DNA from: Acidobacteriota bacterium
Lineage (GTDB): Bacteria; Acidobacteriota; Holophagae; Holophagales; Holophagaceae
Assembly (NCBI GenBank): GCA_016192145.1
Contig: JACPUT010000008.1
Coordinates: 1 to 64,000 of the forward strand
Direction: 5' to 3'
DNA: 64,000 bases
The translations under genes were made by a program, and so were the position numbers. The notes beneath the pieces are model-generated. The model worked only from the letters and a program-made list of their open reading frames with translations. It was not told where the DNA came from and ran no database searches. Numbering within the stretch: the first letter of the stretch is position 1; each line of letters opens with the position of its first letter. Positions 1 through 64,000 of the stretch are shown here, in pieces.

Positions 1-252
1 CACGCGGAACCGCCAGAGGAACAGCCGGGTCGGCACACCCAGGATGGGCAGATCCCGAATCTCGCGCTCATGGGCATCGTGATAGCTGTAGCGCTGCTTT
101 CCGCACCCACCGCACCGGAACCGGCGGTCCTTTCGATCCAAGGTGATCCACACCTCCCGCACGCCCCCATCCACGGGCTCCTGGATCTCCACCGATCCAG
201 GCACGTAAGGACCCCATCCCCCCAGTTGACGGATAAACTGTTCCCAAGACAC
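1..252 (-). CDS. ISL3 family transposase, N-terminal fragment cut by the window edge
   Basis: Read from a GTG at 252, 84 codons are visible, starting MSWEQFIRQLGGWG. The fragment contains a zinc-ribbon start (CGGCGKQ) and then HDAHEREIRDLPILGVP followed by a Leu/Phe/Arg-rich strand, which is the standard N-terminal zinc-finger region of IS204/IS1001/IS1096/IS1165 (ISL3) transposases. The DDE catalytic domain lies outside the window. The GTG start is chosen because no ATG is available in this frame before the terminal repeat, and the match to the family begins within a few residues of it. Whether the complete gene is intact is unknown. Confidence 0.75.
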   Translation of the reverse strand, partial: MSWEQFIRQLGGWGPYVPGSVEIQEPVDGGVREVWITLDRKDRRFRCGGCGKQRYSYHDAHEREIRDLPILGVPTRLFLWRFRV

Positions 253-339
253 CGGTAGCCTCCCCTTTCGTTCTCAGCAAACAAAAGGATCTCAGGCCTT
301 ACCGGTGTCCCCTATTTCCACGCCAATTCACGAAGAACC
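1..339 (-). mobile_element. End of an ISL3-type insertion sequence (partial)
   Basis: The element runs off the left edge. Inside it is the 5' part of a transposase gene. About 50 bases upstream of that gene, read on the minus strand, there is a sequence beginning GGTTCTTCGTGAATTGGCG that ends near position 339. It resembles the GG(C/T)TCTTCG-type terminal repeats of ISL3 elements. The other end and the target duplication cannot be seen here, so the outer boundary is inferred from the repeat only. Confidence 0.6.
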
Positions 340-670
340 AAAAATTCTTTGGGCCTGTTCCCTTTTGCACCCCGCACGGAGGAATTGGTGTCCGGCTGTG
401 TCCCAATCCGGGATGCGCGGCATCCGCCAATTCAGGGCATGCAAAGAACCAACCCCTTGGAAGTTGTTAAGTTCCAAGGGGTTGGTCTTTCGAGTTGGTA
501 GTGCGAGTAAGCCAACTGACCAACCAGAAGACCAAGAACGCCTCGGAAGAACGCAGGATACCCAAACTAGACCAATCCGGCACCAAAAAACAGGGCCTAA
601 TCAAACATGGGCAATGAATATAAGTATTGATATAATTGAATATATTAAATATTTTGGCAGTCACACCTCA
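340..670. other. Gene-free stretch between the IS end and qatD
   Basis: I see no convincing gene here. The short reading frames lack ribosome binding sites and family features. The stretch holds the hairpin at 449-485 and a very AT-rich segment at about 600-660, just after the qatD stop codon. It has the low GC typical of the Qat island and not of the phage. Confidence 0.6.
449..485 (-). terminator. Strong hairpin downstream of the qat operon
   Basis: The arms CCAACCCCTTGGAA (449-462) and TTCCAAGGGGTTGG (472-485) are perfectly complementary over 14 bp with a 9-base loop. On the minus strand the stem is followed by TTCTTTGC, a short T-rich tail, which fits a terminator about 190 bases past the qatD stop. 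The plus strand also has a TCTTT tail, so it could work in both directions. Confidence 0.55.
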
Positions 671-1438
671 TCAGGCTTTGGCATTGGGTGAGCGGAGGGT
701 TCCCATGCCCAAAAGTCTGGCCAGGCTAAGGCCATTTGACCGCAGCACCTTCGATGCATCCTCTGCCGGCATATCCCATGTTTGAGCGAGCTTGGCTGCT
801 ACCGTGTCAGCCTCCCATGGCATCACGGGAGTTCCGTGCACCTTTGCGAATGGGCCATCACTCTCCGATACCACACGCTCCCGAGGCATTAGCGCTGACA
901 ACTTTTGACCGTTGGCAGATGAAATCATCGCGGGCCCGACGCTGAACCAGCATCCTAGCTCCACTGCACGACGAAGTTGCGTCGGTGAGTCTGTGAACCA
1001 GTGCATTACAGCCGAGCCGAAACCGGGATTCGCTTCGAGGATGTCTAGGATTTCTCGTGCTGCCGCCCGAGAGTGAATATTGAGAACTCGCCCTCCCAGT
1101 TCGACGCACCTTTGTACTACCGACCGGAAAACCAGTATTTGAAGCTCAAATTGGTATTTGTATTGTGTCGAGCCGTCGAGGCCAATTTCACCAACTCCCG
1201 CGCAGGACTCCAGTTGGGAAAGTAGCAATTCCAGTTCACTGGCCTTCTTGTCCGCCACCTCTGGATGGAGCCCTGGGGAGATGTAGAGACCCTGTGCAGC
1301 AGGAAAGACTTTTGACGTTGCTGCAAAAGCCCTTGGGCTCGTCGTTACAGCCCAAATGAATTCGGTTCGCCGTAACGCTTCAACGTAAACCCGCTTGGCA
1401 TCTGGATAAAGATCCAAGTGGCAGTGAAAGTCCATCAC
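671..1438 (-). CDS. qatD: QatD, TatD-like metal-dependent hydrolase of the Qat defence system
   Basis: This 255-aa protein is the size of TatD nucleases. It starts MMDFHCHLD, where the HxH is the first metal-binding motif. It continues with GEIGLD (metal-bridging Glu), an NIHSR segment, an HWF motif and a C-terminal ESDGPF Asp, which together form the TatD amidohydrolase metal site. Its start overlaps the end of qatC by four bases (ATGA), so the two are translationally coupled. In the known four-gene Qat system the TatD-like protein is the likely nuclease effector. The call rests on both the motifs and the operon; a stand-alone TatD would not sit behind a QueC-like and a KAP gene. It is the last gene of the operon. 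Confidence 0.85.
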   Translation of the reverse strand: MMDFHCHLDLYPDAKRVYVEALRRTEFIWAVTTSPRAFAATSKVFPAAQGLYISPGLHPEVADKKASELELLLSQLESCAGVGEIGLDGSTQYKYQFELQILVFRSVVQRCVELGGRVLNIHSRAAAREILDILEANPGFGSAVMHWFTDSPTQLRRAVELGCWFSVGPAMISSANGQKLSALMPRERVVSESDGPFAKVHGTPVMPWEADTVAAKLAQTWDMPAEDASKVLRSNGLSLARLLGMGTLRSPNAKA

Positions 1439-2691
1439 AGCAGGCCATCTTTCCGAAGTAATGCTCCAAGCTCGGCAAGGCCTGCGAGGACAACACGCCT
1501 GTAGTGCTGACGATCGGCGTCAGGCGCAAAGGAGAGCGTGGCTCCCAAAAAGGAATCAATTCCTCTTTGCTCAGCGGAAAGAACCGCACAGGCGACCGCC
1601 ATCGGATCGTCCGCGCTCGTCTTCCCAGCTGTTGAGAGTGAAGGGAACTTGTAGTTTGTGGAGTCAGTTGTGCCCCAGCGCTGGAAGGCCGCCTTGCGCA
1701 CCATGCATGGCACGCAACGCCCGCAATGCATCCGGTTATAGGTGCGAAAGCGCCCGCAGCTTGTGGTGTCAGAGGCAAGCTGGACCAGCAACGTTTGGTT
1801 CGCACACTCCTCCAACATCTCTCCCTTTGTCTTGAACCGATAGGGCATCGACAAACGAGCATTGACCCCAATCGCGCTGAGAAGTTCCTGCAGTAATCCC
1901 ATGAACTGAGGGTGCGTTGTTCGGGTGCTGAGGCTTGCCATCCGCCCTGGAAGCAGAGGCGGATTCAGACTAATGAGCCCGTTCTCTGGAACCCAGATCA
2001 CCGGCTGGCAAACGGTTAATAGTGAAGTTGCCAGTACGGCTAGCCCATAAAATGCCAAGGAACGTGCCCTGGTGGATGTCTCCTTCTTGCCCTCAAAGAA
2101 GACCCCGTGACTCCATTGCTGGTGCCAGTCTCCACCACCCAAGGCGGTTGCATATGCAATCTGCCGGGCGGAATCTTCAAATGCAAGCTGAGAAACAAAG
2201 AGTGGCTTGTGCCCCTGGGCGGTAAAATCAATCCCGCCTACAAGGCTGTCCAGGCCGCCTGAAAGCAACGCTACACAATCCCGATCGCACGGTCGACGCT
2301 GGGTCCGCGGAGGCGTGGGACCATTCGCCCGAAAACTAAGGGTCCAGAAGTCCCCGGTCAGCACCCGAAGCATCCTCTCGACAAGTAGCCGATTGATCTC
2401 CCATGGGCCGGGGTCGTTCAGTGTGACTTCTAGTTCAATCTGACGAGTCCAACCATCTGGGCTTCCTTTGCGAAGGACAGCCACATCGGCGGCATAAATT
2501 GCAAAACAGAAGAGTACAAAGTCCCACACCGGGACTGACGGTGCGTAGCCAGCATTTTCTAATTCGCGCAACCAGCCGTGGGCAATGCGTCCACTTCCAG
2601 ACAACGCGGGTGCTTCGAAAAATGTAAAGACGCGTGAATCCGGAGGCAGGCGTCCGGGGAGGGCTTTTTGGCTTGAGCAAAGTATCTTCAT
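1435..2691 (-). CDS. qatC: QatC, QueC-like ATP pyrophosphatase-fold protein
   Basis: This is a 418-aa protein with the PP-loop SGGLDS at residues 144-149, the ATP-binding signature of the QueC (7-cyano-7-deazaguanine synthase) family. Near residue 320 a Cys cluster (HCGRCVPC) matches the QueC zinc site. It is much longer than housekeeping QueC (about 230 aa), having a roughly 135-residue N-terminal extension as expected for QatC. No other queuosine genes lie nearby, so a role in tRNA modification is unlikely. The known function is within Qat anti-phage defence, where a QueC-like reaction (modification of a protein or nucleotide) has been suggested. It overlaps both neighbours by four bases. 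Confidence 0.87.
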   Translation of the reverse strand: MKILCSSQKALPGRLPPDSRVFTFFEAPALSGSGRIAHGWLRELENAGYAPSVPVWDFVLFCFAIYAADVAVLRKGSPDGWTRQIELEVTLNDPGPWEINRLLVERMLRVLTGDFWTLSFRANGPTPPRTQRRPCDRDCVALLSGGLDSLVGGIDFTAQGHKPLFVSQLAFEDSARQIAYATALGGGDWHQQWSHGVFFEGKKETSTRARSLAFYGLAVLATSLLTVCQPVIWVPENGLISLNPPLLPGRMASLSTRTTHPQFMGLLQELLSAIGVNARLSMPYRFKTKGEMLEECANQTLLVQLASDTTSCGRFRTYNRMHCGRCVPCMVRKAAFQRWGTTDSTNYKFPSLSTAGKTSADDPMAVACAVLSAEQRGIDSFLGATLSFAPDADRQHYRRVVLAGLAELGALLRKDGLL

Positions 2692-3560
2692 GATTCCACA
2701 AACACCGTGAGCGCGTCTTGCAGCGCTGCTGTTGCGATTTCTCGCATTGATCGTCGAGTAATGCCAGAGCGAACTTTCTCCATGGAGCGATTTACGACAA
2801 CCATTACATAGTCGAGTGCTTGTGCCAGGCGCTCTTGAATGATCCGAGGAGTATATTTCAGTTTCTCAAAGACCCGGCCGAGTTCGAGTTGGACACGGTT
2901 ATAAACATCAAACGCTACTGTGTACGCCATGACATTGGCGATCTGATCATCTGTCAGACTGAGGATGTCTGCGTTGGGTTCCACTTCGTATAGATGTGCG
3001 ATTGCTTGGTTCATTGCATGCTTGGCGGACTCCTCGTCGATGCTTCCACCGGTTGGCACGAGTCTTTGGATGACTTCGAGTGCTGTGTCTTGAGCTGAAA
3101 GCCCTCTCTGTCTCACGGAATCAACCCAAGCGTTAATGCCTGGGTCCCTGCCGTCGCGAGCCGCTGCTAGAAAACCACCAAGCGACGAGGCAGCCACCGC
3201 GCTCGTACGCATGCGGCTAGCCGCCCTGGCCGCCCCTCCCATGCCCTTCTTAACGAAACTTGAGACACCTCGGTGAAGATCGGTGTTGCTACCAGACCGT
3301 ACGTAACCCGTGAGTGCCCTCCGCGCCTCTTGATAGCGACCCGGCGGCGCTTTCGTTGGCCCTAATGGCAACAGTGTATCAACCTGATTGTTATCCTGCC
3401 CATCGTTACCGTTTCCACTCGCGCCATCCTGGGGGAGCCCACCAGGGGTCAAGGGGGTGTCTGCATGAGAAGAGTCAATCCCCCCTTCAGCACCATCGAG
3501 CCAAGGAGGATCGAAGGAAACACCAGTTCCAGCCCCTGCACTTGAAGTCGAGGTGCCCAT
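2688..3560 (-). CDS. qatB: QatB, uncharacterised component of the Qat system
   Basis: This 290-aa protein has a Gly/Ser/Asp-rich, probably disordered first 70 residues, and then a helical Ala-rich body with a conserved-looking patch of VIQRLVPTGGSIDEESAKHA type. I see no catalytic motif. It is assigned as QatB by position between the KAP NTPase and the QueC-like gene and by length, and both agree with the published gene order. It starts 2 bases after the qatA stop codon and overlaps qatC by four bases. In Qat systems this protein is required for defence and is thought to be a target or partner of QatC. Confidence 0.78.
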   Translation of the reverse strand: MGTSTSSAGAGTGVSFDPPWLDGAEGGIDSSHADTPLTPGGLPQDGASGNGNDGQDNNQVDTLLPLGPTKAPPGRYQEARRALTGYVRSGSNTDLHRGVSSFVKKGMGGAARAASRMRTSAVAASSLGGFLAAARDGRDPGINAWVDSVRQRGLSAQDTALEVIQRLVPTGGSIDEESAKHAMNQAIAHLYEVEPNADILSLTDDQIANVMAYTVAFDVYNRVQLELGRVFEKLKYTPRIIQERLAQALDYVMVVVNRSMEKVRSGITRRSMREIATAALQDALTVFVES

Positions 3561-3562
3561 CT

Positions 3563-5434
3563 TTATTGTTTCCTCGCATTGGTAATTGCACGCTTGACTG
3601 ACCCGGGCGTTTGGTCATTACGCTCCCACTCCGCCAGAACACCATTTGCCCACTGGCAATCGGTCAATGCCGATACCAGTCCAGGAGCAAGCTGGGTAAC
3701 TGGAGCCTGATTGACAAGAGCTGCCGCACGGGCACCTGCGCTCGGATGAATGCGACACACCTCAGTCAGCATCAGCACATCCTCAGCCTTCTGCCAAGTG
3801 CGGCTGGACCTCCGGACTTCCCAGGCGCGCACCATGGCAAGACCGGATTGAACTTCTCCTGCCTCTCGAATTCGCTGATTCAATGTCTCGTTTGCGTTAC
3901 GGGCCGATACCAATGCATCACGCAACGCCTTTCCTGCTGCGTTCAAATCATCTGCACCAAAACTTCTTACCGTGCTATCTCGACTCAGATGCAAGATCGG
4001 GCGCAGGTCCGTTTCGCCAAGGAGCGGCTCGATTCGTAGCCATTCCCGCAAGAAGGGTTTGTCGCCAAAGGGCTGGGGAAGCTTGGCTTCTGGTTCCTTG
4101 GCAGCCTCCTCCGCGTCATATAGAGCGCTGACTCGCCCTTCGCTTTCGGCTGAGACCTTTTCAGCCAAGGCATTCGCGGTCGTCTCATCACATCGTTCAA
4201 GCAGGTGCCATTTGGCCAGGGCCTGAACGTCCACGTCGATATTTTGCGGCGCGGCTAGCGCTTTGCGTATGAACACCGTATTGAGAAAACGCTTGATTAA
4301 CCTGGGATTGGCTTGGACAGTGCTCGCGCTAAATAGCAGTGGAGCTAACCTCTCGGCCAAGCCCATGAGCCCAATTAATTCAGTGTTCCCCTGTGGCACG
4401 AGGCTTTCGAGGAAGGTGAGATCAACGGCCTTTCCGGTCCAGGTTTCCCGCAAACGGGCTTCCGTGCTGGCTTTCGCTGCTTCGAAGTGCCCGGCATCGA
4501 GCTGACCACCACGATGCGCCCGCTCCAAGAACAGTAGCGCTGTGTAGGCCTTTGTCTCATTGGGCCCCAGCCGCGGTACACGCAATGGAACTTGAATCAG
4601 CTTGTCGAAATAGTTGGTTGCCACGTCATCGTCCAAGCCGGTGCCCGCGAAATGCACTCGCACAGCACCACGGATGAAGACATCATCTGCCGCAATGACA
4701 AAGGCGCTCCGGCGCAGGAACAAGAGCAGGCGAATGGCCTCGAGTGTTGCAATCGCAGTTTTGGGCAGGCACCGATCCAGATCGTCGACAAAAACAACCA
4801 GCGTGATGTCCAACTCCTCCAGCAAATCTTCGAGTGCTTTCCGGAAGGACTGAATTTCTTTGGGCAGCGAAATAGGTTTTGCGTCATCCAGGAGGCCTTT
4901 GGCTGCCCCTGGCAGCTCTTTTGTGATGTCAACCCCTTCCTTAATTGACATCTTCTTCCACGCTTCGGAGCCTGTCTCCACCACCTTGCCAATTAATCCA
5001 ACCGGTACTCCGGTGATCAGTGTTGCAGCTACCTCTCCACCGAGTTGAGCTAGGCGAAGGAAATTGATTCGCTTAACGAGGGATATGGCTTTATCGACAA
5101 ATCCCGAACGCTTTTCTGCCGTTTCAAGCAATGCATCGCCCACGGCCTGGAGCAGTGCTGCGCGCGCATCCTCAAATCCTTGGTAGAGCCATGGGTTGAA
5201 GGTGATGACAACATATTTCGAATTCTCTGCCTCGTTGGCCTTCTGATCGGCATCCTGGCTAGGTGATAGCTCGGACGCAATCATTCGAACGAGCGACGAT
5301 TTTCCTACTCCCCACCCGCCAGAGATGCCAATTGAGATGGGTTCGCCACCCGTGTTTCGAATTAGCTCAGCACAGGTCTTGGCTACAAGCCGGAAGTTGA
5401 CGTAATCAACAGTGGTTTCGTTGTCATGCCACAT
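3563..5434 (-). CDS. qatA: QatA, KAP-family P-loop NTPase
   Basis: This 623-aa protein has a Walker A motif GGWGVGKS at residues 39-46 and a Walker B motif VVFVDDLDRC with Asp217/Asp218. Between them is a hydrophobic stretch (about 130-155), the membrane-associated insertion typical of KAP NTPases. The C-terminal half is helical and contains the usual KAP NPRLIKRFLN motif. It is the first gene of the operon and starts 161 bases downstream of the phage repressor gene, in the same direction. The start at 5434 is preceded by GGGGA. In Qat defence the KAP protein is the presumed sensor or regulator. Base composition is visibly lower in GC than in the phage genes to its right, suggesting separate acquisition. 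Confidence 0.88.
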   Translation of the reverse strand: MWHDNETTVDYVNFRLVAKTCAELIRNTGGEPISIGISGGWGVGKSSLVRMIASELSPSQDADQKANEAENSKYVVITFNPWLYQGFEDARAALLQAVGDALLETAEKRSGFVDKAISLVKRINFLRLAQLGGEVAATLITGVPVGLIGKVVETGSEAWKKMSIKEGVDITKELPGAAKGLLDDAKPISLPKEIQSFRKALEDLLEELDITLVVFVDDLDRCLPKTAIATLEAIRLLLFLRRSAFVIAADDVFIRGAVRVHFAGTGLDDDVATNYFDKLIQVPLRVPRLGPNETKAYTALLFLERAHRGGQLDAGHFEAAKASTEARLRETWTGKAVDLTFLESLVPQGNTELIGLMGLAERLAPLLFSASTVQANPRLIKRFLNTVFIRKALAAPQNIDVDVQALAKWHLLERCDETTANALAEKVSAESEGRVSALYDAEEAAKEPEAKLPQPFGDKPFLREWLRIEPLLGETDLRPILHLSRDSTVRSFGADDLNAAGKALRDALVSARNANETLNQRIREAGEVQSGLAMVRAWEVRRSSRTWQKAEDVLMLTEVCRIHPSAGARAAALVNQAPVTQLAPGLVSALTDCQWANGVLAEWERNDQTPGSVKRAITNARKQ

Positions 5435-5448
5435 GACAGATCCCCAAT

Positions 5449-5477
5449 ATTTATTGTGCGCGTCATGACGAGGTCAT
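5449..5477 (-). promoter_or_regulatory. Overlapping palindromes and possible promoter in front of qatA
   Basis: CGTCATGACG (5461-5470) is a perfect 10-base palindrome. It overlaps ATGAC-GAG-GTCAT (5465-5477), so GTCAT/ATGAC half-sites are stacked 27-43 bases upstream of the qatA start. On the minus strand ATGACC (5477-5472), 17 bases, then ATAAAT (5454-5449) could be a weak -35/-10 pair. This suggests a regulated qat promoter separate from the repressor transcript. It is sequence inspection only. Confidence 0.35.
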
Positions 5478-5595
5478 CGATCCCATGGTAGCGCCTTCAC
5501 CCTACGGACAGAGGAATGGATGCCGGACGATGTGACTTGAGCACCATCAAATTGCCGATGGACCTTCTACCGTTCTTACAGAACTCGCGCGAAAT

Positions 5596-6186
5596 TCAGC
5601 CAAGAGGCCTCACCACAGCCACAACCCAACCGACTAGGTCGGACTCCCTGACTTGAATCGGCAGGCAGGTTCCTGGTCGGGTCCGATCTTCATCGCTGTA
5701 TAGAACCCATCCGTCCCAACCCACATGCCTGAACACCCGGCCCACTCTCCGTGTGCCCTCCACCGTATTCACCAGATACACCTGCCCCTCCTGGATCGGA
5801 GCTGGCTTCGCCATCAGTAGCAGGTCGCTTCCCTCGATAACTGGCGACATGAAGCTTCCTTTTGGGGCCCCCTCCAGATCGTAGATCCGTTGACTTCTTG
5901 TGATCTTTTGGATCGCCTCTCCGATGAATCCGGCTACCTCTAGGAGATCGGTTTCCATGGGTTCTTCGCCGAAGGCGACCCAGGCCTTCCGGATTCCAGT
6001 GGCCTGCTGGAGGGCGATCAGGTCCGTGTCCCGAGGTCGAGAGTGTTCCTTCTCCCACTTCCAGATCGTGGTATCCCGGCAGCCCAGAAGTTCCCCCACC
6101 GCGGCCTGAGTCAGCTTCCTGGACTTGCGAGCTGTGGCTAAGCGATGACCGTAACCAGGCTTCAGCTCGATGTCGTGGGTGTACAT
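5596..6186 (-). CDS. CI-like prophage repressor: XRE HTH plus S24 peptidase-fold domain
   Basis: This 196-aa protein has an N-terminal helix-turn-helix (residues about 10-65; RKSRKLTQAAVGELLGC then TTIWKWEKE) and a C-terminal S24/LexA-like domain (about 105-196). Such proteins hold a prophage silent and are cleaved or displaced on induction. Here the catalytic Ser position next to the conserved Met reads GSFMSP instead of GDSM, and the Lys region reads RRVGRV. Both catalytic residues therefore look lost, and self-cleavage is unlikely. The gene is divergent from the phage early/head genes and points toward qatA. The start has no strong ribosome binding site. Confidence 0.8.
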   Translation of the reverse strand: MYTHDIELKPGYGHRLATARKSRKLTQAAVGELLGCRDTTIWKWEKEHSRPRDTDLIALQQATGIRKAWVAFGEEPMETDLLEVAGFIGEAIQKITRSQRIYDLEGAPKGSFMSPVIEGSDLLLMAKPAPIQEGQVYLVNTVEGTRRVGRVFRHVGWDGWVLYSDEDRTRPGTCLPIQVRESDLVGWVVAVVRPLG

Positions 6187-6688
6187 GGGACCTACTCAAG
6201 GAGGTGATCCGGCGGTCCCAAGGCTGAGGGACCGAGAACCGGAAGAGGGGTATGGGAGGTTGGTGCCAGATTCCCAGGGAGTGGCGGCGGCGCAAGCGAT
6301 AACTGACCGCCCCCGCTTGGAGCTCCCTCGAAGGAGGGGGGATGCCCAGCCTTGGTGGCATTCGGGGAACCGCCTGCTTCAGCTCCGATTCAAGGACCTT
6401 GGGCATCCATGCGAATGGGATACCAACTTGTCATAATCATACCTGCCTCCTATTCATGTATAGGAGAAGTGGTCGATTTGCCACGCCCCAGGTCAGAGAT
6501 TCCATCCTGGGTGAAGGCCGCTGTCAGCCGGAAGATCCCTCCTGGTGTTCGCAGTTCTGACCATAGGACCGGATGATTTCTTGGGTCCCGAGAGGGACCG
6601 TTCCCCACAAAAGGCAAGTGAATCAGGGCGTCTTCCATTGAAAAATATCTTTGTTAGATAGCATCGCGGGGCTATGCAGAGGCCCACC
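6187..6688. promoter_or_regulatory. Divergent control region between repressor and phage genes
   Basis: There are about 500 bases without a gene between the repressor and the first rightward gene, which makes this the natural place for the lysogeny switch. It contains the promoter/operator at 6428-6466, described separately. It also contains, on the minus strand just upstream of the repressor start, the 13-base string GGATCACCTCCTT, identical to the 3' end of bacterial 16S rRNA. I see no reading frame with a good start signal. Confidence 0.5.
6428..6466 (+). promoter_or_regulatory. Rightward promoter overlapped by a palindromic operator
   Basis: TTGTCA (6428-6433), 17 bases, then TATTCA (6451-6456) forms a reasonable sigma-70 pair. 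The -10 box lies inside a perfect inverted repeat, CTCCTAT (6447-6453) and ATAGGAG (6460-6466) with a 6-base spacer. This is the geometry expected of a site where the adjacent XRE repressor would block the phage early promoter. Confidence 0.5.
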
Positions 6689-7132
6689 ATGTCCCATCCA
6701 GCACGACGGAAGCAAACGCGAACTCGCAGCCAGAACCTTCGCATCTTGCTGGAAACGATCCGCCAGGTCACCGGGGTCGAAGCCCCTCCCCAGCAGGTTC
6801 TGGAGGTGCTCGCCGGGGAATTGGTCAAGCGGGATCGACCCAATGGACGGTGCCGGCAGATTGCCCTCAACCCCCGGGAGATCCAGGCTTTGCTCCGGGA
6901 GTACCAGCACCAGGCGATGATCGATCGGGTCGCGACCTGGGGATTGCGTGTCTTCGGGGCGGAGTCGCGCTATGCGGACTGCTATCCCCAATACGTGGAG
7001 GAGGCCAAGGCCCACGGCTTCGAGCCCTACGCCCTGAAAACCTTCCAGAACCGAGCCTTCAAGGATCCTCTCGCCCTGAAGGAGGAGATGGTCGCCGCCG
7101 CGGCCCGCCATCGGAGGAAACGTGCGGCATGA
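6689..7132 (+). CDS. Small basic phage protein of unknown function
   Basis: The protein has 147 aa and is rich in Arg and Lys at both ends (N-terminal HPARRKQTRTRSQN, C-terminal RHRRKRAA). The middle part is predicted helical. I do not recognise the family. It is the first rightward gene after the repressor and overlaps the methyltransferase gene by 11 bases, so it belongs to the same transcript. Basic charge and position suggest nucleic-acid binding, perhaps an early regulator. I chose the ATG at 6689 because AGAGG lies just upstream; an in-frame ATG at 6674 is also possible. Confidence 0.6.
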   Translation: MSHPARRKQTRTRSQNLRILLETIRQVTGVEAPPQQVLEVLAGELVKRDRPNGRCRQIALNPREIQALLREYQHQAMIDRVATWGLRVFGAESRYADCYPQYVEEAKAHGFEPYALKTFQNRAFKDPLALKEEMVAAAARHRRKRAA

Positions 7133-8516
7133 GAAAACACCATCCCCAAAGGGAGGCCCTCGTTCTCGAAAACCGAAGCCCGTGGAGCCCCCCGCTTCGC
7201 CGGAAGGTCTCCGCTTACCTGAAGTGCTCCGCACACGGGTGGGCGACTTGGTCCCCTTCGCCGGCAACCCCAGGGAGCATGATGTCGAGCAGGTTCGGCT
7301 GCTCCAGAAGTCCCTCGGCCGCTACGGGCTGGCTGCCCTTCCCGTGGTTCAGAAGGGAAGTCTGCGCATCTTGGCCGGCCACGGCCGGGTGGAGGCCCTC
7401 AAGGCTTCCGGTCACTCCGATGCCGTGATTCCCGTTGTGGCCGTTGACCTCTCGGACGAGGATGCGACAGCCTACACCGTGGCGGACAACCGCCTCACGG
7501 ACCTCTCCCACTGGAATGTGCCCCAGCTTCAGGATTTGCTGGGGGAACTGGAGGAGACCGGCTTCGATCTGGAATGCGCCGGGTATACCGAGGATGCCTG
7601 GGAGGATCTTCAGGCCCTCACCTTTACCGAGGAGGAAGGCCAACTTCAGAAGGATCCCGACGAAGCACCGCCCTGTCCCGAGACACCGCGAAGCTGCCGG
7701 GGTGACCTCTACTTCCTCGGGCGCCACCGCCTACTCTGCGGTGATGCGACAGATGAGGACGACGTGCGGCGGCTCATGGACGGCGAGGCGGCGGACATGG
7801 TCCTCACGGACCCTCCCTACGCGGTGGCCTACGAATCCTCGGCCAAGCACCTCAAGGCCTCCGGCAAGGCCAGCATCCTGAACGACGCCCTGGACGAAAA
7901 GGCCTTCGAAGCCTTCCTCCATCTGGTGTTCCGGAACTACGCCAGGGTGGCGGCGAAGCACGCGGCCTTCTACGTCTGGCATCCCTCTCGATACCAGCGG
8001 GCCTTTGAGAACGCCATGAACGCCGCCGGCATTCTCCAGCGGGCCCAGATCGTCTGGGTCAAGAACGCGGCGAGCTTTGGCTACTCCCAGTACAAGTGGA
8101 AACACGAGCTGTGCCTGCTGGGCGCCCGGGAGGGGGAGACCCCGCTGATCTACGTCGACGCCCACGAGGCAGCCTTCTACGCCTTCAAGCAATCCGAGAG
8201 CCCCTTCTGGAAAGGGGACCGCACTCAGACCACCGTGTGGCAGGTGGCCCGCGAAACAGGCTACGTCCATCCCACCCAGAAACCCATCGAACTGCTCCGG
8301 AAGGCCCTGACCAACAGCTCCAAACCCCAGCATCTCGTGGCGGACTTTTTCGGAGGCTCGGGCAGCACGCTCATGGCTTGCGAGATCATGGGGCGGCGCT
8401 GCGCCACGATGGAATTGGACCCGAAGTTCGTCGATGTGATCGTTCACCGCTGGGAGGAGGCCACCGGTCGGAAAGCCCACCTCGTTCGACAAGGACAGAA
8501 AGGAGACGTTGCATGA
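7122..8516 (+). CDS. ParB-like domain fused to a DNA methyltransferase
   Basis: This 464-aa protein has a ParB/sulfiredoxin N-terminal domain (about 35-160) with the GNPREHD, ILAGHGR and ADNR segments. It is followed by a beta-class amino-methyltransferase with the catalytic motif TDPPY (Asp230) before the SAM-binding motif ADFFGGSGST (about 408-417). Proteins of this type are common next to phage terminases and methylate adenine or cytosine-N4 in phage and host DNA, either against restriction or for packaging control. The target sequence cannot be read from the protein. It starts at a GTG (7122) with GGAGG upstream and overlaps the next gene by four bases (ATGA). Confidence 0.88.
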   Translation: MRHEKTPSPKGGPRSRKPKPVEPPASPEGLRLPEVLRTRVGDLVPFAGNPREHDVEQVRLLQKSLGRYGLAALPVVQKGSLRILAGHGRVEALKASGHSDAVIPVVAVDLSDEDATAYTVADNRLTDLSHWNVPQLQDLLGELEETGFDLECAGYTEDAWEDLQALTFTEEEGQLQKDPDEAPPCPETPRSCRGDLYFLGRHRLLCGDATDEDDVRRLMDGEAADMVLTDPPYAVAYESSAKHLKASGKASILNDALDEKAFEAFLHLVFRNYARVAAKHAAFYVWHPSRYQRAFENAMNAAGILQRAQIVWVKNAASFGYSQYKWKHELCLLGAREGETPLIYVDAHEAAFYAFKQSESPFWKGDRTQTTVWQVARETGYVHPTQKPIELLRKALTNSSKPQHLVADFFGGSGSTLMACEIMGRRCATMELDPKFVDVIVHRWEEATGRKAHLVRQGQKGDVA

Positions 8517-9043
8517 CGGACCCTGGTCTGTGTTCCATGCGGCGCCGCCACCCTTGGGATGAACTCCGCCGACGCTTCGTCCAGGGCGAAGAGGTGGACG
8601 AGGGGGACCGCACCACGCGCCGATGGCCCTCTACCGGGGATTTAGCGGCCACCTTCGGTATCCATCCTTCCAACGTCTCCAAGGCGGCGCGAAAGAAGGA
8701 TCCCGAAGGGCGGGATTGGTACGGCCAACGCGAGGCCTTCAAGCGCGAACTCCAGCGCCAGGTGGACGTCAAGGCCGCCCAAAAACTCGCCGAGCAGGAG
8801 ATCCGCTTCCGCGTGCGGACCTACCAGGTGGCAGAGCGTTTGCTGGGGGGCGTGGAGCGGGCCCTGCGCACGGAAGACCACCCGCCGGACAACCTCAGCC
8901 GCCTCGCGAACACCGCGCGGCGAGCACAGGAACTCGGCATGGTGGCCTTGGATCGGGCCAAGGACGGCCCCGTGGAAGGCCTGGACGACTGGACCCTCAT
9001 GCGCCGGATCCGGCAGGGAGCCCGTCTGGAGGACCTGGTGTAG
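8513..9043 (+). CDS. Putative terminase small subunit
   Basis: This 176-aa protein has an HTH-like segment at residues 40-62 (STGDLAATFGIHPSNVSKAA) and a long helical, charged middle that fits an oligomerisation region. Terminase small subunits recognise phage DNA for packaging, and this gene lies one gene upstream of the large subunit. The start (ATG 8513) overlaps the methyltransferase stop and has AAAGGAGA upstream. The assignment comes from the HTH, the size and the position; I see no family-specific signature. Confidence 0.6.
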   Translation: MTDPGLCSMRRRHPWDELRRRFVQGEEVDEGDRTTRRWPSTGDLAATFGIHPSNVSKAARKKDPEGRDWYGQREAFKRELQRQVDVKAAQKLAEQEIRFRVRTYQVAERLLGGVERALRTEDHPPDNLSRLANTARRAQELGMVALDRAKDGPVEGLDDWTLMRRIRQGARLEDLV

Positions 9044-9095
9044 GAAGGACCGGCTTCGCGAGGCGGGCCGAGATTCGGATCAATGGGAGGTCGGA

Positions 9096-9635
9096 ATGGA
9101 CAACGGGTGTCGAACCGCTCAGGGAGGCTCTGTGGAGGCGCGCCTTTGGGGCGATCTCCTCGGCGGGATCTTCCACCTCAGTCGCCTTTATCAACAACAA
9201 GACGACGGCCGCCGCTTCCTGCGGTGTGAGTCCGTGCTCAAGACCCTGGAATCCTTGCTCAAGGGACATGGGGCGGGACGGGATCTGCCGGTGGCAGAGC
9301 TTCTCCGTGGGGCACGGGCCCTGGAGCCAGAGTCAGGGGGCAGGGGCGGAGAGTTCGATGAGCCTGCCAGGTGGTGGGCATGCACCCATGCCTCCTTCCA
9401 GTTGGCTTCCCTCTACGGGCTGGGAGGCCAGGAGCCCGACCTGGCCCTTCGCTTGGCGGATGTGCATCGGGAGATCCGTTCCGCGGTCCAGTGCGTCTAT
9501 CCCGATACGGCAGGCAAAGCCATGATCCGCGCTGCAACCACCCATCCAGACGCCCAGGAAGACGCCTTCAGGGACTGGGTGCGGCGACATCTGGTGGAGG
9601 CTTCGAGAGCTTCCCTGATGGAGGATGCCGGGTAA
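9096..9635 (+). CDS. Hypothetical phage protein between the terminase subunits
   Basis: The protein is 179 aa, mostly helical, with no signal peptide or membrane segment and no motif I can name. It sits between the small and large terminase genes on the same strand, 52 bases after the first, with GGGAGG in front of the ATG at 9096. It could be a packaging accessory. I cannot exclude that it, and not the preceding gene, is the small terminase subunit. Confidence 0.5.
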   Translation: MDNGCRTAQGGSVEARLWGDLLGGIFHLSRLYQQQDDGRRFLRCESVLKTLESLLKGHGAGRDLPVAELLRGARALEPESGGRGGEFDEPARWWACTHASFQLASLYGLGGQEPDLALRLADVHREIRSAVQCVYPDTAGKAMIRAATTHPDAQEDAFRDWVRRHLVEASRASLMEDAG

Positions 9636-9680
9636 GGGCGGCCAGTCCCGCTTTGCCCTTCGCAGGAGCTTCCTGGAAGC

Positions 9681-11741
9681 ATGGGAAGTCCAGGAAGCGG
9701 TCGTCACACGCACAGCAGGGTGGAGCCCCTCGAGGCCCTTCCCGAGGAGGAGCGTCGACGCATCGAAGCCCACCGGCGAGCCGAAGCCATCCTCGCCGAA
9801 CTTCCCAAGGATCGTCGCCTGAGGGTGGCCATGCTGGCCCAGCGGCTGGATCTCTTCGCGGCGGCGACCTTGCGGATCCGCACCAAGGACGGCGGCCCCC
9901 TCTGGCCCTTCGCCTTCAATCCGATCCAGATGGATTACCTCCGTTCCCTGCGTACCCGGTACGCCGTTTCCTCTGACCTGGACCGCTTCCGGAGGATCCG
10001 GGACCTCATCGTCAAGCCCCGCCAGTTGGGCTTTTCCACGTTCATCGCAGGGCTTTTCTTCTTCGACGGTTTCCTAGAGCCGGGCCGCATCACCGTGGTG
10101 CTCACCCACAAATCCGAGTTGTCTCAGGAATTGCTGCGTACCTACGGGACCTTCCTGGAAGGGCTTCCCGACGAGCTGCGCCACGCGGTGCGCCGCGTGA
10201 GCGACTCAAAATACCAGCTGGAGCTGGAATTCAAGGCGGGCTCCGACGACGATCCGCCCTCCCGCTTCGTCATCGCGACGGAAGCGGGGGAGCCCTGGCG
10301 AGGGGGCGTGATCCATAACCTGCACGCGTCCGAAGCGGCCTGGTACAAGGACTGGGCGGCCTTCAAGGCCTCCTTCGTGCAGGCGGTGCCGAAGGAGGGG
10401 AATGTGGTCTTCGAGACCACGGCCAACGGCTTCAACCCCTACTACCAGGAGGTGCAGGACGCCCTGGCCGGGGTCTCGGACTACCGCGTGGTGTTCTACG
10501 CCTGGTACAAACACCCGGAGTATCGCCGTTTCTGGGATCCGGAGCGCCATGACCTGCCGTCGCCTGAGGAGCGGCAGGTCATGGCGGAATTCGCCCTCGA
10601 CCTGGAGCAGCTCGCCTGGCGGCGCTGGAAGCAGGGCGAACTGCGGGGGCTATACCTGCAGGAATACCCGGAAACCCTGATGGGGGCCTTTCTCACCAGC
10701 GGCCGACCCATCTTCGACCTCGCCGCCGTGACACGCGGACTCGAACGGGCGAAGCAGGTGCCTCCCCCAACCACGCCCCGAACCGGCGTCCGGATCTGGG
10801 AAGCACCCATCCCTGGGGAGCTGTATCTCCTTTCCAGCGACGTCTCGGAAGGGCTGGACCGGGGTGAGGGCAGCTCCACAAACCCCGAGGCGGGCGGTAC
10901 CGACTTTTCCGCCGCCTACGTATGGCACGTCCGCACCCTGCGGGCGGTGGCCGCGGTGCATGGGCGCATCCCACCCGTGGAATACGCGCGGATCCTTGAC
11001 CGGCTGGGTCGTCGCTATGAGGCTGTGGTGGCGGTGGAGCGCAACAACCACGGCCACACCGTGCTCGCGGCCTTGGAGGAGGCGCGCTACCCCGAACTCT
11101 ATCGCCACACGGAGTACAACCAGCAGACGGGCGCGCGCTATCTGGCGCCAGGCTTTCCCACGAACCAAGTGACGCGGCCTCTGGCCATCGACGCCCTGGA
11201 CGAGGCGATCCGTCGAGATGCCTTGCAAGTGCCAGATGAGCGCTTCTGGACCGAATGCCACGCCTTCCACCGCAACGAGCGCGGCAAACCCGAGGCGCTG
11301 CCCGGAAACCACGATGACCGTGTGCTCGCAGCGGGCATCGGCGTCTACCTCTGCACCCTCGGCCGCGGTGCCTGGGGCATCGAAGGGGTGGAGGGGGCCG
11401 ACGGGGCGGGCTTTCCGCGACATCCTGCTCCGCCGGACTGGTCGTCGGCGGGTATGCGCGGTCAGGGGCCCTGTCAACCCGGGCCCGCGGCGGAACACGT
11501 CCCTTCGGGTTCCTTTCATACTGTGCTTCAGCAGGTCACCCACCCGCTGGTCGAGGCTCGAAACCTTAGCTGCGGGACCTGCCAGGCCTTCCAGGCAGGG
11601 TCGGCTTCAGCCTGCCAGGCCCACCGCTGCGCGGTCCGGGCCGTGGATCCCCCCTGCGCCCTCTATGCCCCCCTCCCGGATGGAGAGGAGCCCGAGGGGT
11701 GGGAAGGTGAGTTCTCCGAGGACTTGCCATGGAAGCCTTAG
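9681..11741 (+). CDS. Terminase large subunit with Cys-rich C-terminal tail
   Basis: This 686-aa protein shows the packaging ATPase and nuclease. A variant Walker A, KPRQLGFST, lies at residues about 112-120, and a Walker B-like segment, HNLHASEAAWY, near 210. The nuclease acidic motifs include SSDVSEG (about 390) and VAVERNNHG, and a C-terminal NHDDRVLA is typical of TerL nucleases. It cuts and pumps DNA into the prohead through the portal. The last 60 residues are unusual: CGTC...CxxHxC...PPC, a cysteine cluster that could bind zinc and is not part of a standard TerL. The start is ATG 9681 with AGGAG 12 bases upstream. It overlaps the portal gene by 13 bases. Confidence 0.88.
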   Translation: MGSPGSGRHTHSRVEPLEALPEEERRRIEAHRRAEAILAELPKDRRLRVAMLAQRLDLFAAATLRIRTKDGGPLWPFAFNPIQMDYLRSLRTRYAVSSDLDRFRRIRDLIVKPRQLGFSTFIAGLFFFDGFLEPGRITVVLTHKSELSQELLRTYGTFLEGLPDELRHAVRRVSDSKYQLELEFKAGSDDDPPSRFVIATEAGEPWRGGVIHNLHASEAAWYKDWAAFKASFVQAVPKEGNVVFETTANGFNPYYQEVQDALAGVSDYRVVFYAWYKHPEYRRFWDPERHDLPSPEERQVMAEFALDLEQLAWRRWKQGELRGLYLQEYPETLMGAFLTSGRPIFDLAAVTRGLERAKQVPPPTTPRTGVRIWEAPIPGELYLLSSDVSEGLDRGEGSSTNPEAGGTDFSAAYVWHVRTLRAVAAVHGRIPPVEYARILDRLGRRYEAVVAVERNNHGHTVLAALEEARYPELYRHTEYNQQTGARYLAPGFPTNQVTRPLAIDALDEAIRRDALQVPDERFWTECHAFHRNERGKPEALPGNHDDRVLAAGIGVYLCTLGRGAWGIEGVEGADGAGFPRHPAPPDWSSAGMRGQGPCQPGPAAEHVPSGSFHTVLQQVTHPLVEARNLSCGTCQAFQAGSASACQAHRCAVRAVDPPCALYAPLPDGEEPEGWEGEFSEDLPWKP

Positions 11742-13576
11742 CTCGCTTCGAGCCGAGTCTTCCCGCCGGATCGCCCTTCGCCCACCTCGGAGTCGCGGCA
11801 GGCGTGGCCTATCATCCCCTCGCCCCCGCGGATGAAGTTGAAGACGCGAGCCAGGAACTGCTGGGCCTTTACGGCTCCGCGCTGCCCGACCTGGGGACCG
11901 AAGTGGGTCTCCTCGTGCGGGACTGGGTGCGCCTGGAGGAGGCGGAGCGGCTGGGAAACCGCCTCCTGGCGAAGGCCCTGCGGATGGTGCACCCCGGGGC
12001 AAAAGAGGCGAAGGCGCGGACGGAATCCCTGCTGGCCTCCGCGCAGGGACAGGGCCGGTGGCTCCGGAAGCCCGGCCTCTCCTTCGAGGCCCTGCGGCAG
12101 GCTGTGCGCCGCATCGAGGTGGCCCAGGCCTTCCACCGCACCCGGCGCCGACAGGTGCTGCGCTTTTCGGAGCCCTCCCAGAAGGACGACGTGGTGGGCT
12201 TCCGGCTCCGCCACCAGGATCCCAATCACGTCCTGTCCCAGGACGAGTCCGCCTACCTGGAATGGCTCACCTCCTTCCTCCTCAGCGGCGGGCGCGAGTT
12301 CCGCACCCTGCCGCGGCGGAAGCTCGGGCGGGTGGGCCTCCGGACCTTCCTGGCCCAGCTGGTGGACGACGCCCTGACCCTGGACCATGGCGCGGTGGAG
12401 ACGGTACCTCTTCGGGGCATGGAGGGGCTCGACGCGTTCTTCGTGCGGGACAGCGCCACCTTCTTTCTCGCGGGCCAAAGACAGGGCGCAGGTGACCTCT
12501 TTGCGATCCAGGTGGCTGCAGGCTTGGAGGAGATTCCCTTCCGCTACGAGGAGCTGGCGCTCTTCCAGCGGAATCTCTCACCGGAGATCGACCGCAACGG
12601 TTACGGCCATTCAGAACTGGAAGCGGGCGTGGACACCCTATCGGCCTTCGTGGAGGCGCTGACCTACACCCGTCGGGGGTTGGATGAGAACGCCATCCCC
12701 AAAGGCATCCTCACGGTCTTCGGGGACTTCGATCGGCGCACCCAGCAGACCTTCATTTCCGCCTGGCAGGCGAAGCTCCGAGGGGTCTCCAACGCCTTCG
12801 CCCTGCCGGTGCTCTTTGCCCGGAAAGGTCAGGCGGCGGCCCAGTTCACCCAGACCGGCGCGCCCTTTTCCGAGATGGCCTTCGCCAAGTGGATCAGCCT
12901 GCAGGCCTCGATCCTGGGGGCGATCTACGGGATAGATCCGCGGGAGGTGGGCATCGAGGGGTTCTCCGCGGACAAGGCCACGCTCTCCGGAGACGACACG
13001 GCAGAACGGCTCGCGTCCTCGCGGGATCAGGGACTGGAGCCCTTCCTGGCTGATCTCGAAGGTTTCCTCAGTGACGACCTGCTCGGACGCTTCGCACCCT
13101 GGGTGCGCTTCAGCTTCACGGGCCTGCGCGCGGGAGACGAGAAGGCGAAGCGCGAGCTGGAGGCGCGGGTCAGCACCCTCAACGAGTTGCGTGCGTCCTT
13201 GCAGATGCCTCCCCACCCCTTGGGCTGGTTCGGAGACCTCCCGGCCGATCCGAATCTGCTCTCCGCCGAGTTCCAGCGCCTCCAATCGGTGCTGACCTTC
13301 GACGAGGCCCGTCGTGTCTGGGGCGGCCTGCCGGCCTTCCCGGAGGCGAAAGTCGGAACCACACCGATGAATCCCACCCTGGGAAGCGCCTGGCAGCAGG
13401 CGACGGCGCCGGATCCCGGGCCCATGGGATGGAACGGAGAGGGCGACCCCTTCGACGCCTTGGGCGAGGACTCGGAGGAAGCCGCCGAGCCGGAAGGCCA
13501 CGACCCACCGGGCCTTCGGGAGGACATGTCAACCCATCTCCGGCGATTCAGGAACGAGGAAGGAGCGGACGCATGA
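11729..13576 (+). CDS. Phage portal protein
   Basis: This 615-aa protein lies directly after the large terminase and before the MuF-like protein, the standard portal position. Its features fit portals of the HK97/DUF935-like type. They are a helical N-terminal region, a YGHSELE segment followed by long helices, and a central FSADKATLSGDDTAE stretch. The C-terminus is acidic, Pro/Glu-rich and probably disordered. The portal forms the dodecameric ring at one capsid vertex through which DNA passes. It overlaps the next small gene by four bases (ATGA). No motif alone proves the family; context and length carry the call. Confidence 0.75.
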   Translation: MEALARFEPSLPAGSPFAHLGVAAGVAYHPLAPADEVEDASQELLGLYGSALPDLGTEVGLLVRDWVRLEEAERLGNRLLAKALRMVHPGAKEAKARTESLLASAQGQGRWLRKPGLSFEALRQAVRRIEVAQAFHRTRRRQVLRFSEPSQKDDVVGFRLRHQDPNHVLSQDESAYLEWLTSFLLSGGREFRTLPRRKLGRVGLRTFLAQLVDDALTLDHGAVETVPLRGMEGLDAFFVRDSATFFLAGQRQGAGDLFAIQVAAGLEEIPFRYEELALFQRNLSPEIDRNGYGHSELEAGVDTLSAFVEALTYTRRGLDENAIPKGILTVFGDFDRRTQQTFISAWQAKLRGVSNAFALPVLFARKGQAAAQFTQTGAPFSEMAFAKWISLQASILGAIYGIDPREVGIEGFSADKATLSGDDTAERLASSRDQGLEPFLADLEGFLSDDLLGRFAPWVRFSFTGLRAGDEKAKRELEARVSTLNELRASLQMPPHPLGWFGDLPADPNLLSAEFQRLQSVLTFDEARRVWGGLPAFPEAKVGTTPMNPTLGSAWQQATAPDPGPMGWNGEGDPFDALGEDSEEAAEPEGHDPPGLREDMSTHLRRFRNEEGADA

Positions 13577-13770
13577 AACCGTGCAAGAACCCCACCTGTG
13601 ACGAGATCCGGGCTGCCGCCCTCCAGGTTGGCGGCGTCTGGGACACCCTCCTGGCCTCGGCCGCCGCCGGGGATCCAGACGCCCAGGGTGTCTTGCGGCA
13701 CCTCGAGAATGCGCCCCAGGTGCTCGACGGCCTTAGGCGCCTCGCGGAGGCTCTGGGTGAACTCGTCTGA
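13573..13770 (+). CDS. Small hypothetical phage protein
   Basis: The protein is 65 aa, starts MKPCKNPTCDE and is otherwise helical and Ala/Leu-rich. The two nearby cysteines are not enough to claim a metal site. It is coupled by ATGA to the portal gene, and its end overlaps the GTG start of the MuF-like gene, so it looks like a genuine link in the head operon. It was probably missed in longer-ORF scans. Function unknown. Confidence 0.55.
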   Translation: MKPCKNPTCDEIRAAALQVGGVWDTLLASAAAGDPDAQGVLRHLENAPQVLDGLRRLAEALGELV

Positions 13771-14713
13771 ACGCGGCGCTCTGCACCTCTGGTCGCCCAA
13801 TCCCGATCGGGCCGTGGCGACGATCGAGGCGGACCTCTACCGGCCTGGCTTTCACTTCCTGGCGCGGCTCTATGGCGCTGCCCTGGGAGTGCCCGCGCCG
13901 CGGCGTTTACAAAAGGCCCTTGGGGATCCTCGGGAGTTACGCCCACCTGGGTGGGGCGAACTGGCCCGGCTCTTTCGCGCGGGCGCTTCTCCAGAGCAGC
14001 TCGTGGCTCGCTGGCAGGTGGTCGTGGACCGCCTGGCGGATCACCTGCTACCCGACCGGACGAAGGAGGAACTGGCGACGCGCACGGCGATCCGGACCCA
14101 TCTCTACGGCCGCGTGCGGGCCCGGGTCGGTGAGGCCCTTGAGGGAGCCACCAACGTTGGCGTCCCCACGGGAATGTCCGCCCTCGCCCGAGAATCCCAG
14201 GCCTGGACGCGTCTGAAGCTCCTGGAGGGAGTGCGGGATCTGGACCACCATGCTCGACGCGCCGTTGTCGAGACCTTCCTCCATTCCCGAGAAGCCGGAG
14301 AAGATGTGAAGGCTCTCCAGCGGAAGCTCTTCGATCGTTTCTCAGAGCAGAATCGCGATTGGCGCCGCCTGGCGCTCACGGAGACGGCTGCCGCCGTCTC
14401 AAACGGCACCCTCGTTGCCGTGGATCCCGAGGAGGGATGGGAAGCCGAGTGGGTGGCTTCTCCCACCGCCTGCGCCTGGTGCCGCCGCTGGCACGGGCAG
14501 AGCTTCCGGGTGATGAGCCCAGAGGACCCTCGCAAGGACGGCCAGCGCGAGGTGTGGCCCGGAAAAAGCAACCTGGGCCGGTCCCCGAGTCCGCGAAGGC
14601 GCGATGGCCATCTCCGAGGGGAAGCGGAGCTTTGGTGGCCTGCTCAGCCCTGCCACCCCAACTGCCGGTGCCAGTGGGTGATGCGGCGGGCGTTCAGTTT
14701 GCCGGTACCCTGA
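13757..14713 (+). CDS. MuF-like minor head (head morphogenesis) protein
   Basis: The protein has 318 aa, counted from a GTG at 13757. The C-terminal half carries the MuF/SPP1-gp7 pattern: LTETAAAVSNGTL, then a CAWC motif, and near the end HPNCRCQW, the signature His-x-Asn-Cys-x-Cys of this family. MuF proteins sit on the portal inside the head and often mark the place where phages carry internal or ejected proteins. The long minus-strand genes just downstream fit that pattern. It overlaps the preceding gene by 14 bases. Confidence 0.82.
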   Translation: MNSSERGALHLWSPNPDRAVATIEADLYRPGFHFLARLYGAALGVPAPRRLQKALGDPRELRPPGWGELARLFRAGASPEQLVARWQVVVDRLADHLLPDRTKEELATRTAIRTHLYGRVRARVGEALEGATNVGVPTGMSALARESQAWTRLKLLEGVRDLDHHARRAVVETFLHSREAGEDVKALQRKLFDRFSEQNRDWRRLALTETAAAVSNGTLVAVDPEEGWEAEWVASPTACAWCRRWHGQSFRVMSPEDPRKDGQREVWPGKSNLGRSPSPRRRDGHLRGEAELWWPAQPCHPNCRCQWVMRRAFSLPVP

Positions 14714-14740
14714 CGAGCTTTCAGCTACGGTTGGCGGAGT

Positions 14741-15682
14741 TTAATTCCCGGATGGCACCATCACTTGTTCGATGAAGGCTGAGCCCATATGGTTCTCGAT
14801 GATTTTGAGGGCAGGGGTGGATGACAAAGTGTGGACGCATGCGTGATGAACCGTCAGGACGGCCTCCTGAAGGTCGTCTGCCCCCTTCGCCTCAAGGGAC
14901 TCGATTACCAGACCGATGGCCTGGGCCTTAGCTTTCGAGATGTGCCTCGCATGGGACTTGGTGATGGCGTGGTCTCCCAATTCCTCAACTACCTTTTTGG
15001 CCTTGGATTTCGCACCCCGCTGTCCCTGGAACATTCGGTTCTCCAGCCAGGTCGCCACGATTTCCTGGCTCATATGGGTTGCTTTCATGCACTCCCCGAT
15101 GAGGCTGGGCGTGTATTTGGCGATGATGGGCTGCCAGAGTGGAATCCTGGATGGATCCTGAGCAATCTCCTTCGCGGCCTGTTCAAACTCTTCCAGGATG
15201 CCATGGGCCGGAAGCCCTCCAATCTGAGGGTCGATTGGGCCAAGGCTCGATTGATCGCCCATCAGGATCCGATTGGCTGCGCACGCGATCATGGTGCCTG
15301 CAGACATGGCAATCTGGGGAACGACCACACGGATGTCCGCGAATTTCGCGTGCAGGTAGTCGACCAGGGACTCTGTTGCCGCCAGATCGCCGCCGGGGGT
15401 ATGCAGCAGAAGGTCGAGCCCCTTGGAGCGATCCAAGCGATGGATGACGGCCATGAATCCGTTCTTGTCTCCATCATGGATGCTGAAGTCCCTCCCATGG
15501 CTCCGTTGGAGATCCATCTTTTGGAGCCATCCACTATAGTAAATGATCGTATTCCGGCCAGTGACCTCATGAAGTTTAATTAGGGCTTCCCTTCGGACCT
15601 GATCGAAAGCCGCATGCTGCAGGATTTGGCCCTGCTGGATGTAGGTCCTTATTTGGGCATTCAGGTCGTGCCAGTTCCCCAT
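14741..15682 (-). CDS. SDH_sah / ClpP-class serine protease-like protein
   Basis: The protein is 313 aa. HTPGGD near residue 95 forms the oxyanion loop, MSAGT carries the predicted nucleophile Ser127, and SSLGPIDPQ follows at about 143. This is the signature of the SDH_sah (PF01972) serine dehydrogenase proteinase family, related to SppA and ClpP. No signal peptide or obvious membrane helix is seen, so it is probably cytoplasmic. It is transcribed against the phage head genes, together with the small gene upstream (TGATG junction at 15682). A role in phage assembly is unlikely; it is better viewed as a cargo cassette. Substrate unknown. Confidence 0.82.
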   Translation of the reverse strand: MGNWHDLNAQIRTYIQQGQILQHAAFDQVRREALIKLHEVTGRNTIIYYSGWLQKMDLQRSHGRDFSIHDGDKNGFMAVIHRLDRSKGLDLLLHTPGGDLAATESLVDYLHAKFADIRVVVPQIAMSAGTMIACAANRILMGDQSSLGPIDPQIGGLPAHGILEEFEQAAKEIAQDPSRIPLWQPIIAKYTPSLIGECMKATHMSQEIVATWLENRMFQGQRGAKSKAKKVVEELGDHAITKSHARHISKAKAQAIGLVIESLEAKGADDLQEAVLTVHHACVHTLSSTPALKIIENHMGSAFIEQVMVPSGN

Positions 15683-15951
15683 CAACGACCCTCGAACACG
15701 GACGCGGAAGTGTCAGTGTATCGGGACCGGGACATCAATGCGCCGGTCTTAGGGTCCCTTAAAGGAGGGAATGGATCCAGTTCCGGTGCTTGAACCACCG
15801 GAACATATGGGGAGTATTTGGCCATTTCCTTGAAGACCTTATTCACTTGGGCCAAGTCAAGGGGCTTCTCGGCTTTCCTTGCTACCACGGCGGCCTCCTG
15901 TTGCCATTGTAGGTGTTTTTCAGAGGAAGGTAACACATCCTTCTTTCTCAT
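15682..15951 (-). CDS. Small partner protein upstream of the SDH-type protease
   Basis: The protein is 89 aa, charged and helical in the first half (LQWQQEAAVVARKAEKPLDL), with a Pro-rich middle and a Ser/Thr-rich end. I do not recognise a family. Its stop overlaps the start of the protease gene, so the pair is translated together. A small charged protein in front of a protease gene could be an adaptor, an inhibitor or an antitoxin, but nothing in the sequence proves this. Confidence 0.6.
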   Translation of the reverse strand: MRKKDVLPSSEKHLQWQQEAAVVARKAEKPLDLAQVNKVFKEMAKYSPYVPVVQAPELDPFPPLRDPKTGALMSRSRYTDTSASVFEGR

Positions 15952-16056
15952 CGACGTCTCAGGTTACTGGGTAGACGCTCGGAGTGCACCTTGCAACGCG
16001 ATACGAGTCTCTCCAATTCCTCCAGCAACAAGGACACCTTCATTAGCCGGAGGGGT

Positions 16057-16140
16057 ATGAAGGTTCGGCCGGAGGGATCCCCCCTCATTCCCAAAGCCCG
16101 CGATGCCTGGGAAGCATTCAAAGGCAAGGCCCCGCTCTAA
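16057..16140 (+). pseudogene. Possible 27-aa peptide or gene remnant
   Basis: This very short frame begins MKVRPEGSPLIPK and ends at TAA inside a hairpin loop. It has a good ribosome binding site (GGAGGGG, 2 bases before the ATG; spacing is tight). It may be the tail of a gene lost when the protease cassette inserted, or a chance frame. Confidence 0.25.
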
Positions 16141-16150
16141 GAACGGGGCC
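16128..16150 (+). terminator. Hairpin GGCCCCG / CGGGGCC
   Basis: A perfect 7-bp G+C stem has a 9-base loop, followed by CTGGATTGATG with no clear T-run. It lies between opposing transcription units, which is where a terminator would be expected. Confidence 0.35.
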
Positions 16151-16284
16151 CTGGATTGATGTCAGGCTGGGATGATCCATATCAAGCCCTCCAGGGGCAC
16201 CCGACGCTTGTATTGTCGGCTTGGCAGGAAGGCCACGCAATCAAAAATCCTTTGGTAGGGGTATGGGAAGCACGCCGGGCTGGC

Positions 16285-16584
16285 TCACGGTCCGCCTTCC
16301 TCCTTGATGGCTTCTACTCCATCGTCGTTCCGCCCCCCGGAACTCACTGGCGTTCCGAAGCAGCCGCTGGCCTCCTGAAGTGACGACAATGCTATTTGTT
16401 CCTGCGTCCAGGGACCGAGGGTGGCCTCGCTCATGCGTTCCGGCGCCTCCTGAAGTGGGTGGCGGAAGTGGTCGATCCCATCGGTGAGCATCTGGTGAAG
16501 CAAGTGCTCTGTGCTTAGGGTTTCGGCCTCGATTTCCGCGAGCAGGTAATGGGCCTGGGACAAGGGATCCCCGTCGTGCTTCAT
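16285..16584 (-). CDS. Hypothetical protein downstream of the helicase gene
   Basis: This 99-aa protein starts MKHDGDPLSQAHYLLAEIEAE. The first half is helical and acidic with several His residues, and the second half is Gly/Ser-rich. Its ATG overlaps the stop of the large helicase gene (ATGA), which is the main reason to accept it as real. No family recognised. It is probably translated with the two large minus-strand genes. Confidence 0.55.
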   Translation of the reverse strand: MKHDGDPLSQAHYLLAEIEAETLSTEHLLHQMLTDGIDHFRHPLQEAPERMSEATLGPWTQEQIALSSLQEASGCFGTPVSSGGRNDDGVEAIKEEGGP

Positions 16585-19500
16585 GCGGCCTCCGTCTGAT
16601 TGCGACGCGCCCGGACGGCGGCCAGGCGTTCTGCGAGGCCGCTGTCGTCGAGATACCCTTCCGGGCTTTGGAAGAGGTTCGCCAGGACTTCCTTGCGTTT
16701 CACCCGATCGCGCGCCGCCCGATCGAAGGAGTGGTCCGCGAGGAGGTTGATGATCTCCACGTTCTCGGTCTGGCCCAGGCGGTGGATCCGGGCGGAGCGC
16801 TGCTCGTGGGTCTTGTAGGTCATGGGCTGGTCGTGGTGGATGAGCACCTTCCCGCGCTGGAGGTTCACGCCGGTGGCGCCGGCATCCGAGAGCACGATCA
16901 CGTCGGCCTCGGGGCTGCCGCCCCCTTCAGGTTGGAAACGCGCCACCTTGCCGGCCTTCTCCTTCGCACTGTCCTTGCCGGTGACGCTCACGGCCCGGAT
17001 GCCGGCGGCTTCCAGTCCCTGATGGATGGTCTCCACCGCCTGGAGGTTGTGGGCAAAGATCACGACCGGCTTGCCCTCGGCCAGACGGTCCCGGGCGATG
17101 CGGATGTGTTCCGCGATCTTGGGGCTGGAGGGGTGGACGTGGAGGATGCGGTTCTGCGCCGCTTCCCGGAACGTTCCCACCGCCTTGCGAATCCCTTCTG
17201 CGATGGGCGCGTGATCGGCTTCCGCCTTGCCCTCGAAGGCCTCCGGGGCCAGCTGACGGGCCCACTTCATGGAGTCGGGAGCCCGGGTCTGGAGCTTGGC
17301 GGAGGCCTGCTCCACCCGATCCAGCTCGGCCTGTTGCTCCGGGCTCACCCCCACGTTCACGTCGCGGTGGCTGGCGCCGACGCCAGGGTGGACGCGCTCC
17401 GCAAAGAAGTACCGGCTCAACTCCAACTTCAAACTTCGACGACTGAGGGCCGTGTCCACACCAAAACGGCGGAGGAACTCCTCCCGGGCCTGGGGCGGGT
17501 ACCGATCGGGATCGATCTTGTGGAGCCAGTCGAAGGCTTCGCTCGCGTCGTTCTTGACGGGGGATCCAGTGGCGCCGACGTAGCGTTCGGCGGCGTGGCC
17601 ATTGGCGTCCACCAGCCGTGCCAGAGTGGAGTCGGGCTTGCCCTTGCGGTTCAGGGCGTCGTGCCCCTCGTCCACCATCAGGGCGTGGACGTCCACGCCG
17701 TGGGCCGCCCAGGCGGCCTTCAGGGCCTCCGCCAATGCCTTCGGCGCGGCCTGCTTCACCCAACTCCGCGTGACGTCTGGCGCCTCGCCTCGGTGTTGGG
17801 CGAGCACCTTGAGGCTGTCGTCCCGCAGGGCCTGGTGGGTCACCACCACCGCGTGGGTGCCGGGATCCCGGTAGGCCTGCAGACGCTCCTCGAAGCCAGC
17901 GCCGGGGCGGGCGTGGACCTGGATGCCGGCCTTGGGATCCAGGAGTCGGATGGCCTCGGCGCCGAACTGGGCCTGGACGATGCTCGGTACGGCCAGGATC
18001 GCCTTCACGTGGCCGTGCCGCGCCTGGTGCAGCTCTCCGAGGGCCCCGAGCAGGATGGCCGTCTTTCCCGATCCCGCGCCGTAGAAGAGACCCAACCGTT
18101 TGAGCCGGGTGATGGCCTTCACCGCTCGCTGCTGGTTCACGAAACGCCCCGACATGGACATCCCCTCCCGGATGTCCACGGGCTTGGAGCTTGAGAAGGC
18201 CGCGGCGGCGGTGGGCATGGCGGCGCGGATCTGGTTCTCCAGCCTTTCACCCAAGGCCATTCGTTCTCCGGGACGCAGGTCCAGCTTGGGAAGGCCCTCC
18301 ACGCCATCCGGGTCGACCTCGTCGCCGAACAGCGAGCCCTGGGCCTGGGCCGCGGCAGCCTTCCGAGCGCGGGCTTCCTCCAGCTGGTCCTTCACCGTTC
18401 CGGCGGCGTATCGCCCGGACAGGTCCCGCTGGCGGAGCCGGTCCAGCTCCTGCTGGCGGGTTTGGCGGTACAGGGCCTTTTGCGCTTCGGTGCCCGTGGC
18501 GGAAAGAAAGGCCTCCGCGCCGCGGATGGGCAAGGCGCCTGTTTTGAGGCCGTGGCCCGTCAGGCGCTCATGGTGGGCCTTGAAGCGCTCCAGGAAGCGG
18601 GTCCGCATGGTGTCCTGAACCGCGTGGGTGGCCTCCTTCAGCCCCCCCATGGCTTGGACATAATCCGCCCACGGGGAGGATGCGCCCGCCTGATGTTGCT
18701 CTAGGACGGCCTGCCGCCGGGCCCTCCAGGCCTGCCAAATCGGTGATTCGATGGGTTCCAGATCCCCGAAGAGCCCGCCGCCCTCGTCGAATTTCTCGGG
18801 CTCGGGCCCGATGGCTTCGAGCGCCTTCTGCAGCCGCTGATGGGCCTCCTGGGCGTTGCCAAGGCTTTTCTTCGCGATCTCGCGGTAGAAGAAGTCCCGG
18901 ACCATGCCCTGCTGGACGCTGGTCAGCTCTCCCACCGGGAGGAAGGCGGCCTGGGTGCGGGGAGCTTCCGCCAGGGTCCGGTGCAGGGCTTCATGGAAAT
19001 CCGGGTGGTCCGCATCCAAAGACTGGGCGTGAAGGGCCGCGCCGCCGGGGAGCCCACGCTTGGCCAGGGTACGTTCGGCCAGGCGCTGGAAGGCGGGCAG
19101 GAACTCCTCCGCGCGACGCAGGCGGGTTTTGGGGATGGGCGCGCCCTTGGTGTCGAGGACGAGGTGGCCCTCCCGGTCCCGCTCGTAGAGGGGCTTGCCG
19201 TTGGGGGCTCGGACGACCTCCCGGAGGGGAAAGACCTTTTGGACTTCGCCCAGGTAGGGTCCCCACAGCGATTCCGGAACGCGGTCCGCCAGGGTTGTGG
19301 CGCTCATCAGGTCGGTCAGGATATCCGCAGGCCGCTCGCCGTCGGCAATCCGTTCTCCCACGTGATCCTCGATGGCCTCTCGGATCGCGAACGGTTCGGC
19401 GTCTTCGAACACATCGAGCTTTCGCCGAAAGAGCGGCGGCTCCATCAGGGGGTTGTCGTAGCGGGAGGCGCTACGTCGGGCGAAGCCCGCCGGGAGCCAC

Positions 19501-21398
19501 CCCTCCCGATCAAGTTGGCCGCGCTTGATCGCCAGAGCCAACTCCCGTTCGGCCCCCATGGCCGGGTCCACGGGGCGGACGAGGCGGTCCATTCCGGAAC
19601 GGTGGAGGGTGAGAAGCCCTTCGCCGTTTTCATGCTCCAGGGAGAAGTCCTCCTCCTGGAGGCCCAGGGCATGGGCGCTCAGCAGGGCCTGCTCTGGGCT
19701 GAGCCTGCCCATTGGAACGGTGAGCGTGTCACGCGGCGTTTCGCCGAGGGCCGCGATGAGGGCGGCGCGGGCCTCCAGGCGTCCCAGCGTGCCGCCCAGG
19801 GTCCGCCGCGCCTCCTGGAGGAGGGCGAGGCGGTTGCGCTGAAGGTGAGCGGCGACGGCAAGGTCCCGGGGCGTCCGGGCCAGATCGGCCTGGACTTGGT
19901 GGGCCTCCGCGCGGAGGCGCCGGGCCTCTTCCGTGACTGCGGGAAGGTCATGCGCTTGTTCGCGAAGGTGCTGTTCTTCCAATGCCGTGAGGATCTCGGC
20001 TTGCTCCTCGGGGGTGAACATTCCGCGGAAGGCACGGGCCGTAACCTGAGCGGCACCCTCGGGTCCGAGCACCTCCACGGCCTCTCGTTCGATCACGCCC
20101 TGTCCGAGGGCCGCGAGGGCCGCCTCATGCAGGGCGTCGAAGGCGCCGGTTCCGCGCAGCGCGTGCAGACCCTCCTCCGAAGGCACCTGGGAGGGGTTCA
20201 GAGATTCCTCCAGAGGGTGGGTCCCCTCCACCTCGTCGAGAAAACCCTGCACATGCCGCGTGAGCATCCGTTGGTGGAGGTCTTCCACCAACCCTTCCTC
20301 AACCTTCTCGGAGCTGGCGAGTGGGAAACCCGGAAGGAAGGTGCGTTCGCCGGGATTCCGCGTGGCGGCGTAGGCTTCCCGCAGTGCCTTCCGTGCGCGG
20401 AGGATGGCGCCCAGCTGTTCGTTCTGGGTGACGGCGTCTTGGAGGGCCTTCCGAATCGCCTGCGCGTGGGCGTCCTTCAGAGCCTTCGCATGCAGGTGCG
20501 CCTCTCGGGCGGCCTCGCCCCGCGCGGCGCCGAGGATTTGGAGGCCGACGAGAGGATCACCCTGGCCCGCGTGGACATGGGCATCCGAAAAACGACCCTC
20601 GTCCACGCGCTGCTGGAGTTGGGCCTCGCGAAGCTGTTGGACCTCTCCGGCGAGCCTCTCCCCTGTGAGGCCTGCAGCCTCTGCCCGCGCCCGAAGCGCC
20701 CGGTCGTAGCCGGAACCCTTTGAATCCGGAGCTGCAAGGACTGCGTCGATGTCGAGCCCTGGCGCATTGTCGAGTGTGGGGCCGATCTGCTGAAGGCCAG
20801 CGGCGGTTCGGATATCGGCGTCGAGGAGGAGCTTCTTCTCAGCGTCCTTCGCCGCCCGAAGTGCGTGCGCGAGCAGTTCCCGGTGGTGCTTGGCCTGGGC
20901 CAGGGCGGCGGTCTTTTCGTCCGTGTCCTCGCCCAGGGGCAATTCCACGTGTTCCTTCGGAACCCCTTGGGCGCCGAGCACCGTGTCGATGAAGGCCCTC
21001 TCCGCGTAGCGGCGGGTGTCCCGGGCCCCTTCCTTGGCGGCTTTGGCTTGGGTGCGTTCCTCCGGGCTCTGCAGGGTCTGCCGGGCCCGTTGTTCCGCCA
21101 GGCGGGCGCTTCGCCGATCTTTCATCTCCCGGGCGTAAGTAGCCGGGTCCTTCACGCCCACGAGCCGCAGGCCGTTGAGCTTGCCCCCGGCGCCGCCCAC
21201 CACGTGGTAGACGCCCTTCTGCCCCGGTACGGGGCGGATGAGGACGGGATGTCCCGGTGTCTCCGGTCCCCGGGGATGCACGGTGATCCAGCGGGATCCG
21301 TCCGGCTCCGAACTAGCCTTCAGGAGGGGCCGCACGTCCTCCCAGCCGGCCACCGCCAGGGATAGGATTCGGCCGTCGACCTCGCGGCAGGACAGCAT
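16581..21398 (-). CDS. Giant phage protein with C-terminal SNF2-type SF2 helicase
   Basis: The protein is 1605 aa. The first 1050 residues are largely helical, charged and Ala/Arg/Glu-rich, with no domain I can name. Residues about 1070-1590 form an SF2 helicase of SNF2 type. They carry Walker A GAGSGKT (about 1107-1113), a DEGH box (about 1241-1244), GATGSP (motif III), VIFAH, a GVNLQ segment and the QRSARIHRLGQ motif VI typical of Swi2/Snf2 proteins. I see no NPPY/DPPY methyltransferase motif. Its position beside the MuF gene, on the opposite strand, and its size fit a polyvalent protein packed in the head and injected with the DNA (as P1 DarB is), or a replication helicase. The start ATG overlaps the upstream gene's TGA. 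Confidence 0.8.
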   Translation of the reverse strand: MLSCREVDGRILSLAVAGWEDVRPLLKASSEPDGSRWITVHPRGPETPGHPVLIRPVPGQKGVYHVVGGAGGKLNGLRLVGVKDPATYAREMKDRRSARLAEQRARQTLQSPEERTQAKAAKEGARDTRRYAERAFIDTVLGAQGVPKEHVELPLGEDTDEKTAALAQAKHHRELLAHALRAAKDAEKKLLLDADIRTAAGLQQIGPTLDNAPGLDIDAVLAAPDSKGSGYDRALRARAEAAGLTGERLAGEVQQLREAQLQQRVDEGRFSDAHVHAGQGDPLVGLQILGAARGEAAREAHLHAKALKDAHAQAIRKALQDAVTQNEQLGAILRARKALREAYAATRNPGERTFLPGFPLASSEKVEEGLVEDLHQRMLTRHVQGFLDEVEGTHPLEESLNPSQVPSEEGLHALRGTGAFDALHEAALAALGQGVIEREAVEVLGPEGAAQVTARAFRGMFTPEEQAEILTALEEQHLREQAHDLPAVTEEARRLRAEAHQVQADLARTPRDLAVAAHLQRNRLALLQEARRTLGGTLGRLEARAALIAALGETPRDTLTVPMGRLSPEQALLSAHALGLQEEDFSLEHENGEGLLTLHRSGMDRLVRPVDPAMGAERELALAIKRGQLDREGWLPAGFARRSASRYDNPLMEPPLFRRKLDVFEDAEPFAIREAIEDHVGERIADGERPADILTDLMSATTLADRVPESLWGPYLGEVQKVFPLREVVRAPNGKPLYERDREGHLVLDTKGAPIPKTRLRRAEEFLPAFQRLAERTLAKRGLPGGAALHAQSLDADHPDFHEALHRTLAEAPRTQAAFLPVGELTSVQQGMVRDFFYREIAKKSLGNAQEAHQRLQKALEAIGPEPEKFDEGGGLFGDLEPIESPIWQAWRARRQAVLEQHQAGASSPWADYVQAMGGLKEATHAVQDTMRTRFLERFKAHHERLTGHGLKTGALPIRGAEAFLSATGTEAQKALYRQTRQQELDRLRQRDLSGRYAAGTVKDQLEEARARKAAAAQAQGSLFGDEVDPDGVEGLPKLDLRPGERMALGERLENQIRAAMPTAAAAFSSSKPVDIREGMSMSGRFVNQQRAVKAITRLKRLGLFYGAGSGKTAILLGALGELHQARHGHVKAILAVPSIVQAQFGAEAIRLLDPKAGIQVHARPGAGFEERLQAYRDPGTHAVVVTHQALRDDSLKVLAQHRGEAPDVTRSWVKQAAPKALAEALKAAWAAHGVDVHALMVDEGHDALNRKGKPDSTLARLVDANGHAAERYVGATGSPVKNDASEAFDWLHKIDPDRYPPQAREEFLRRFGVDTALSRRSLKLELSRYFFAERVHPGVGASHRDVNVGVSPEQQAELDRVEQASAKLQTRAPDSMKWARQLAPEAFEGKAEADHAPIAEGIRKAVGTFREAAQNRILHVHPSSPKIAEHIRIARDRLAEGKPVVIFAHNLQAVETIHQGLEAAGIRAVSVTGKDSAKEKAGKVARFQPEGGGSPEADVIVLSDAGATGVNLQRGKVLIHHDQPMTYKTHEQRSARIHRLGQTENVEIINLLADHSFDRAARDRVKRKEVLANLFQSPEGYLDDSGLAERLAAVRARRNQTEAA

Positions 21399-23296
21399 CA
21401 CGCGCCCGGTGACTCCGCCGTCGTAGAACGAAGGCCCTCGAACATCCCGAGGACCGCCTCGTGGCCGCCGGACGCGTTGGCCACCGTCTGCCGGATCGAC
21501 TCGGCATCGCAGCCCGCGTTTCGGGCTTCACGGCACGCATCCCGAAAGGGATTCGCTTCCGTCAGGTCCGACAGGGCCTTCAGCAGGTTCCGGGCCTCCT
21601 GGCGGGCCCCGTTCAGGGCCAGAGTGGCGTGGTGAAGGCGCGTGCGTGCGTGACCGGCGTCGAGGCTTGGCAGGGACTTCTTCACGTCGCGACCGCCCTC
21701 CCGCTCGCGAAGCTCACGGGCGTAGTCGTCCACCCGGAAGTGTCGCCAGTTCGATCCCTTCGGGTCCATCCATTGCTTGAAGTGCTCGACCCGCGTCTCG
21801 TGGGGGATGGCGCGGTGGGCCTCCTGCCAGGCCTTGGCGCCGGCATCCTCGTCTTTTTCGAGCAGGGTATTCGCCTCGCGGGCCTTTTCCTTGGGAATGT
21901 GCTGGTCCAGCTCATCCATCACCCACCGGCCCGACCGCCCGTGCAGGAAGGCCGTCGCCTGGTGCTCGTCCAGGCCGTGGTGGTTCGCGGCCTCGGCCAC
22001 CGCCCGGTCGATCTCGGCGTGGTAATTCGCGTGGCCGAAGGTGCCGAAGCCCGCGTAGTCCTCATGGTTCCCGAGCTTGGCGATGGATTCGGGCGTGTGG
22101 GGGCCATTGGGCTTTGGGGGTTCAGTCCCCCCCGCTGACGAGCCCTTCAGTTCCGTCGCCTTCCGCGAGTGGTGAATGGCGGATTCGGTGTGGTGATCCT
22201 GGGCCTTGCTATGACTCGAATAGTAGAGGCCTCCCTTGCGGCTGTTCTTGGCAATCTCGTGCGCCTGGGCTGCTTCCCAATGGGCATCCGATGCCACCTG
22301 GTGATGCTCAGGTGAACGGGAGTCCTCAGCGATCTGACTGGCTGCTCGCGCCTCCGCCGTTGCGTCATGGAAGTTGAGCTTGACCTTCTGCCCCTGGCGC
22401 AGGATGGCGGCTTGCACCTTGGGAGCCTGCAGACCTGCGCCGTAGGCCTTCGCGGCCGGATGGTTCCGGTCGAGGGCACGGGCGAGGGTTGGCCTCGACT
22501 TCCCTTCGGGCTTGGGTTCCTCTTTCGGCTTGGCGATTCCGGCTTTCTCGGTGGCCTCGGATTCGCGAGGTGCCTCTGCCTGCTTCAGGTGTTTGTCCCG
22601 GATCGGTGCATGGTGCTCCCGGTCCCCGCCGACCTTCTTTCCGTGCTCGATCAAGGCGTCCGCGTGGGCGTGGATGGGCGGGGTTGCCGCAGGTTGACCA
22701 ACCTTACCTTTCCCTTTGGCCTCGCTCGCGGCCTTGTGCCGGGCTTGGTTCGTCTCCTGGTGTGCCTCGGCCACGGTGGCATGCGCTGGCCCTTTCAGAC
22801 TCCATTCCTTCTGTCCCTTGCGGTGCCCCTCCAGGTATTCGATCTCGTGCCACGTCCCGCCGTGCTTCTCCTCCGTAGTGCCCGTGTACCTGGCCCGATC
22901 TCCCTTGTGGAAGAAATGGCCGCCATTCGGGCCCGCTTTCTCGTTCCCATCTCCCGCCCTTGCGCCTAGCTCCTGCAGGATGGTCGCGGCTTGAGTGGGA
23001 TCCGTTACATGGAAGTGGTCGTAGGCCCCCACGCGGCCGTGATGGGTGGCGCCGCGACGGCGCTTCTCCAAAGGGATGCTGTGCTTCTCGGCAGCGGCCT
23101 GGATGGTCTTGCTGTCTTCCGCATCCGTGGCGCGCAGGTAGGTGGTCCCATCGTGGTGGCGGCCCATGGCGGTGCGCTCGTGGAGGCCCGCAGGCTGGCC
23201 GTCGGGACGCGTGTCGTCGTGCTCGGGCACATAGACGATCTTTCCGCCGAGGTTCCGATAGTAGGCCTTGATGTGGGCCTTCATGAGTGGGCGCAT
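21398..23296 (-). CDS. Large hydrophilic phage protein, possibly virion-internal
   Basis: This 632-aa protein is very rich in His, Ala, Glu and Lys. Several stretches between residues 180 and 400 look disordered, and the C-terminus is helical. The N-terminus MRPLMKAHIKAYYRNLGG, with a following EHDDTR, resembles the start of other phage proteins encoded near capsid genes. No catalytic motif seen. I chose the ATG at 23296 (GGAGAG upstream) over a TTG at 23338. It is co-transcribed with the helicase gene (TGATG junction) and divergent from the prohead protease. Composition and partners suggest a protein co-packaged in the head. Confidence 0.6.
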   Translation of the reverse strand: MRPLMKAHIKAYYRNLGGKIVYVPEHDDTRPDGQPAGLHERTAMGRHHDGTTYLRATDAEDSKTIQAAAEKHSIPLEKRRRGATHHGRVGAYDHFHVTDPTQAATILQELGARAGDGNEKAGPNGGHFFHKGDRARYTGTTEEKHGGTWHEIEYLEGHRKGQKEWSLKGPAHATVAEAHQETNQARHKAASEAKGKGKVGQPAATPPIHAHADALIEHGKKVGGDREHHAPIRDKHLKQAEAPRESEATEKAGIAKPKEEPKPEGKSRPTLARALDRNHPAAKAYGAGLQAPKVQAAILRQGQKVKLNFHDATAEARAASQIAEDSRSPEHHQVASDAHWEAAQAHEIAKNSRKGGLYYSSHSKAQDHHTESAIHHSRKATELKGSSAGGTEPPKPNGPHTPESIAKLGNHEDYAGFGTFGHANYHAEIDRAVAEAANHHGLDEHQATAFLHGRSGRWVMDELDQHIPKEKAREANTLLEKDEDAGAKAWQEAHRAIPHETRVEHFKQWMDPKGSNWRHFRVDDYARELREREGGRDVKKSLPSLDAGHARTRLHHATLALNGARQEARNLLKALSDLTEANPFRDACREARNAGCDAESIRQTVANASGGHEAVLGMFEGLRSTTAESPGA

Positions 23297-23414
23297 GGAT
23301 TCTCTCCGGGGAACGAACACTACCTGGACCGTTTCCAAGCATCCAGGCGAGGCGCGGCCATCCTCCGGAAGCCCCTACAGCAGGAAGACCGGTAAGGGCG
23401 GGGCATTCGGAACC

Positions 23415-24299
23415 ATGCCGAGCGTCGCCATGCTCGCCCTCATGATCGAAGCCGCGCCCATGAAGGCCAGCACCCTCTCCTTGGTCCCATTCCTGCAGCC
23501 AGGAAGAGGACGCGCGGTGCCCATCCGCATCGAGGCGGGGCGGCTCTTCATGAAAGCGACGCCGAGCCTGGAAGGGGGACGTCGAGTCGTCTACTTCGAG
23601 GCTTCGAAGGAGACCCGCGACTTCCAGGGCGAGCGGGTGCTGACGAAGGCCCTGGCGGAATCGATCCCCTACTTCCTGGCCCACGGACGCATCGACCTAG
23701 ACCACGGGAGCGTCACGGGCTCCGTTCGCGGGCGGAGCGTCAATCCCTACGCGATGATCATTGGCCGCCCCCTGGAAGCCCGTGCCGCCGGGGATGGCGT
23801 GTGGGTCAAGGCCCAGATCCTGAGCCTGGAGGATCCGCAGAGCGACTGCGTGGCGATGGCCGACTACTTCTGGGACACGCTGCGGGCCCAGCCTTCCATT
23901 CCGTGGTACCCAAGCATCCACGGTCTCGTCCTGAACGAGGATGAGGTGGTGGAGGAGGGCGGTGGCCCCACGCGGGAGATCCGGCGCCTTCTCTGGCAAT
24001 CCGTAGCTTTCACGCAAACGCCCGTCAATCCAGCTGTCTCCCCGGTCTCTACCGTGCCTTTGCGGACCTTCGCCAAGGCCTTTGAGGACGGGAGTCTGGA
24101 CGACCTGCTTCGCGGGATTCCTTCCACCGGGGATCCGTTTCTTGCCCAGGGAACGGATGCGGGGGAGATCGACGTCCTCGGCATTCTCTGGGCCCTGGCC
24201 TCGGGTCTGGCTTCCCCTTCCGATCCCTTTGCGCTGACCGACGAACGCTTCCCCCGAGAACACGTCTCGGCCGTCCTCAGCGCCCTCGTCGACCTGTAG
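23415..24299 (+). CDS. Prohead protease-like maturation protein
   Basis: The protein has 294 aa. The central region YFEASKETRDFQGERV, followed by IDLDHGSVTGS, resembles prohead serine proteases. These have an N-terminal strand in which the protein recognises its own altered state, then a catalytic His (here His in DLDHGS, about residue 97) and a later Ser. The last 100 residues are a linker-rich tail. It lies immediately upstream of a scaffold-like gene and the capsid gene, the normal order protease-scaffold-capsid. The exact catalytic Ser is not certain. The start at 23415 was chosen from several in-frame ATGs and may be off by some codons. Confidence 0.7.
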   Translation: MPSVAMLALMIEAAPMKASTLSLVPFLQPGRGRAVPIRIEAGRLFMKATPSLEGGRRVVYFEASKETRDFQGERVLTKALAESIPYFLAHGRIDLDHGSVTGSVRGRSVNPYAMIIGRPLEARAAGDGVWVKAQILSLEDPQSDCVAMADYFWDTLRAQPSIPWYPSIHGLVLNEDEVVEEGGGPTREIRRLLWQSVAFTQTPVNPAVSPVSTVPLRTFAKAFEDGSLDDLLRGIPSTGDPFLAQGTDAGEIDVLGILWALASGLASPSDPFALTDERFPREHVSAVLSALVDL

Positions 24300-24307
24300 G
24301 AGGTCCC

Positions 24308-25042
24308 ATGGATCTGGCCGCCCTCACCGAAAAGGCGCGCGTCTTCTTGAAATCGCTGAACCGACCCTCCGCAGAAACGGAAAAGGAGCCGCCGGTGCCC
24401 GAGCCTCCACCCGATCCGGATCGCCTGGATCCCCGGGTGGAGGACGCCTCGCCGACACCCGAAGACGTGAAAGCCGCGAAGGCGCCCGCGACGGATGGCG
24501 GCGAAGGTGGAACCGAAACACCGTCGGCACCGGAGGGAACCAAGCCCGAGGAAACAAAGGAGGAGTCCTCGGAAGACTTCGACGTTTTCGGTAACCGCGA
24601 TCTGGAAGGCCGCGAAGTCCAGAAGGCGTTGCCACCCGTGGGCCATCCCGAACCTGGCGAATTGCCGAAGAGCTTCGACCCCGAGGATCTGGTCACTGAA
24701 CTCTTGCAGCAGGTCGGAGATCTCCAGGCTGTCGTGCGGGATTTGGTGGCGCAGATGGACGGTTTCAAACAGGGACAGATCGCCGCGGGCCGGGATCTCA
24801 AGAAAGCCCTCGACACGGGTCAGGAACTCCAGACCGCCCTCGCCAGGCTCCACGAGACGGTGCCGGCTGCGTCGACCCCCAAGGCCATCACGAAGGCTCT
24901 TCCTGACGCCGGGGAAAAGGTGGCGCCTCTTCTCACCCGGGCGGAACTCATGGTGCTCGCGGGTACTGGGCAGCTCACGCCGCTCGAGGTGGCCCGCCTC
25001 AACTCCCACCTTCAATCGCCCGCCCCTGAGGAGAACCGTTGA
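24308..25042 (+). CDS. Scaffold-like protein
   Basis: The protein has 244 aa. The first 100 residues are Pro/Glu/Asp-rich and disordered. Residues about 125-190 form a likely coiled coil (VTELLQQVGDLQAVVRDLVA). A short helical C-terminus follows. Capsid scaffolds are helical, acidic and placed right before the major capsid gene, as here. GGAGG precedes the ATG, and its stop overlaps the capsid start (TGATG). A tail or decoration role cannot be excluded. Confidence 0.55.
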   Translation: MDLAALTEKARVFLKSLNRPSAETEKEPPVPEPPPDPDRLDPRVEDASPTPEDVKAAKAPATDGGEGGTETPSAPEGTKPEETKEESSEDFDVFGNRDLEGREVQKALPPVGHPEPGELPKSFDPEDLVTELLQQVGDLQAVVRDLVAQMDGFKQGQIAAGRDLKKALDTGQELQTALARLHETVPAASTPKAITKALPDAGEKVAPLLTRAELMVLAGTGQLTPLEVARLNSHLQSPAPEENR

Positions 25043-26523
25043 TGGACGTACTTGCCGATGTTCTCGCTGTCCTGGAACAGGGCGATGGCCCCTTCCGGGA
25101 TATCGCCAAATCACTCTCCACACTGGGCGCGGGCACGGACCTGGCCGCCCTCTCCGGGGGCGGGGCCATGCGCGTGGAGGACCTGGATCCGGTGCTCTAC
25201 TCCGTCGCCGTCCAGAACAAGCACTTCGATCTGATCAACCGTCTGCTGCCCAGCAAACGAACCGTCTTCTCCATGCTCGATCAGCAGATCGTGAAGCGGG
25301 GCATCGGCGGATACCCGGGGAGCGCCGTGTCGGACGAGACCGCCACGGGTCGGCAGGCGAGCGTGAGCGACTACCGGCGCCTCGTGACGGAACTCGGGAT
25401 CTTCGTGGACTATCGCCACGTTCCCGTGGTCACCGCGATTCAGGGCGTCTTCCAGCAACGGGCCGGACGCATCGACACGAATCTGGTGGCCGAGGAGAAC
25501 GTCTCCGGATGCCTGGTGCTGCTGGAATCCGTGGAGCACGGCCTCCTCTACGGCGACCGGACCGTGAACCGCTTCGAGATCAACGGCCTCTCGACACGGA
25601 TCGGGCTGGAAGCCCCCGCCAACGTCCTGGACCTGCGGGGCCAGCCCCTCTCCAGCGCCACCCCCATCGCTCAACTGGCCACGCGTCTTACGAAGCGCCC
25701 CTGGTTCGGGCGCCCGGATCTCTTCTACGTCTCCGCCGGCGTCAAGAGCGACCTGGATGCGGAACTGGAACCGGGCTGGCGCGTGAACCTCGACAGTGGC
25801 GTGCCGAGCACCAATGTGGGCGTGCCCATCAAGGGGATCAACTACTCGGGTCTGGGGATCGGCCAGGGATACCTGGAATGTGTCATCCACGCCTATGTGG
25901 ACGAGGCCCGAACACCCATCGTCATCCAGAACTCGGAGGCGGTGGGGGGCCAGCCGGGGCCCTCCTTGGTGGCCACCGTAGCTCTTCCCGACACCGACCC
26001 CCTGGCGGTGCGTTCTCAATGGGAGGTGGACCAGGTGGGCAGCTACTACTACCTGGTGGAAGCCTATGCCGTGGGCGGGAAGGTGTCCCTCCCGGTTTCC
26101 GCGGTCAGCGCCGTGGCCGTTCCCGAACGGGGTGCCGCGCGGCTCGACATCACCCAGTCCCCCACCAATACGGAGACGCACTACAAGGTCTACCGCGGCC
26201 GACGCGGGGGGACGAACCAGCCTGAGGACGTGCGGCTGATCGGGAGCGTGCGCAAGGCTGAAGGTGCCGCCACCACGAGCTTCGTGGATCTGAACGCCGT
26301 GATCCCAGGAACCTCAGAGGCCCTCATGCTCACAGCCAATCCCAGCCAAGGGGCGCTCACCTGGATCCAGATGCTTCCCATGCTCCAGCTGCCCTTGGCC
26401 ATGCCGGACCTCAATTTCCGCTGGGCCGCGCTGCTGCTGGGGGCGCTCAGGCTTCCCGAACCCCGCAAGCACGGGCTCATTACCAATATTTTGCCCAAGG
26501 CGGCCGCCTGGCGGCCCTTTTGA
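25042..26523 (+). CDS. Major capsid protein with inserted Ig/FN3-like domain
   Basis: The protein has 493 aa. The N-terminal 40 residues are a helical arm, followed by an HK97-like body with VLYSVAVQNKHFDLINRLL and KRTVFSMLDQ. Residues about 315-430 look like a separate beta domain. SYYYLVEAYAVGGK, YKVYRGRRGG and TSFVDLNA have the spacing of a fibronectin type III or Ig-like fold, a known surface ornament of capsids. After it the chain returns to a capsid-like end. It is assigned from position after protease and scaffold, size and fold pattern. It assembles the icosahedral head. Confidence 0.72.
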   Translation: MDVLADVLAVLEQGDGPFRDIAKSLSTLGAGTDLAALSGGGAMRVEDLDPVLYSVAVQNKHFDLINRLLPSKRTVFSMLDQQIVKRGIGGYPGSAVSDETATGRQASVSDYRRLVTELGIFVDYRHVPVVTAIQGVFQQRAGRIDTNLVAEENVSGCLVLLESVEHGLLYGDRTVNRFEINGLSTRIGLEAPANVLDLRGQPLSSATPIAQLATRLTKRPWFGRPDLFYVSAGVKSDLDAELEPGWRVNLDSGVPSTNVGVPIKGINYSGLGIGQGYLECVIHAYVDEARTPIVIQNSEAVGGQPGPSLVATVALPDTDPLAVRSQWEVDQVGSYYYLVEAYAVGGKVSLPVSAVSAVAVPERGAARLDITQSPTNTETHYKVYRGRRGGTNQPEDVRLIGSVRKAEGAATTSFVDLNAVIPGTSEALMLTANPSQGALTWIQMLPMLQLPLAMPDLNFRWAALLLGALRLPEPRKHGLITNILPKAAAWRPF

Positions 26524-26537
26524 ACACGGGAGACACC

Positions 26538-26906
26538 ATGTCCAAGGTCATTCTGGCCCACCTCGGGCCCCCCTGCGATCCGCCCATCGTGAACGGCGTC
26601 GTCTTCCGACGAGCGGAAGGCCAGTTATGGCTGGGAGAGACGGACGAAGCCACGGCCCAGCTCCTCACCCGGATCCCAACCTTCCGGCGCTATGGGGGAA
26701 AACTGGAGGTGCCATGTCCTCCCGAGGAGGCCCCCGTCCCGGAGGTCGTCCCCCCCGAAGCCCCCGATCCGTCACCTGTAACCGTGCGCGAATCCTTGGA
26801 GGCTCCATCCCCGGAAACCGGGGAGGCTGAGCCGAACCCCTCGCTTCCCGAAGTGCCTCGGGGGTTGGATCCGGGGAAACCGCACCGGAAACCGCCAAGG
26901 AAGTGA
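26538..26906 (+). CDS. Small phage head protein with Pro-rich tail
   Basis: The protein has 122 aa: a 60-residue N-terminal part (VNGVVFRRAEGQLWLGETDE, RRYGGKLEVP) that looks beta-rich, followed by a Pro/Glu-rich disordered tail ending in basic residues. I do not recognise it. It lies between the capsid and the connector-like gene on the same strand with short spacing. A decoration or head-completion role is plausible only from position. Confidence 0.55.
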   Translation: MSKVILAHLGPPCDPPIVNGVVFRRAEGQLWLGETDEATAQLLTRIPTFRRYGGKLEVPCPPEEAPVPEVVPPEAPDPSPVTVRESLEAPSPETGEAEPNPSLPEVPRGLDPGKPHRKPPRK

Positions 26907-26909
26907 GCC

Positions 26910-27698
26910 GTGGCCAACGCGCTGGGGTTTGGCCCTGTCACTTTGCGTCAGGGGCTCCTACGGGGCCTGCTGGGTCCCGGGGCGCCCCACGAGGCGTTTC
27001 CGGACCCGGAGATGGAGTCCGCCCTCACCGAGGCCACAGCTTCCGTGGAGCAGGAACTGTCCACGCGGTTCCGCGTGACACGTTTCCGAGGTCACCTCGG
27101 CCCGGGCCCCGTTCCGGCGCTTCCGAAGGGCGAGGTCGCCGAATGGGAAGGGCCCTACCCATGGCCCTCGCCCCTTCCCGGGGAGGGCTTCCTCCGCCTC
27201 CCGACGCGGGTGCGTCCGGTGGTGGAGGTCCTGGGGGCCCAGGTGGTGCTTCCGGGGGGCGGCACGGGTCGCGTGGAGCTTCCGGCGACCTGGTTCCGCT
27301 TCGAGGCCTGGGCAGGGGAAATCCTGCTGGCGCCCGCCCTCGGCGCCGCGCCCCTCATGGCGGTGGGGCTTCCGATGACCTTCCCGACCCTCTTCGCGGG
27401 AAGGCTTCCCCAGTCGGTGCTGCTGGCCTACCGCGCGGGCCTCGGCACGACCGGGATCCAACGCTGGCCCAAGCTCCGCCGCCTTGTGCTCCTGCGCGCC
27501 GCCCTCCGCCTCCTTCCTGCCCTCGCCTTGGAGATGAATCCCGGTCTCCTCACCTCCCTCTCCGCGGACGGCCTTTCCCAGGCCCGCACGTCCGGGTACG
27601 CGCTGAAGGAACTGGACGAACGCCTGGCCATCGAGGTCGAAGAACTGAAGGCCAGCCTATTGGACCTGTGGGAGGGTCCCTCCCTCGGAGTGCTCTGA
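26910..27698 (+). CDS. Head-tail connector-like protein
   Basis: This 262-aa protein is encoded just after the head genes and overlaps the next gene by a base. It has a helical beginning with a conserved-looking ALTEATASVEQELSTRFR segment, as in head-completion/connector proteins of the gp6 type, followed by a beta-rich middle and a long C-terminal helix pair. The role is inferred from position and secondary-structure pattern. No diagnostic motif. Confidence 0.5.
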   Translation: MANALGFGPVTLRQGLLRGLLGPGAPHEAFPDPEMESALTEATASVEQELSTRFRVTRFRGHLGPGPVPALPKGEVAEWEGPYPWPSPLPGEGFLRLPTRVRPVVEVLGAQVVLPGGGTGRVELPATWFRFEAWAGEILLAPALGAAPLMAVGLPMTFPTLFAGRLPQSVLLAYRAGLGTTGIQRWPKLRRLVLLRAALRLLPALALEMNPGLLTSLSADGLSQARTSGYALKELDERLAIEVEELKASLLDLWEGPSLGVL

Positions 27699-28717
27699 TG
27701 CCCGGACTCGAAGGACTTCTGAAGGGGCTCGCCGGGCTCGCTTCGCCCAAACCCAAGGGAACGCCTGGAACCCAAGGGCGCCGACCCTTGCCCTTCTACT
27801 CCTTCGAGGTCTGGGACGCGGACGGCTGCGTGAAGGCCGACGTGCTTCCGGACGGCGCGCCGCCCAAGGTGATTCTCCGCATCCCGCCCTCCCACCTGGA
27901 GCGCCACCATCCCATCCGGGCCCAGGTCTTCCAAGGACTGGACGGCCTGCCCGTAGTGGTGGAGGCGGGCCTGGGCCTGGCCCGCTGGACCCTTTCCGGC
28001 TCCCACGGGGTGGGACCGACCCTCCTGCTTCCCGACGGCGCCCAGGCGTCGGGCCTCCATTCTCGCAACCAACTGGAGAGCCTCTTCACCGGGTATGCCC
28101 GAGAGAACCGGCGGCGGTCGGGCCAGGGCGAGCCTTTGCTTCGGATGGTCTTCGCCATCCGGGACGGTTCCTTGACGGAGTTCGTGAATCGCCAGTGGTG
28201 GATCCAGCCCGAATCCCTGCCTGTGGACCTCCGCAACGCCTCCCGGCCCCGGGAATGGGCCTGGTCCCTCGCCTTCTGGGCCTTGGAGGAACTCCCGCCC
28301 GCAGGGTCCAAGCCCGCCGCCAAGGATGCGCTGACTCCGCCTTCCGCCGCCCAGATCGAAAAGAAAGGGCAGGGCCTCCTCGCGAAGCTCAAGGACGAGA
28401 TCAAGGCCGCCTTCGCCGCCAAGGACACCTCGCTCCTGGGACGCCTGCGGGCGCTCCAGAAGGGGATGCGTACGCTGATCCGGCGAGCCCAGGACCTGCG
28501 CCGCGCCACGACCCGCATCGTGAACTCCGTGCGGGACCTCACCGTGGGTGTCGTGAAGCAGGTGAACGCCCTGCTCGGGGAAGTGAACCGCCTGCCGGGT
28601 CTGCGAGGCAATCCAGCCTTGGGGCGGCTGCTGATGGCCACCCGGCGTTGGGGCGGGTCCATTCAGCGTCACCTCTCCGCCCTGGAGCAGGGCCGCCTGG
28701 GGCGAGTGGTTCGATGA
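27698..28717 (+). CDS. Phage structural protein, baseplate region
   Basis: The protein has 339 aa. The N-terminal 200 residues are beta-rich, with FEVWDADGC and RWTLSGSHGVG segments. The C-terminal 130 residues are basic and helical (LAKLKDEIKAAFAAKDTS, RRAQDLRRATTR) and could be a coiled coil. It lies immediately before the LysM-gp25 gene, where phages encode inner baseplate or tail-terminator proteins. I cannot name the family. It overlaps the LysM gene by four bases (ATGA). Confidence 0.5.
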   Translation: MPGLEGLLKGLAGLASPKPKGTPGTQGRRPLPFYSFEVWDADGCVKADVLPDGAPPKVILRIPPSHLERHHPIRAQVFQGLDGLPVVVEAGLGLARWTLSGSHGVGPTLLLPDGAQASGLHSRNQLESLFTGYARENRRRSGQGEPLLRMVFAIRDGSLTEFVNRQWWIQPESLPVDLRNASRPREWAWSLAFWALEELPPAGSKPAAKDALTPPSAAQIEKKGQGLLAKLKDEIKAAFAAKDTSLLGRLRALQKGMRTLIRRAQDLRRATTRIVNSVRDLTVGVVKQVNALLGEVNRLPGLRGNPALGRLLMATRRWGGSIQRHLSALEQGRLGRVVR

Positions 28718-29304
28718 GCCGATCCGTAGTGACGGTGCAGCATGGGGACACCCTTCAATCCCTGGCCGCCCGGGAACTGGGGGACTGGGCCCGATGGCCG
28801 GAGCTGGCCCGGCTCAACGATCTTCGCTGGCCCTTCCTCGACACCTCCCAGGCGAGCGAGGTCCCGGAGTCCACCGATGCAGGCCGCGTGCTGGGCGTGG
28901 GGGATCCGCTGCGACTCCCCGTTCCGGACACCCCCGCCCTGCCGATCACACCATTTGGGTGTGATCTGGCGGAGGAGGGAGCCGCCCTTCCATTGGTCGA
29001 CGGCCTCGAGAACCTGAAGGCCGCCCTCCTTCGCCGCCTGCGGACGCCCCTGGGCCATCTCCCCCACCACCCCGAATACGGATCCCGCCTAAGAACCTTC
29101 CTGGGTCAACCCCTGACCCTGTCCCTCGTGCTGGACCTTCGCGCGGAAGTCCACCGCGTGCTCTCCCTGGATCTCCGGGTCGCCAAGGTCCAAAGCGTCT
29201 CCGTGGACGTGCAGGACGACGCCCTGTGGGTCGCCGCCACCTGCGAGACGGAGCTGGGCGAGTTGGCCCTCCTCGACCGCGTCTCCCGTACACGCCGAGG
29301 CTGA
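28714..29304 (+). CDS. Baseplate wedge protein: LysM plus gp25-like domain
   Basis: The protein has 196 aa. The N-terminal region (about 5-70) is LysM-like (VTVQHGDTLQSLAARELGD, then PELARLNDL). The C-terminal part (about 95-190) has the gp25/gpW pattern: LLRRLRTPLGHLPHHPEYGSR followed by a helix and a beta strand pair. In T4 and P2 this protein joins the baseplate wedge to the sheath. The LysM piece probably serves in assembly around the central hub and not in wall binding. It is followed, three bases on, by the gpJ-like gene. Confidence 0.82.
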   Translation: MSRSVVTVQHGDTLQSLAARELGDWARWPELARLNDLRWPFLDTSQASEVPESTDAGRVLGVGDPLRLPVPDTPALPITPFGCDLAEEGAALPLVDGLENLKAALLRRLRTPLGHLPHHPEYGSRLRTFLGQPLTLSLVLDLRAEVHRVLSLDLRVAKVQSVSVDVQDDALWVAATCETELGELALLDRVSRTRRG

Positions 29305-29307
29305 GCC

Positions 29308-30546
29308 GTGACCGCTTTCGCACCCCGTTCTTTCGAGGCCATCACCGAAGCCATGGCCGAATGGATCGCCTCGGATCCGGACCTTTCCCCCGGAAGCCTC
29401 CCGACGGACCTCTCCGTGGGCAGCCTGGAACGCAGCCACCTGGAGGCCCTGGCGGTCGTGCTGGAGGAGTACGAGGTCCGCACCGCCGAGGCCCTCTCCG
29501 ACGCCATCCGCCGGAGCTGCTACCACGCCTTCGGCTTTGGCCTGCTGCCGCCTCGGAAGGCCAAGGGCACGGCCGTGTTCGTGTCGTTCACCCCCGCGGT
29601 CCGGGACATCCCCATCCCGAAGGGCAGCCGGATCCAGGCCGACGGGGGAGGGGTTTTCGAAACGGTGGAGCCTGGCCTGATCCCGCATGGGGCCGCGCAA
29701 TCGGAGCCCATTCCTGTAGAAGCCCTGGAGCCCGGACCCAAGGGCAACCTGCCTGCCGGCGCCCTCCAGCGTCTCGTGCTGGCCCTCCCCGGTGTGGACC
29801 TGGTGACCAACCCCTCTCCCACGATGGGAGGGGCCGCCGAGGAAAGCGAGGAGCTGCGCGCAGAGCGTTTTTCGCAGTGGATTCGCACCTTGGTCCGAGG
29901 CACCAAGGAAGCCCTTGAATTCGCCGCCCTGGGCACCGGAGCGGTCCTTGATGCGCGATGTGTCGAGCCCTACCTGCTGGACCCCGTCCCGCCCGGCGTT
30001 CCCTACGCGGGCCTGGTGTGGCTCTTCGTGGACGAGGGGCTGGGAAATGGGGAATTGTCACCGACGGCGCGCCTCGCGGTGGAGCGGGCGGTGAACGGCT
30101 TCGTAGACGCGGGCGGCGATGTCGTCCCGGGATGGAAGGCCGCCGGGATCCCCGTGCGGATCCTCGCGGCGCATCCCGTCCCCGTGTGCCTCCGGGCCCG
30201 AGTGCAGTTGGCCGTGGACGGGTCGGCGCGATGGGATGAGATCTCCGAGCTTTTGACCGAAACCGCCCGCCGTTTCTTCCGCGCCCTGCGGATCGGCGAG
30301 GCCGTCTCCTACCAAAACCTCGTCACGGCCCTATCCCTGGCCGATCCCGACATTCGAGAGGTCGATCTTTGCCTCTGGCGATCCGACCAGATGGTACCAG
30401 CCTACGCGGCCCCTCTCTCCGCCGAGGATCTGACGCCGCGGAGCACCGATCCGCTGTCGGTAGGCGCCCGCGCCCGCCTCCTGGAGGGCTCGGGCGCAGG
30501 CCTGGATGGCCGGATCGTGACCTATCCGGAATGGATCCCCGCATGA
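29308..30546 (+). CDS. Baseplate J-like protein
   Basis: This 412-aa protein starts at GTG 29308. It follows the gpJ/gp47 layout. An N-terminal helical arm (about 10-75) includes the ELYEVRTAEALSD-like region. A beta domain (PIPKGSRIQADGG, FETVE) comes next, then a segment with ALPGVDLVTNPSPTMGG that matches the family's VTNP...GG-x-EES pattern (GGAAEESEELRAER). It forms the baseplate wedge ring with the gp25-like protein just upstream. It overlaps the hub gene by four bases. Confidence 0.88.
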   Translation: MTAFAPRSFEAITEAMAEWIASDPDLSPGSLPTDLSVGSLERSHLEALAVVLEEYEVRTAEALSDAIRRSCYHAFGFGLLPPRKAKGTAVFVSFTPAVRDIPIPKGSRIQADGGGVFETVEPGLIPHGAAQSEPIPVEALEPGPKGNLPAGALQRLVLALPGVDLVTNPSPTMGGAAEESEELRAERFSQWIRTLVRGTKEALEFAALGTGAVLDARCVEPYLLDPVPPGVPYAGLVWLFVDEGLGNGELSPTARLAVERAVNGFVDAGGDVVPGWKAAGIPVRILAAHPVPVCLRARVQLAVDGSARWDEISELLTETARRFFRALRIGEAVSYQNLVTALSLADPDIREVDLCLWRSDQMVPAYAAPLSAEDLTPRSTDPLSVGARARLLEGSGAGLDGRIVTYPEWIPA

Positions 30547-32558
30547 GTGCGCCGAGAGGCGTGCGGGTCGAGGTTCTGCTCCAGTCCACCTTCGCAGAGG
30601 ATGACCGGGAGCGGAGCCGCGCCTACCGCCTGGAGGTGGATTCGGCCAAGGGCTCGGTCCTTCGCTTCGAGTCGAATGGAACCCAGGAACTCAAAGGCGC
30701 CTCGGGCCTCTGGGAGCTGGAGACGGAGGAGAGCCTAGAGGTGCAGCGAGCCCGCCTGAGCTTTGCGTCGTCCGAGCTGGCGCGACTGCTCTTTGCGCGT
30801 CTGGAACCCCAGGACCACCTGCGCATCGTGTTTTCGGATGGTATGCGGCGCAGCGTGGCCTTCGACGGTTTCATTTCCGGCTTTGAGGATGGGCTCCAGA
30901 TGCATCCCCAGGGCCTTCAGGCCTCTCTCACCCTGGAGTCCCTCGGCCTACGAAAGATCCTCGACCAAGCGATCTTCAACTGGCAGGCTGCGCTCAGCCC
31001 TGCGGACGACCAGTCTTTCACCGCCGACGGCCAGACCCTCTACCGCGCCCTTCAGGGCGATGGCCGCCCACCTCAGGAGATCGTGCGGGCCTTCCTGGAA
31101 GCCTGGTTCAAGCCCCACGCCAAGCTGGAGATTGGTGAAGGGAAGTTAGAGCCAGGAAACTGGTTCCGCCTGGCGGAGGGACGTGACTGGTCCTGCGCCT
31201 ACGACGCCAAGTTCCCGCTGGCCTACCAGTTGCTCTATCAGGCTTGGGGCAGCTCGCTGTGGGAGCTGTTCACATCCCTGGCAGAGCCGGACCTGCACGA
31301 GTGCTTTGTCACCTACGCGGGGGAAGCCGGAGAAGAGCGACCCACGCTCGTGTTCCGCCCCCGGCCCTTTCCGGGAGCGGAAGGCGACGACGCCGCGTGG
31401 TCGGCCCTTCCGGTACGGAAGCTCGGCGTGGATGGGGCGCCCGGCGCCACAGCGGTGCTGCGATCCCGCAGTGATCGGCAGCGGGCCAACGCCTTCCACT
31501 GGGCCTGGACCGGCTTTACGGACCGAAGCACGAGCGCCTTCGCCGCCAAGGCCCAGCTCGGCTGGTGGGCGGATCGCAAGGCCATCGCCCGCTACGGCTT
31601 CGCCGCCAAGCAGGTGGTCACCCAGCTCCTGCCCTCGGGCGGGGGTGATGATCCGAATGTCCGAGGTTACCTGGAAGGCGTCGAGGCGCTGCTCAAACGC
31701 GTGGCGTACCAGGAAGCGCCGCTCCATCAGCTGGAGAGTCAGTCCCGGTCCTATCCCCTAATGACCGGCATCCGGCCCGGCATGGTGGTGGAGGATCACA
31801 GCGGCGGCATTCCCACCACGGGCTACCTCGCTTCGGTGAGCCACCGGCTGCGGTGGGATCGGGAACGGATCGAAGCGACCACCCACCTGGGGCTCGTGCG
31901 GGCGCTGCCGGGGGCCACGGTGGAGACCTATCCGCGCGAGGTGCGGGCCCGGCTGGCGCTGGAACGGATTCCCTACCTCAAGCCTAGGGAGATCCAGGCC
32001 GCCCAGGACGGCGCCAGCGCCCCTCCAAAGGCCCAGAGCCAGGGGCCTGCCCAGGCCGGCGGCGTTCCTTACGCAACGGCCATCCAGGCCGCCGCCGCGA
32101 AGCAGGGCGTTCCGCCCGCGGTCCTGGCGGCGATCCTCAAGCAGGAGAGCGGCTTCAACCGCATGGCTCGGAACCCCGACAGCTCCGCCGCCGGCATCGC
32201 CCAGTTCCTGAAAGGCACCGCAGATGACATGGGTCGACGGGGGTGCCGGAACCCCGACGGAACGCCCTTTACCGCCGCCGATCGCCTGGACGCCGAGAAA
32301 TCGATCCACGCCGCAGCTTGGTACCTGAAGGACATCGCCGGAGCCCTGGAGGCCAAGGGACTTCCCAAGGATCATCCCGAATTCTGGGGCTGGGTCGCCT
32401 ACGGCTACAACCGGGGACCCGGCGCGGCGGCAGGCAACGGTTCAGCGCTTGGATGGAATCTCCCGTCCACCCAAGGGCTGCCGGTCACAGGGAAAAACGA
32501 TCCGAGCTATTGGCTCTCCTTCGGGAAGACCGTCTCCACCTTCGGGAGCCTCCGATGA
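30543..32558 (+). CDS. Baseplate hub protein fused to a lytic transglycosylase
   Basis: The protein has 671 aa. Residues 1-490 resemble hub proteins of the gpD/gp44 kind (beta barrels, WSCAYDAKFPLAYQLLYQAWG, GIRPGMVVED). Residues about 510-640 are an SLT lytic transglycosylase with AAILKQESGFN (catalytic Glu535), SSAAGIAQFL and AYGYNRGP. The fused enzyme would cut peptidoglycan when the tail tip enters the envelope. Its start overlaps gpJ, and its end overlaps the spike gene by four bases. Confidence 0.82.
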   Translation: MSAPRGVRVEVLLQSTFAEDDRERSRAYRLEVDSAKGSVLRFESNGTQELKGASGLWELETEESLEVQRARLSFASSELARLLFARLEPQDHLRIVFSDGMRRSVAFDGFISGFEDGLQMHPQGLQASLTLESLGLRKILDQAIFNWQAALSPADDQSFTADGQTLYRALQGDGRPPQEIVRAFLEAWFKPHAKLEIGEGKLEPGNWFRLAEGRDWSCAYDAKFPLAYQLLYQAWGSSLWELFTSLAEPDLHECFVTYAGEAGEERPTLVFRPRPFPGAEGDDAAWSALPVRKLGVDGAPGATAVLRSRSDRQRANAFHWAWTGFTDRSTSAFAAKAQLGWWADRKAIARYGFAAKQVVTQLLPSGGGDDPNVRGYLEGVEALLKRVAYQEAPLHQLESQSRSYPLMTGIRPGMVVEDHSGGIPTTGYLASVSHRLRWDRERIEATTHLGLVRALPGATVETYPREVRARLALERIPYLKPREIQAAQDGASAPPKAQSQGPAQAGGVPYATAIQAAAAKQGVPPAVLAAILKQESGFNRMARNPDSSAAGIAQFLKGTADDMGRRGCRNPDGTPFTAADRLDAEKSIHAAAWYLKDIAGALEAKGLPKDHPEFWGWVAYGYNRGPGAAAGNGSALGWNLPSTQGLPVTGKNDPSYWLSFGKTVSTFGSLR

Positions 32559-33304
32559 GCTTTCATCTGGCGACCGTCTACGAGGTGCTGCCGGAGAAGC
32601 ACGGCGTGCTGGTGGCCTTCCGGGATCTCTCCGCCGCCTACGATGTGGGGCGCCTCGAGAGCGGCTTCGTGCGCGTGGCGGCCGAAAGGGCCCATCCCAC
32701 AGGCGGCGCGGCCGTGCGCCTTCCCGAAGTGGGCGAGCTGGGGGTGGTGCTGGAGTTGGACGGCGGCTTCCTGGTGTGGCTCTGCTCGCTGCACTGGCAG
32801 GACCACCACCAGATCGATCCCGATCCGGATCTGGAGTTGCACCGGCATCCCTCCGGCGTCCTGCGGCGGATCCGCGCCAACGGCGACACGGAATGGCTGC
32901 ATCCGTCGGGGGTGCGGGTCACCGTTTCCCGGGATGGCCAGCCCCTCTCGAAGCCCAAGCGGAAGGGCGAAGGCTTCGAACCCGACGGGACGGTGCCCCA
33001 TCTCGTGATGGCGCATCCCGCGGTGGGAATCTTGCGGCTATCGCCGGAGGGGGAGATCGCCTTGGAGCACGCCTCCGGCGGGACGATCAACGTATCGGCC
33101 GAAGGAAACCTGCGTTTCCAGGGGTTCGCTTCGACGGGTTTCGAAGCTGCCGCCAAACGATTCGTGATGGAGCCCCTGCTGGATTGGCTGAAGGCCCACA
33201 CCCACGCCTCCGCCGCGCCGGGGTCGCCCACGAGCACGCCGCTTCAGGCTGGCGACCTCAGGCCCGATACCCACTGCACGCCGGACACATTCAAGGGGCC
33301 TTAA
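32555..33304 (+). CDS. Baseplate spike / gpV-like protein
   Basis: The protein has 249 aa. An OB-fold-like N-terminus (AAVRLPEVGELGVVLELDGG, WLCSLHWQ) is followed by short beta repeats (GTINVSAEGNLRFQG) that would form the trimeric needle, then a helical end with HTHASAAP. This is the layout of gpV/gp45 spikes that puncture the outer membrane. Position after the hub supports this. Confidence 0.72.
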   Translation: MSFHLATVYEVLPEKHGVLVAFRDLSAAYDVGRLESGFVRVAAERAHPTGGAAVRLPEVGELGVVLELDGGFLVWLCSLHWQDHHQIDPDPDLELHRHPSGVLRRIRANGDTEWLHPSGVRVTVSRDGQPLSKPKRKGEGFEPDGTVPHLVMAHPAVGILRLSPEGEIALEHASGGTINVSAEGNLRFQGFASTGFEAAAKRFVMEPLLDWLKAHTHASAAPGSPTSTPLQAGDLRPDTHCTPDTFKGP

Positions 33305-34125
33305 TGGACGCCACGCTCACCATCCGATGGGGCAATCTGGGCTTGGTCCAGCCAGACCTGGAGACGCTTGTCGCCTTCCTCGGCCCTGGGGACTTCCCCG
33401 AGTACGCCCGGGCCGCCGAGGAGGTGGCCGAAAATGCCGAACGGCTCTACCGGGGCTACTGCCTCGGAGAACCCACTCCGTCCGGGCGCGCGTTGCAGCG
33501 ACCCTCGGGAGCCTTGGCTCGGTCAATCCGGCGGGAATCCACGGACCTGCTGCTCTGGGCCCTGCGCAACGAGTCCCCCTACGCGGAAGGCCTGGAGCAG
33601 GGCTTTCCCGACCGCGACCTGAAGAAGTCCCTGCCCACTGCGCCCAAGGCGAGGCGCGCCAAGGACGGTAGCCTCTACCTCATCATTCCCTTACGCCACG
33701 GCGTACCGGGAACGCGGGGTCTGTCCCCCATGCTGACCGAGGTCTACCGCCTGGCCCGGGTCCTTCAGCACTCCCGCGTCCTGGGCGCGCCGAGCCTGCG
33801 CACCAGCGCCACAGGAGTCGACGTACCGCGCTTCGCCTATCGGTGGAACGGACCTCTGTCCGCCCAGGCCCTCGCAGCGGCGGGCCACGATGCAGAGACG
33901 ACGGGCCGCTACCAGGGTCTCGTGCGCATGGGGAGGAAGGGCCATACCACCTACCTCACCTTCCGCGTGATGAGCCAGAAGAGCCCCGCCGGCTCCTGGA
34001 TCCGTCCTGCCACACCCGGCCTCTGGCCCATGCGCTGGGCGGTCGAGGTGGCCTGGTCGGAGGGCACACCGCGGCTGGAGGAGGCGCTGGAAGCGGACCT
34101 GCTGGGAATACTTGAAATGGATTAG
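33304..34125 (+). CDS. Phage neck/tail protein of unknown family
   Basis: This 273-aa protein starts MDATLTIRWGNLG and shares a base with the previous stop. The middle part has RPSGALARSIRRES and a SPYAEGLEQGFP segment that recalls HK97-gp10/minor tail proteins, in which residues before a free edge bind a neighbour. This similarity is weak. It is the last gene of the first phage block; the next gene is on the other strand and not phage-like. Confidence 0.5.
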   Translation: MDATLTIRWGNLGLVQPDLETLVAFLGPGDFPEYARAAEEVAENAERLYRGYCLGEPTPSGRALQRPSGALARSIRRESTDLLLWALRNESPYAEGLEQGFPDRDLKKSLPTAPKARRAKDGSLYLIIPLRHGVPGTRGLSPMLTEVYRLARVLQHSRVLGAPSLRTSATGVDVPRFAYRWNGPLSAQALAAAGHDAETTGRYQGLVRMGRKGHTTYLTFRVMSQKSPAGSWIRPATPGLWPMRWAVEVAWSEGTPRLEEALEADLLGILEMD

Positions 34126-34151
34126 GGTCGATGGCCCGGGTCCGAAACGGA

Positions 34152-34805
34152 TCAGATTTCAGTGACACCTTTCACCTTGGCGCCTGCCTTCTGCCAGCCC
34201 TGCGCTAACTTCTCCAAGGTTTGGCCGCTTTCGGTGGCAATGCCTTCGGGAAAGAGGGTCACGTGGTATCCCCGATTCAAAGCCCCGCGCGTCGTGGAAT
34301 CCACGCAATAGGCCCCGTCCAGGCCGGTGATCAGAAGGCGTTCGACTTGGTTTTCACGGAGGTAGCGATCCAGTTCGGGATTGGAAAAGGCATCGGATCG
34401 GCCTTTGGTGAAGGTTCTGGCCCCGGGGACTTTGATGAGGCGTCGGTCCATTTCCGTGCCGGGAGAACCCGGGGCGTTGATGCCACCCGTGAAGGCCGAC
34501 ACGATTGAATTGTCGATCACATTCTCAATGAAGATGACGAGGGCTCCCTTGGCCTTTGCCTGCGCCAGCAGCGTGTTGGAAGCCGCGATGATTCGGTCCC
34601 CATCCCGATACCGCTTCTTCGCTTGCGGGCCCGTGTAGTCCTCTTGGATGTCGATGACGAGCACCGCCGTCCGGGGGGTTGGGTAGGTTGCAATCCGGGG
34701 TCCCTTGGTCGGACGCATGCTCTGAAAGACCATGGCGAACACCGCGATCACCAGCAGCAAAACCGAACCAACCGTCCAAAGAAGGATCTCTTTCCATCGT
34801 CCCAT
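34152..34805 (-). CDS. Membrane-anchored isochorismatase-like cysteine hydrolase
   Basis: The protein has 217 aa. Residues 8-28 form a transmembrane helix, or an uncleaved signal (ILLWTVGSVLLLVIAVFAMVF). The isochorismatase-fold domain follows, with Asp52 in VIDIQED, a Lys in RTFTKGRSDAF and the nucleophilic Cys in GAYCVDSTTRGALNRGY: the Asp-Lys-Cys triad. Such hydrolases cut C-N or C-O bonds in amides such as nicotinamide; the substrate here is unknown. I chose the ATG at 34805, which has AAGGAGAA upstream. It is the first non-phage gene and converges on the baseplate operon. Confidence 0.82.
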   Translation of the reverse strand: MGRWKEILLWTVGSVLLLVIAVFAMVFQSMRPTKGPRIATYPTPRTAVLVIDIQEDYTGPQAKKRYRDGDRIIAASNTLLAQAKAKGALVIFIENVIDNSIVSAFTGGINAPGSPGTEMDRRLIKVPGARTFTKGRSDAFSNPELDRYLRENQVERLLITGLDGAYCVDSTTRGALNRGYHVTLFPEGIATESGQTLEKLAQGWQKAGAKVKGVTEI

Positions 34806-35251
34806 CACCCATTTCTCCTTGCTCTGATTGTTGCCTAAGCAGCTATCCAGAGTAAGCTTGAAGCGCGTTCTTCTGGCCACAGCCATTACTCCTACGGCTT
34901 AAGTTGTATCCCCAAATCACCACACGGTTGGATGCAGGGAAATACAAGGCCTAGCATTATTTTAAAAGGAATTTTTAAAGGAAGGCCCCCCGAACCCTGA
35001 GGGCCTTCCTCGAAAACAACCCTCAAAGCAAAGGCGGCCAATGATTCATGCGGGAACCCCCTCGTCGTGAATTCGGAGTGCAAGGGGCTTAATGTGACAG
35101 CCGAATCATCCCGTCGATACAACCAGAATCCTACGCGCGACTCGCCTGACGGGCTAATTGTGAATTCCGAGCAGGAATGACACCGTTTACAAGTCCAGGC
35201 CCTTGGAATCCAGGGGCTTTTCGGTCCATACCCCTTGAAGACCGGTACCTT
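34806..35251. other. Gene-free stretch with a terminator-like hairpin
   Basis: There are about 445 bases without a credible gene. An AT-rich segment (34950-34980) adjoins the hairpin at 34980-35009. Promoters for the hydrolase (minus) and PAS gene (plus) must lie here, but I cannot point to a clear -35/-10 pair. Confidence 0.5.
34980..35009 (-). terminator. Hairpin GGAAGGCCC / GGGCCTTCC with T-run on the minus strand
   Basis: The two 9-base arms are perfectly complementary, with a 12-base loop. Read on the minus strand the stem is followed by TTTAAAAATTCCTTTT, as in an intrinsic terminator. No minus-strand gene leads into it from the right, so it may be left over from a gene lost at this cargo junction. 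Confidence 0.5.
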
Positions 35252-35748
35252 ATGCTGAAACCCGTTTCGCCCGCCCGAAGGCCCACCCGCCAGCGCCTCC
35301 GGGTGCCGGAAGGCGAACCCCTTCCGCTCGTCCCCTGCCTGGATGCCACGACCGTCCTGGAGGTCTGCCAGGAAGGCATCCTCTTTCTCGATGCAGCGGG
35401 GCGGATCCAGATCTGCAACGCCAGCGCGAGCCGTATCCTCGGTTTGAAGGAATCCAAGATGCTCGGGCTGCGCGCGGTGGACCCGGGGGTTTTCGACGCG
35501 GTGGACGAACAGTTACATCCGGTTCCTCCTGATCAACACCCCAGCCAGATCGCCCTTCGTACGGGGCAACCATGTCTGAATGCGGTGCAAGGGCTTCCGA
35601 AGGGCGGGGGGCGCCACCTCTGGGTGAAGATCAACGCCATCCCCTTGCTAAAGGGGGGGGGGATGGGTTGGCAGAAGGTGTTGTCGTCAGCTTTTCCGAC
35701 ATTACCGATCTTAAATGCCTCGAAAAGCGACTTCTGGAGCAGGCCTAG
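35252..35748 (+). pseudogene. PAS-domain protein interrupted at a 10-G tract
   Basis: From ATG 35252 the frame encodes a PAS domain (ILFLDAAGRIQICNASASRILG) up to a run of ten G at 35653-35662. Beyond it the original frame loses similarity, while another frame gives VVVSFSDITDLK then LEKRLLEQA and stops at TAG 35748. That is the canonical end of a PAS domain. One G more, or two fewer, would restore a 165-aa PAS protein. It ends exactly where a histidine-kinase domain would normally begin, so it is truncated as well. It is a phase-variable gene, a decayed sensor or a sequencing error in a homopolymer. Confidence 0.6.
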
Positions 35749-36119
35749 GGCGGCCTCATGGCGAACACCGAGCCACTTTCAACTCCCGGTATGCGGTGCC
35801 GATGATGTCACAAGGATTACTTCCATGCTCATCACTCCGCACCCCTCCTCTTCACTGAGGCTCAAGATTATGAACCGCGCGAATCACGGAAGGCTTGAGC
35901 CGGTTTTGCTCCGATACCTCTCGGATCCTTCCACGTGGTCTTCGCGGTGGGTGAAAGCGCAAACGGCCTTGGCTCCTCCGATCCTGGATTAGGGGGCCCT
36001 CATACAGGGAGTTTCCCGCCGTTGGGGAGGATTAGGAATTCCGAACCCCTGAAGGCAGTGAATGACTCCACGAAGCCTGCCCCCATGTCCGGACGCTGAA
36101 GGATCGGTTGGGGGGAGCG
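35749..36119. other. Gene-free stretch between the PAS remnant and the GNAT gene
   Basis: The PAS gene's first frame stays open through most of it but shows no domain and looks like chance. No hairpin or clear promoter is recognised, apart from whatever drives the GNAT-kinase pair. Confidence 0.45.
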
Positions 36120-36674
36120 ATGATGATGTTGAATGCAAGAATCCAGCGCGCTGCGCCGGAGGATCTTCAGGCGATTCTCGCCCTGGTCAACCGAGCCTAC
36201 GAACGGGAGTACTGGCTCATTCCGGGGCCACGCCTTAAGGGCTTGGAAGCCCTCCGCGATGAGTTCGAAGCTCCGGGGAACACCCTCCTCGTCGCCAAGG
36301 CGATGGGGAAGGTATTGGGCGTGATTCGTCTGACGCTGCCCTTCGAGGGGTCTTCCCATGCACAGCCGAGATTCGGCCTTCTAGCCGTGGACCCTTCCGC
36401 CCAGGGGGCGGGCTTGGCGCGGGGGCTCATCTTCGCTGCTGAGGAACTGGTCATGGACGCTGGTTATGTGGAGATGCACCTCGAATGCCTGGATGACATG
36501 GGTTTGCCCCAGATGTACGAACGATTGGGGTATGAGGTGATCGGCAGCACCAGCGAGGCTCGCTGGGGATCGAAAATTCCCTTCGTTCTGCTCCGCATGC
36601 GAAAGCGGTTCATTGAATGCCTTGAAGACTCCCTCCCCGGAACCGAGGTGCCACCTGTCCAACCGCACGCCTGA
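36120..36674 (+). CDS. GNAT family N-acetyltransferase
   Basis: The protein has 184 aa. It has the GNAT fold order. An N-terminal IQRAAPEDLQAILALVNRAY strand-helix is followed by a beta region with the LLAVDPSAQGAGLARGL acetyl-CoA binding loop (the QGAG version of Q-x-x-G-x-G/A) at about residue 95. The C-terminal MYERLGYEVIG segment is the usual C-terminal motif. It transfers an acetyl group from acetyl-CoA to an unknown amine. Three consecutive ATG codons follow GGGGAG; the first (36120) is listed. It ends 19 bases before the kinase gene and is probably co-transcribed with it. Confidence 0.8.
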   Translation: MMMLNARIQRAAPEDLQAILALVNRAYEREYWLIPGPRLKGLEALRDEFEAPGNTLLVAKAMGKVLGVIRLTLPFEGSSHAQPRFGLLAVDPSAQGAGLARGLIFAAEELVMDAGYVEMHLECLDDMGLPQMYERLGYEVIGSTSEARWGSKIPFVLLRMRKRFIECLEDSLPGTEVPPVQPHA

Positions 36675-36693
36675 CCCGACCGGAGGCCACGCC

Positions 36694-39600
36694 ATGGCAA
36701 GGATCCACGCACTGCTGTTGACCTTACTCGCGGCCCTGGCGCTTCCCGCTTCCGGGACGCCTTCCATCAGCGAGGCCGGTCTGCCCTTCGTTCGCACGTT
36801 CACGCCCAGGAACTACGCCGCTGGTCCGCAGAACTGGGCCACCGTGCAGGATGCGCGGGGCGTGATCTACGTGGGGAACAACGACGGCGTCCTGGAATTT
36901 GATGGCGTGCGTTGGCGGCTCATCCCCGTGGCCAACAAGACCGACGTGCTCTCCCTCGACATCGACCCGTCGGGGAGGATCTACGTGGGGGCCAAGGGGG
37001 AGGTCGGCACGCTGGAGCCGGATGGGACGGGGGCCATGCGCTACGTCTCCTTGATGGAGCGTCTTCCCCCGGAAGAACGGGGATTGGGGGATGTCTGGCA
37101 GACCTTGGCCACATCCGAGGGGGTCTATTTTTCATCATTCACGCGGCTCATCAGGCTGAGCGGCGGGAAGGTGCAGACGTGGAAGCCAGAGACGCGTTTC
37201 CAGTGGTCCTTCCTCGCCGGGGGACGGGTCTTCATCCGGGACGCCGGAAGAGGCCTGTTGGAACTCGTGAAGGAGGAACTGCGCCTTGTCCCGGGTGGGG
37301 AACGCTTCAAGGATGAAAAGCTTGCGGCCGTGATCCCCTGGGAGGGCGACGCGTTCCTGATCGGCACACGTTCTCAGGGGCTCTTCCTCCTGGGCCCTTC
37401 GGGAGTCCGGCCCTTCCGGACAGAAGCGGACGCCCTCCTGAAGCGGGATCTCCTCTACAAGGCCCTGCGCTTGGCGGATGGCGCCATCGCACTCGGGACC
37501 TTGCAAGGGGGCCTGATCGTGATGGACGCGGGAGGACGGGTCCGAGGGCGGCTCAGCAAGTCCTCCGGGTTGGGGGACGACACGGTGTTGGACCTGGCCC
37601 AGGATCGCCAGGGGGGATTGTGGGTGGGCTTGAACATGGGGTTGGCCCGGGTCCAGGTCGCCTTCCCTATCACGGTCTTTGGAGACACTTTGGGGCTTCA
37701 AGGGAGCGTCTACGCGCTCCATCGGCACAAGGGCACCTTCTACGCGGCCACCTCCATGGGGGTTTTCCGCCTGGTCACCGGAGCCGAAGGGACGTTTCGG
37801 TTCATCCCCATTCCGCAGATTCAAGGCCAGACCTGGGCTTTCCTGGATTGGGGGTACCGCCTCCTCGTTGCCAATCAGAAGGGGGTCTACGAACTCCATG
37901 GTCATCAGGCGAGGTTGGTGAGACCCTCGGGCCAACAATCCGGATTTCTCCTCCGATCCACCCTCGATCCATCCCGCGTCTTCGTGGGCCTCCAGGATGG
38001 CTTGGCCTCCATGCGGGACCAGGGGGGCGTTTGGGTGGATGAGGGGAAGATTCCGCACATCACCGAGAACGTCAGAACCTTGGTCGAGGCCCCTGATCAC
38101 AGCCTCTGGATCGGAACTTGGGCCGAAGGTTTCCTGCGCGTCCGTCTTCAGGGAACGACCCCCCAAGTGGAGCGATTCGGGTTGGCCGAAGGCCTCCCGG
38201 ATATCCGGGAGGCCCAGGTCTTCCCCCTGGACGGCAGCCCTCTGTTTGCCACGCACCAGGGTTTCTATCGTTTCAACGAGGCCACCGGCCGCTTCGTTCC
38301 GGATGAGCGGTTCCAGACCCTCTTCCCGGGGGGGACGCGATGGGCGATGGGGATCCGTTGGGATGGAGTACGCCTCTGGATGCATGCGGTGGAGGAATCC
38401 ACCCGCCAGTCGGAACAAGGCTTCGCCAGCCGGTCGGGCCAGAACTGGCAATGGCAACCGGCGCCTCCCATGCCCCTCGCCAGCCAGCCGGACTCGGGCC
38501 TGTCCACGTGGGTGGACAGCGATGGCGTGGTCTGGTTCGGGTGTCCCTCGGATGGGATCTTCCGGTACGACCCGCGTGTTCCCAAGGACTACGCTCAATC
38601 CTTCCATGCGCTGGTGCGAAAGGTCACCCGAGGCGAGGAGGTCCTTTCGGGCCAGGCACCGGAGCTGCGCTTCCTTCGCAAAACCATGCGCTTCGAGTTC
38701 TCGGCCCCCACCCTCGATGTTCCGGACGCCACCCGGTTCCAGGTGTGGCTCGAAGGCACCGACTCGGAATGGTCCCCCTGGACCCTGGAAGCCTACCGGG
38801 ACTACTCGAACCTTCGGGAGGGGGACTACCGCTTTCGCGTGCGGGCCAAGAACAGTTATGGAACCGTGAGCCAGGAGGCCATCTATCCCTTTCGCATCCT
38901 TCCTCCCTGGTGGCGCACCTGGTGGGCCTGGGTGGGCTATGTCGCAGGTGGGGCCAGCGCCGTTACGGGGCTCCTGCGGTGGAACGCCCGTCGGCTCCGG
39001 CGCAAGAACCTAGACCTGGAGCGGCTCGTCGCCGAGCGGACGGATGAGGTCTCTCGCATGAACACGGCTTTGCTCCTGGCCAATGAGGAGGTGGAGCAGG
39101 CGAGCCAGTACAAGAGCACCTTCCTCGCCAGCATGAGTCATGAGCTGCGCACGCCGTTGAACGCCATCCTCCTCTACGCCGAACTGCTGTGGGAGGAAGC
39201 CGAGGATGCCAAGGACCAGGATCGCGCCGGAAGCCTGGACCGGATCCGAAGCTCCGGGCAGCACCTGCTCAAACTGATCAACGGGATCCTGGATCTCTCC
39301 AAAATCGAGGCTGGCAAGATGACCCTCTTCCTGGAGGATATCGCCCTTGGCGGCCTTCTGGCGGATGTGGCGGGCACCCTCCAGCCCATGGTGGAGGCAA
39401 AGGGTAACCGGATCGAGGTCCGCATCGAACCGGGCCTCGAAACCCTCCATACCGATCTCACCAAGCTGCGCCAGATCCTCTACAACCTCATCAGCAACGC
39501 CTGCAAGTTCACGGAAAAGGGGATCATCCACGTCGAGGCGGAACGGATCGGGGATGCGGCGGCCTTCCATGTGCGGGACACCGGCGTCGGGATGACCCAC

Positions 39601-40596
39601 GAGCAGCTCTCCCGTCTCTTCCAGGCCTTCGTCCAGGCGGAGACCTCCACTTCCAAGCATTATGGCGGCACGGGATTGGGCCTCACGATCAGCCGCAGGA
39701 TCTGTGAACTCATGGGAGGCACAATCACGGTGGAAAGCGAGACCGGGGTCGGGACGACGTTCACCGTCATGCTCCCCCTCGTGGTTTGGGAGACCGCGGT
39801 GGCCCGGGAGTCGGGCACCCTCCCGTCCGACCCGGAAGGACGGAAGACCATCGCCCTGGTGATCGATGACGATCGGGTTCTGCGGGACTACCTCACCCGC
39901 ACCCTCGGCAAGGAAGGCTTTTGGGTGGCCACGGCATCAAACGGGGCCGAGGGCCTTCACCTCGCCCGCAAGCTCCATCCCCAGGTCATCATCCTGGACG
40001 TCGTCATGGAAGGCATGGACGGCTGGACCGTGCTGACGGAGCTCAAGCAGGATCCCGATCTCAAAAACATCCCGGTGGTTCTGCTCAGCATGCTGGACGA
40101 CCAGACCAAAGGATTTGCTCTCGGGGCCTCGATGTACCTGCAGAAGCCCGTCATGGGCGAGGACCTCGCGCCGATCCTGCGTCGGCTCCAAGGGGACCGG
40201 AAGGTACGGGCGCTGGTGGTGGAAGATGACGAAATGACCCGCTCGGCTTTGGCAACCCTGCTCGCGCGGCAAGGCTGGGATGCTACGGCGGTGGCCGATA
40301 CCGCCGAGGCCTTGGAGAGCCTGAGGAGCGTGAAGCCGGATTGCATCCTGCTCGATCTTTTCCTCCCAGGCATGGATGGATTCACCCTGGCCGAGCGCCT
40401 GCGTGAAAACTCGGAATGGCGCGACATTCCCGTCATGGTGCTCACCAGCAAGGATGTTTCTCCAGAGGAGCAGGCCCGCCTTCAGGCGGCGCAGGCCGGA
40501 CGGATCCTTCGCAAGGGCGCCCATTCGAAGCAAGAGCTGGCGGACATCATCCAGTCCATGGTTCACGAAGGATTCAACTCCCGTCCTGGTCGCTGA
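36694..40596 (+). CDS. Hybrid two-component sensor: propeller sensor, kinase and two receivers
   Basis: This 1300-aa protein starts at ATG 36694 with GGAGG upstream. A Sec signal peptide (1-22) is followed by a periplasmic double beta-propeller of Reg_prop repeats (GVIYVGNNDGVLEFDG, LWIGTWAEGF and similar; about 25-660). Next come a Y_Y_Y domain (about 670-740), one transmembrane helix (about 743-765) and a coiled coil. The cytoplasmic part has HisKA with MSHELRTP (His816) and HATPase_c with NLISNACKF and GTGLGL. Two receivers with phospho-Asp1102 and Asp1221 follow. There is no HTH output domain, so signalling must go through another protein. Such sensors typically watch sugars or polymers. 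It is followed by a TonB receptor that may bring in the same ligand. Confidence 0.9.
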   Translation: MARIHALLLTLLAALALPASGTPSISEAGLPFVRTFTPRNYAAGPQNWATVQDARGVIYVGNNDGVLEFDGVRWRLIPVANKTDVLSLDIDPSGRIYVGAKGEVGTLEPDGTGAMRYVSLMERLPPEERGLGDVWQTLATSEGVYFSSFTRLIRLSGGKVQTWKPETRFQWSFLAGGRVFIRDAGRGLLELVKEELRLVPGGERFKDEKLAAVIPWEGDAFLIGTRSQGLFLLGPSGVRPFRTEADALLKRDLLYKALRLADGAIALGTLQGGLIVMDAGGRVRGRLSKSSGLGDDTVLDLAQDRQGGLWVGLNMGLARVQVAFPITVFGDTLGLQGSVYALHRHKGTFYAATSMGVFRLVTGAEGTFRFIPIPQIQGQTWAFLDWGYRLLVANQKGVYELHGHQARLVRPSGQQSGFLLRSTLDPSRVFVGLQDGLASMRDQGGVWVDEGKIPHITENVRTLVEAPDHSLWIGTWAEGFLRVRLQGTTPQVERFGLAEGLPDIREAQVFPLDGSPLFATHQGFYRFNEATGRFVPDERFQTLFPGGTRWAMGIRWDGVRLWMHAVEESTRQSEQGFASRSGQNWQWQPAPPMPLASQPDSGLSTWVDSDGVVWFGCPSDGIFRYDPRVPKDYAQSFHALVRKVTRGEEVLSGQAPELRFLRKTMRFEFSAPTLDVPDATRFQVWLEGTDSEWSPWTLEAYRDYSNLREGDYRFRVRAKNSYGTVSQEAIYPFRILPPWWRTWWAWVGYVAGGASAVTGLLRWNARRLRRKNLDLERLVAERTDEVSRMNTALLLANEEVEQASQYKSTFLASMSHELRTPLNAILLYAELLWEEAEDAKDQDRAGSLDRIRSSGQHLLKLINGILDLSKIEAGKMTLFLEDIALGGLLADVAGTLQPMVEAKGNRIEVRIEPGLETLHTDLTKLRQILYNLISNACKFTEKGIIHVEAERIGDAAAFHVRDTGVGMTHEQLSRLFQAFVQAETSTSKHYGGTGLGLTISRRICELMGGTITVESETGVGTTFTVMLPLVVWETAVARESGTLPSDPEGRKTIALVIDDDRVLRDYLTRTLGKEGFWVATASNGAEGLHLARKLHPQVIILDVVMEGMDGWTVLTELKQDPDLKNIPVVLLSMLDDQTKGFALGASMYLQKPVMGEDLAPILRRLQGDRKVRALVVEDDEMTRSALATLLARQGWDATAVADTAEALESLRSVKPDCILLDLFLPGMDGFTLAERLRENSEWRDIPVMVLTSKDVSPEEQARLQAAQAGRILRKGAHSKQELADIIQSMVHEGFNSRPGR

Positions 40597-41129
40597 CGGT
40601 TCCTTGACTGCGGTGGCATCCAAGCGATGCATCCGGATTGCGCCAAACAATCAACGGATCCGAAATTCCAGTTACCAATGCGGGCCGCCGATGAACATTG
40701 CGGAACTCCCCATGCCATTCATCCCTCCCATGCTTCGGCTGCGTCCTGATGTTTTCGGGGAGCGCTCCTGTCGGGCCCGGATTGCGGCTTGGAGGCTGCA
40801 CCACCCCATGGATCCCACGGTCTGGTCCGAGGACTACGTGAAGGCCCTCACGGCCATGGCCCCTCCACTGCCACGAACGAGGGGGACCGTCTGCTCCCTT
40901 CGGTCGCATCCCGTCTTTCGCAGGTTCCGCCGGAGCCTGCTTCCAGTTGCTTCGCTCCTGGAGACGGGAACCCTTGTCCCCCTCGTGCACCCCAATCAGT
41001 GATCGGGCATAGCCCGCTCATTGCGTTCGGGAAGGGAGCGGAAACACGGTGACATCCGTCGGCGGGGTCGTCCTAGGTTCAGGGCGGCCCCGGGTGGCGG
41101 TTCCCTTTCCCCCTTTTCCGAGGTGCCTC
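40597..41129. other. Intergenic region between the sensor kinase and the TonB receptor
   Basis: There are about 530 bases. The only open frame (40691-41002, 103 aa) lacks a ribosome binding site and has no recognisable domain, so I do not annotate it as a gene. I looked for a B12-box-like riboswitch before the receptor and found none. A small GC hairpin (CGGGC-GCCCG, 41004-41016) is present. Confidence 0.4.
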
Positions 41130-43124
41130 ATGAACCCGCTTCGCCCGTGGGGGCTGGCCCTGGCCTTTGCTCCGCTCCTGGCCCAAACGCCCCACGCTTC
41201 GCTTGAGGAGGAGGACAAGGCCTTTCAGAGCTTAAAAATGCTGCTCAACACGCCCGTTATCACTGCGGCCCGCCGTGAGCAGGCCGTCAAGGAGGCCCAC
41301 TCCACCCTGCGGGTTTTCACGGCCTCGGATCTCCGGGTGCTCGGCGCCACCACCCTCGCGGAGGCCCTCAAATTGGTGGCCGGTCTCGACGTCTATTTCG
41401 AATACGACCAGATGAAGACCTCCGTGGGAACCAGAGGTTTGAAGGGCGATCTCGTGTCCAAGCGGATGCTCTTCCTGCTGGACGGACGGCCCATGAACCT
41501 ACCCGTCAACGGCGATTTCGACTTCGATATGCGCCTCCCCCTGAACTTCGTGAAGCAGGTGGAGATCATCCGGGGTCCCGGATCGAGTCTTTACGGCGCC
41601 AACGCCTTCCTTGGCATTGTGAACATCCGCACTCAGTCCCCCAAGAACGATGGCTTCTTCTACGATGGCGCCGTTGGCATGCGCGCCGGCTCTTTTGGCG
41701 AGCGGGCTCTTGACTTCTCCTTGGCGCACCGCTTTTCCGATGACGCGGCCTTCGCCTTCTGGGGCACCTCCTCCCAGGCCGACGAATACGGGATCCTACG
41801 GAAGTGGTACGGTTCCACCCTACCGGCCACCACCGCCGACATCTCCGAGGGCTACCGCCTGGGCGACGTGCGCACGAACTGGAGCTTCAAGCACCTCACC
41901 TTCACCGGAGGCGTCACCTCCAGCGGCGTGGATCACAACAACAAGGGCCAGTACACCCGGGACTCCGCCGTGGCAACTTCGCAAACCCGGGAGGACGCCC
42001 TGCGCAGCCGCTTCGCGGACCTGGCCTACCAGCGGGACTTCGGCAAGGCCTGGGACCTCGGCCTCCACGCCTACTTTAACGTCTATGTCAACGACCGCCT
42101 CTATTCCCGGGGCGATATTACCGGATCCACCCCGCGGAACCTCCTCGGCAAGGAGACGCTGTGGGGTCTCCAGGCCCAGGCCCAGTGGAAACCCAAGGAG
42201 ACCTTCCGCCTCCTCTTCGGCGGGGATTACGCTGTCAAGGCCTCGGACAACAACCAGAGGACCTACCTCCAGAACGCTCGAACCAGGGAGGCGGCCATCT
42301 TCGTCGAAGCAGGCTGGAAACCGCTCCCCTGGCTCGATGCGGTGGCGGGCGGGCGCTACGACCGCCATTCGGAATTTGCCGGCCAGTTCAGCCCCCGTGC
42401 CAGTTTCATCGCCAGCTTCCTGAGGGAGGGGCGCGCTCGGATTTCCTACGCCACGGCCTTCCGCGCCCCCACCTTCACCGAGTTGTTCCTCACCGCCTCC
42501 AAGGGGCTCCCCCTCAGGCCAGAAACGATCCGCACCCTAGAAGCCTCCCTCTCCTACGTGTTCGGGGGCGTCAAGGTTTCCGCCACAGCCTTCGACAACC
42601 GTGTAAAAGAGCAGATTACCTACGTGACCACGGCACTCTGCTATGGCAACCAGGCCGACGAGGTTCATTCGCGGGGTCTCGAAGTGGAAGCGGAGGCGGT
42701 CCTCGCCGGGCGCTGGCGTCCCTTCCTGGCGGCCACGCTCCAGAACACCGGCAGCGACGTCCCTGGCGACAAATACGCCAACCAACTGGTGGCCGCACCT
42801 CGGCGCAAGCTCGCAGGCGGCTTGATGTTCCGAACCGTCGACTGGGAGGCTGCCCTTACAGGCGCCTGGATCGATCACCAGCGGGACGGCTACTTCGACC
42901 CCGCCTTCGGAAACGTATCCCCAACCTACCTGACTCTCGCCGGCCGGATCGCCTGGATGCCACAGCCCGGCTGGTCCTTCGCCCTCACCGTGAAAAACAT
43001 GCTGGACCGCCGCTACTACGACAAGGGCCACGATCCGCGGTTCACCGATCCAGCGGACTATCGCGCACGGAACAACGAATACCCCGGCCGCTCCTTTGTG
43101 GGCGAAGTGCGCTGGAACTGGTGA
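41130..43124 (+). CDS. TonB-dependent outer-membrane receptor
   Basis: The protein has 664 aa. A signal peptide (about 1-19) is followed by the plug domain (about 45-165; RVFTASDLRVLGATTLAEALK, VEIIRGPGSSLYGANAFLGIVNI). The beta-barrel follows and ends in EVRWNW, the terminal aromatic residue recognised by the BAM machinery. It resembles BtuB/CirA-like receptors for siderophores, cobalamin or other ligands; no ligand can be read from the sequence. The start has GAGGTG upstream. It lies between the sensor kinase and a small exported protein, so the three look like one sensing and uptake unit. Confidence 0.88.
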   Translation: MNPLRPWGLALAFAPLLAQTPHASLEEEDKAFQSLKMLLNTPVITAARREQAVKEAHSTLRVFTASDLRVLGATTLAEALKLVAGLDVYFEYDQMKTSVGTRGLKGDLVSKRMLFLLDGRPMNLPVNGDFDFDMRLPLNFVKQVEIIRGPGSSLYGANAFLGIVNIRTQSPKNDGFFYDGAVGMRAGSFGERALDFSLAHRFSDDAAFAFWGTSSQADEYGILRKWYGSTLPATTADISEGYRLGDVRTNWSFKHLTFTGGVTSSGVDHNNKGQYTRDSAVATSQTREDALRSRFADLAYQRDFGKAWDLGLHAYFNVYVNDRLYSRGDITGSTPRNLLGKETLWGLQAQAQWKPKETFRLLFGGDYAVKASDNNQRTYLQNARTREAAIFVEAGWKPLPWLDAVAGGRYDRHSEFAGQFSPRASFIASFLREGRARISYATAFRAPTFTELFLTASKGLPLRPETIRTLEASLSYVFGGVKVSATAFDNRVKEQITYVTTALCYGNQADEVHSRGLEVEAEAVLAGRWRPFLAATLQNTGSDVPGDKYANQLVAAPRRKLAGGLMFRTVDWEAALTGAWIDHQRDGYFDPAFGNVSPTYLTLAGRIAWMPQPGWSFALTVKNMLDRRYYDKGHDPRFTDPADYRARNNEYPGRSFVGEVRWNW

Positions 43125-43162
43125 GCGATGTCCGTCCTCAACCCCATTCAAGGAGTCTTTCA

Positions 43163-43714
43163 ATGATGTCGATCCGCCGCCCCGCCCTCGTCCTCGCTTG
43201 CCTGGCGCTGGCGCCCACCCTTCGTGCCGGCGACTACGACCAGGCCCTCTCGGTCCTTTCCAAGGCCTTCCCCGAAATCCGGAGTGTTGCAGTGTTCTAC
43301 GATGGCTCCAGCACGTTGCTGAATTTCCTGGAATTCGAAACCTCCGCCTACAAGGAGTTCAGGTTGGGCATCAAGCTCTTCCCCTTGGAAGCCAAGGACC
43401 GCCTCACGCCCGAGAAGCTGCGCCTCCTCTGCACCCAACATCGGGTGCAGGCCATCCTGCTGCTGGACGGCGACCCCCTCGTCCGGCCCTCCTCGCCCTT
43501 CGGCCGCCTCATCGCGTCCCAGGGTTCACGGATTCCCGTAGCTGCCGTACGGGAAGAATGGCTGAAGGAAGGCGCCTGGTTCGCCATCGGACCCTCCACG
43601 GGCGGGCTAAAAGTCCGGCCCAAGCTGCCGAACCGCAAGGTCCAGGACACCTTGAAGGAACTGGAAGCCGAATTTGCCAAGCCGCCGAGTGCGAACCCTT
43701 CGGCCCACCCTTGA
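43163..43714 (+). CDS. Small exported protein resembling an ABC substrate-binding domain
   Basis: This 183-aa protein has a signal peptide of about 22 residues (ALVLACLALAPTLRA) and AAGGAG before the ATG. The mature part has alternating strands and helices (SVAVFYDGSS, VQAILLLDGDPLV, RIPVAAVREEWLKEG) similar to half of a PF04392-type ABC substrate-binding protein, but it is much shorter than that family's usual 300 aa. It is placed 38 bases after the TonB receptor, so it is probably its periplasmic partner. Function otherwise unknown. Confidence 0.6.
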   Translation: MMSIRRPALVLACLALAPTLRAGDYDQALSVLSKAFPEIRSVAVFYDGSSTLLNFLEFETSAYKEFRLGIKLFPLEAKDRLTPEKLRLLCTQHRVQAILLLDGDPLVRPSSPFGRLIASQGSRIPVAAVREEWLKEGAWFAIGPSTGGLKVRPKLPNRKVQDTLKELEAEFAKPPSANPSAHP

Positions 43715-43772
43715 GCACCATCCAACGCCCCTTCCTCGGAGACGACCTTGGAGCCGTTATTTCAGGAGGAAG

Positions 43773-43800
43773 GCCCCAGGCTGGGGTACGGGCCTGGGGC
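43773..43800 (+). terminator. Hairpin GCCCCAGGC / GCCTGGGGC after the receptor operon
   Basis: It has 9-base perfect arms and a 10-base loop, 59 bases past the last gene of the receptor unit. It is followed by TTCAG, so the T-run is poor. Confidence 0.45.
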
Positions 43801-43830
43801 TTCAGGCGGTTCGAACATCAAATCCCTATC

Positions 43831-43859
43831 TTGACTTTCAACGTTTCGAATTCAAACTT
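43831..43859 (+). promoter_or_regulatory. Possible promoter/operator for the XRE-ImmA gene
   Basis: TTGACT (43831-43836) is followed 17 bases later by AAACTT. The -35 match is good and the -10 match poor. Between them GTTTCGAATTCAAAC is nearly palindromic, suggesting a self-regulation site for the HTH protein encoded downstream. Confidence 0.3.
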
Positions 43860-43936
43860 GGCAGTGGGCGCACCTCCCTGCCCGAAGGCGATCGCGGCGG
43901 AATGCCGGGCGCGGGAGGCGTTCGCTGGAGGCAAGC

Positions 43937-45187
43937 ATGGCGATCACTCAGGAGGAATTGGGCAAGCGGATTCGAGCGGCCCGGGAATCCTGCCGGATGA
44001 CCCAGGAGTCGGTGGCCGGCTCACTGGGTCTGTCCCGTCCGGTGTTCGTCCAGATCGAGGCAGGCAATCGCTCGATCTCGAGCCTGGAACTGGGCAAGCT
44101 GGCCTATCTCTTCGGGCGCGATATCCGGGAGTTCCTGGCGGAATCCTTCCACCGGGAAGATGCCTTGGCGGCGCTCTTCCGCGCTCAGCCCGAAGTGACG
44201 GGGGATCCCGTCGTGGTCGATAGTCTGCGCAAATGCATGGCCCTCGGGCGCGAATTGACCCGCCTGGAGCGGATGGTGGGCCTCGACCGGGATCTGCCGA
44301 CCGTGGCGGCCTACACCCACGCGGCCCCCCGCACGCAGCAGGAGGCAATCGACCAGGGGCAGCGCCTGGCCGAGGAGGAGCGGCGCCGGCTGGGGGTCGG
44401 GTGCGGCCCGATGCCGGATCTCGCCGAACTGCTGGAATCCCAGGGGGTACGCACGGGGTTGGTGGATCTGCCCGACGATGTGTCGGGGCTGACCCTGAGC
44501 GATCGCGAAGTCGGACTCTTCGTGGTGGTCAACCGGTTGCACCATCACTACCGGCGGCGTTTCTCGTTCGCGCACGAATATGCCCACGTGCTCACGGATC
44601 GCGACCGGTATGGCTTCATCAGCCGGGTCTCGGACCGGGAGGATCTGCTCGAGGTACGGGCGAATGTCTTTGCAGCCAACTTCCTCATGCCCACGGAGGG
44701 GGTCCGTCAATTCGTGACGGGGCTGGGCAAGGGAAGGCCCAGCCGAACGCGGGCGGAGGTGTTCGATGAGGTCGGGAGCCTTCCGGTCGAGGGGCGCACC
44801 CAACCGGGCTCGCAGACGATCAAGCTCTACGACGTGGTTCAGATGGCCCACCACTTTGGCGTGAGTCGAACCTCGGCGCTCTATCGCCTGCGCAACCTGC
44901 GTCTCCTCACGAACCCCGAACTGGACCTGCTCAAGGGGCTGGATGAGGCCGGACAAGGGCGGCAACTCGCGGAGCTGCTCGGTTTGCCCGAGCCGGACCA
45001 CTCGGAACTGCGCGGGGCCTTCCGCCACCGCTTTCTCGGGCTGGCGCTGGAGGGGTATCGCAGAGACGAGATCTCCTACGGAAAGCTGAAGGAACTGGTG
45101 GCCATGGTCGGGCTGGAACCGGAGGCCCTCGAACGCCTGGTCGCCGAGGCGGACATCGGATCCGAACCCATGGAGGCGGGAGAGTGA
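43937..45187 (+). CDS. XRE HTH plus ImmA/IrrE metallopeptidase protein
   Basis: The protein has 416 aa. An N-terminal HTH (about 5-65; RMTQESVAGSLGLSRPVFVQIE) is fused to an ImmA/IrrE zinc peptidase (about 160-290) with the HEYAH motif (His213, Glu214, His217), followed by a C-terminal helical region. These proteins act as regulators that cleave or sense a partner, and are common antitoxin-like partners in phages and islands. The PIN gene overlaps or abuts its stop, so this is probably the antitoxin/regulator of that pair. It has GGAGGC before its start. Confidence 0.85.
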   Translation: MAITQEELGKRIRAARESCRMTQESVAGSLGLSRPVFVQIEAGNRSISSLELGKLAYLFGRDIREFLAESFHREDALAALFRAQPEVTGDPVVVDSLRKCMALGRELTRLERMVGLDRDLPTVAAYTHAAPRTQQEAIDQGQRLAEEERRRLGVGCGPMPDLAELLESQGVRTGLVDLPDDVSGLTLSDREVGLFVVVNRLHHHYRRRFSFAHEYAHVLTDRDRYGFISRVSDREDLLEVRANVFAANFLMPTEGVRQFVTGLGKGRPSRTRAEVFDEVGSLPVEGRTQPGSQTIKLYDVVQMAHHFGVSRTSALYRLRNLRLLTNPELDLLKGLDEAGQGRQLAELLGLPEPDHSELRGAFRHRFLGLALEGYRRDEISYGKLKELVAMVGLEPEALERLVAEADIGSEPMEAGE

Positions 45188-45726
45188 TGCCTCCCGACAC
45201 ACCCCCTCCTCCCCTTCGGGTCGTCGTCACCGACTCAAATGTGCTCATCAACCTGATGCATGTGGCCCGGCTCGAGCTGCTCGGGCGTCTGCCGGGATAC
45301 CAGTTCGTGATTCCGGACCACGTGCGGGAAGAGATTGTAAAGCCGGAGCAGCGGGAGACCCTGGAAGCAGCCATCGGGATGGGAACCCTATCGGTCGAAT
45401 CCCTCACGCTGATCGAGGATCTGCTCACGTACACGGAACTCACGGTCCATGTCGGACGAGGGGAAGCCGCCTGCCTCGTGATGGCCGTCCGCCAGGGTTA
45501 TCTGCTGGCCTCGGACGAGAAGGGGCGCTTCCGACGCGAAGCCCTTTCCCGCCTGGGGGATCGACGCCTGCTAGGCACGGCCGAGGTATTCCTCCTGGCC
45601 ATCGGGGCGGGCCTGCTCTCGATCGAGGAAGCCGACCGTGACAAGGCCACGCTCGAACGTCTGCGCTTCAAGATGCCGTTCTCCACGTTTGGGGATCGGT
45701 TGGGGGAACCCCTTTTCCGGAGGTGA
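45187..45726 (+). CDS. PIN-like nuclease, likely toxin of the XRE-ImmA pair
   Basis: This 179-aa protein starts at the ATG of a TGATG junction. It has the PIN acidic order. VVTDSNVLINL carries Asp16, a mid-protein Glu sits in HVREEIV, GRGEAACLVMA carries a later Glu, and LLASDEKGRFR carries the C-terminal Asp. PIN domains cut RNA; partners in this class neutralise them. The length is a little above VapC (about 130 aa). The target RNA is unknown. Confidence 0.72.
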   Translation: MPPDTPPPPLRVVVTDSNVLINLMHVARLELLGRLPGYQFVIPDHVREEIVKPEQRETLEAAIGMGTLSVESLTLIEDLLTYTELTVHVGRGEAACLVMAVRQGYLLASDEKGRFRREALSRLGDRRLLGTAEVFLLAIGAGLLSIEEADRDKATLERLRFKMPFSTFGDRLGEPLFRR

Positions 45727-45729
45727 GTC

Positions 45730-45960
45730 ATGACCAAACGCAGGACCTACGAAGTGGCCCCAAAGGGCGACCAGTGGACTGTCAAGGAGCACGGGGCTGC
45801 ACGGGCCGTCGGGAATTTCGAGCGAAAGACCGATGCCGTGGCCCGGGCAAAGGAGGTGGCGAAGAACCAGCCCCTGTCGCAGGTGGTCATCAAGCGACAG
45901 GACGGCACGGTTCAGACCGAACACACCTATGGCGAGGATCCCTTCCCGCCGAAGGGGTGA
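45730..45960 (+). CDS. DUF2188 domain protein
   Basis: The protein has 76 aa. The pattern of DUF2188 is clear: YEVAPKGDQWTVKEHG, then AVGNFERKTDAVARAKEVAKN and QVVIKRQDGTVQTEHTYG. These small beta-helix-beta proteins have no known function. It starts 3 bases after the PIN stop with GGAGGTGA upstream, so it is the third gene of this unit. Confidence 0.8.
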   Translation: MTKRRTYEVAPKGDQWTVKEHGAARAVGNFERKTDAVARAKEVAKNQPLSQVVIKRQDGTVQTEHTYGEDPFPPKG

Positions 45961-46013
45961 ACCTCCACCGCGCTTCTGGCCGCCATGCCGTAGAGGAAGC
46001 ATCCGTTCGTTCA

Positions 46014-49000
46014 TCACATCGTCTGAATCTTGATGTTGTGGACGAGCAGGAAGGGCCCCTCCGGCTGGGCGGCGACCAGGTAGGTGCGAGCATCTCGAAC
46101 GCTGAGGTTGTACACCTCCTCTGCGGGCTCCGCTGACGCAGGTGTCGCCTCCAGCGTGGTCCATCCGAGGACGCTCCCATTCAAGGCACGGATCCGGGTT
46201 CCGGCAACCAGGGACTCTGTGGCCGTCCAGGGTCCCTCCTCCGTGGCCCAGGCGTGCTCGGGTGTCGCACCGATGCCGAGCACATCCAGGAGCGGGTACA
46301 TTCCCGAGTGCTGGTGAAGAGCCTCCACTTGGGCCGCGACCAGCCGCGGGGCATCCCCCTCGTGGGCCCCGTCCGGGATGGTGAGCACAGCGTCGCCTGC
46401 GCTTAGGGACTCAATGGGTCGTGCGACCCCTGGAGTAAGAATCCAGGTTCCTGCTCGGAAGCAACCGGGTTCCCAGTCGTCTCGAATAAAGAAGGCTTTG
46501 GTAGCGGTCAAATGGTTGCCCGCAGCGTCGAAGGCCACGGCATGAAGGGCGTGGGAGCCCAAATCGTAATTCCCAAGGTCCAGAGAGAATTCGTGCGGTT
46601 CCTGGGTGGTTGAACCCAGGGGAGATCCGTCCACATCCCATTCCACCCGAACGACGCCCACATCATCGGACACAGCGGCCCTGTAGGTCCGTTCCGTGAG
46701 GTTGGAGCTGACAAGCGCCAAGGTGATGGTGGGGGCCGTGGTGTCCGCAGTGGGCTTTCGCACCATGGCCGAGGCAGTTCCGGAATTCCCGGCTACATCG
46801 GAGGCCACCGCCTCGATCGTCAGCATGGCGCCGGGAAGTAGGCCGGTCCCATCCAAGTCCAGGTTCCAAGTTCCATCCTGGGCCGTGCCCAAGACAGGCG
46901 CGGCCTGGCTGGCTGTGAAGACCCCGTTGACGTACCAGTTCACGCGCGCCACCCCCACGGCATCGGTGGCGTGGACCTGCGCCTGGAAGGGACCGCTGAC
47001 GAGGGAACCGTCCGGCGGAGCGCTCCAGGTCACCTGGGGAGCCGCCGTATCCGGAGTTCCGAGATTCACCTGGATCTCGGCGCTGGAGGTGTTGCCCCAG
47101 GAGTCCTCAGCGATGGCGCGAATCGTATGGCTACCGGGTGTCGGCGAGGCCCACAGGGTCTGGTAGGGGGCCGCCGTGGCGACTCCCATGGGACCTCCGT
47201 CCACGAGGAAGGTCACTCGGTTCACGACGGACGGCTCAAGCTCCACGGCATCGACCTTGATGACCTTGCTTCCAGGGCTCGGGGCGTCCTCCACACGCAG
47301 GTTGCTGAGGATAGGCCCCACGATGTCGTGAACCCGGATGAGAAGCCCTTGGCTATCTCCGCCGGCGTAGCCCCTGGCTCCTTGCGCATCCATCGCTTCG
47401 GCTCCCACGTAGAAGCTCTCGCCTTCCGGACCCGCGGTGAGGTTCATCTCCCAAAGGCCGTCCAGGGCAGTCCCGCTCGCGGGGGCGAGCTGCGTCCATT
47501 CCTGGAGAAGAAGCCCGGCGCCGTTCCGCCTGCGCCACACGACGCGACCGATCCCTCCCGCGTCCTGGGCCCGGATCTCGTAGCGGAAGCTCTCGCCCGG
47601 GTTCAGGGTCCAATTGGGAGGCGCGGCGGTCCAGGCCACCGTTGGCGGAATCGCGTCATCGACCGTGCCGGTTGCGGCCCGCTCGCTGGTGTTGCCGGCC
47701 GCGTCCGTGGCCACGGCGATGAAGGTGACCTCGCGTCCGTGAAGGATCTTGGGATAGGCCCAGGCCAGGGCGTAATGCTGGTTCTGCGGCGTGCCTCCGG
47801 CGGGACTCATCGCCCCGATGGCCACCCTGCTGCCGCTCTGTTCATAGAACAGCTCCATCTGGCCCATCTGCGCCTCCTGGAGGTCGACCGCGACCACCAT
47901 CTGCTGCGCCTGGGGCGGCGTGAAGGGATAGCTCCGCAGGTCCGTAATGACCGGCGGCGTCGTATCCGAGGTCCCGTTGGACACCTGGAAGGTGACGGTG
48001 GGCGAGCTGCCCACGTTGTCTGCGGCGTCAAAGGCCTTGGCCAGAAGGCTATGGGTGCCGTTGGCGAGGGTGGTGCTGTCGAGGGGGAGGGTCCACGGTG
48101 CGGTGTAGAGGGTGCCCTTCAGGGCGCCATCCACCAGGAATTCCACTCGGGTCACGCCGATGTTGTCGGTGGCCTGGGCGGCAAGGGTGAGGGTCCCCGA
48201 ACTGCCCGTGACGGAGACGGAAACGGAGGGAGGCTGGGTATCCGTTCCACCGCTCCCCCCGACGGTGAAGGTGAGGGGCGCGCTGGCGGCGGCATTCCCG
48301 GCGGCATCAAAGGCCGAAGCCGTAAGAACGTGCTCGCCGCTGAGCCCGGAAAGGTCCAGGACGGCCTGCCAAGGGGACGAGGTGGCCGTACCCTTGAGCG
48401 TGCCGTCCACCCGGAATTCGACCCGGACTACGGCCACGTTGTCCGTGGCAGTGGCGGAGGCGACATTGCCGTCGATGCGAAGGGCGCTGAGAACGGGAGG
48501 CTGCGTGTCCGTGCCGCCGCTTCCGGCAGCGAGCACCAGGAGCCACCGGCCTCCCGCGTTCGCGGGCTTCACTGCGGTGGGGCTCTCGGATTCTTCCGAG
48601 GTTTGGTCGTACTGGAAGATCCCCACGCTCCTCAGGATGGCCAGTGCCGTGTGCTGGAGTGGCTGAAGATTTCGCAGTCCCGCGGTATCCCGCACGACGT
48701 TAGGCCGCGCCACGGGCGGGATCTGGTGCTCGACCAGCCAACCCGCCTCACTCAAGGTGGCGTTGCCCAAGGGCAGTCCCCGGCGTTCCATGCGCAGGTC
48801 CGTCGCTGGCCAGCGCCCCACTGTGGGCATCCCGCTTGCCGGGACGAGAACCTGGGCCAGGATCGTGGCCCGACGGCCTGTGGCGTCGAAGGGCACCGGC
48901 AGGGGTGGCGCGACAGGATCATCGTCCGGGGTCCCCTTCACCACGCCGTAGAGCGCGAGCATATCGGCGGTGAAGGCGCCCGTGGGATAGCCCGTGGCGG

Positions 49001-49319
49001 CGTCCATGGGTCCCTCCACCCAGCGATGTGCCCCGACCACGAGGTCGATGCGGGGTTTGGCGCTGGGCCCGTCCAGACGCACGGTCACAGGGCCGTCCTC
49101 ATAGATCGTGTGCGAACCCAGGTAGGGCAGACCCGCCGTTCGCCAGATGGAGACGCCGCGAAGCCCCGTCGCCAGGGTGACGGTCCAGCCCTCGCTGCCG
49201 CCGGGGCCGGAGAGCGACGGTTCAAGCCCCTCGTAGACCCCCGGTGGCAGGGGCACGGCGCGTTGGATCGCGGCATCCGTGATGAGTTCACCGAAGAGAA
49301 TCGAGATCCGCTGGGTCAT
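46014..49319 (-). CDS. Tail fibre with seven Ig-like repeats and a C-terminal Hint domain
   Basis: The protein has 1101 aa. Residues 1-265 are a fibre attachment part (MTQRISILFGELITDAA, then PGVYEGLEPSL). Residues about 268-950 hold seven Ig-like repeats of about 90-110 aa with the recurring DTTPP, VRVEFRVDG and FDAAGN motifs. Residues 953-1101 are a Hint (hedgehog/intein) domain: block A CFRAGTWILTP with Cys953, a TPEH TxxH motif at about 1019-1022, VYNLSVRDARTYLV, and VHN near the end, leaving only six residues after Asn. A cleaving, non-splicing Hint would release or modify the fibre's end. Its ATG overlaps the gpI-like stop. Confidence 0.82.
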   Translation of the reverse strand: MTQRISILFGELITDAAIQRAVPLPPGVYEGLEPSLSGPGGSEGWTVTLATGLRGVSIWRTAGLPYLGSHTIYEDGPVTVRLDGPSAKPRIDLVVGAHRWVEGPMDAATGYPTGAFTADMLALYGVVKGTPDDDPVAPPLPVPFDATGRRATILAQVLVPASGMPTVGRWPATDLRMERRGLPLGNATLSEAGWLVEHQIPPVARPNVVRDTAGLRNLQPLQHTALAILRSVGIFQYDQTSEESESPTAVKPANAGGRWLLVLAAGSGGTDTQPPVLSALRIDGNVASATATDNVAVVRVEFRVDGTLKGTATSSPWQAVLDLSGLSGEHVLTASAFDAAGNAAASAPLTFTVGGSGGTDTQPPSVSVSVTGSSGTLTLAAQATDNIGVTRVEFLVDGALKGTLYTAPWTLPLDSTTLANGTHSLLAKAFDAADNVGSSPTVTFQVSNGTSDTTPPVITDLRSYPFTPPQAQQMVVAVDLQEAQMGQMELFYEQSGSRVAIGAMSPAGGTPQNQHYALAWAYPKILHGREVTFIAVATDAAGNTSERAATGTVDDAIPPTVAWTAAPPNWTLNPGESFRYEIRAQDAGGIGRVVWRRRNGAGLLLQEWTQLAPASGTALDGLWEMNLTAGPEGESFYVGAEAMDAQGARGYAGGDSQGLLIRVHDIVGPILSNLRVEDAPSPGSKVIKVDAVELEPSVVNRVTFLVDGGPMGVATAAPYQTLWASPTPGSHTIRAIAEDSWGNTSSAEIQVNLGTPDTAAPQVTWSAPPDGSLVSGPFQAQVHATDAVGVARVNWYVNGVFTASQAAPVLGTAQDGTWNLDLDGTGLLPGAMLTIEAVASDVAGNSGTASAMVRKPTADTTAPTITLALVSSNLTERTYRAAVSDDVGVVRVEWDVDGSPLGSTTQEPHEFSLDLGNYDLGSHALHAVAFDAAGNHLTATKAFFIRDDWEPGCFRAGTWILTPGVARPIESLSAGDAVLTIPDGAHEGDAPRLVAAQVEALHQHSGMYPLLDVLGIGATPEHAWATEEGPWTATESLVAGTRIRALNGSVLGWTTLEATPASAEPAEEVYNLSVRDARTYLVAAQPEGPFLLVHNIKIQTM
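46017..46463 (-). other. Hint (intein-like autoprocessing) domain coding region
   Basis: This part encodes residues 953-1101 of the fibre. It shows the nucleophile Cys, TxxH, and the C-terminal HN with Ile, not Cys/Ser/Thr, next. It therefore lacks the residue needed for splicing but keeps those needed for cleavage, as in A-type bacterial intein-like domains and pretoxin Hint domains. Confidence 0.75.
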
Positions 49320-50179
49320 GGGGCTTCCTTAAGGACAGGCGGCGCGAAGCGGCGCCCCTGACCGACGTGGACGGGTTCGTTGAAGCGACCGAAGATCCCC
49401 GGCGTTCCGGCGCGGATCGGCTCGAATGCACGGGGCTGATGGAAGCGGGTACGGGTCTGGCCGAAGCGCGAAGGCCTCGGCAGGCGAAGATCCGGCACGG
49501 GCGGATCCACCACCGGAAGCCCTGTCGTCGCCAGGCGCAGGAGGCGCGTTCCGGCGGCCCTCCGGCGCTCCAGGAGCGCTTCCAGATCCCCTTTGCGGTA
49601 GGTGCCGTAGCGCTCCAGCGGAAGCACCACCACGAAGGTGGCCGCGAGCGTCGCGAAGGGATCCTCGAAGCCCCAGACCCGCACGCCTGCTGAAAACCTG
49701 CGCCCCTGGTTGAAGCGATCGGTGCGCAGTGCGTCCCAGGCGTCCAGCACCTGGGTTCCCCGGATTTCCAGGGTCTCGTCCAGGAGCTGCGCCATGCCCA
49801 GGTTGGTGGTGGAGGGCCGGACGAGTTCCACCAGAATCCTCCGGGCGTAGCGGGGATCCGGCTCTCCCTGGACGCGAGGCACGGCCAGGGCGCGGCCCCA
49901 GGCGTCGAGGTATCTTCCTTCGGCGCCTTCGTCTTCTAGCACTGGACGGAAGCGCCAGTCGTCCACCTCCGCGATCTCCCAGCGCCCGGGAGTGCCGTCG
50001 ATCCGCAGCAAGGTTGCGCCCAGGCGGAGTTGGGTTTGCGCACGGAGCACCTGGGGTTCCAGCCCGCTCGCAAGCTGGGCGGCCTCTGCGCGAAGCCGTG
50101 CCCATCGCCATCCCCGCATCGGCGGCGGAGGTGGGAGGAGCGCCCTCAGGCGGGCGAGGATGGCGTCGAAACGTCCCAT
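49316..50179 (-). CDS. gpI-like / tail protein
   Basis: The protein has 287 aa. A beta-rich middle has IDGTPGRWEIAEVDDWRFRP, followed by ILVELVRPSTTNLGMAQLLDETLEIRG, the region that resembles P2 gpI/Mu gp48 tail proteins linking fibre and baseplate. Its C-terminus is Pro/Arg-rich. It is placed directly upstream of the fibre gene, as gpI is upstream of gpH in P2. It forms the minus-strand pair with the fibre. Confidence 0.6.
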   Translation of the reverse strand: MGRFDAILARLRALLPPPPPMRGWRWARLRAEAAQLASGLEPQVLRAQTQLRLGATLLRIDGTPGRWEIAEVDDWRFRPVLEDEGAEGRYLDAWGRALAVPRVQGEPDPRYARRILVELVRPSTTNLGMAQLLDETLEIRGTQVLDAWDALRTDRFNQGRRFSAGVRVWGFEDPFATLAATFVVVLPLERYGTYRKGDLEALLERRRAAGTRLLRLATTGLPVVDPPVPDLRLPRPSRFGQTRTRFHQPRAFEPIRAGTPGIFGRFNEPVHVGQGRRFAPPVLKEAP

Positions 50180-50223
50180 GGCCTTCAGCCTGCACGCTCG
50201 GGCCTTTCACTCCTCGGAAGTCT

Positions 50224-50249
50224 CCCTGACGCCGAAACGGCGTGTAGGG
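50224..50249. terminator. Hairpin between divergent tail modules
   Basis: CCCTGACGCCG / CGGCGTGTAGGG can pair with one mismatch around an AAA loop. It lies in the 112-base gap between two divergent transcription units and may be part of a promoter or operator instead of a terminator. Confidence 0.3.
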
Positions 50250-50291
50250 CGGGGGTCTCGGAAGCCCTCCCAAGGCTGGTGTGCTCGTCCC

Positions 50292-51104
50292 ATGCCGCTG
50301 CTCTGGCCCACCACCCTGCTTCGTCCCCTCGCCCTCGGTGGCGCGGGGCACCTCACGGCCGTCGTCCGCGGCGCCGAGGTCTCGCGCGTCATCGCCAAGG
50401 TAGGCTCCGTCGCGGCCCTCGCCTGGGACGACCCCTCCGCCCTCACCGTGGAGCTGGAACGGAAGGGCCGCGATCGCTGGGGCGGAAGCTTTTTCGGAGG
50501 GCCGCGCGGAAACGTGGCGGTGTCCTGGTTCGCCCATCTGGCGGGCGCATGGGAAACCGGTCCCGTCGTGCTGGGCGCGTCCCTGGCACCGTCCTTCGAG
50601 GTGCAGTTTCCCTGGCTGAAGGCCTGGCTCGTGGATCGGCTGAAGGACGTCGCCGCCTTTCGGCCGCCCTTTCCCGGCGGGAAGGAGTTGGGCATTACGG
50701 TGGCCTTCCCCCGCAGCCTCCAGGCCCTCCCGGCCCTCAACGTCCAGATCGATGGCATTGCGCCGTCCCTGTCACTGGCAGGCGATCGGATCGGACGGGA
50801 CGCCTGTCTGGGCGGCACCCAGGAACTGGGTCGGCTTTACGCGATGAACGCCTCCCTCGTGGGCTGGTGCCTCGCCCCGGAGGAGCGGGACCGTCTGACA
50901 CGGTGGCTCGTGGAGGCCATGGAAGTGATTCTCGATGCGGCCCGCTTCACGGAGTTCCTCGAGCCCGCGTGTTCCTTCGAAGAAAGCGAGGACTTCAACA
51001 CCCTCGAGGTACCTGTCTTCCTCGTCACGGCCCGCTTTTCCGCGTCTGCACTTGCCGTCTTTCGAAGTCCCGTTCTGTCGGAATCGGGCCACCTCACGGC
51101 CTGA
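50292..51104 (+). CDS. Phage tail protein of unknown family
   Basis: The protein has 270 aa and is beta-rich, with HLTAVVRGAEVSRVIAKVG at the start and DFNTLEVPVFLVTARF near the end. It sits just before the sheath gene, where tail-completion or terminator-type proteins are often found. No family recognised. The ribosome binding site is weak. Confidence 0.5.
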   Translation: MPLLWPTTLLRPLALGGAGHLTAVVRGAEVSRVIAKVGSVAALAWDDPSALTVELERKGRDRWGGSFFGGPRGNVAVSWFAHLAGAWETGPVVLGASLAPSFEVQFPWLKAWLVDRLKDVAAFRPPFPGGKELGITVAFPRSLQALPALNVQIDGIAPSLSLAGDRIGRDACLGGTQELGRLYAMNASLVGWCLAPEERDRLTRWLVEAMEVILDAARFTEFLEPACSFEESEDFNTLEVPVFLVTARFSASALAVFRSPVLSESGHLTA

Positions 51105-51117
51105 AAGGAGGTTTCCC

Positions 51118-52938
51118 ATGCCAGGTCTGGTGGGCGTCACCGTGCAGGGGGCTTATGTCGTCCGCCCGGGGGTCTATTCCCTCATCGACGCAAGCGAAAT
51201 GGTGCCCAGCCGGCCCGGCCCGGGCGGCATCGTCGCGGCGCTCGCCAGCTCGGATGGCGGCGATCCGAACCTCGTCTACGAGTTCCGGACCTTCCAGGAG
51301 GCTGCGGCCGTCTTGCGGGGCGGATCGGGCCTCAGTCTGATGGCGAGGATCTTCCGGCCGCATTCGGAACTGCCCGGCGCCAGCCTCGTCCGTTTCATCC
51401 GCGTGGGGAGCCCAAGCCAGGCCGAGCTGGAAACCACAGGCCTGCGCTTCATCAGCCGCGACTACGGGCGGCACACCAACGGCATCGCCCTCACGATCGA
51501 ATCCACGGAACAGGAGGATCGGACGCCCCGGACCTGGGCCATCACCGTGGAAAAGCCCGCCGACGGCTACCGAAGGCGCTACACCCTCGGCAAGGCCCTC
51601 TGGGTCGCCTCAAGCGCCGCGGAAGGCCGCCTCACCTTCGACCATGTGGCACAGGTGGCCCAGCTCTGGGAGAACGACGACCTCGCCGCCACCTTCGAAT
51701 ACCCCACGGATCAGGCCACCCTCGTGAACCTCGCCGCTTGGCTATCCAGCCGCCCTGGGTGGTCGGCCCGCGTGCAGGGCGACCCCGCGCTCCCCGTGCG
51801 ATGCCTGGACGATCCGCCGTTCTGGGAGGCCTCCCCCATCAATGGATCCGGCACGGAGCTGCTCGCCCAGCAGGGCGCCCTCGTATGGTTGCTGGAACGG
51901 CAGGACCTGGTTCTGAGGGCGGAACCTCGTCCCGATTTTCCCCCGGCCCTGGCCGCCTTCTCGGAGCGGGGTCCCAAGCGCAAACCTGAGTGGGAGGACT
52001 GGACCCGATACGGAGCCCTCTCGCCCTGTCCCCAGACCTACCTCTCCGGGGGCTCCGGGGTGGCCGCCGACCTGCTGGCACCCAGCGACTGGGTGGAGCC
52101 CCTGGTGCGCCTCCTGGCGGTGGAGGCGAACCATCTTTTCGTGGCGTCCAGCGATCCGGCGGTCCACGCGCTGGCCCTTCAGCACTGCCAGGACGCGGCT
52201 TCCGCCCGGCGCAAGCGCTGGCGCATCCTCTATGCGGGTGGAGGGCCCCTTGAAGCCGAGGAGGACGCCCTCGCCGCCGCCCAGGACCTGGACGGGCCCG
52301 TGGTCTACGCCTGGAACGGCACCACCGTGCGCAATCCTTTGACCGGCCTTCCGGAACAGTTCGGAGGGATCGGAGCAGCAGCCCAGCTTTGTGGCGCAGC
52401 GGCCGGCTCCTTCGAATCCGAACCCCTGACCAACAAGCCCCTCCAATCCGAAGGCCTGGAAGTACCTGCGCCCAACGACACAACCCTGGAACGCCTGCTT
52501 CTGGGCGGCGTGACGCCCCTGGCGCCGGATCCCGTCACGGGGCGCGCCACCATTGTCCAGGCCCTCACCACCTACCAGGGCGGTGCCAACGTGGCCTTCC
52601 GCAAGCTCCAAGGCCTGCGCATCCAGCACGCCATTTACCGGATGTGGCAGCGGGTCCTGAGCCGATTCGTGGGCTATCCCCTGGACCTGGTCACGGGCCG
52701 CCTCATTCGCGGAGCGGCATCTGGGGCCCTGGATCAGGTGGTGCGCACCCCGCAAAACCCCGGCGGATTCCTTACCCCCGGATTCAAGGAGGGGAAGGAG
52801 ATCCCGGCTTGGCAGAACCTCCAGGTCGTGGGTGACGGCGTGGACGCCTGGATCCTCACGGTGGAAGTACATCCGGTGGGAGAGACGGACTACATCCTCA
52901 CCACCACCAAGCTCACCCCCGTCCAGATCTTGCTTTAA
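51118..52938 (+). CDS. Contractile tail sheath protein
   Basis: The protein has 606 aa. The N-terminus MPGLVGVTVQGAYVVRPGVY (sheath handshake region), the central IVQALTTYQGG and the C-terminal region with EVHPVGETDYILTTTKL fit a tail sheath of the P2-FI/Mu-L type. The large variable insertion (about 190-430) is the surface part. AAAGGAGG precedes the ATG. It contracts to drive the tube through the envelope and is followed, 12 bases on, by the tube gene. Confidence 0.87.
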   Translation: MPGLVGVTVQGAYVVRPGVYSLIDASEMVPSRPGPGGIVAALASSDGGDPNLVYEFRTFQEAAAVLRGGSGLSLMARIFRPHSELPGASLVRFIRVGSPSQAELETTGLRFISRDYGRHTNGIALTIESTEQEDRTPRTWAITVEKPADGYRRRYTLGKALWVASSAAEGRLTFDHVAQVAQLWENDDLAATFEYPTDQATLVNLAAWLSSRPGWSARVQGDPALPVRCLDDPPFWEASPINGSGTELLAQQGALVWLLERQDLVLRAEPRPDFPPALAAFSERGPKRKPEWEDWTRYGALSPCPQTYLSGGSGVAADLLAPSDWVEPLVRLLAVEANHLFVASSDPAVHALALQHCQDAASARRKRWRILYAGGGPLEAEEDALAAAQDLDGPVVYAWNGTTVRNPLTGLPEQFGGIGAAAQLCGAAAGSFESEPLTNKPLQSEGLEVPAPNDTTLERLLLGGVTPLAPDPVTGRATIVQALTTYQGGANVAFRKLQGLRIQHAIYRMWQRVLSRFVGYPLDLVTGRLIRGAASGALDQVVRTPQNPGGFLTPGFKEGKEIPAWQNLQVVGDGVDAWILTVEVHPVGETDYILTTTKLTPVQILL

Positions 52939-52950
52939 GGAGTCTCATCC

Positions 52951-53376
52951 ATGGCCAGCACCCAGGAAGCCCAAGTCTTTTCTGCCCGGGACGCCCGGGT
53001 GGTGGTGGACGGCAAGGTCGTCGGTTTCTGCCAATCCATCACCTGGACGGTGGACCCGACGCTCGCCGAAGTGGTGTGCCTGGGGAGCGAGGAGGTCCAG
53101 GAGCACCAGGCGACAGTCTTCCGGATCCAGGGAACGCTCGGCCAGTTCTACATTCGCGACATCCTCCTCAACCCCCAGGAGCTGGGGCCCCTCGGCATCC
53201 GCACCGCCGCCGAGCACATCCGCACGAACACCTTCGATCTCGACGTCCTGGACGAGGTCACCGGCGAGGTGGCCCGCCACCTCGAGGGCATCACCCTCGG
53301 CGCCGAGAACGCCTCCATCACCGCGGGACAGCTGGTTACACGCCAATTGCAGTTCCGCGCCCTTCGCGTGAGGTAA
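52951..53376 (+). CDS. Tail tube protein
   Basis: The protein has 141 aa. It has the tube fold pattern: DARVVVDGKVVGFCQSITW, then GTLGQFYIRDILLN, with a beta-rich remainder. AAGGAG precedes the ATG. The length (141) matches P2-FII and phage-tube families. It stacks as rings inside the sheath. Confidence 0.8.
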   Translation: MASTQEAQVFSARDARVVVDGKVVGFCQSITWTVDPTLAEVVCLGSEEVQEHQATVFRIQGTLGQFYIRDILLNPQELGPLGIRTAAEHIRTNTFDLDVLDEVTGEVARHLEGITLGAENASITAGQLVTRQLQFRALRVR

Positions 53377-53378
53377 AC

Positions 53379-53771
53379 ATGCACAACGCACCCAACCCCC
53401 TGCTGCGCGAGGCCGCCGGCCTGGCCCCCGAACTGGAGGGCGCCTTCTCGACCGCCGATCTCCTCCGGCCCGCGCGCTTCGAAACCACCTTCCGCTCGAA
53501 GGCCTACCCCGTCCTGGATGGGCCATTGGTCGTCCGGCTGCCCACCTTCGGCGAAACCGTGGAAATCGCCAACCGCTCCCGCCACGGCGGCATCGCCGAG
53601 GAGGCGCGGCAGACCCTGCGCCTGTGCCTGGAGAAGGCTCCGGATTCCTGGTACCACCTTCCACCCGGCTCCAAGCTGCCCGAGCTGAACCTGGACGCCC
53701 TTCCGGACGCCGAGGGCGTGCTGGAGCTGTGGGTGGCCTTCGACCAATGGAGGTCGGCCCTACGCGCGTGA
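53379..53771 (+). CDS. Tail assembly chaperone-like protein
   Basis: The protein has 130 aa. An N-terminal helical part is followed by a beta-rich middle (FRSKAYPVLDGPLVVRLPTF) and a helical end. It lies between the tube and a small helical protein, in the slot of the gpE-type tail chaperones that wrap the tape measure. GAGG before the start. The assignment is by position and size. Confidence 0.55.
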   Translation: MHNAPNPLLREAAGLAPELEGAFSTADLLRPARFETTFRSKAYPVLDGPLVVRLPTFGETVEIANRSRHGGIAEEARQTLRLCLEKAPDSWYHLPPGSKLPELNLDALPDAEGVLELWVAFDQWRSALRA

Positions 53772-53811
53772 GGCGCTTTCTCACGCGTTTCGGGAACCGG
53801 AGGAATCCTTG

Positions 53812-54039
53812 ATGCTGCTCTGGCGTGGTTCAAAGGCCCTGGGGCTCCATCCATGGAGCCCCGAAGCCCTTCGTCTCCTGCCCTTCCAGCTGGAGTGGGC
53901 CGCGATCCAGGCCCGGGAGGATCGGGGCGAAGGTCTGCGCCGCCGCGCCCTGGACCAGGAAGCAGCAGATCACCGCCGGAAGGTCGCCGATTTGGCTGTC
54001 TGGGCGGACCGCCACGTCAGCCGCTGGAGGCGGCCATGA
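53812..54039 (+). CDS. Small helical protein, possible second chaperone part
   Basis: The protein has 75 aa, is very helical and is rich in Arg and Ala (EWAAIQAREDRGEGLRRRALD). It starts 40 bases after the previous gene in the +1 frame relative to it. The upstream sequence in its frame is open, so a frameshift fusion with the previous gene is possible. It overlaps the next gene's start by four bases. Confidence 0.5.
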   Translation: MLLWRGSKALGLHPWSPEALRLLPFQLEWAAIQAREDRGEGLRRRALDQEAADHRRKVADLAVWADRHVSRWRRP

Positions 54040-54644
54040 GAGGTAGCGATTTTTCGCAGCTCTTCCGGGGGGCCCTGGGGGCGAACCTGGCGTGGGAGGC
54101 TTCCCATCCCTGTCCCTGCGGCGGAGCTGATGGAACCTCTGATGAGGTCTGCCTGCGGTGCGAGGGCCGTGGTCTGACCCACGACCCGCCCTCGGCGCCC
54201 TTTCGCGGGGCCCTGACCGGCCTCACGGCCCGGGCCTTGGAAGCGCTCTCCCAGCGCTTCGGTCCCGGCATGGTGGGAGACGCCACCGCGAGCGTGCCGT
54301 TCGAGGCACTCTGCTGGGCCTCAATCCGTTCCGGGGATCGCCTGATCGCCCTGGATGCACGAGAGGTCTTGGCCTGGACCTTGACCCCTGGACGATCGAT
54401 CCACTTGCCCTGGGGCGCGGTTCTGCGCGAGGCCACGGTAATGGGGACGGGGGGCGCAATTCAAACCGTCCCGCTTCCCGTATCTGACGTTGAGGGTCGC
54501 ATCCGCGTGGTCGTTCCCACTGTCCTGCGGCTGGAGGCGCCCCGGCGCTACGAGGTGGTCCGCGACCTGGCCCAGGTGCGGGCGTTTGGGACACACCTCC
54601 CAAGGAAGGTGCTCCTGCGCCTCCTGGATCTGTCGGCGAGGTAG
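54036..54644 (+). CDS. Phage protein with DnaJ-like Cys motif
   Basis: The protein has 202 aa. Near residue 25 HPCPCGGADG and CLRCEGRGL form a CxC...CxxCxGxG zinc-ribbon pattern like that of DnaJ zinc repeats. The rest is beta-rich and Arg-rich at its C-terminus. Function unknown. It is encoded between the tail chaperone-like genes and the tape measure; tail assembly is a fair guess. Confidence 0.55.
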   Translation: MRGSDFSQLFRGALGANLAWEASHPCPCGGADGTSDEVCLRCEGRGLTHDPPSAPFRGALTGLTARALEALSQRFGPGMVGDATASVPFEALCWASIRSGDRLIALDAREVLAWTLTPGRSIHLPWGAVLREATVMGTGGAIQTVPLPVSDVEGRIRVVVPTVLRLEAPRRYEVVRDLAQVRAFGTHLPRKVLLRLLDLSAR

Positions 54645-54647
54645 GTT

Positions 54648-56984
54648 ATGGCCCTGGAGCGAAAGATCGATGCCCGCAGCCGCCTCCAGGAGGCGCTGGA
54701 GGGCGTTCGCACCCTGGGGGACCGCCTCAAGGATGCCGTGCCCGGCGAACTCACGACCACCGTGAAAGTCCAGCTGGATCCTGCCTCCCGGACGACGCTG
54801 TTGGGCGAACTGGAGAACCTCAGACAGGAAGACCCCCCTATGTCTCAGGCCCGCCGGAAGGAGGCGGATTGGGCCCAGGAACGGTCGACGCCCAAGGAGG
54901 GTGAGGATCCCTCCACCCAAACCTCGAAGCCCAAGGAACCCGACTCTCCACCACAAAAACGGCGCTTTTCCCATCGCCCCTCCCCTCGGGCGTGGCGTCG
55001 CGCGACCTGGGACGGTCCGGAGGATCACCCCGAGGCGGAGCCGTCCCGCCTGAAGGAATTGGCGCAGCAAGGTTGGACCAAGATCCGCGAGGGCGGCGCC
55101 CTCCACACCCTGCGGGAGGCGGGCCGTTTCGGAACGCAGTGGGGTGAGTTCCTGGAAGGGGAGGCAACGCGGGAACAGCGGGCCTGGAGCAACACCGCCG
55201 CCCGGCCCGAAGGACGAGCCGTCTCCGACGCCATGGAGCGCGTTGAGCGGCTGGGCACGCGGATCGGCAAATGGCTCGCCGAAATCCAGGGCGGCGGCGA
55301 AGGCGCCCTCCGGGCCGCCGAACACCTCCGGAAAGCCCGCGTGGAGTTGGATGAAGTCGGCGCTGCGGGCCGCCGAGCGGCCGAAGCCCTGGGCGGCCCT
55401 CGCGGAGAAGCCCTTCGGGAGGAGTTGGCTCGGGCTGAAAAGAGCGCCGGAGAAGGGCTCCCCGCGCCCTCTGAACCTGAGGAATCCGGGGCGAAGGTGA
55501 ATCCCCGCCGCTTCCTGAACCTGCTTCAGGATCCCTTGGGTGCCGCGCGCACCGCCCTGGAGGAGGGGCTCCTGTCCCGCTACGGGGGCGCACTCTCGTC
55601 CTTCCTGGGACAAGGGGCCTGGCGTGCCTTTTCCGGAGGCGGCGTGGGTGGGGCGGCGGGGGCGGTCGGCGCCACCGTGGCCGGGGCCGCCGCTGTGGCC
55701 GGAGGCGCCTACGCTGGCTACCGCCTTCAGCTGGGCCGAGCCAGCGACACGGTCCGGGACGCGGGGAAGGCCCTGGAGGACGCTCGCCTATCCCAGTCCG
55801 TGGGGATCGATTATCGCGGGAGCCTGTGGGAGGCGGACCGCCTGCGCACCAAGGATGGAACGCCCTTGGAGGCCCGGGAGATCCTGCGCGACCTCGGCGT
55901 GTCCCTTCGCCCTTCGGCCTTCCGGGCCCCTCGAGGCCTCCTACCCCTCACCCAGGATCTGGCGGCCTCGGCGGACATGCTGGGCCTGGAGGCGCCCAAG
56001 GTGGCCTCCCTGGCCGGCGCGGCCATGCGCAGCGGCACCGTGGAGCGGGGCGAAGGGGGCGTGGACCGGATCCTCGCCCTCCTGGCGAGCTGGCGGGAGG
56101 AGGCCCTGCGCAGCGGCCTGACCCTGAACGAGCGCTTGGGCGTGCTCTCCCAGCTCTCCGCCCAGCAGGTGCAGCAGACCGGTTTCCTGACCGAACGGAG
56201 CCTGCGCACCCTCGGGGAGGCCGCTGACCATTTCGATCGCACGGGCCATCCGAGCCTAATGGGCGAGGCGGGCGGGGGGGTGCTCCAGGCCCTCACTCGC
56301 TCTGATCGAAACGACACTCAGAAGGCACTGCTCGCGGGGGAATTCTTCGACGGCAAGCACCTCACGAAGCTTGGCTGGGAGCGGGCCCGGGCGGACTTGC
56401 GCCCCGAGGATCTGAAGGCCTTGATCGCTGCCCCGGAAGGGGAATGGGGCGTGACCCGCGCCTTGCTGGAAAGCCCGGCGAGTCTTCTTTCCGGCGCCCA
56501 ATCCCTGGCCCGGCAGGTGAAGGATCTCCCCCTCTGGCTGCAGCAAGGGATGCTCGGCCTGGAACGGAATGGCACGGTGCAGTCCCTGCGGGCCGTGGAA
56601 ACCTTGAGGGAAAGCGAGGATCTGACCGGCACCGCCCGCCTGCGCCGTGCCCTGGCTGGCGAGAGCGAGGAACTGGGCCGGGAGGCCCGGGGAGCGCGTT
56701 CCGTCCAAGCCTCCGGCGTCCGGAGCGAGGACGCCCGGGAATCCACCATGACCTGGGAGACCGCCGTCAACCTCAAGGACTTCTCCACGGACATGAAGGA
56801 CGCCGTGCGCCAGTTCGCCCAGGCCGTGGACGACTTCGGCGGCTACGGCCGCCACCCCATGAGCTGGAAGGAACGCGGCGCGGCCGTGCTCATGGGCACG
56901 CCCGGAGGCCAAGGCCTCGGCGCCTGGATGTGGGCCGATGCCCAAGTTCCCAAACCCAACGCGCCTTCTCCAGCCCGGAGGTGA
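54648..56984 (+). CDS. Tape measure protein
   Basis: This 778-aa protein has long helical coiled-coil regions at both ends and a hydrophobic Gly/Ala-rich segment at about residues 328-365 (GGAAGAVGATVAGAAAVAGGAY). The latter is typical of tape measures, which insert through the membrane on ejection. Its length sets the tail length. It follows the chaperone genes, the usual order. The end overlaps no gene; the next starts 2 bases later. Confidence 0.75.
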   Translation: MALERKIDARSRLQEALEGVRTLGDRLKDAVPGELTTTVKVQLDPASRTTLLGELENLRQEDPPMSQARRKEADWAQERSTPKEGEDPSTQTSKPKEPDSPPQKRRFSHRPSPRAWRRATWDGPEDHPEAEPSRLKELAQQGWTKIREGGALHTLREAGRFGTQWGEFLEGEATREQRAWSNTAARPEGRAVSDAMERVERLGTRIGKWLAEIQGGGEGALRAAEHLRKARVELDEVGAAGRRAAEALGGPRGEALREELARAEKSAGEGLPAPSEPEESGAKVNPRRFLNLLQDPLGAARTALEEGLLSRYGGALSSFLGQGAWRAFSGGGVGGAAGAVGATVAGAAAVAGGAYAGYRLQLGRASDTVRDAGKALEDARLSQSVGIDYRGSLWEADRLRTKDGTPLEAREILRDLGVSLRPSAFRAPRGLLPLTQDLAASADMLGLEAPKVASLAGAAMRSGTVERGEGGVDRILALLASWREEALRSGLTLNERLGVLSQLSAQQVQQTGFLTERSLRTLGEAADHFDRTGHPSLMGEAGGGVLQALTRSDRNDTQKALLAGEFFDGKHLTKLGWERARADLRPEDLKALIAAPEGEWGVTRALLESPASLLSGAQSLARQVKDLPLWLQQGMLGLERNGTVQSLRAVETLRESEDLTGTARLRRALAGESEELGREARGARSVQASGVRSEDARESTMTWETAVNLKDFSTDMKDAVRQFAQAVDDFGGYGRHPMSWKERGAAVLMGTPGGQGLGAWMWADAQVPKPNAPSPARR

Positions 56985-56986
56985 AC

Positions 56987-57466
56987 ATGTTCGAGATTGG
57001 ACCCTGGACGAAATACCTTCCTCTGCTGCTCTGGATCACCGGCATCGTGGGCGCCTGGATCGCCCTGCTGCTGCGGGTCATCCGATCCCTCCTCCAGCGG
57101 AGCGTGAAGCAGATCGACGACCAGTTCCTGGAACTGCGCAAACGCCTGGAGACTCTGGAAGCCTCCCTCAGCGGCACCAGCCAGAAGGTCACGAGCCTGG
57201 AACTGAAGCTCCAGCAGGAGATCAGCGCCCTGCGCGAGGAAATCCAGGGCGGCTACCTCCGGAAGGAGGAATGGCTGCGCGACGAACGGCACCGCGAGGA
57301 GGCGGCCCGGCGACTGTCCGCGCGCATGGAGGCCCTGGAGGAAAGCGTTCGGAACGGACGCACTGCTCCACCCCTCGTGCCCTGGCCTTACGCCTATTCC
57401 CAGATCCATCCCTTTCCAACCCCTCAACCCCTCCTCCAACCGGGCGAACGCGCCCCAGGGGCTTGA
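56987..57466 (+). CDS. Membrane-anchored coiled-coil phage protein
   Basis: The protein has 159 aa. One transmembrane helix (about 9-31; YLPLLLWITGIVGAWIALLL) is followed by a long coiled coil (about 45-120) and a Pro-rich C-terminus. GGAGGTG precedes the start. It could be an Rz-like spanin or a tail-tip anchor. The length and position before the lysis-type genes favour lysis. Confidence 0.6.
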   Translation: MFEIGPWTKYLPLLLWITGIVGAWIALLLRVIRSLLQRSVKQIDDQFLELRKRLETLEASLSGTSQKVTSLELKLQQEISALREEIQGGYLRKEEWLRDERHREEAARRLSARMEALEESVRNGRTAPPLVPWPYAYSQIHPFPTPQPLLQPGERAPGA

Positions 57467-57484
57467 CCTTTCTTGGGAGTCTCC

Positions 57485-57916
57485 ATGCAATCCGGCTACA
57501 ACCTCGACGCCGCCACCTTCCAGCGCCACGGGCGGCTCTGGACCATCCTCCTCGTCCTCGTCATCTTCGGGGTCGGGTTCAGCCTGGGACGGCTGGGCCT
57601 GGGCCAAGTCTCCGCCGAGGATCCCCGCTGGGAACTGGTCATCGCCTCCCGGCTCACCCTGCACAAGGCTCTCATCGCGCCGGCCCTGGCAGGCACGGCC
57701 TTCCTGTCAGCGAATGGGCTCTTCTGGGCATGGGATCGTTTGAAGATCGCCCGGCGCCTCACCTATTTTGTGATGAAGCCCAACCCGGGACGCGCCTGGT
57801 CCTTCACGGCGGAGTCCACGTTGGAGCGCAAGGAGCGCCTGGCGAACGCCGGTCGCGTGTACTGCAGTCTCCTGCTGGGCTGCTTCCTCCTCGCCGCCGC
57901 GGTGCTGTGCCGATGA
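57485..57916 (+). CDS. Membrane protein, possible holin
   Basis: The protein has 143 aa. It has three hydrophobic segments (about 20-38, 60-78 and 120-140) and short polar loops, and precedes a lytic transglycosylase. Holins are small, with one to three membrane helices. I would call it a holin candidate, not more. It overlaps the transglycosylase gene by four bases (ATGA). Confidence 0.5.
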   Translation: MQSGYNLDAATFQRHGRLWTILLVLVIFGVGFSLGRLGLGQVSAEDPRWELVIASRLTLHKALIAPALAGTAFLSANGLFWAWDRLKIARRLTYFVMKPNPGRAWSFTAESTLERKERLANAGRVYCSLLLGCFLLAAAVLCR

Positions 57917-58476
57917 AGCTGCTTTCGTTTCTCCTCACCCTTTCAGGCCTGTGGGCCTTCGCGCAGGCGCCACCGTTCCGGCCGCCGGTGGCCGCGCTCA
58001 ATCGCTGGGAGGTTCTCCTCCGCACCAGGACCGGCACCCGCTGGGTGGATCGCGGCGCCCAGCTGGTGCAGGAATCCGCGGGCGATCCGCGGGCCGTATC
58101 CCGGGCCGGGGCACGGGGCCTGATGCAGGCCATGCCCCGGTCCTGGACCTGGTACGAAGCCCAGGGCTGGGTGCCGAGGGGAAGTGATCCCTTCGATCCC
58201 GGTCCCGCCCTCGATGGGGGGCACCGCCACATGCTGTTCCTGGAGGGGCTCTTCCAGGGGGACTGGCGTCAGGCCCTCGCCGCCTTCAACGCGGGCCAGA
58301 GCCGTGTCCTCAAGGCCCGCGCCCTCGCGCGAAGCCTAGGGCTTCCGGGCCAGGACGGATGGCTCCTGGCCCTCCCTCGCGTGATGAAGCCTGAGGCCGC
58401 GCGGGAACCCATCGCCTACGTGGCCCGAATTCCGCGCCTCGCCGCAGAAATTCGCCGCCAGCGGGGGCTGCCATGA
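57913..58476 (+). CDS. Lytic transglycosylase (SLT family), likely endolysin
   Basis: The protein has 187 aa, with a signal peptide of about 18 residues (LLSFLLTLSGLWAFA). The SLT fold follows: VQESAGDPRAVSRAGARG with catalytic Glu54, LMQAMPRSW, and AAFNAGQSRV. It cleaves peptidoglycan between MurNAc and GlcNAc. A Sec signal would let it act without a classic holin. It overlaps both neighbours. Confidence 0.85.
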   Translation: MKLLSFLLTLSGLWAFAQAPPFRPPVAALNRWEVLLRTRTGTRWVDRGAQLVQESAGDPRAVSRAGARGLMQAMPRSWTWYEAQGWVPRGSDPFDPGPALDGGHRHMLFLEGLFQGDWRQALAAFNAGQSRVLKARALARSLGLPGQDGWLLALPRVMKPEAAREPIAYVARIPRLAAEIRRQRGLP

Positions 58477-59105
58477 TCCTCTGGATCGCCCAGCTCCGTG
58501 CCGCCATGCTGGGCCTGGTGGCGGGCGGCGTGCTGATGGGATTCCTGCTTCTCCGATTTCGCCCCGCGGAGCGAAGCGAACCCCTCCGCGTCCACCTTGG
58601 CCACGAGACCCGGCAGCCCCAGCGGGACCTGTCCCCCGCCTCCAGCCCGCGCACCGTGGTCGTGGCCCGTGTCGAACCAGGCAGGCCGGCCGCGCCGCCC
58701 GTTTCCATTCCGGCGGACCTCGCTCCCGTCGGCGGAGAACCCTCAACCACCCTCAACGTGCCGATGGAATTCGGCGGGAACCGCTTCACGCTGCATGCGG
58801 CGTTCTACCCGCAGATCCTGGGCCCGGAACGCTTCGCCTTCCGCTCCATCCTGTGGGGCCAGGATGTCTCCGGCGCCCCGCTCAGGATCGGAGAGGCCGT
58901 TCAGGTGGATGCTCATGAAACTACCCTCGCATTGAACCCCGCCCACCGAACCTCCCCTTGGCGAGCCGGACCGCTGGTCTACGTCGATGGTGCAAAGATC
59001 CGTTGGGGGGCGGCCGTGGCCTACCAGCCGCCGGAACGTCGCTGGTGTCTGCAAGGCGTGGCCATGGGTGACCGGATCGCAGTAGGCGTGGGGATTGCCT
59101 TCTAG
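58473..59105 (+). CDS. Membrane-anchored hypothetical protein at the phage right end
   Basis: The protein has 210 aa. A transmembrane helix at about 9-28 (RAAMLGLVAGGVLMGFLLL), a Pro/Ala-rich linker and a beta-rich C-terminal domain follow. It is coupled by ATGA to the transglycosylase. It may be a spanin-type lysis protein or a late envelope protein. The last gene I assign to the phage. Confidence 0.5.
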   Translation: MILWIAQLRAAMLGLVAGGVLMGFLLLRFRPAERSEPLRVHLGHETRQPQRDLSPASSPRTVVVARVEPGRPAAPPVSIPADLAPVGGEPSTTLNVPMEFGGNRFTLHAAFYPQILGPERFAFRSILWGQDVSGAPLRIGEAVQVDAHETTLALNPAHRTSPWRAGPLVYVDGAKIRWGAAVAYQPPERRWCLQGVAMGDRIAVGVGIAF

Positions 59106-59190
59106 TCGTCGATCCGATGGTTCGCAAGTCCTGGGAGCAAAGCTCATCGGGCTACCCTGGATCCAGCCACACAGGACAGAGGAGCCCCTC

Positions 59191-60123
59191 ATGGAGAACG
59201 AAAACCCTTCAATCCCCTCGAAGTCGACCTTCGGCTTCCCCCTTGAGCTGAAGGAGTGGAAGGACGTGGCTGAAGTGATCGGCCTCGGCCTTCTCTCCCC
59301 AGGGATGCTGGTCATCTGGGGATACGCCTACTTCGTTCTGGGCTTCACCCCTCGCGGCGTGAACGAGTGGTTTCCCGTGTTATACGCCAGCTTCAATGTG
59401 GTAGCTACCTTGGCCGTCTGTCTGGCGATGACCGTAGGCGTGGGTGGGCTTCTGGCGACCCTCGCCCACGGAGGTTTCCTTCCTTCGCGCAATCAACGGG
59501 GTGTGGTTGGCTTCCGCTTGAACGGATTCGCCGCTCATCTCGTGTTTTGGGACATGATCGCGCTGCTCACCATCCTCCTGGTCGCCTTGTTTGTGGTGGA
59601 ATCGCCAACGACCCCTTGGCACCGCAAGGCCCTGATCCTCCTCCCGAATCTCCTGTTTGCTTATGGGGTTTTCCGTCTGTGGCGATGGAATCTCAGCCTC
59701 CAAGAGAACCAGCAACGGGGACGGGTTTGGAACGGGGCGATGCCCTACTTGGCGAAAGGGCTGTCGTTCTTCCTGCTAACGATCCTCTTCTCGCCCATCG
59801 ACCACGGATTGCCACAGCACTTCGTTCTGCGCGCCCTGGTGATGTCCGGCGTTCGATCCGAGTGGACCGGCCTTCGGATTGCGGGTAGCCATCTGGAGTT
59901 GCTCAAACGGTCCGGGTTCGACTCTGCGGATTTCGCGGTGGTGCGGGAAGATGAGGCGCGGACCTTCCTCTATTTCGACCAGGGCCGTGTGCTCTTCCAC
60001 GGTCTCGGCACAGAGGCCCGCCTGGAGTTGCGCACGAAAGATGGGAAAACGCTTCCCTACTCCCTGCCGGCAGAGGATGTCCGGGAGATCGGGCAGGCGG
60101 GGGGCGCATCTGCCAGGAAGTGA
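59191..60123 (+). CDS. Multi-pass membrane protein of unknown function
   Basis: The protein has 310 aa. Five hydrophobic segments lie in the first 210 residues (GLGLLSPGMLVIWGYAYFVLG, VVATLAVCLAMTVGVGGLL and others). A soluble C-terminal domain of about 100 aa follows (DSADFAVVREDEARTFLYFD). GGAG precedes its start. It may be a phage-carried membrane protein, or the first host gene. No family recognised. Confidence 0.55.
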   Translation: MENENPSIPSKSTFGFPLELKEWKDVAEVIGLGLLSPGMLVIWGYAYFVLGFTPRGVNEWFPVLYASFNVVATLAVCLAMTVGVGGLLATLAHGGFLPSRNQRGVVGFRLNGFAAHLVFWDMIALLTILLVALFVVESPTTPWHRKALILLPNLLFAYGVFRLWRWNLSLQENQQRGRVWNGAMPYLAKGLSFFLLTILFSPIDHGLPQHFVLRALVMSGVRSEWTGLRIAGSHLELLKRSGFDSADFAVVREDEARTFLYFDQGRVLFHGLGTEARLELRTKDGKTLPYSLPAEDVREIGQAGGASARK

Positions 60124-60254
60124 ACCCGAAGCTCGAAACCCAAGGCCGGTTCCGATCTAGATACCTATGCCATCGCTTCCGGGAACGCTGTCCGTGAGAA
60201 CTCCAGAACATTGCTGGAACCGGCGGAGGCTGGTCGGGTTCTTGAACACCGCTT

Positions 60255-61382
60255 TCAGGCTTCCAGGAGCGGCCATTCGATGCAGAAGGTGGATCCATGC
60301 CCCGCCTGGCTTTCCACGCGGATGCAGCCATGGTTCTCTTCGACAATCTGTTTCACGACGGGAAGCCCCAGGCCGGTTCCGCGATCGGGGGGCTTGGTGG
60401 TGAAGTAGGGCTGGAAGATCACCTCCAGCTGATCGGGCGGGATGCCGCATCCCGAATCTTTCACCGTGAGGCGCATCCGCCGAGTCTTCCAGTCTGGTTC
60501 CACCGACACGAGAATGTGCGCCGCGCAGTCAGGAATTCCATAGAACGCATCACTGGCGTTGCGGAGAAGGTTCAGGAGCACCTGCTCCAGTTCCCGGCGG
60601 GGTACCCGGATCCGCACGGGGGTTTGCGGGAGGCAGACGTTCAAGTTTATTCGCTTGAACATCCCCGTTTCCTTCAGCATCTCCAGGGTCTCTGCCACCA
60701 CCAGGGCCAAGTCGACCTCGATCGGTCCCTCGGAAGGCTTGCGTGCCAAACGAAGCAACGCGGTGGCGTGGTGGGCGAGGTGATCGCCCACCCGTTCCAG
60801 ACGCCGTAGGTGATCGGCCCGCGGAGGTTGATCCGCTTCGACATCACCCTTGATCAATTGCAGGGTGCTCTGGAAGACCTGGGCGAGGTTGTTCAGTTCG
60901 TGCCCCACCCCCGCCGCCAGGGTGCCCATGGTGGCGAGGCGCTCCAGGTGGTAGGTCTGGTTACGAACCTCTTCCAACTTGCTTTGAAGCAGCACACGAT
61001 CCTGCATGGCCAGTCGGTAGTGATCGAAAGCATCCTGCAGGATCGAGGTTAGCAATTCCGGGGCTGCTGGCTTCACGAGAACTCGGAAAACGGTTCCTTC
61101 GTTCACTGCGGAAAGCATCGCCTCAAGATCCAGATTCCCCGACAGCAGGATGCGCACCGTGTCAGGCGCCAGCTTTCGGACATGCCCAAGGAAATCCGTT
61201 CCGCTCATTCCGGGCATGCGCATTTCGGAGATCACCACGGGGAAGGGACCTTCCTGCGAAAAGCGATCCAGCCCCTCCGGCCCTGATTGGGCAGAGACGA
61301 CCTCGAACTGCGTTTGCAGCGTGCGGGTCAGACCATGCAGGATCAAAGGCTCGTCGTCCACGATCAGAAGGCGTTTCCCCAT
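60255..61382 (-). CDS. Receiver-histidine kinase with Glu in place of phospho-Asp
   Basis: The protein has 375 aa. An N-terminal receiver (about 5-120; LLIVDDEPLILHGL) carries VVISEMRMPGM, so the position of the phosphorylated Asp is Glu53. A HisKA-type GHELNN (His phosphoacceptor) and a HATPase_c with NLLRNASDA, DSGCGI and GTGLGL follow. The Glu may mimic a permanently phosphorylated receiver. Minus strand, host side of the boundary. Start at ATG 61382 with GGGAG upstream. Confidence 0.85.
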   Translation of the reverse strand: MGKRLLIVDDEPLILHGLTRTLQTQFEVVSAQSGPEGLDRFSQEGPFPVVISEMRMPGMSGTDFLGHVRKLAPDTVRILLSGNLDLEAMLSAVNEGTVFRVLVKPAAPELLTSILQDAFDHYRLAMQDRVLLQSKLEEVRNQTYHLERLATMGTLAAGVGHELNNLAQVFQSTLQLIKGDVEADQPPRADHLRRLERVGDHLAHHATALLRLARKPSEGPIEVDLALVVAETLEMLKETGMFKRINLNVCLPQTPVRIRVPRRELEQVLLNLLRNASDAFYGIPDCAAHILVSVEPDWKTRRMRLTVKDSGCGIPPDQLEVIFQPYFTTKPPDRGTGLGLPVVKQIVEENHGCIRVESQAGHGSTFCIEWPLLEA

Positions 61383-61414
61383 CAATGGTCTCCCCTCTCA
61401 CGTACCGGCCCACC

Positions 61415-61987
61415 TCATTCCACCCACACCATCATGCTCGCGGTAGCCTCGGGATCGGTACTGCACATGGCCACCACATGAAACCTGCCGAGCCGCTCCG
61501 GGGCCGTGTAGGTGCCATCCTCCGTGATGGTTCCGCCTTCGGCTTCTTCCACGGCCCACACCACTCTCGCCCGGGCCATGCCCTTGATCCGGGCAGTGAA
61601 GAGGCAGGTTCCACCTGGGGATAACCTCATGGAAGAGGGACTGACGGTGACCACCGGCAGCACCCGCACCGGAATGATCCGCCGCATGGGAACCCCATCG
61701 AAACGCCGGGCTCGCAGCACCAGATGGTAGGTGTTGGCCCCCTCGGGTGCCAGGTAGGTCACCCGGGCGCCTCGGCGATTCAGGAACCCGCCCCCATGGA
61801 ATTCCAGCATCTCCCACGTGGGTTCCTCGGCCAGGGGATCCTCCGTCAGAACCTGAAGCGCCAGGCGGCCCTCGACCTGGACGACCGGTTCCGGCGGATC
61901 CACCGCCAGTCCATCGGCCCCGGGATCCCGGCTGCACGCCAAAACCAGCAGAAACGGGAGCGTGAGGGCGGGAAGGCGCGGGCCCAT
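61415..61987 (-). CDS. Lipoprotein with Ig-like domain
   Basis: The protein has 190 aa. A lipoprotein signal ends in LACS (lipobox, Cys about 19). The body has beta segments, SPSSMRLSPGGTCLFTARIKG and DGTYTAPERLGRFHVVA, of the bacterial Ig-like type. It is probably anchored to the outer membrane. It is 32 bases downstream... on the minus strand before the kinase gene in reading order. Ligand unknown. Confidence 0.7.
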   Translation of the reverse strand: MGPRLPALTLPFLLVLACSRDPGADGLAVDPPEPVVQVEGRLALQVLTEDPLAEEPTWEMLEFHGGGFLNRRGARVTYLAPEGANTYHLVLRARRFDGVPMRRIIPVRVLPVVTVSPSSMRLSPGGTCLFTARIKGMARARVVWAVEEAEGGTITEDGTYTAPERLGRFHVVAMCSTDPEATASMMVWVE

Positions 61988-61995
61988 GAGTAGCC

Positions 61996-62421
61996 TCAGG
62001 TCAGGGCCCGAAGGGTCCGGAAGGCCCCGAGGCCGGTACCCGCGAGCATGGCCAGGAGCCCCAGGGTCAGCACCGTGCAGCGGGGCTGCCAGGTGAGGGC
62101 GGGCCCCGCGGCGGCGTACCAGAAGGAGGTGGCGATCAGGATGAGCGACCCTCCGCCCAGCAGCAGGAAGGCCGCCCAGTCCCAATGGGCCGCAGGCCCT
62201 GTTCGCGCCGTCAATGCCGCCAAGGCAAGGTGGAGCAGCCCCAGCACGAGCAGGTAGGTTCGCACAAGTTCATGGATGTACCGGGGGAATGAAGCCATGT
62301 AGGCCACCGCGTCGCCCTTGAGGGCTTCGCTGGCGTTTCGCGCCAGAAACAGGAAGTCGAAGAGGATGCCGGCCACGAGGAAGACAAAGCCAAGGAGGGC
62401 GTAGGCGCGAAGGAGTGGCAT
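61996..62421 (-). CDS. Four-helix membrane protein
   Basis: The protein has 141 aa. It has four hydrophobic segments (about 5-25, 55-75, 85-105, 115-135) and short polar loops. The family is unknown to me. It lies directly upstream of the lipoprotein gene in the same direction, separated by 8 bases. Confidence 0.6.
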   Translation of the reverse strand: MPLLRAYALLGFVFLVAGILFDFLFLARNASEALKGDAVAYMASFPRYIHELVRTYLLVLGLLHLALAALTARTGPAAHWDWAAFLLLGGGSLILIATSFWYAAAGPALTWQPRCTVLTLGLLAMLAGTGLGAFRTLRALT

Positions 62422-62553
62422 GGTGGAATTCCTCTTTGGATTCGAGCGGGATGCGGATCCCAGGCATGGCGGATATCGATCGACGAGGTCGGTGAAGAAG
62501 CGGGGTCATGGAAGCGCCCCGGGTGGGTGATGGACATCCCGGAAGGGCAATGC

Positions 62554-63564
62554 CTACTTTTCTCCCTTCGTCTGGGTCTTGCCTTCCGGGGCGACCAGGA
62601 GGTTCACAGGGACGCTCAGGGTGGGCTCGTCCGGGTCATCCGTTTTTAGGACGAGGTTTTCCCGGTGCATCCCTGGGGCTAAGCTGGCGGGGACGAGCAC
62701 GGTCAGGTCCAGCGCCTTCCCTTCTCGCGTTTCCGGAAGGCGGATTCCGAGGGCGGGGATCTTGGCCGACAGGGCCTCGCTGGACGCCCCTAGGATCCGG
62801 AAGGATTGGCCATCGGCTCGGCTGACCCGTACGGTGGCACGCTGTTCTTGACCCGCCGTCAACCGCATTCCGATCCGGTCGGGGACGATGACGAAGGTTC
62901 GCGCCAGGGACCACATCACGGGCACCGTCAGGGTTCCGTTGGCGGGCTGGGAGGTCTTGATCAGAAAAGCGCCGTTGCCCTGGAGCTGCCCTGGCGGCAG
63001 TTTGGTTGGGTCGAAGCGCAGGTCGAGAACCGTGGTGTCCCCTTCAGTCCGAACTCCACTCGAAAGGTAGGGGACCGTGGCGACATCGAGGGTCTCCACC
63101 TTCGCGGGGACGGTATCGGATTTCAGGCGAAGGCTCAGTTCCCGCGTGCCCCTTCGCGCAACATCGAAGAAGGTGGCTCCAGGGGGATCGGTGTAGAGAT
63201 CGCGGATCACCTCGGCCGCTAGGATCAACGTGGTGGTGGGAGCCTTTGGGTCATTGGATTCCACTTGGATGGTCTTCTCCACCCGGCCCCCAGCGTTGCC
63301 GGCGGTGAAGGTGGTCTCGATGGTGGTGCTCTCCCCCGGCGCCAGGGTGGATTTCCCCAGCACCGTGGAGGTGCAGCCGCAGGAGGGGCGGACGTTGGCA
63401 ATCAGGAGATCCTTGTCCCCGGCGTTGGTGATCTTGAAGCCGTGAGTAGCCTTGGCGGTATTGGTGATCCGGCCGAAATCGTGGCGCGGGAATTCAACCT
63501 GGAGGGACTGGGCATGAGAAATGCACGTTGAAAAAACTATTGCTAGTATGTGAGATTGGGTCAT
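62554..63564 (-). CDS. DUF1573 exported protein
   Basis: This 336-aa protein has a Sec signal (about 1-18) starting at ATG 63564. Residues about 20-115 match the DUF1573 domain: FPRHDFGRITNTAKATHGFKI, NAGDKDLLIANVRPSCGCT and ESTTIETTFTAGNAGG. The Cys-Gly-Cys (CGC) is characteristic. A second beta domain follows. DUF1573 proteins are periplasmic, of unknown function. Confidence 0.8.
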   Translation of the reverse strand: MTQSHILAIVFSTCISHAQSLQVEFPRHDFGRITNTAKATHGFKITNAGDKDLLIANVRPSCGCTSTVLGKSTLAPGESTTIETTFTAGNAGGRVEKTIQVESNDPKAPTTTLILAAEVIRDLYTDPPGATFFDVARRGTRELSLRLKSDTVPAKVETLDVATVPYLSSGVRTEGDTTVLDLRFDPTKLPPGQLQGNGAFLIKTSQPANGTLTVPVMWSLARTFVIVPDRIGMRLTAGQEQRATVRVSRADGQSFRILGASSEALSAKIPALGIRLPETREGKALDLTVLVPASLAPGMHRENLVLKTDDPDEPTLSVPVNLLVAPEGKTQTKGEK

Positions 63565-63658
63565 GAGTTTTCTCTTTGTTTGTGGGTGGTAAATATCCGC
63601 CATCAGGTAGGTCGAATCACGACTTTATGCCATGTCTCGGCTTTCCTGAACTTATCGT

Positions 63659-64000
63659 TCAATTGCCGTTCTTAATCGCGGAAATCTCACTAGCACTGAG
63701 TGCCCTGTTGTAGACGCGAACATCGTCGATTTTGCCTGTGAACCCATACCCAGTACCTGTGCTGATACTGAAGTTGGACGAGGAGTCCTTCAAGGTTCCC
63801 GAGGCACTCGATCCCGCTTCGACGCCATTGATGTAAACCTTGTTGGTCGTACCGTTCGACCAGCCCACCACATGACTCCATTGGTTGAGCGGGATCGTGG
63901 TTGTGGTGTAGACGTTATGGGATGTCCCATCGCAGGTCCCGAAGTGCATCTTCCCGGTGTTGCGCATGTCGAGCCACCACCCGGAATTGGGATAGGCGAG
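63659..64000 (-). CDS. LamG/concanavalin-like protein, C-terminal part cut by window edge
   Basis: The visible 113 residues show the C-terminal half of a LamG fold: PLNQWSHVVGWSNGTTNKVYINGVEAG, then GFTGKIDDVRVYNRALSASEI, which is the standard ending of LamG sandwich domains. The gene extends beyond position 64000. LamG domains bind sugars or protein ligands. It ends 94 bases upstream of the DUF1573 start. Confidence 0.75.
   Translation of the reverse strand, partial: LAYPNSGWWLDMRNTGKMHFGTCDGTSHNVYTTTTIPLNQWSHVVGWSNGTTNKVYINGVEAGSSASGTLKDSSSNFSISTGTGYGFTGKIDDVRVYNRALSASEISAIKNGN

Follow-up and report, generated by a model that had tools for sequence, protein, structure and literature searches.

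A SNF2-type helicase and its modular partner, encoded among prophage head genes, share a predicted prohead-protease site with the capsid proteins and are probable capsid cargo

Introduction

Why is a very large helicase encoded among the head genes of a prophage, and where might it act? The question is raised by a 64,000-nt stretch of DNA from an Acidobacteriota bacterium (the window, by which the whole stretch is meant) that holds a prophage and comprises bases 1-64000 of contig 6 of a 3.8-Mb genome. Another genome of this family shares 4476 bp at 100% identity with a contig of an Acidobacteria MAG, which places the host in an Acidobacteriota family. Phage proteins that are carried into the cell are usually known only from the proteomics of a few model phages. 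Here, the helicase, its partner and their relatives were analyzed together with the neighboring head proteins.

Results

The helicase locus

The plus strand of the prophage carries genes for the portal protein (11729-13576; phrog_12, 4e-23), a MuF-like minor head protein (13598-14713), the prohead protease (phrog_1028, 7e-10; 23412-24299 from one plausible start, in an ORF open from 23268), a protein in the scaffold position (24308-25042) and the major capsid protein (MCP; 25039-26523). An earlier note on this DNA had described a large SNF2 helicase and a 632-aa partner on the minus strand between the MuF-like and protease genes; these ORFs and their neighbors were confirmed. The helicase, HEL, occupies 16581-21401 (1606 aa from a GTG start, 1605 aa from the ATG at 21398), and the modular, His/Ala-rich partner, PART, 21398-23296 (632 aa from the ATG at 23296; a TTG start in the reading frame 21398-23338 would give 646 aa). 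The gene list can be extended, as the same minus-strand block also contains a 99-aa ORF (16285-16584) that overlaps the HEL stop by 4 bp, an 89-aa ORF, and a ClpP/SDH-like serine protease (14741-15685; phrog_11747, 2e-89). The stop of PART overlaps the GTGATG start of HEL, which suggests that the two genes are translationally coupled; no sigma-70-like promoter was found in the divergent region between PART and the prohead protease.

Of 74 loci, 62 have a small ORF directly after HEL, and sequence relatives of the 99-aa ORF are confined to the clade of the window. The ClpP/SDH-like protease is not conserved with HEL: among the fetched loci it was found in the window only, where it accompanies an unrelated prohead protease. 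Elsewhere in the window, upstream of the terminase, 7122-8513 (plus strand) encodes a ParB-like domain with a DNA methyltransferase (phrog_498, 4e-130); the prophage has a separate methyltransferase of its own. Next to the tail genes lies a gene (46017-49319, minus strand) whose 1101-aa product has Big_7 Ig-like repeats and, at its C-terminus, a Hint/pretoxin-Hint domain. Two genes on opposite strands (36613-40593, plus; 60258-61385, minus) both match PHROGs 857, 5982 and 10912 'kinase', and a QueC-like match near the contig start (1438-2691, minus; phrog_1550, 2e-8) may reflect 7-deazapurine metabolism.

Architecture of the helicase

The C-terminal part of HEL (residues ~1063-1590; 16632-18215, minus strand) is a SNF2-type ATPase with two RecA-like lobes. 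The C-terminus matched Pfam Helicase_C (4e-11), and residues 1005-1583 matched PHROG 62 'DNA helicase' (5e-87). The Walker A sequence GSGKT (approximately residues 1109-1113) and the motifs DEGH and QRxxRIHRLGQ are conserved in the family, and helicase motifs I, II and VI are kept across its alignment. In-frame, intein-like inserts that begin with Cys and end with His-Asn were observed in some relatives: 366 aa at HEL residue 1110, inside the Walker A motif (P-loop), in loci L027 and L102, and 325 aa at residue 1147 in L033.

The N-terminal ~1050 residues are conserved along their whole length across the family. An AlphaFold2 model of residues 20-1075, built with 63 sequences (pLDDT 81), has a small beta module (RWITVHP..GGAGGKLN) followed by long helices. 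The module (RWITVHP..GGAGGKLNGLRL; residues ~34-90; 21131-21302, minus strand) is conserved in the family and forms beta strands in the model, and the conserved region that follows it (residues ~91-1062; 18216-21130, minus strand) is almost all helical. Fold searches with residues 20-1075 gave no PDB or BFVD match with E <= 0.001, and the best VIA-align result (Z 7.7) was to a helical stretch and within the tool's stated noise range. For this region, which according to the earlier note might hold new domains, the searches thus gave no known fold.

No methyltransferase was detected in HEL by Pfam, PHROGs, NCBIfam or PADLOC, as had been proposed from the lack of a motif, and a Rossmann-like strand order was absent from the mostly helical model of residues 20-1075. 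SNF2 was the sole polyvalent-type domain that Pfam recognized in HEL of the window. When N-terminal segments of HEL were searched against the proteins of the loci, no protein other than HEL was matched, DarB-like proteins included, and the helicase part alone matched other proteins. The exceptions were a fragment of a HEL protein already in the set and a second HEL-like ORF in L098 (L098:465-3794; 1109 aa), which matched both N- and C-terminal HEL segments and is a shortened paralogue.

A family of head-module helicases

Full-length or near-full-length relatives of HEL (33-35% identity) were found by tblastn in Bordetella phage PHB04, Morganella phage Mecenats66 and Thermus phages Lalka8, phiMa and Cumys, and a profile search yielded 20 loci from bacterial genomes and 80 or more from viral contigs. 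The alignment comprised 107 proteins, of which 78 were left at 90% identity, and these approximately 107 homologues span phages of several phyla. The common gene order, on a single strand, is portal, MuF, (DarB-like), HEL, small ORF, protease, scaffold, MCP and sheath; in phiMa and Cumys, HEL immediately precedes the genes for the protease and MCP.

HEL had been regarded as an insertion among the head genes, and this was not borne out. Across the 78 non-redundant loci, the protease is on the same strand as HEL in 57 and on the opposite strand in five, while 16 have no protease in the sequence examined; HEL is therefore on the head-gene strand in 57 of the 62 loci with a visible protease, at a median distance of 550 bp from it. 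The five exceptions (the window, L004, L036, L038 and L077) all belong to the window clade, whose HEL proteins are monophyletic (support 1.0), so that a single inversion explains the strand of HEL. HEL belonged to the head operon ancestrally, and its gene was inverted once, in the window clade.

Of 52 relatives for which 7.5 kb or more of upstream DNA was available, 27 have a gene for a separate DarB-like methyltransferase-helicase there, on the HEL strand; HEL does not in general replace DarB. N-terminal extensions of HEL relatives carry further domains: InPase (PF18823) in L004, L017, L036, L038, L040 and L102, ART-PolyVal (PF18760) in L017 and L032, LPD3 (PF18798) in L028 and, weakly, PBECR2 in L032.

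A predicted prohead-protease site

Inspection of the HEL, DarB-like and PART N-termini revealed a recurring [ILVF]xK[AS] sequence directly before their conserved parts. In other phages, the prohead protease recognizes a fixed motif, at which both head proteins and internal proteins are cut (PMC10052503). The motif [ILVFM]-x-K↓[AS] (the arrow marks the predicted cleavage) was counted in the proteins of the loci and compared with shuffled sequences. Scaffold proteins contained 398 sites where 49 were expected, and proteases 374 (61 expected). The site was present in the first 120 aa of 63/63 capsid proteins (10 expected), in 43/45 MuF proteins (7.5 expected) and in 18/20 portal proteins (4 expected), and it was found in the N-termini of 71/85 HEL proteins (28 expected) and in 30/35 DarB-like proteins (12 expected). 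The controls differed: genes downstream of MCP (36/191; 31 expected) and TerL (1/8; 1.5 expected) were not enriched, and sheath proteins barely so (5/18; 2.5 expected).

Around the scaffold lysine, L, M or F was enriched two residues before, S or A directly after and L at the second position after. With the flanks fixed, K was the most enriched P1 residue in scaffold, protease, MCP, MuF, portal and HEL proteins, but not in tail genes; D outranked K in the DarB-like set, which is smaller. In HEL, the site was placed no more than 30 aa upstream of the Trp of WITVHP in 71 of 76 proteins (6.7 expected; no more than 15 in any of 200 shuffles), at a median of 9 aa, and it preceded the beta module in 20 of 24 proteins with long N-terminal extensions as well. 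In the window, predicted sites are L-Q-K↓A in the MuF-like protein, F-M-K↓A, L-T-K↓A and F-A-K↓A in the protease, five sites in the scaffold-position protein (0.5 expected) and I-A-K↓S at residue 24 of the MCP. HEL has L-L-K↓A at residues 26-29 (K28; 21315-21326, minus strand), 9 residues before the W of WITVHP, and PART has L-M-K↓A (K6 in the 632-aa numbering; 23276-23287, minus strand). The N-termini of the ClpP-like, 89-aa and 99-aa proteins lack the site, and these proteins are therefore not claimed as cargo.

The motif was noticed post hoc and then replicated, and in most loci the gene starts were assigned mechanically. Because homologues are not independent, weight is placed on the occurrence of the site in about eight unrelated protein families and on a held-out set of 27 contigs, which were found via the protease and share less than 85% identity with the first set. 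In these contigs, the site was present in 25/25 MCPs (4.2 expected) and 22/22 scaffold proteins (142 sites; 17.9 expected), and the proteases held 132 sites (20.9 expected); genes after MCP were not enriched (13/82; 13.7 expected). In the annotated PHB04 genome, the site occurred in the first 60 aa of 11/15 genes from portal to MCP, compared with 13/101 elsewhere (Fisher p = 2.7e-6). In PHB04, enzymes that are not related to one another have such a leader: MKPILFLK↓AS in HEL, MIILLTK↓AQ in the DarB-like protein, VIVFLK↓AQ in a RelA/SpoT-like protein and VVLLK↓AD in an InPase-like protein. Taken together, these observations strongly imply that [ILVFM]-x-K↓[AS] is the cleavage site of the prohead protease.

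The leader can also be read in individual genes of PHB04. The protein with leader VVLLK↓AD is ATI15646 (L127, 32601-33110; 169 aa), which is annotated as hypothetical and, by eye, continues as InPase-like sequence. Outside the head module, ATI15667 (L128, 48563-49318; 251 aa) starts MSTVILFLK↓SHVAGYMR..KPHERK, a full leader with the tag described below, and is predicted to be additional capsid cargo; ATI15671 matches the site but appears, by eye, to carry another kind of signal (Tat-like). In the alignment of the protease family, the C-terminus repeats the capsid N-terminal sequence KALEAGYGTD..LTGG.AL..QSL, perhaps as a mimic for autocleavage or targeting.

The partner protein and the tag

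Behind the site, proteins that are otherwise unrelated share a tag of the HVxxYTRKDGTVVxxH type; in PART of the window, the tag HIKAYYRNLGGKIVYVPEHDDTR comes directly after the site. Among 1499 genes, the tag pattern was found 32 times (0.38 expected; at most 2 in any of 200 shuffles), each time on the same strand as HEL. In a gene set that differed slightly, a site (in a looser form) stood no more than 25 aa before the tag in 28 of 33 cases. Since the count of sites over whole PART sequences was only modestly raised (26; 15.4 expected), the case for PART rests on the site at the tag.

PART homologues are encoded beside HEL in L004, L036, L037, L038, L077 and relatives. A tblastn search of the phage collection with PART gave no match, and its relatives came exclusively from loci retrieved by way of HEL and from a few genomes of the family. 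They are modular: an N-terminal domain that bears the tag is combined with a C-terminal module and with a His/Ala-rich helical module, which is repeated and present in several copies in L037, L004 and L077. One relative in L004 contains InPase. Some PART-like proteins have several copies of the site plus tag (L037:4919-8971, L004:6027-8750) and look like polyproteins. The AlphaFold model of PART has a mean pLDDT of 65, with an N-terminal alpha/beta domain and helical repeats. PART had been described as disordered, which fits the 179 of 632 residues with pLDDT < 50 but not the predicted domain and repeats. An ACT/ferredoxin-like assignment of the N-terminal domain (weak rows, Z ~6) and helical rows (up to Z 9.4) were not trusted.

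Discussion

The shared site, the synteny, the architecture and the intact ATPase motifs are facts of sequence. They argue strongly that HEL and PART are packaged in the head, and probably the two proteins are capsid cargo that is processed by the prohead protease and ejected with the DNA, after which HEL would be a dsDNA translocase on the incoming genome. HEL and PART would be made together with the head proteins and brought into the prohead by their short N-terminal leaders. The prohead protease would then trim both at [ILVFM]-x-K↓[AS], as predicted for the maturation of scaffold, capsid, portal and MuF, and the trimmed proteins would remain in the capsid and leave with the DNA, by analogy with P1 DarB, T4 and SPN3US. 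The earlier proposal of a polyvalent-type, head-associated protein is supported by the polyvalent-domain fusions in relatives and by the predicted site shared with the capsid.

In the new cell, HEL would be an ATP-driven translocase on the double-stranded DNA. Its likeliest task would be to clear or block host complexes, those of restriction or others, by itself or together with a DarB-like methyltransferase, because SNF2 ATPases move on dsDNA and the DarB-type dyad protects incoming DNA (PMC5512222); an anti-restriction function, argued here from the fold class and company of HEL, is the least certain step and is possible, with a chance slightly below even. HEL might instead be packaged and ejected for another purpose, driving genome internalization as a translocase or, like RapA, remodelling RNA polymerase for early transcription. 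SNF2-type ATPases do translocate on dsDNA, a relative in bacteria, RapA, recycles RNA polymerase (PMC5512222), HEL has a weak match to the RapA model, and about half of the loci have HEL without a DarB-like protein. However, the match to RapA covers no more than the generic C-terminal lobe, and the same holds for matches to defense helicases; we consider these functions unlikely.

Replication proteins occur among the SNF2 helicases of phages, and DNA metabolism is the category to which PHROG 62 is assigned. HEL could be an ordinary replication or recombination helicase that lies by chance among the head genes and stays outside the virion. This is very improbable, as PHB04 and Lalka8, which encode both HEL and a DarB-like protein, have separate replicative helicases in their replication modules, the place of HEL in the head module is kept across distant phages, and HEL bears the predicted cleavage site of the capsid proteins. 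That site would put HEL in the prohead but not necessarily in the cell, and the P1 Dar proteins include head-size determinants (PMC9024508), which could make HEL a prohead component that serves assembly or DNA packaging and is not ejected. Against this, TerL is already present as the packaging motor, and the effector-type domains fused to HEL relatives (ART, InPase, PBECR2) make sense mainly in a host cell; a role confined to the prohead is thus quite improbable.

The leaders of HEL and PART may belong to a modular delivery code, for which we see roughly even odds: on any protein of this phage lineage, a leader ending in [ILVF][LF]xK↓[AS], often with an HVxxYTRKDGTVV-type tag, would specify packing into the prohead and release by the protease, which would act as a polyprotein processor that frees effectors (ART, InPase, SNF2 helicase, DarB-like and RelA/SpoT-like proteins) for ejection. 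Such a leader, readable from sequence, would allow the injected arsenal to be predicted across a lineage with Proteobacteria, Thermus and Acidobacteriota hosts, and would account for the division of very large polyvalent proteins into functional units. A widespread and so far unremarked SNF2 ATPase would join the likely early counter-defense factors.

Comparison with known systems

DarB of P1 sits in the virion head, and its first 30 residues suffice to send a reporter to the capsid (PMC9024508); a DarB-like protein was also detected in virions of a Bcep22-like phage by mass spectrometry (PMC9144972). Like DarB, HEL is a large SNF2/SF2 helicase encoded beside portal and protease genes, and in P1, too, the gene is on the opposite strand. 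Unlike DarB, HEL has no fused adenine methyltransferase, a distinction that the earlier note had drawn; in PHB04 and Lalka8, DarB-like proteins coexist with HEL. The alignment of the two is limited to the helicase part (hhalign probability 98). The view of HEL as a DarB that has lost its methyltransferase is rejected: HEL proteins conserve their N-terminal region among themselves, and this region matches no DarB-like protein. The N-terminus of P1 DarB differs from the HEL-type leader motif and, the sequences not being similar, was rejected as the same leader. No Ulx-like partner of HEL was found; the 99-aa ORF is ~10% identical to Ulx of P1 and Lalka8, and at such a length distant similarity is possible.

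The 'putative helicase' of Thermus phages Lalka8, phiMa and Cumys (PMC11437467) is a full-length HEL homologue; in the part of that paper available, separate DarB and Ulx homologues are discussed and no discussion of the helicase was found. The sources consulted yielded no virion data for the HEL-bearing phage group. HEL shares the head neighborhood and a SWI2/SNF2 domain with the polyvalent proteins of Iyer et al. 2017 (PMC5512222), and its relatives with InPase, ART-PolyVal, LPD3 and (weakly) PBECR2 fusions extend the likeness; HEL of the window itself consists of a helicase and one region without a recognized domain. Autoprocessing by a metallopeptidase was proposed for polyvalent proteins (Iyer et al. 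2017, PMC5512222), whereas the enzyme predicted to process HEL is the prohead protease.

The internal head proteins of T4 have a capsid-targeting N-terminal propeptide that is cut by the prohead protease, and the cargo stays in the head. The SPN3US prohead protease cuts at an AXE motif, and its substrates include ejection proteins (PMC10052503). HEL resembles such cargo in having an N-terminal propeptide that ends in a predicted site common to the phage's own scaffold and capsid. It differs in that P1 of [ILVFM]-x-K↓[AS] is K rather than Glu, and in that the predicted cargo includes SNF2 helicase, DarB-like, RelA/SpoT-like and InPase-like proteins. The putative cleavage-site motif is the main new result.
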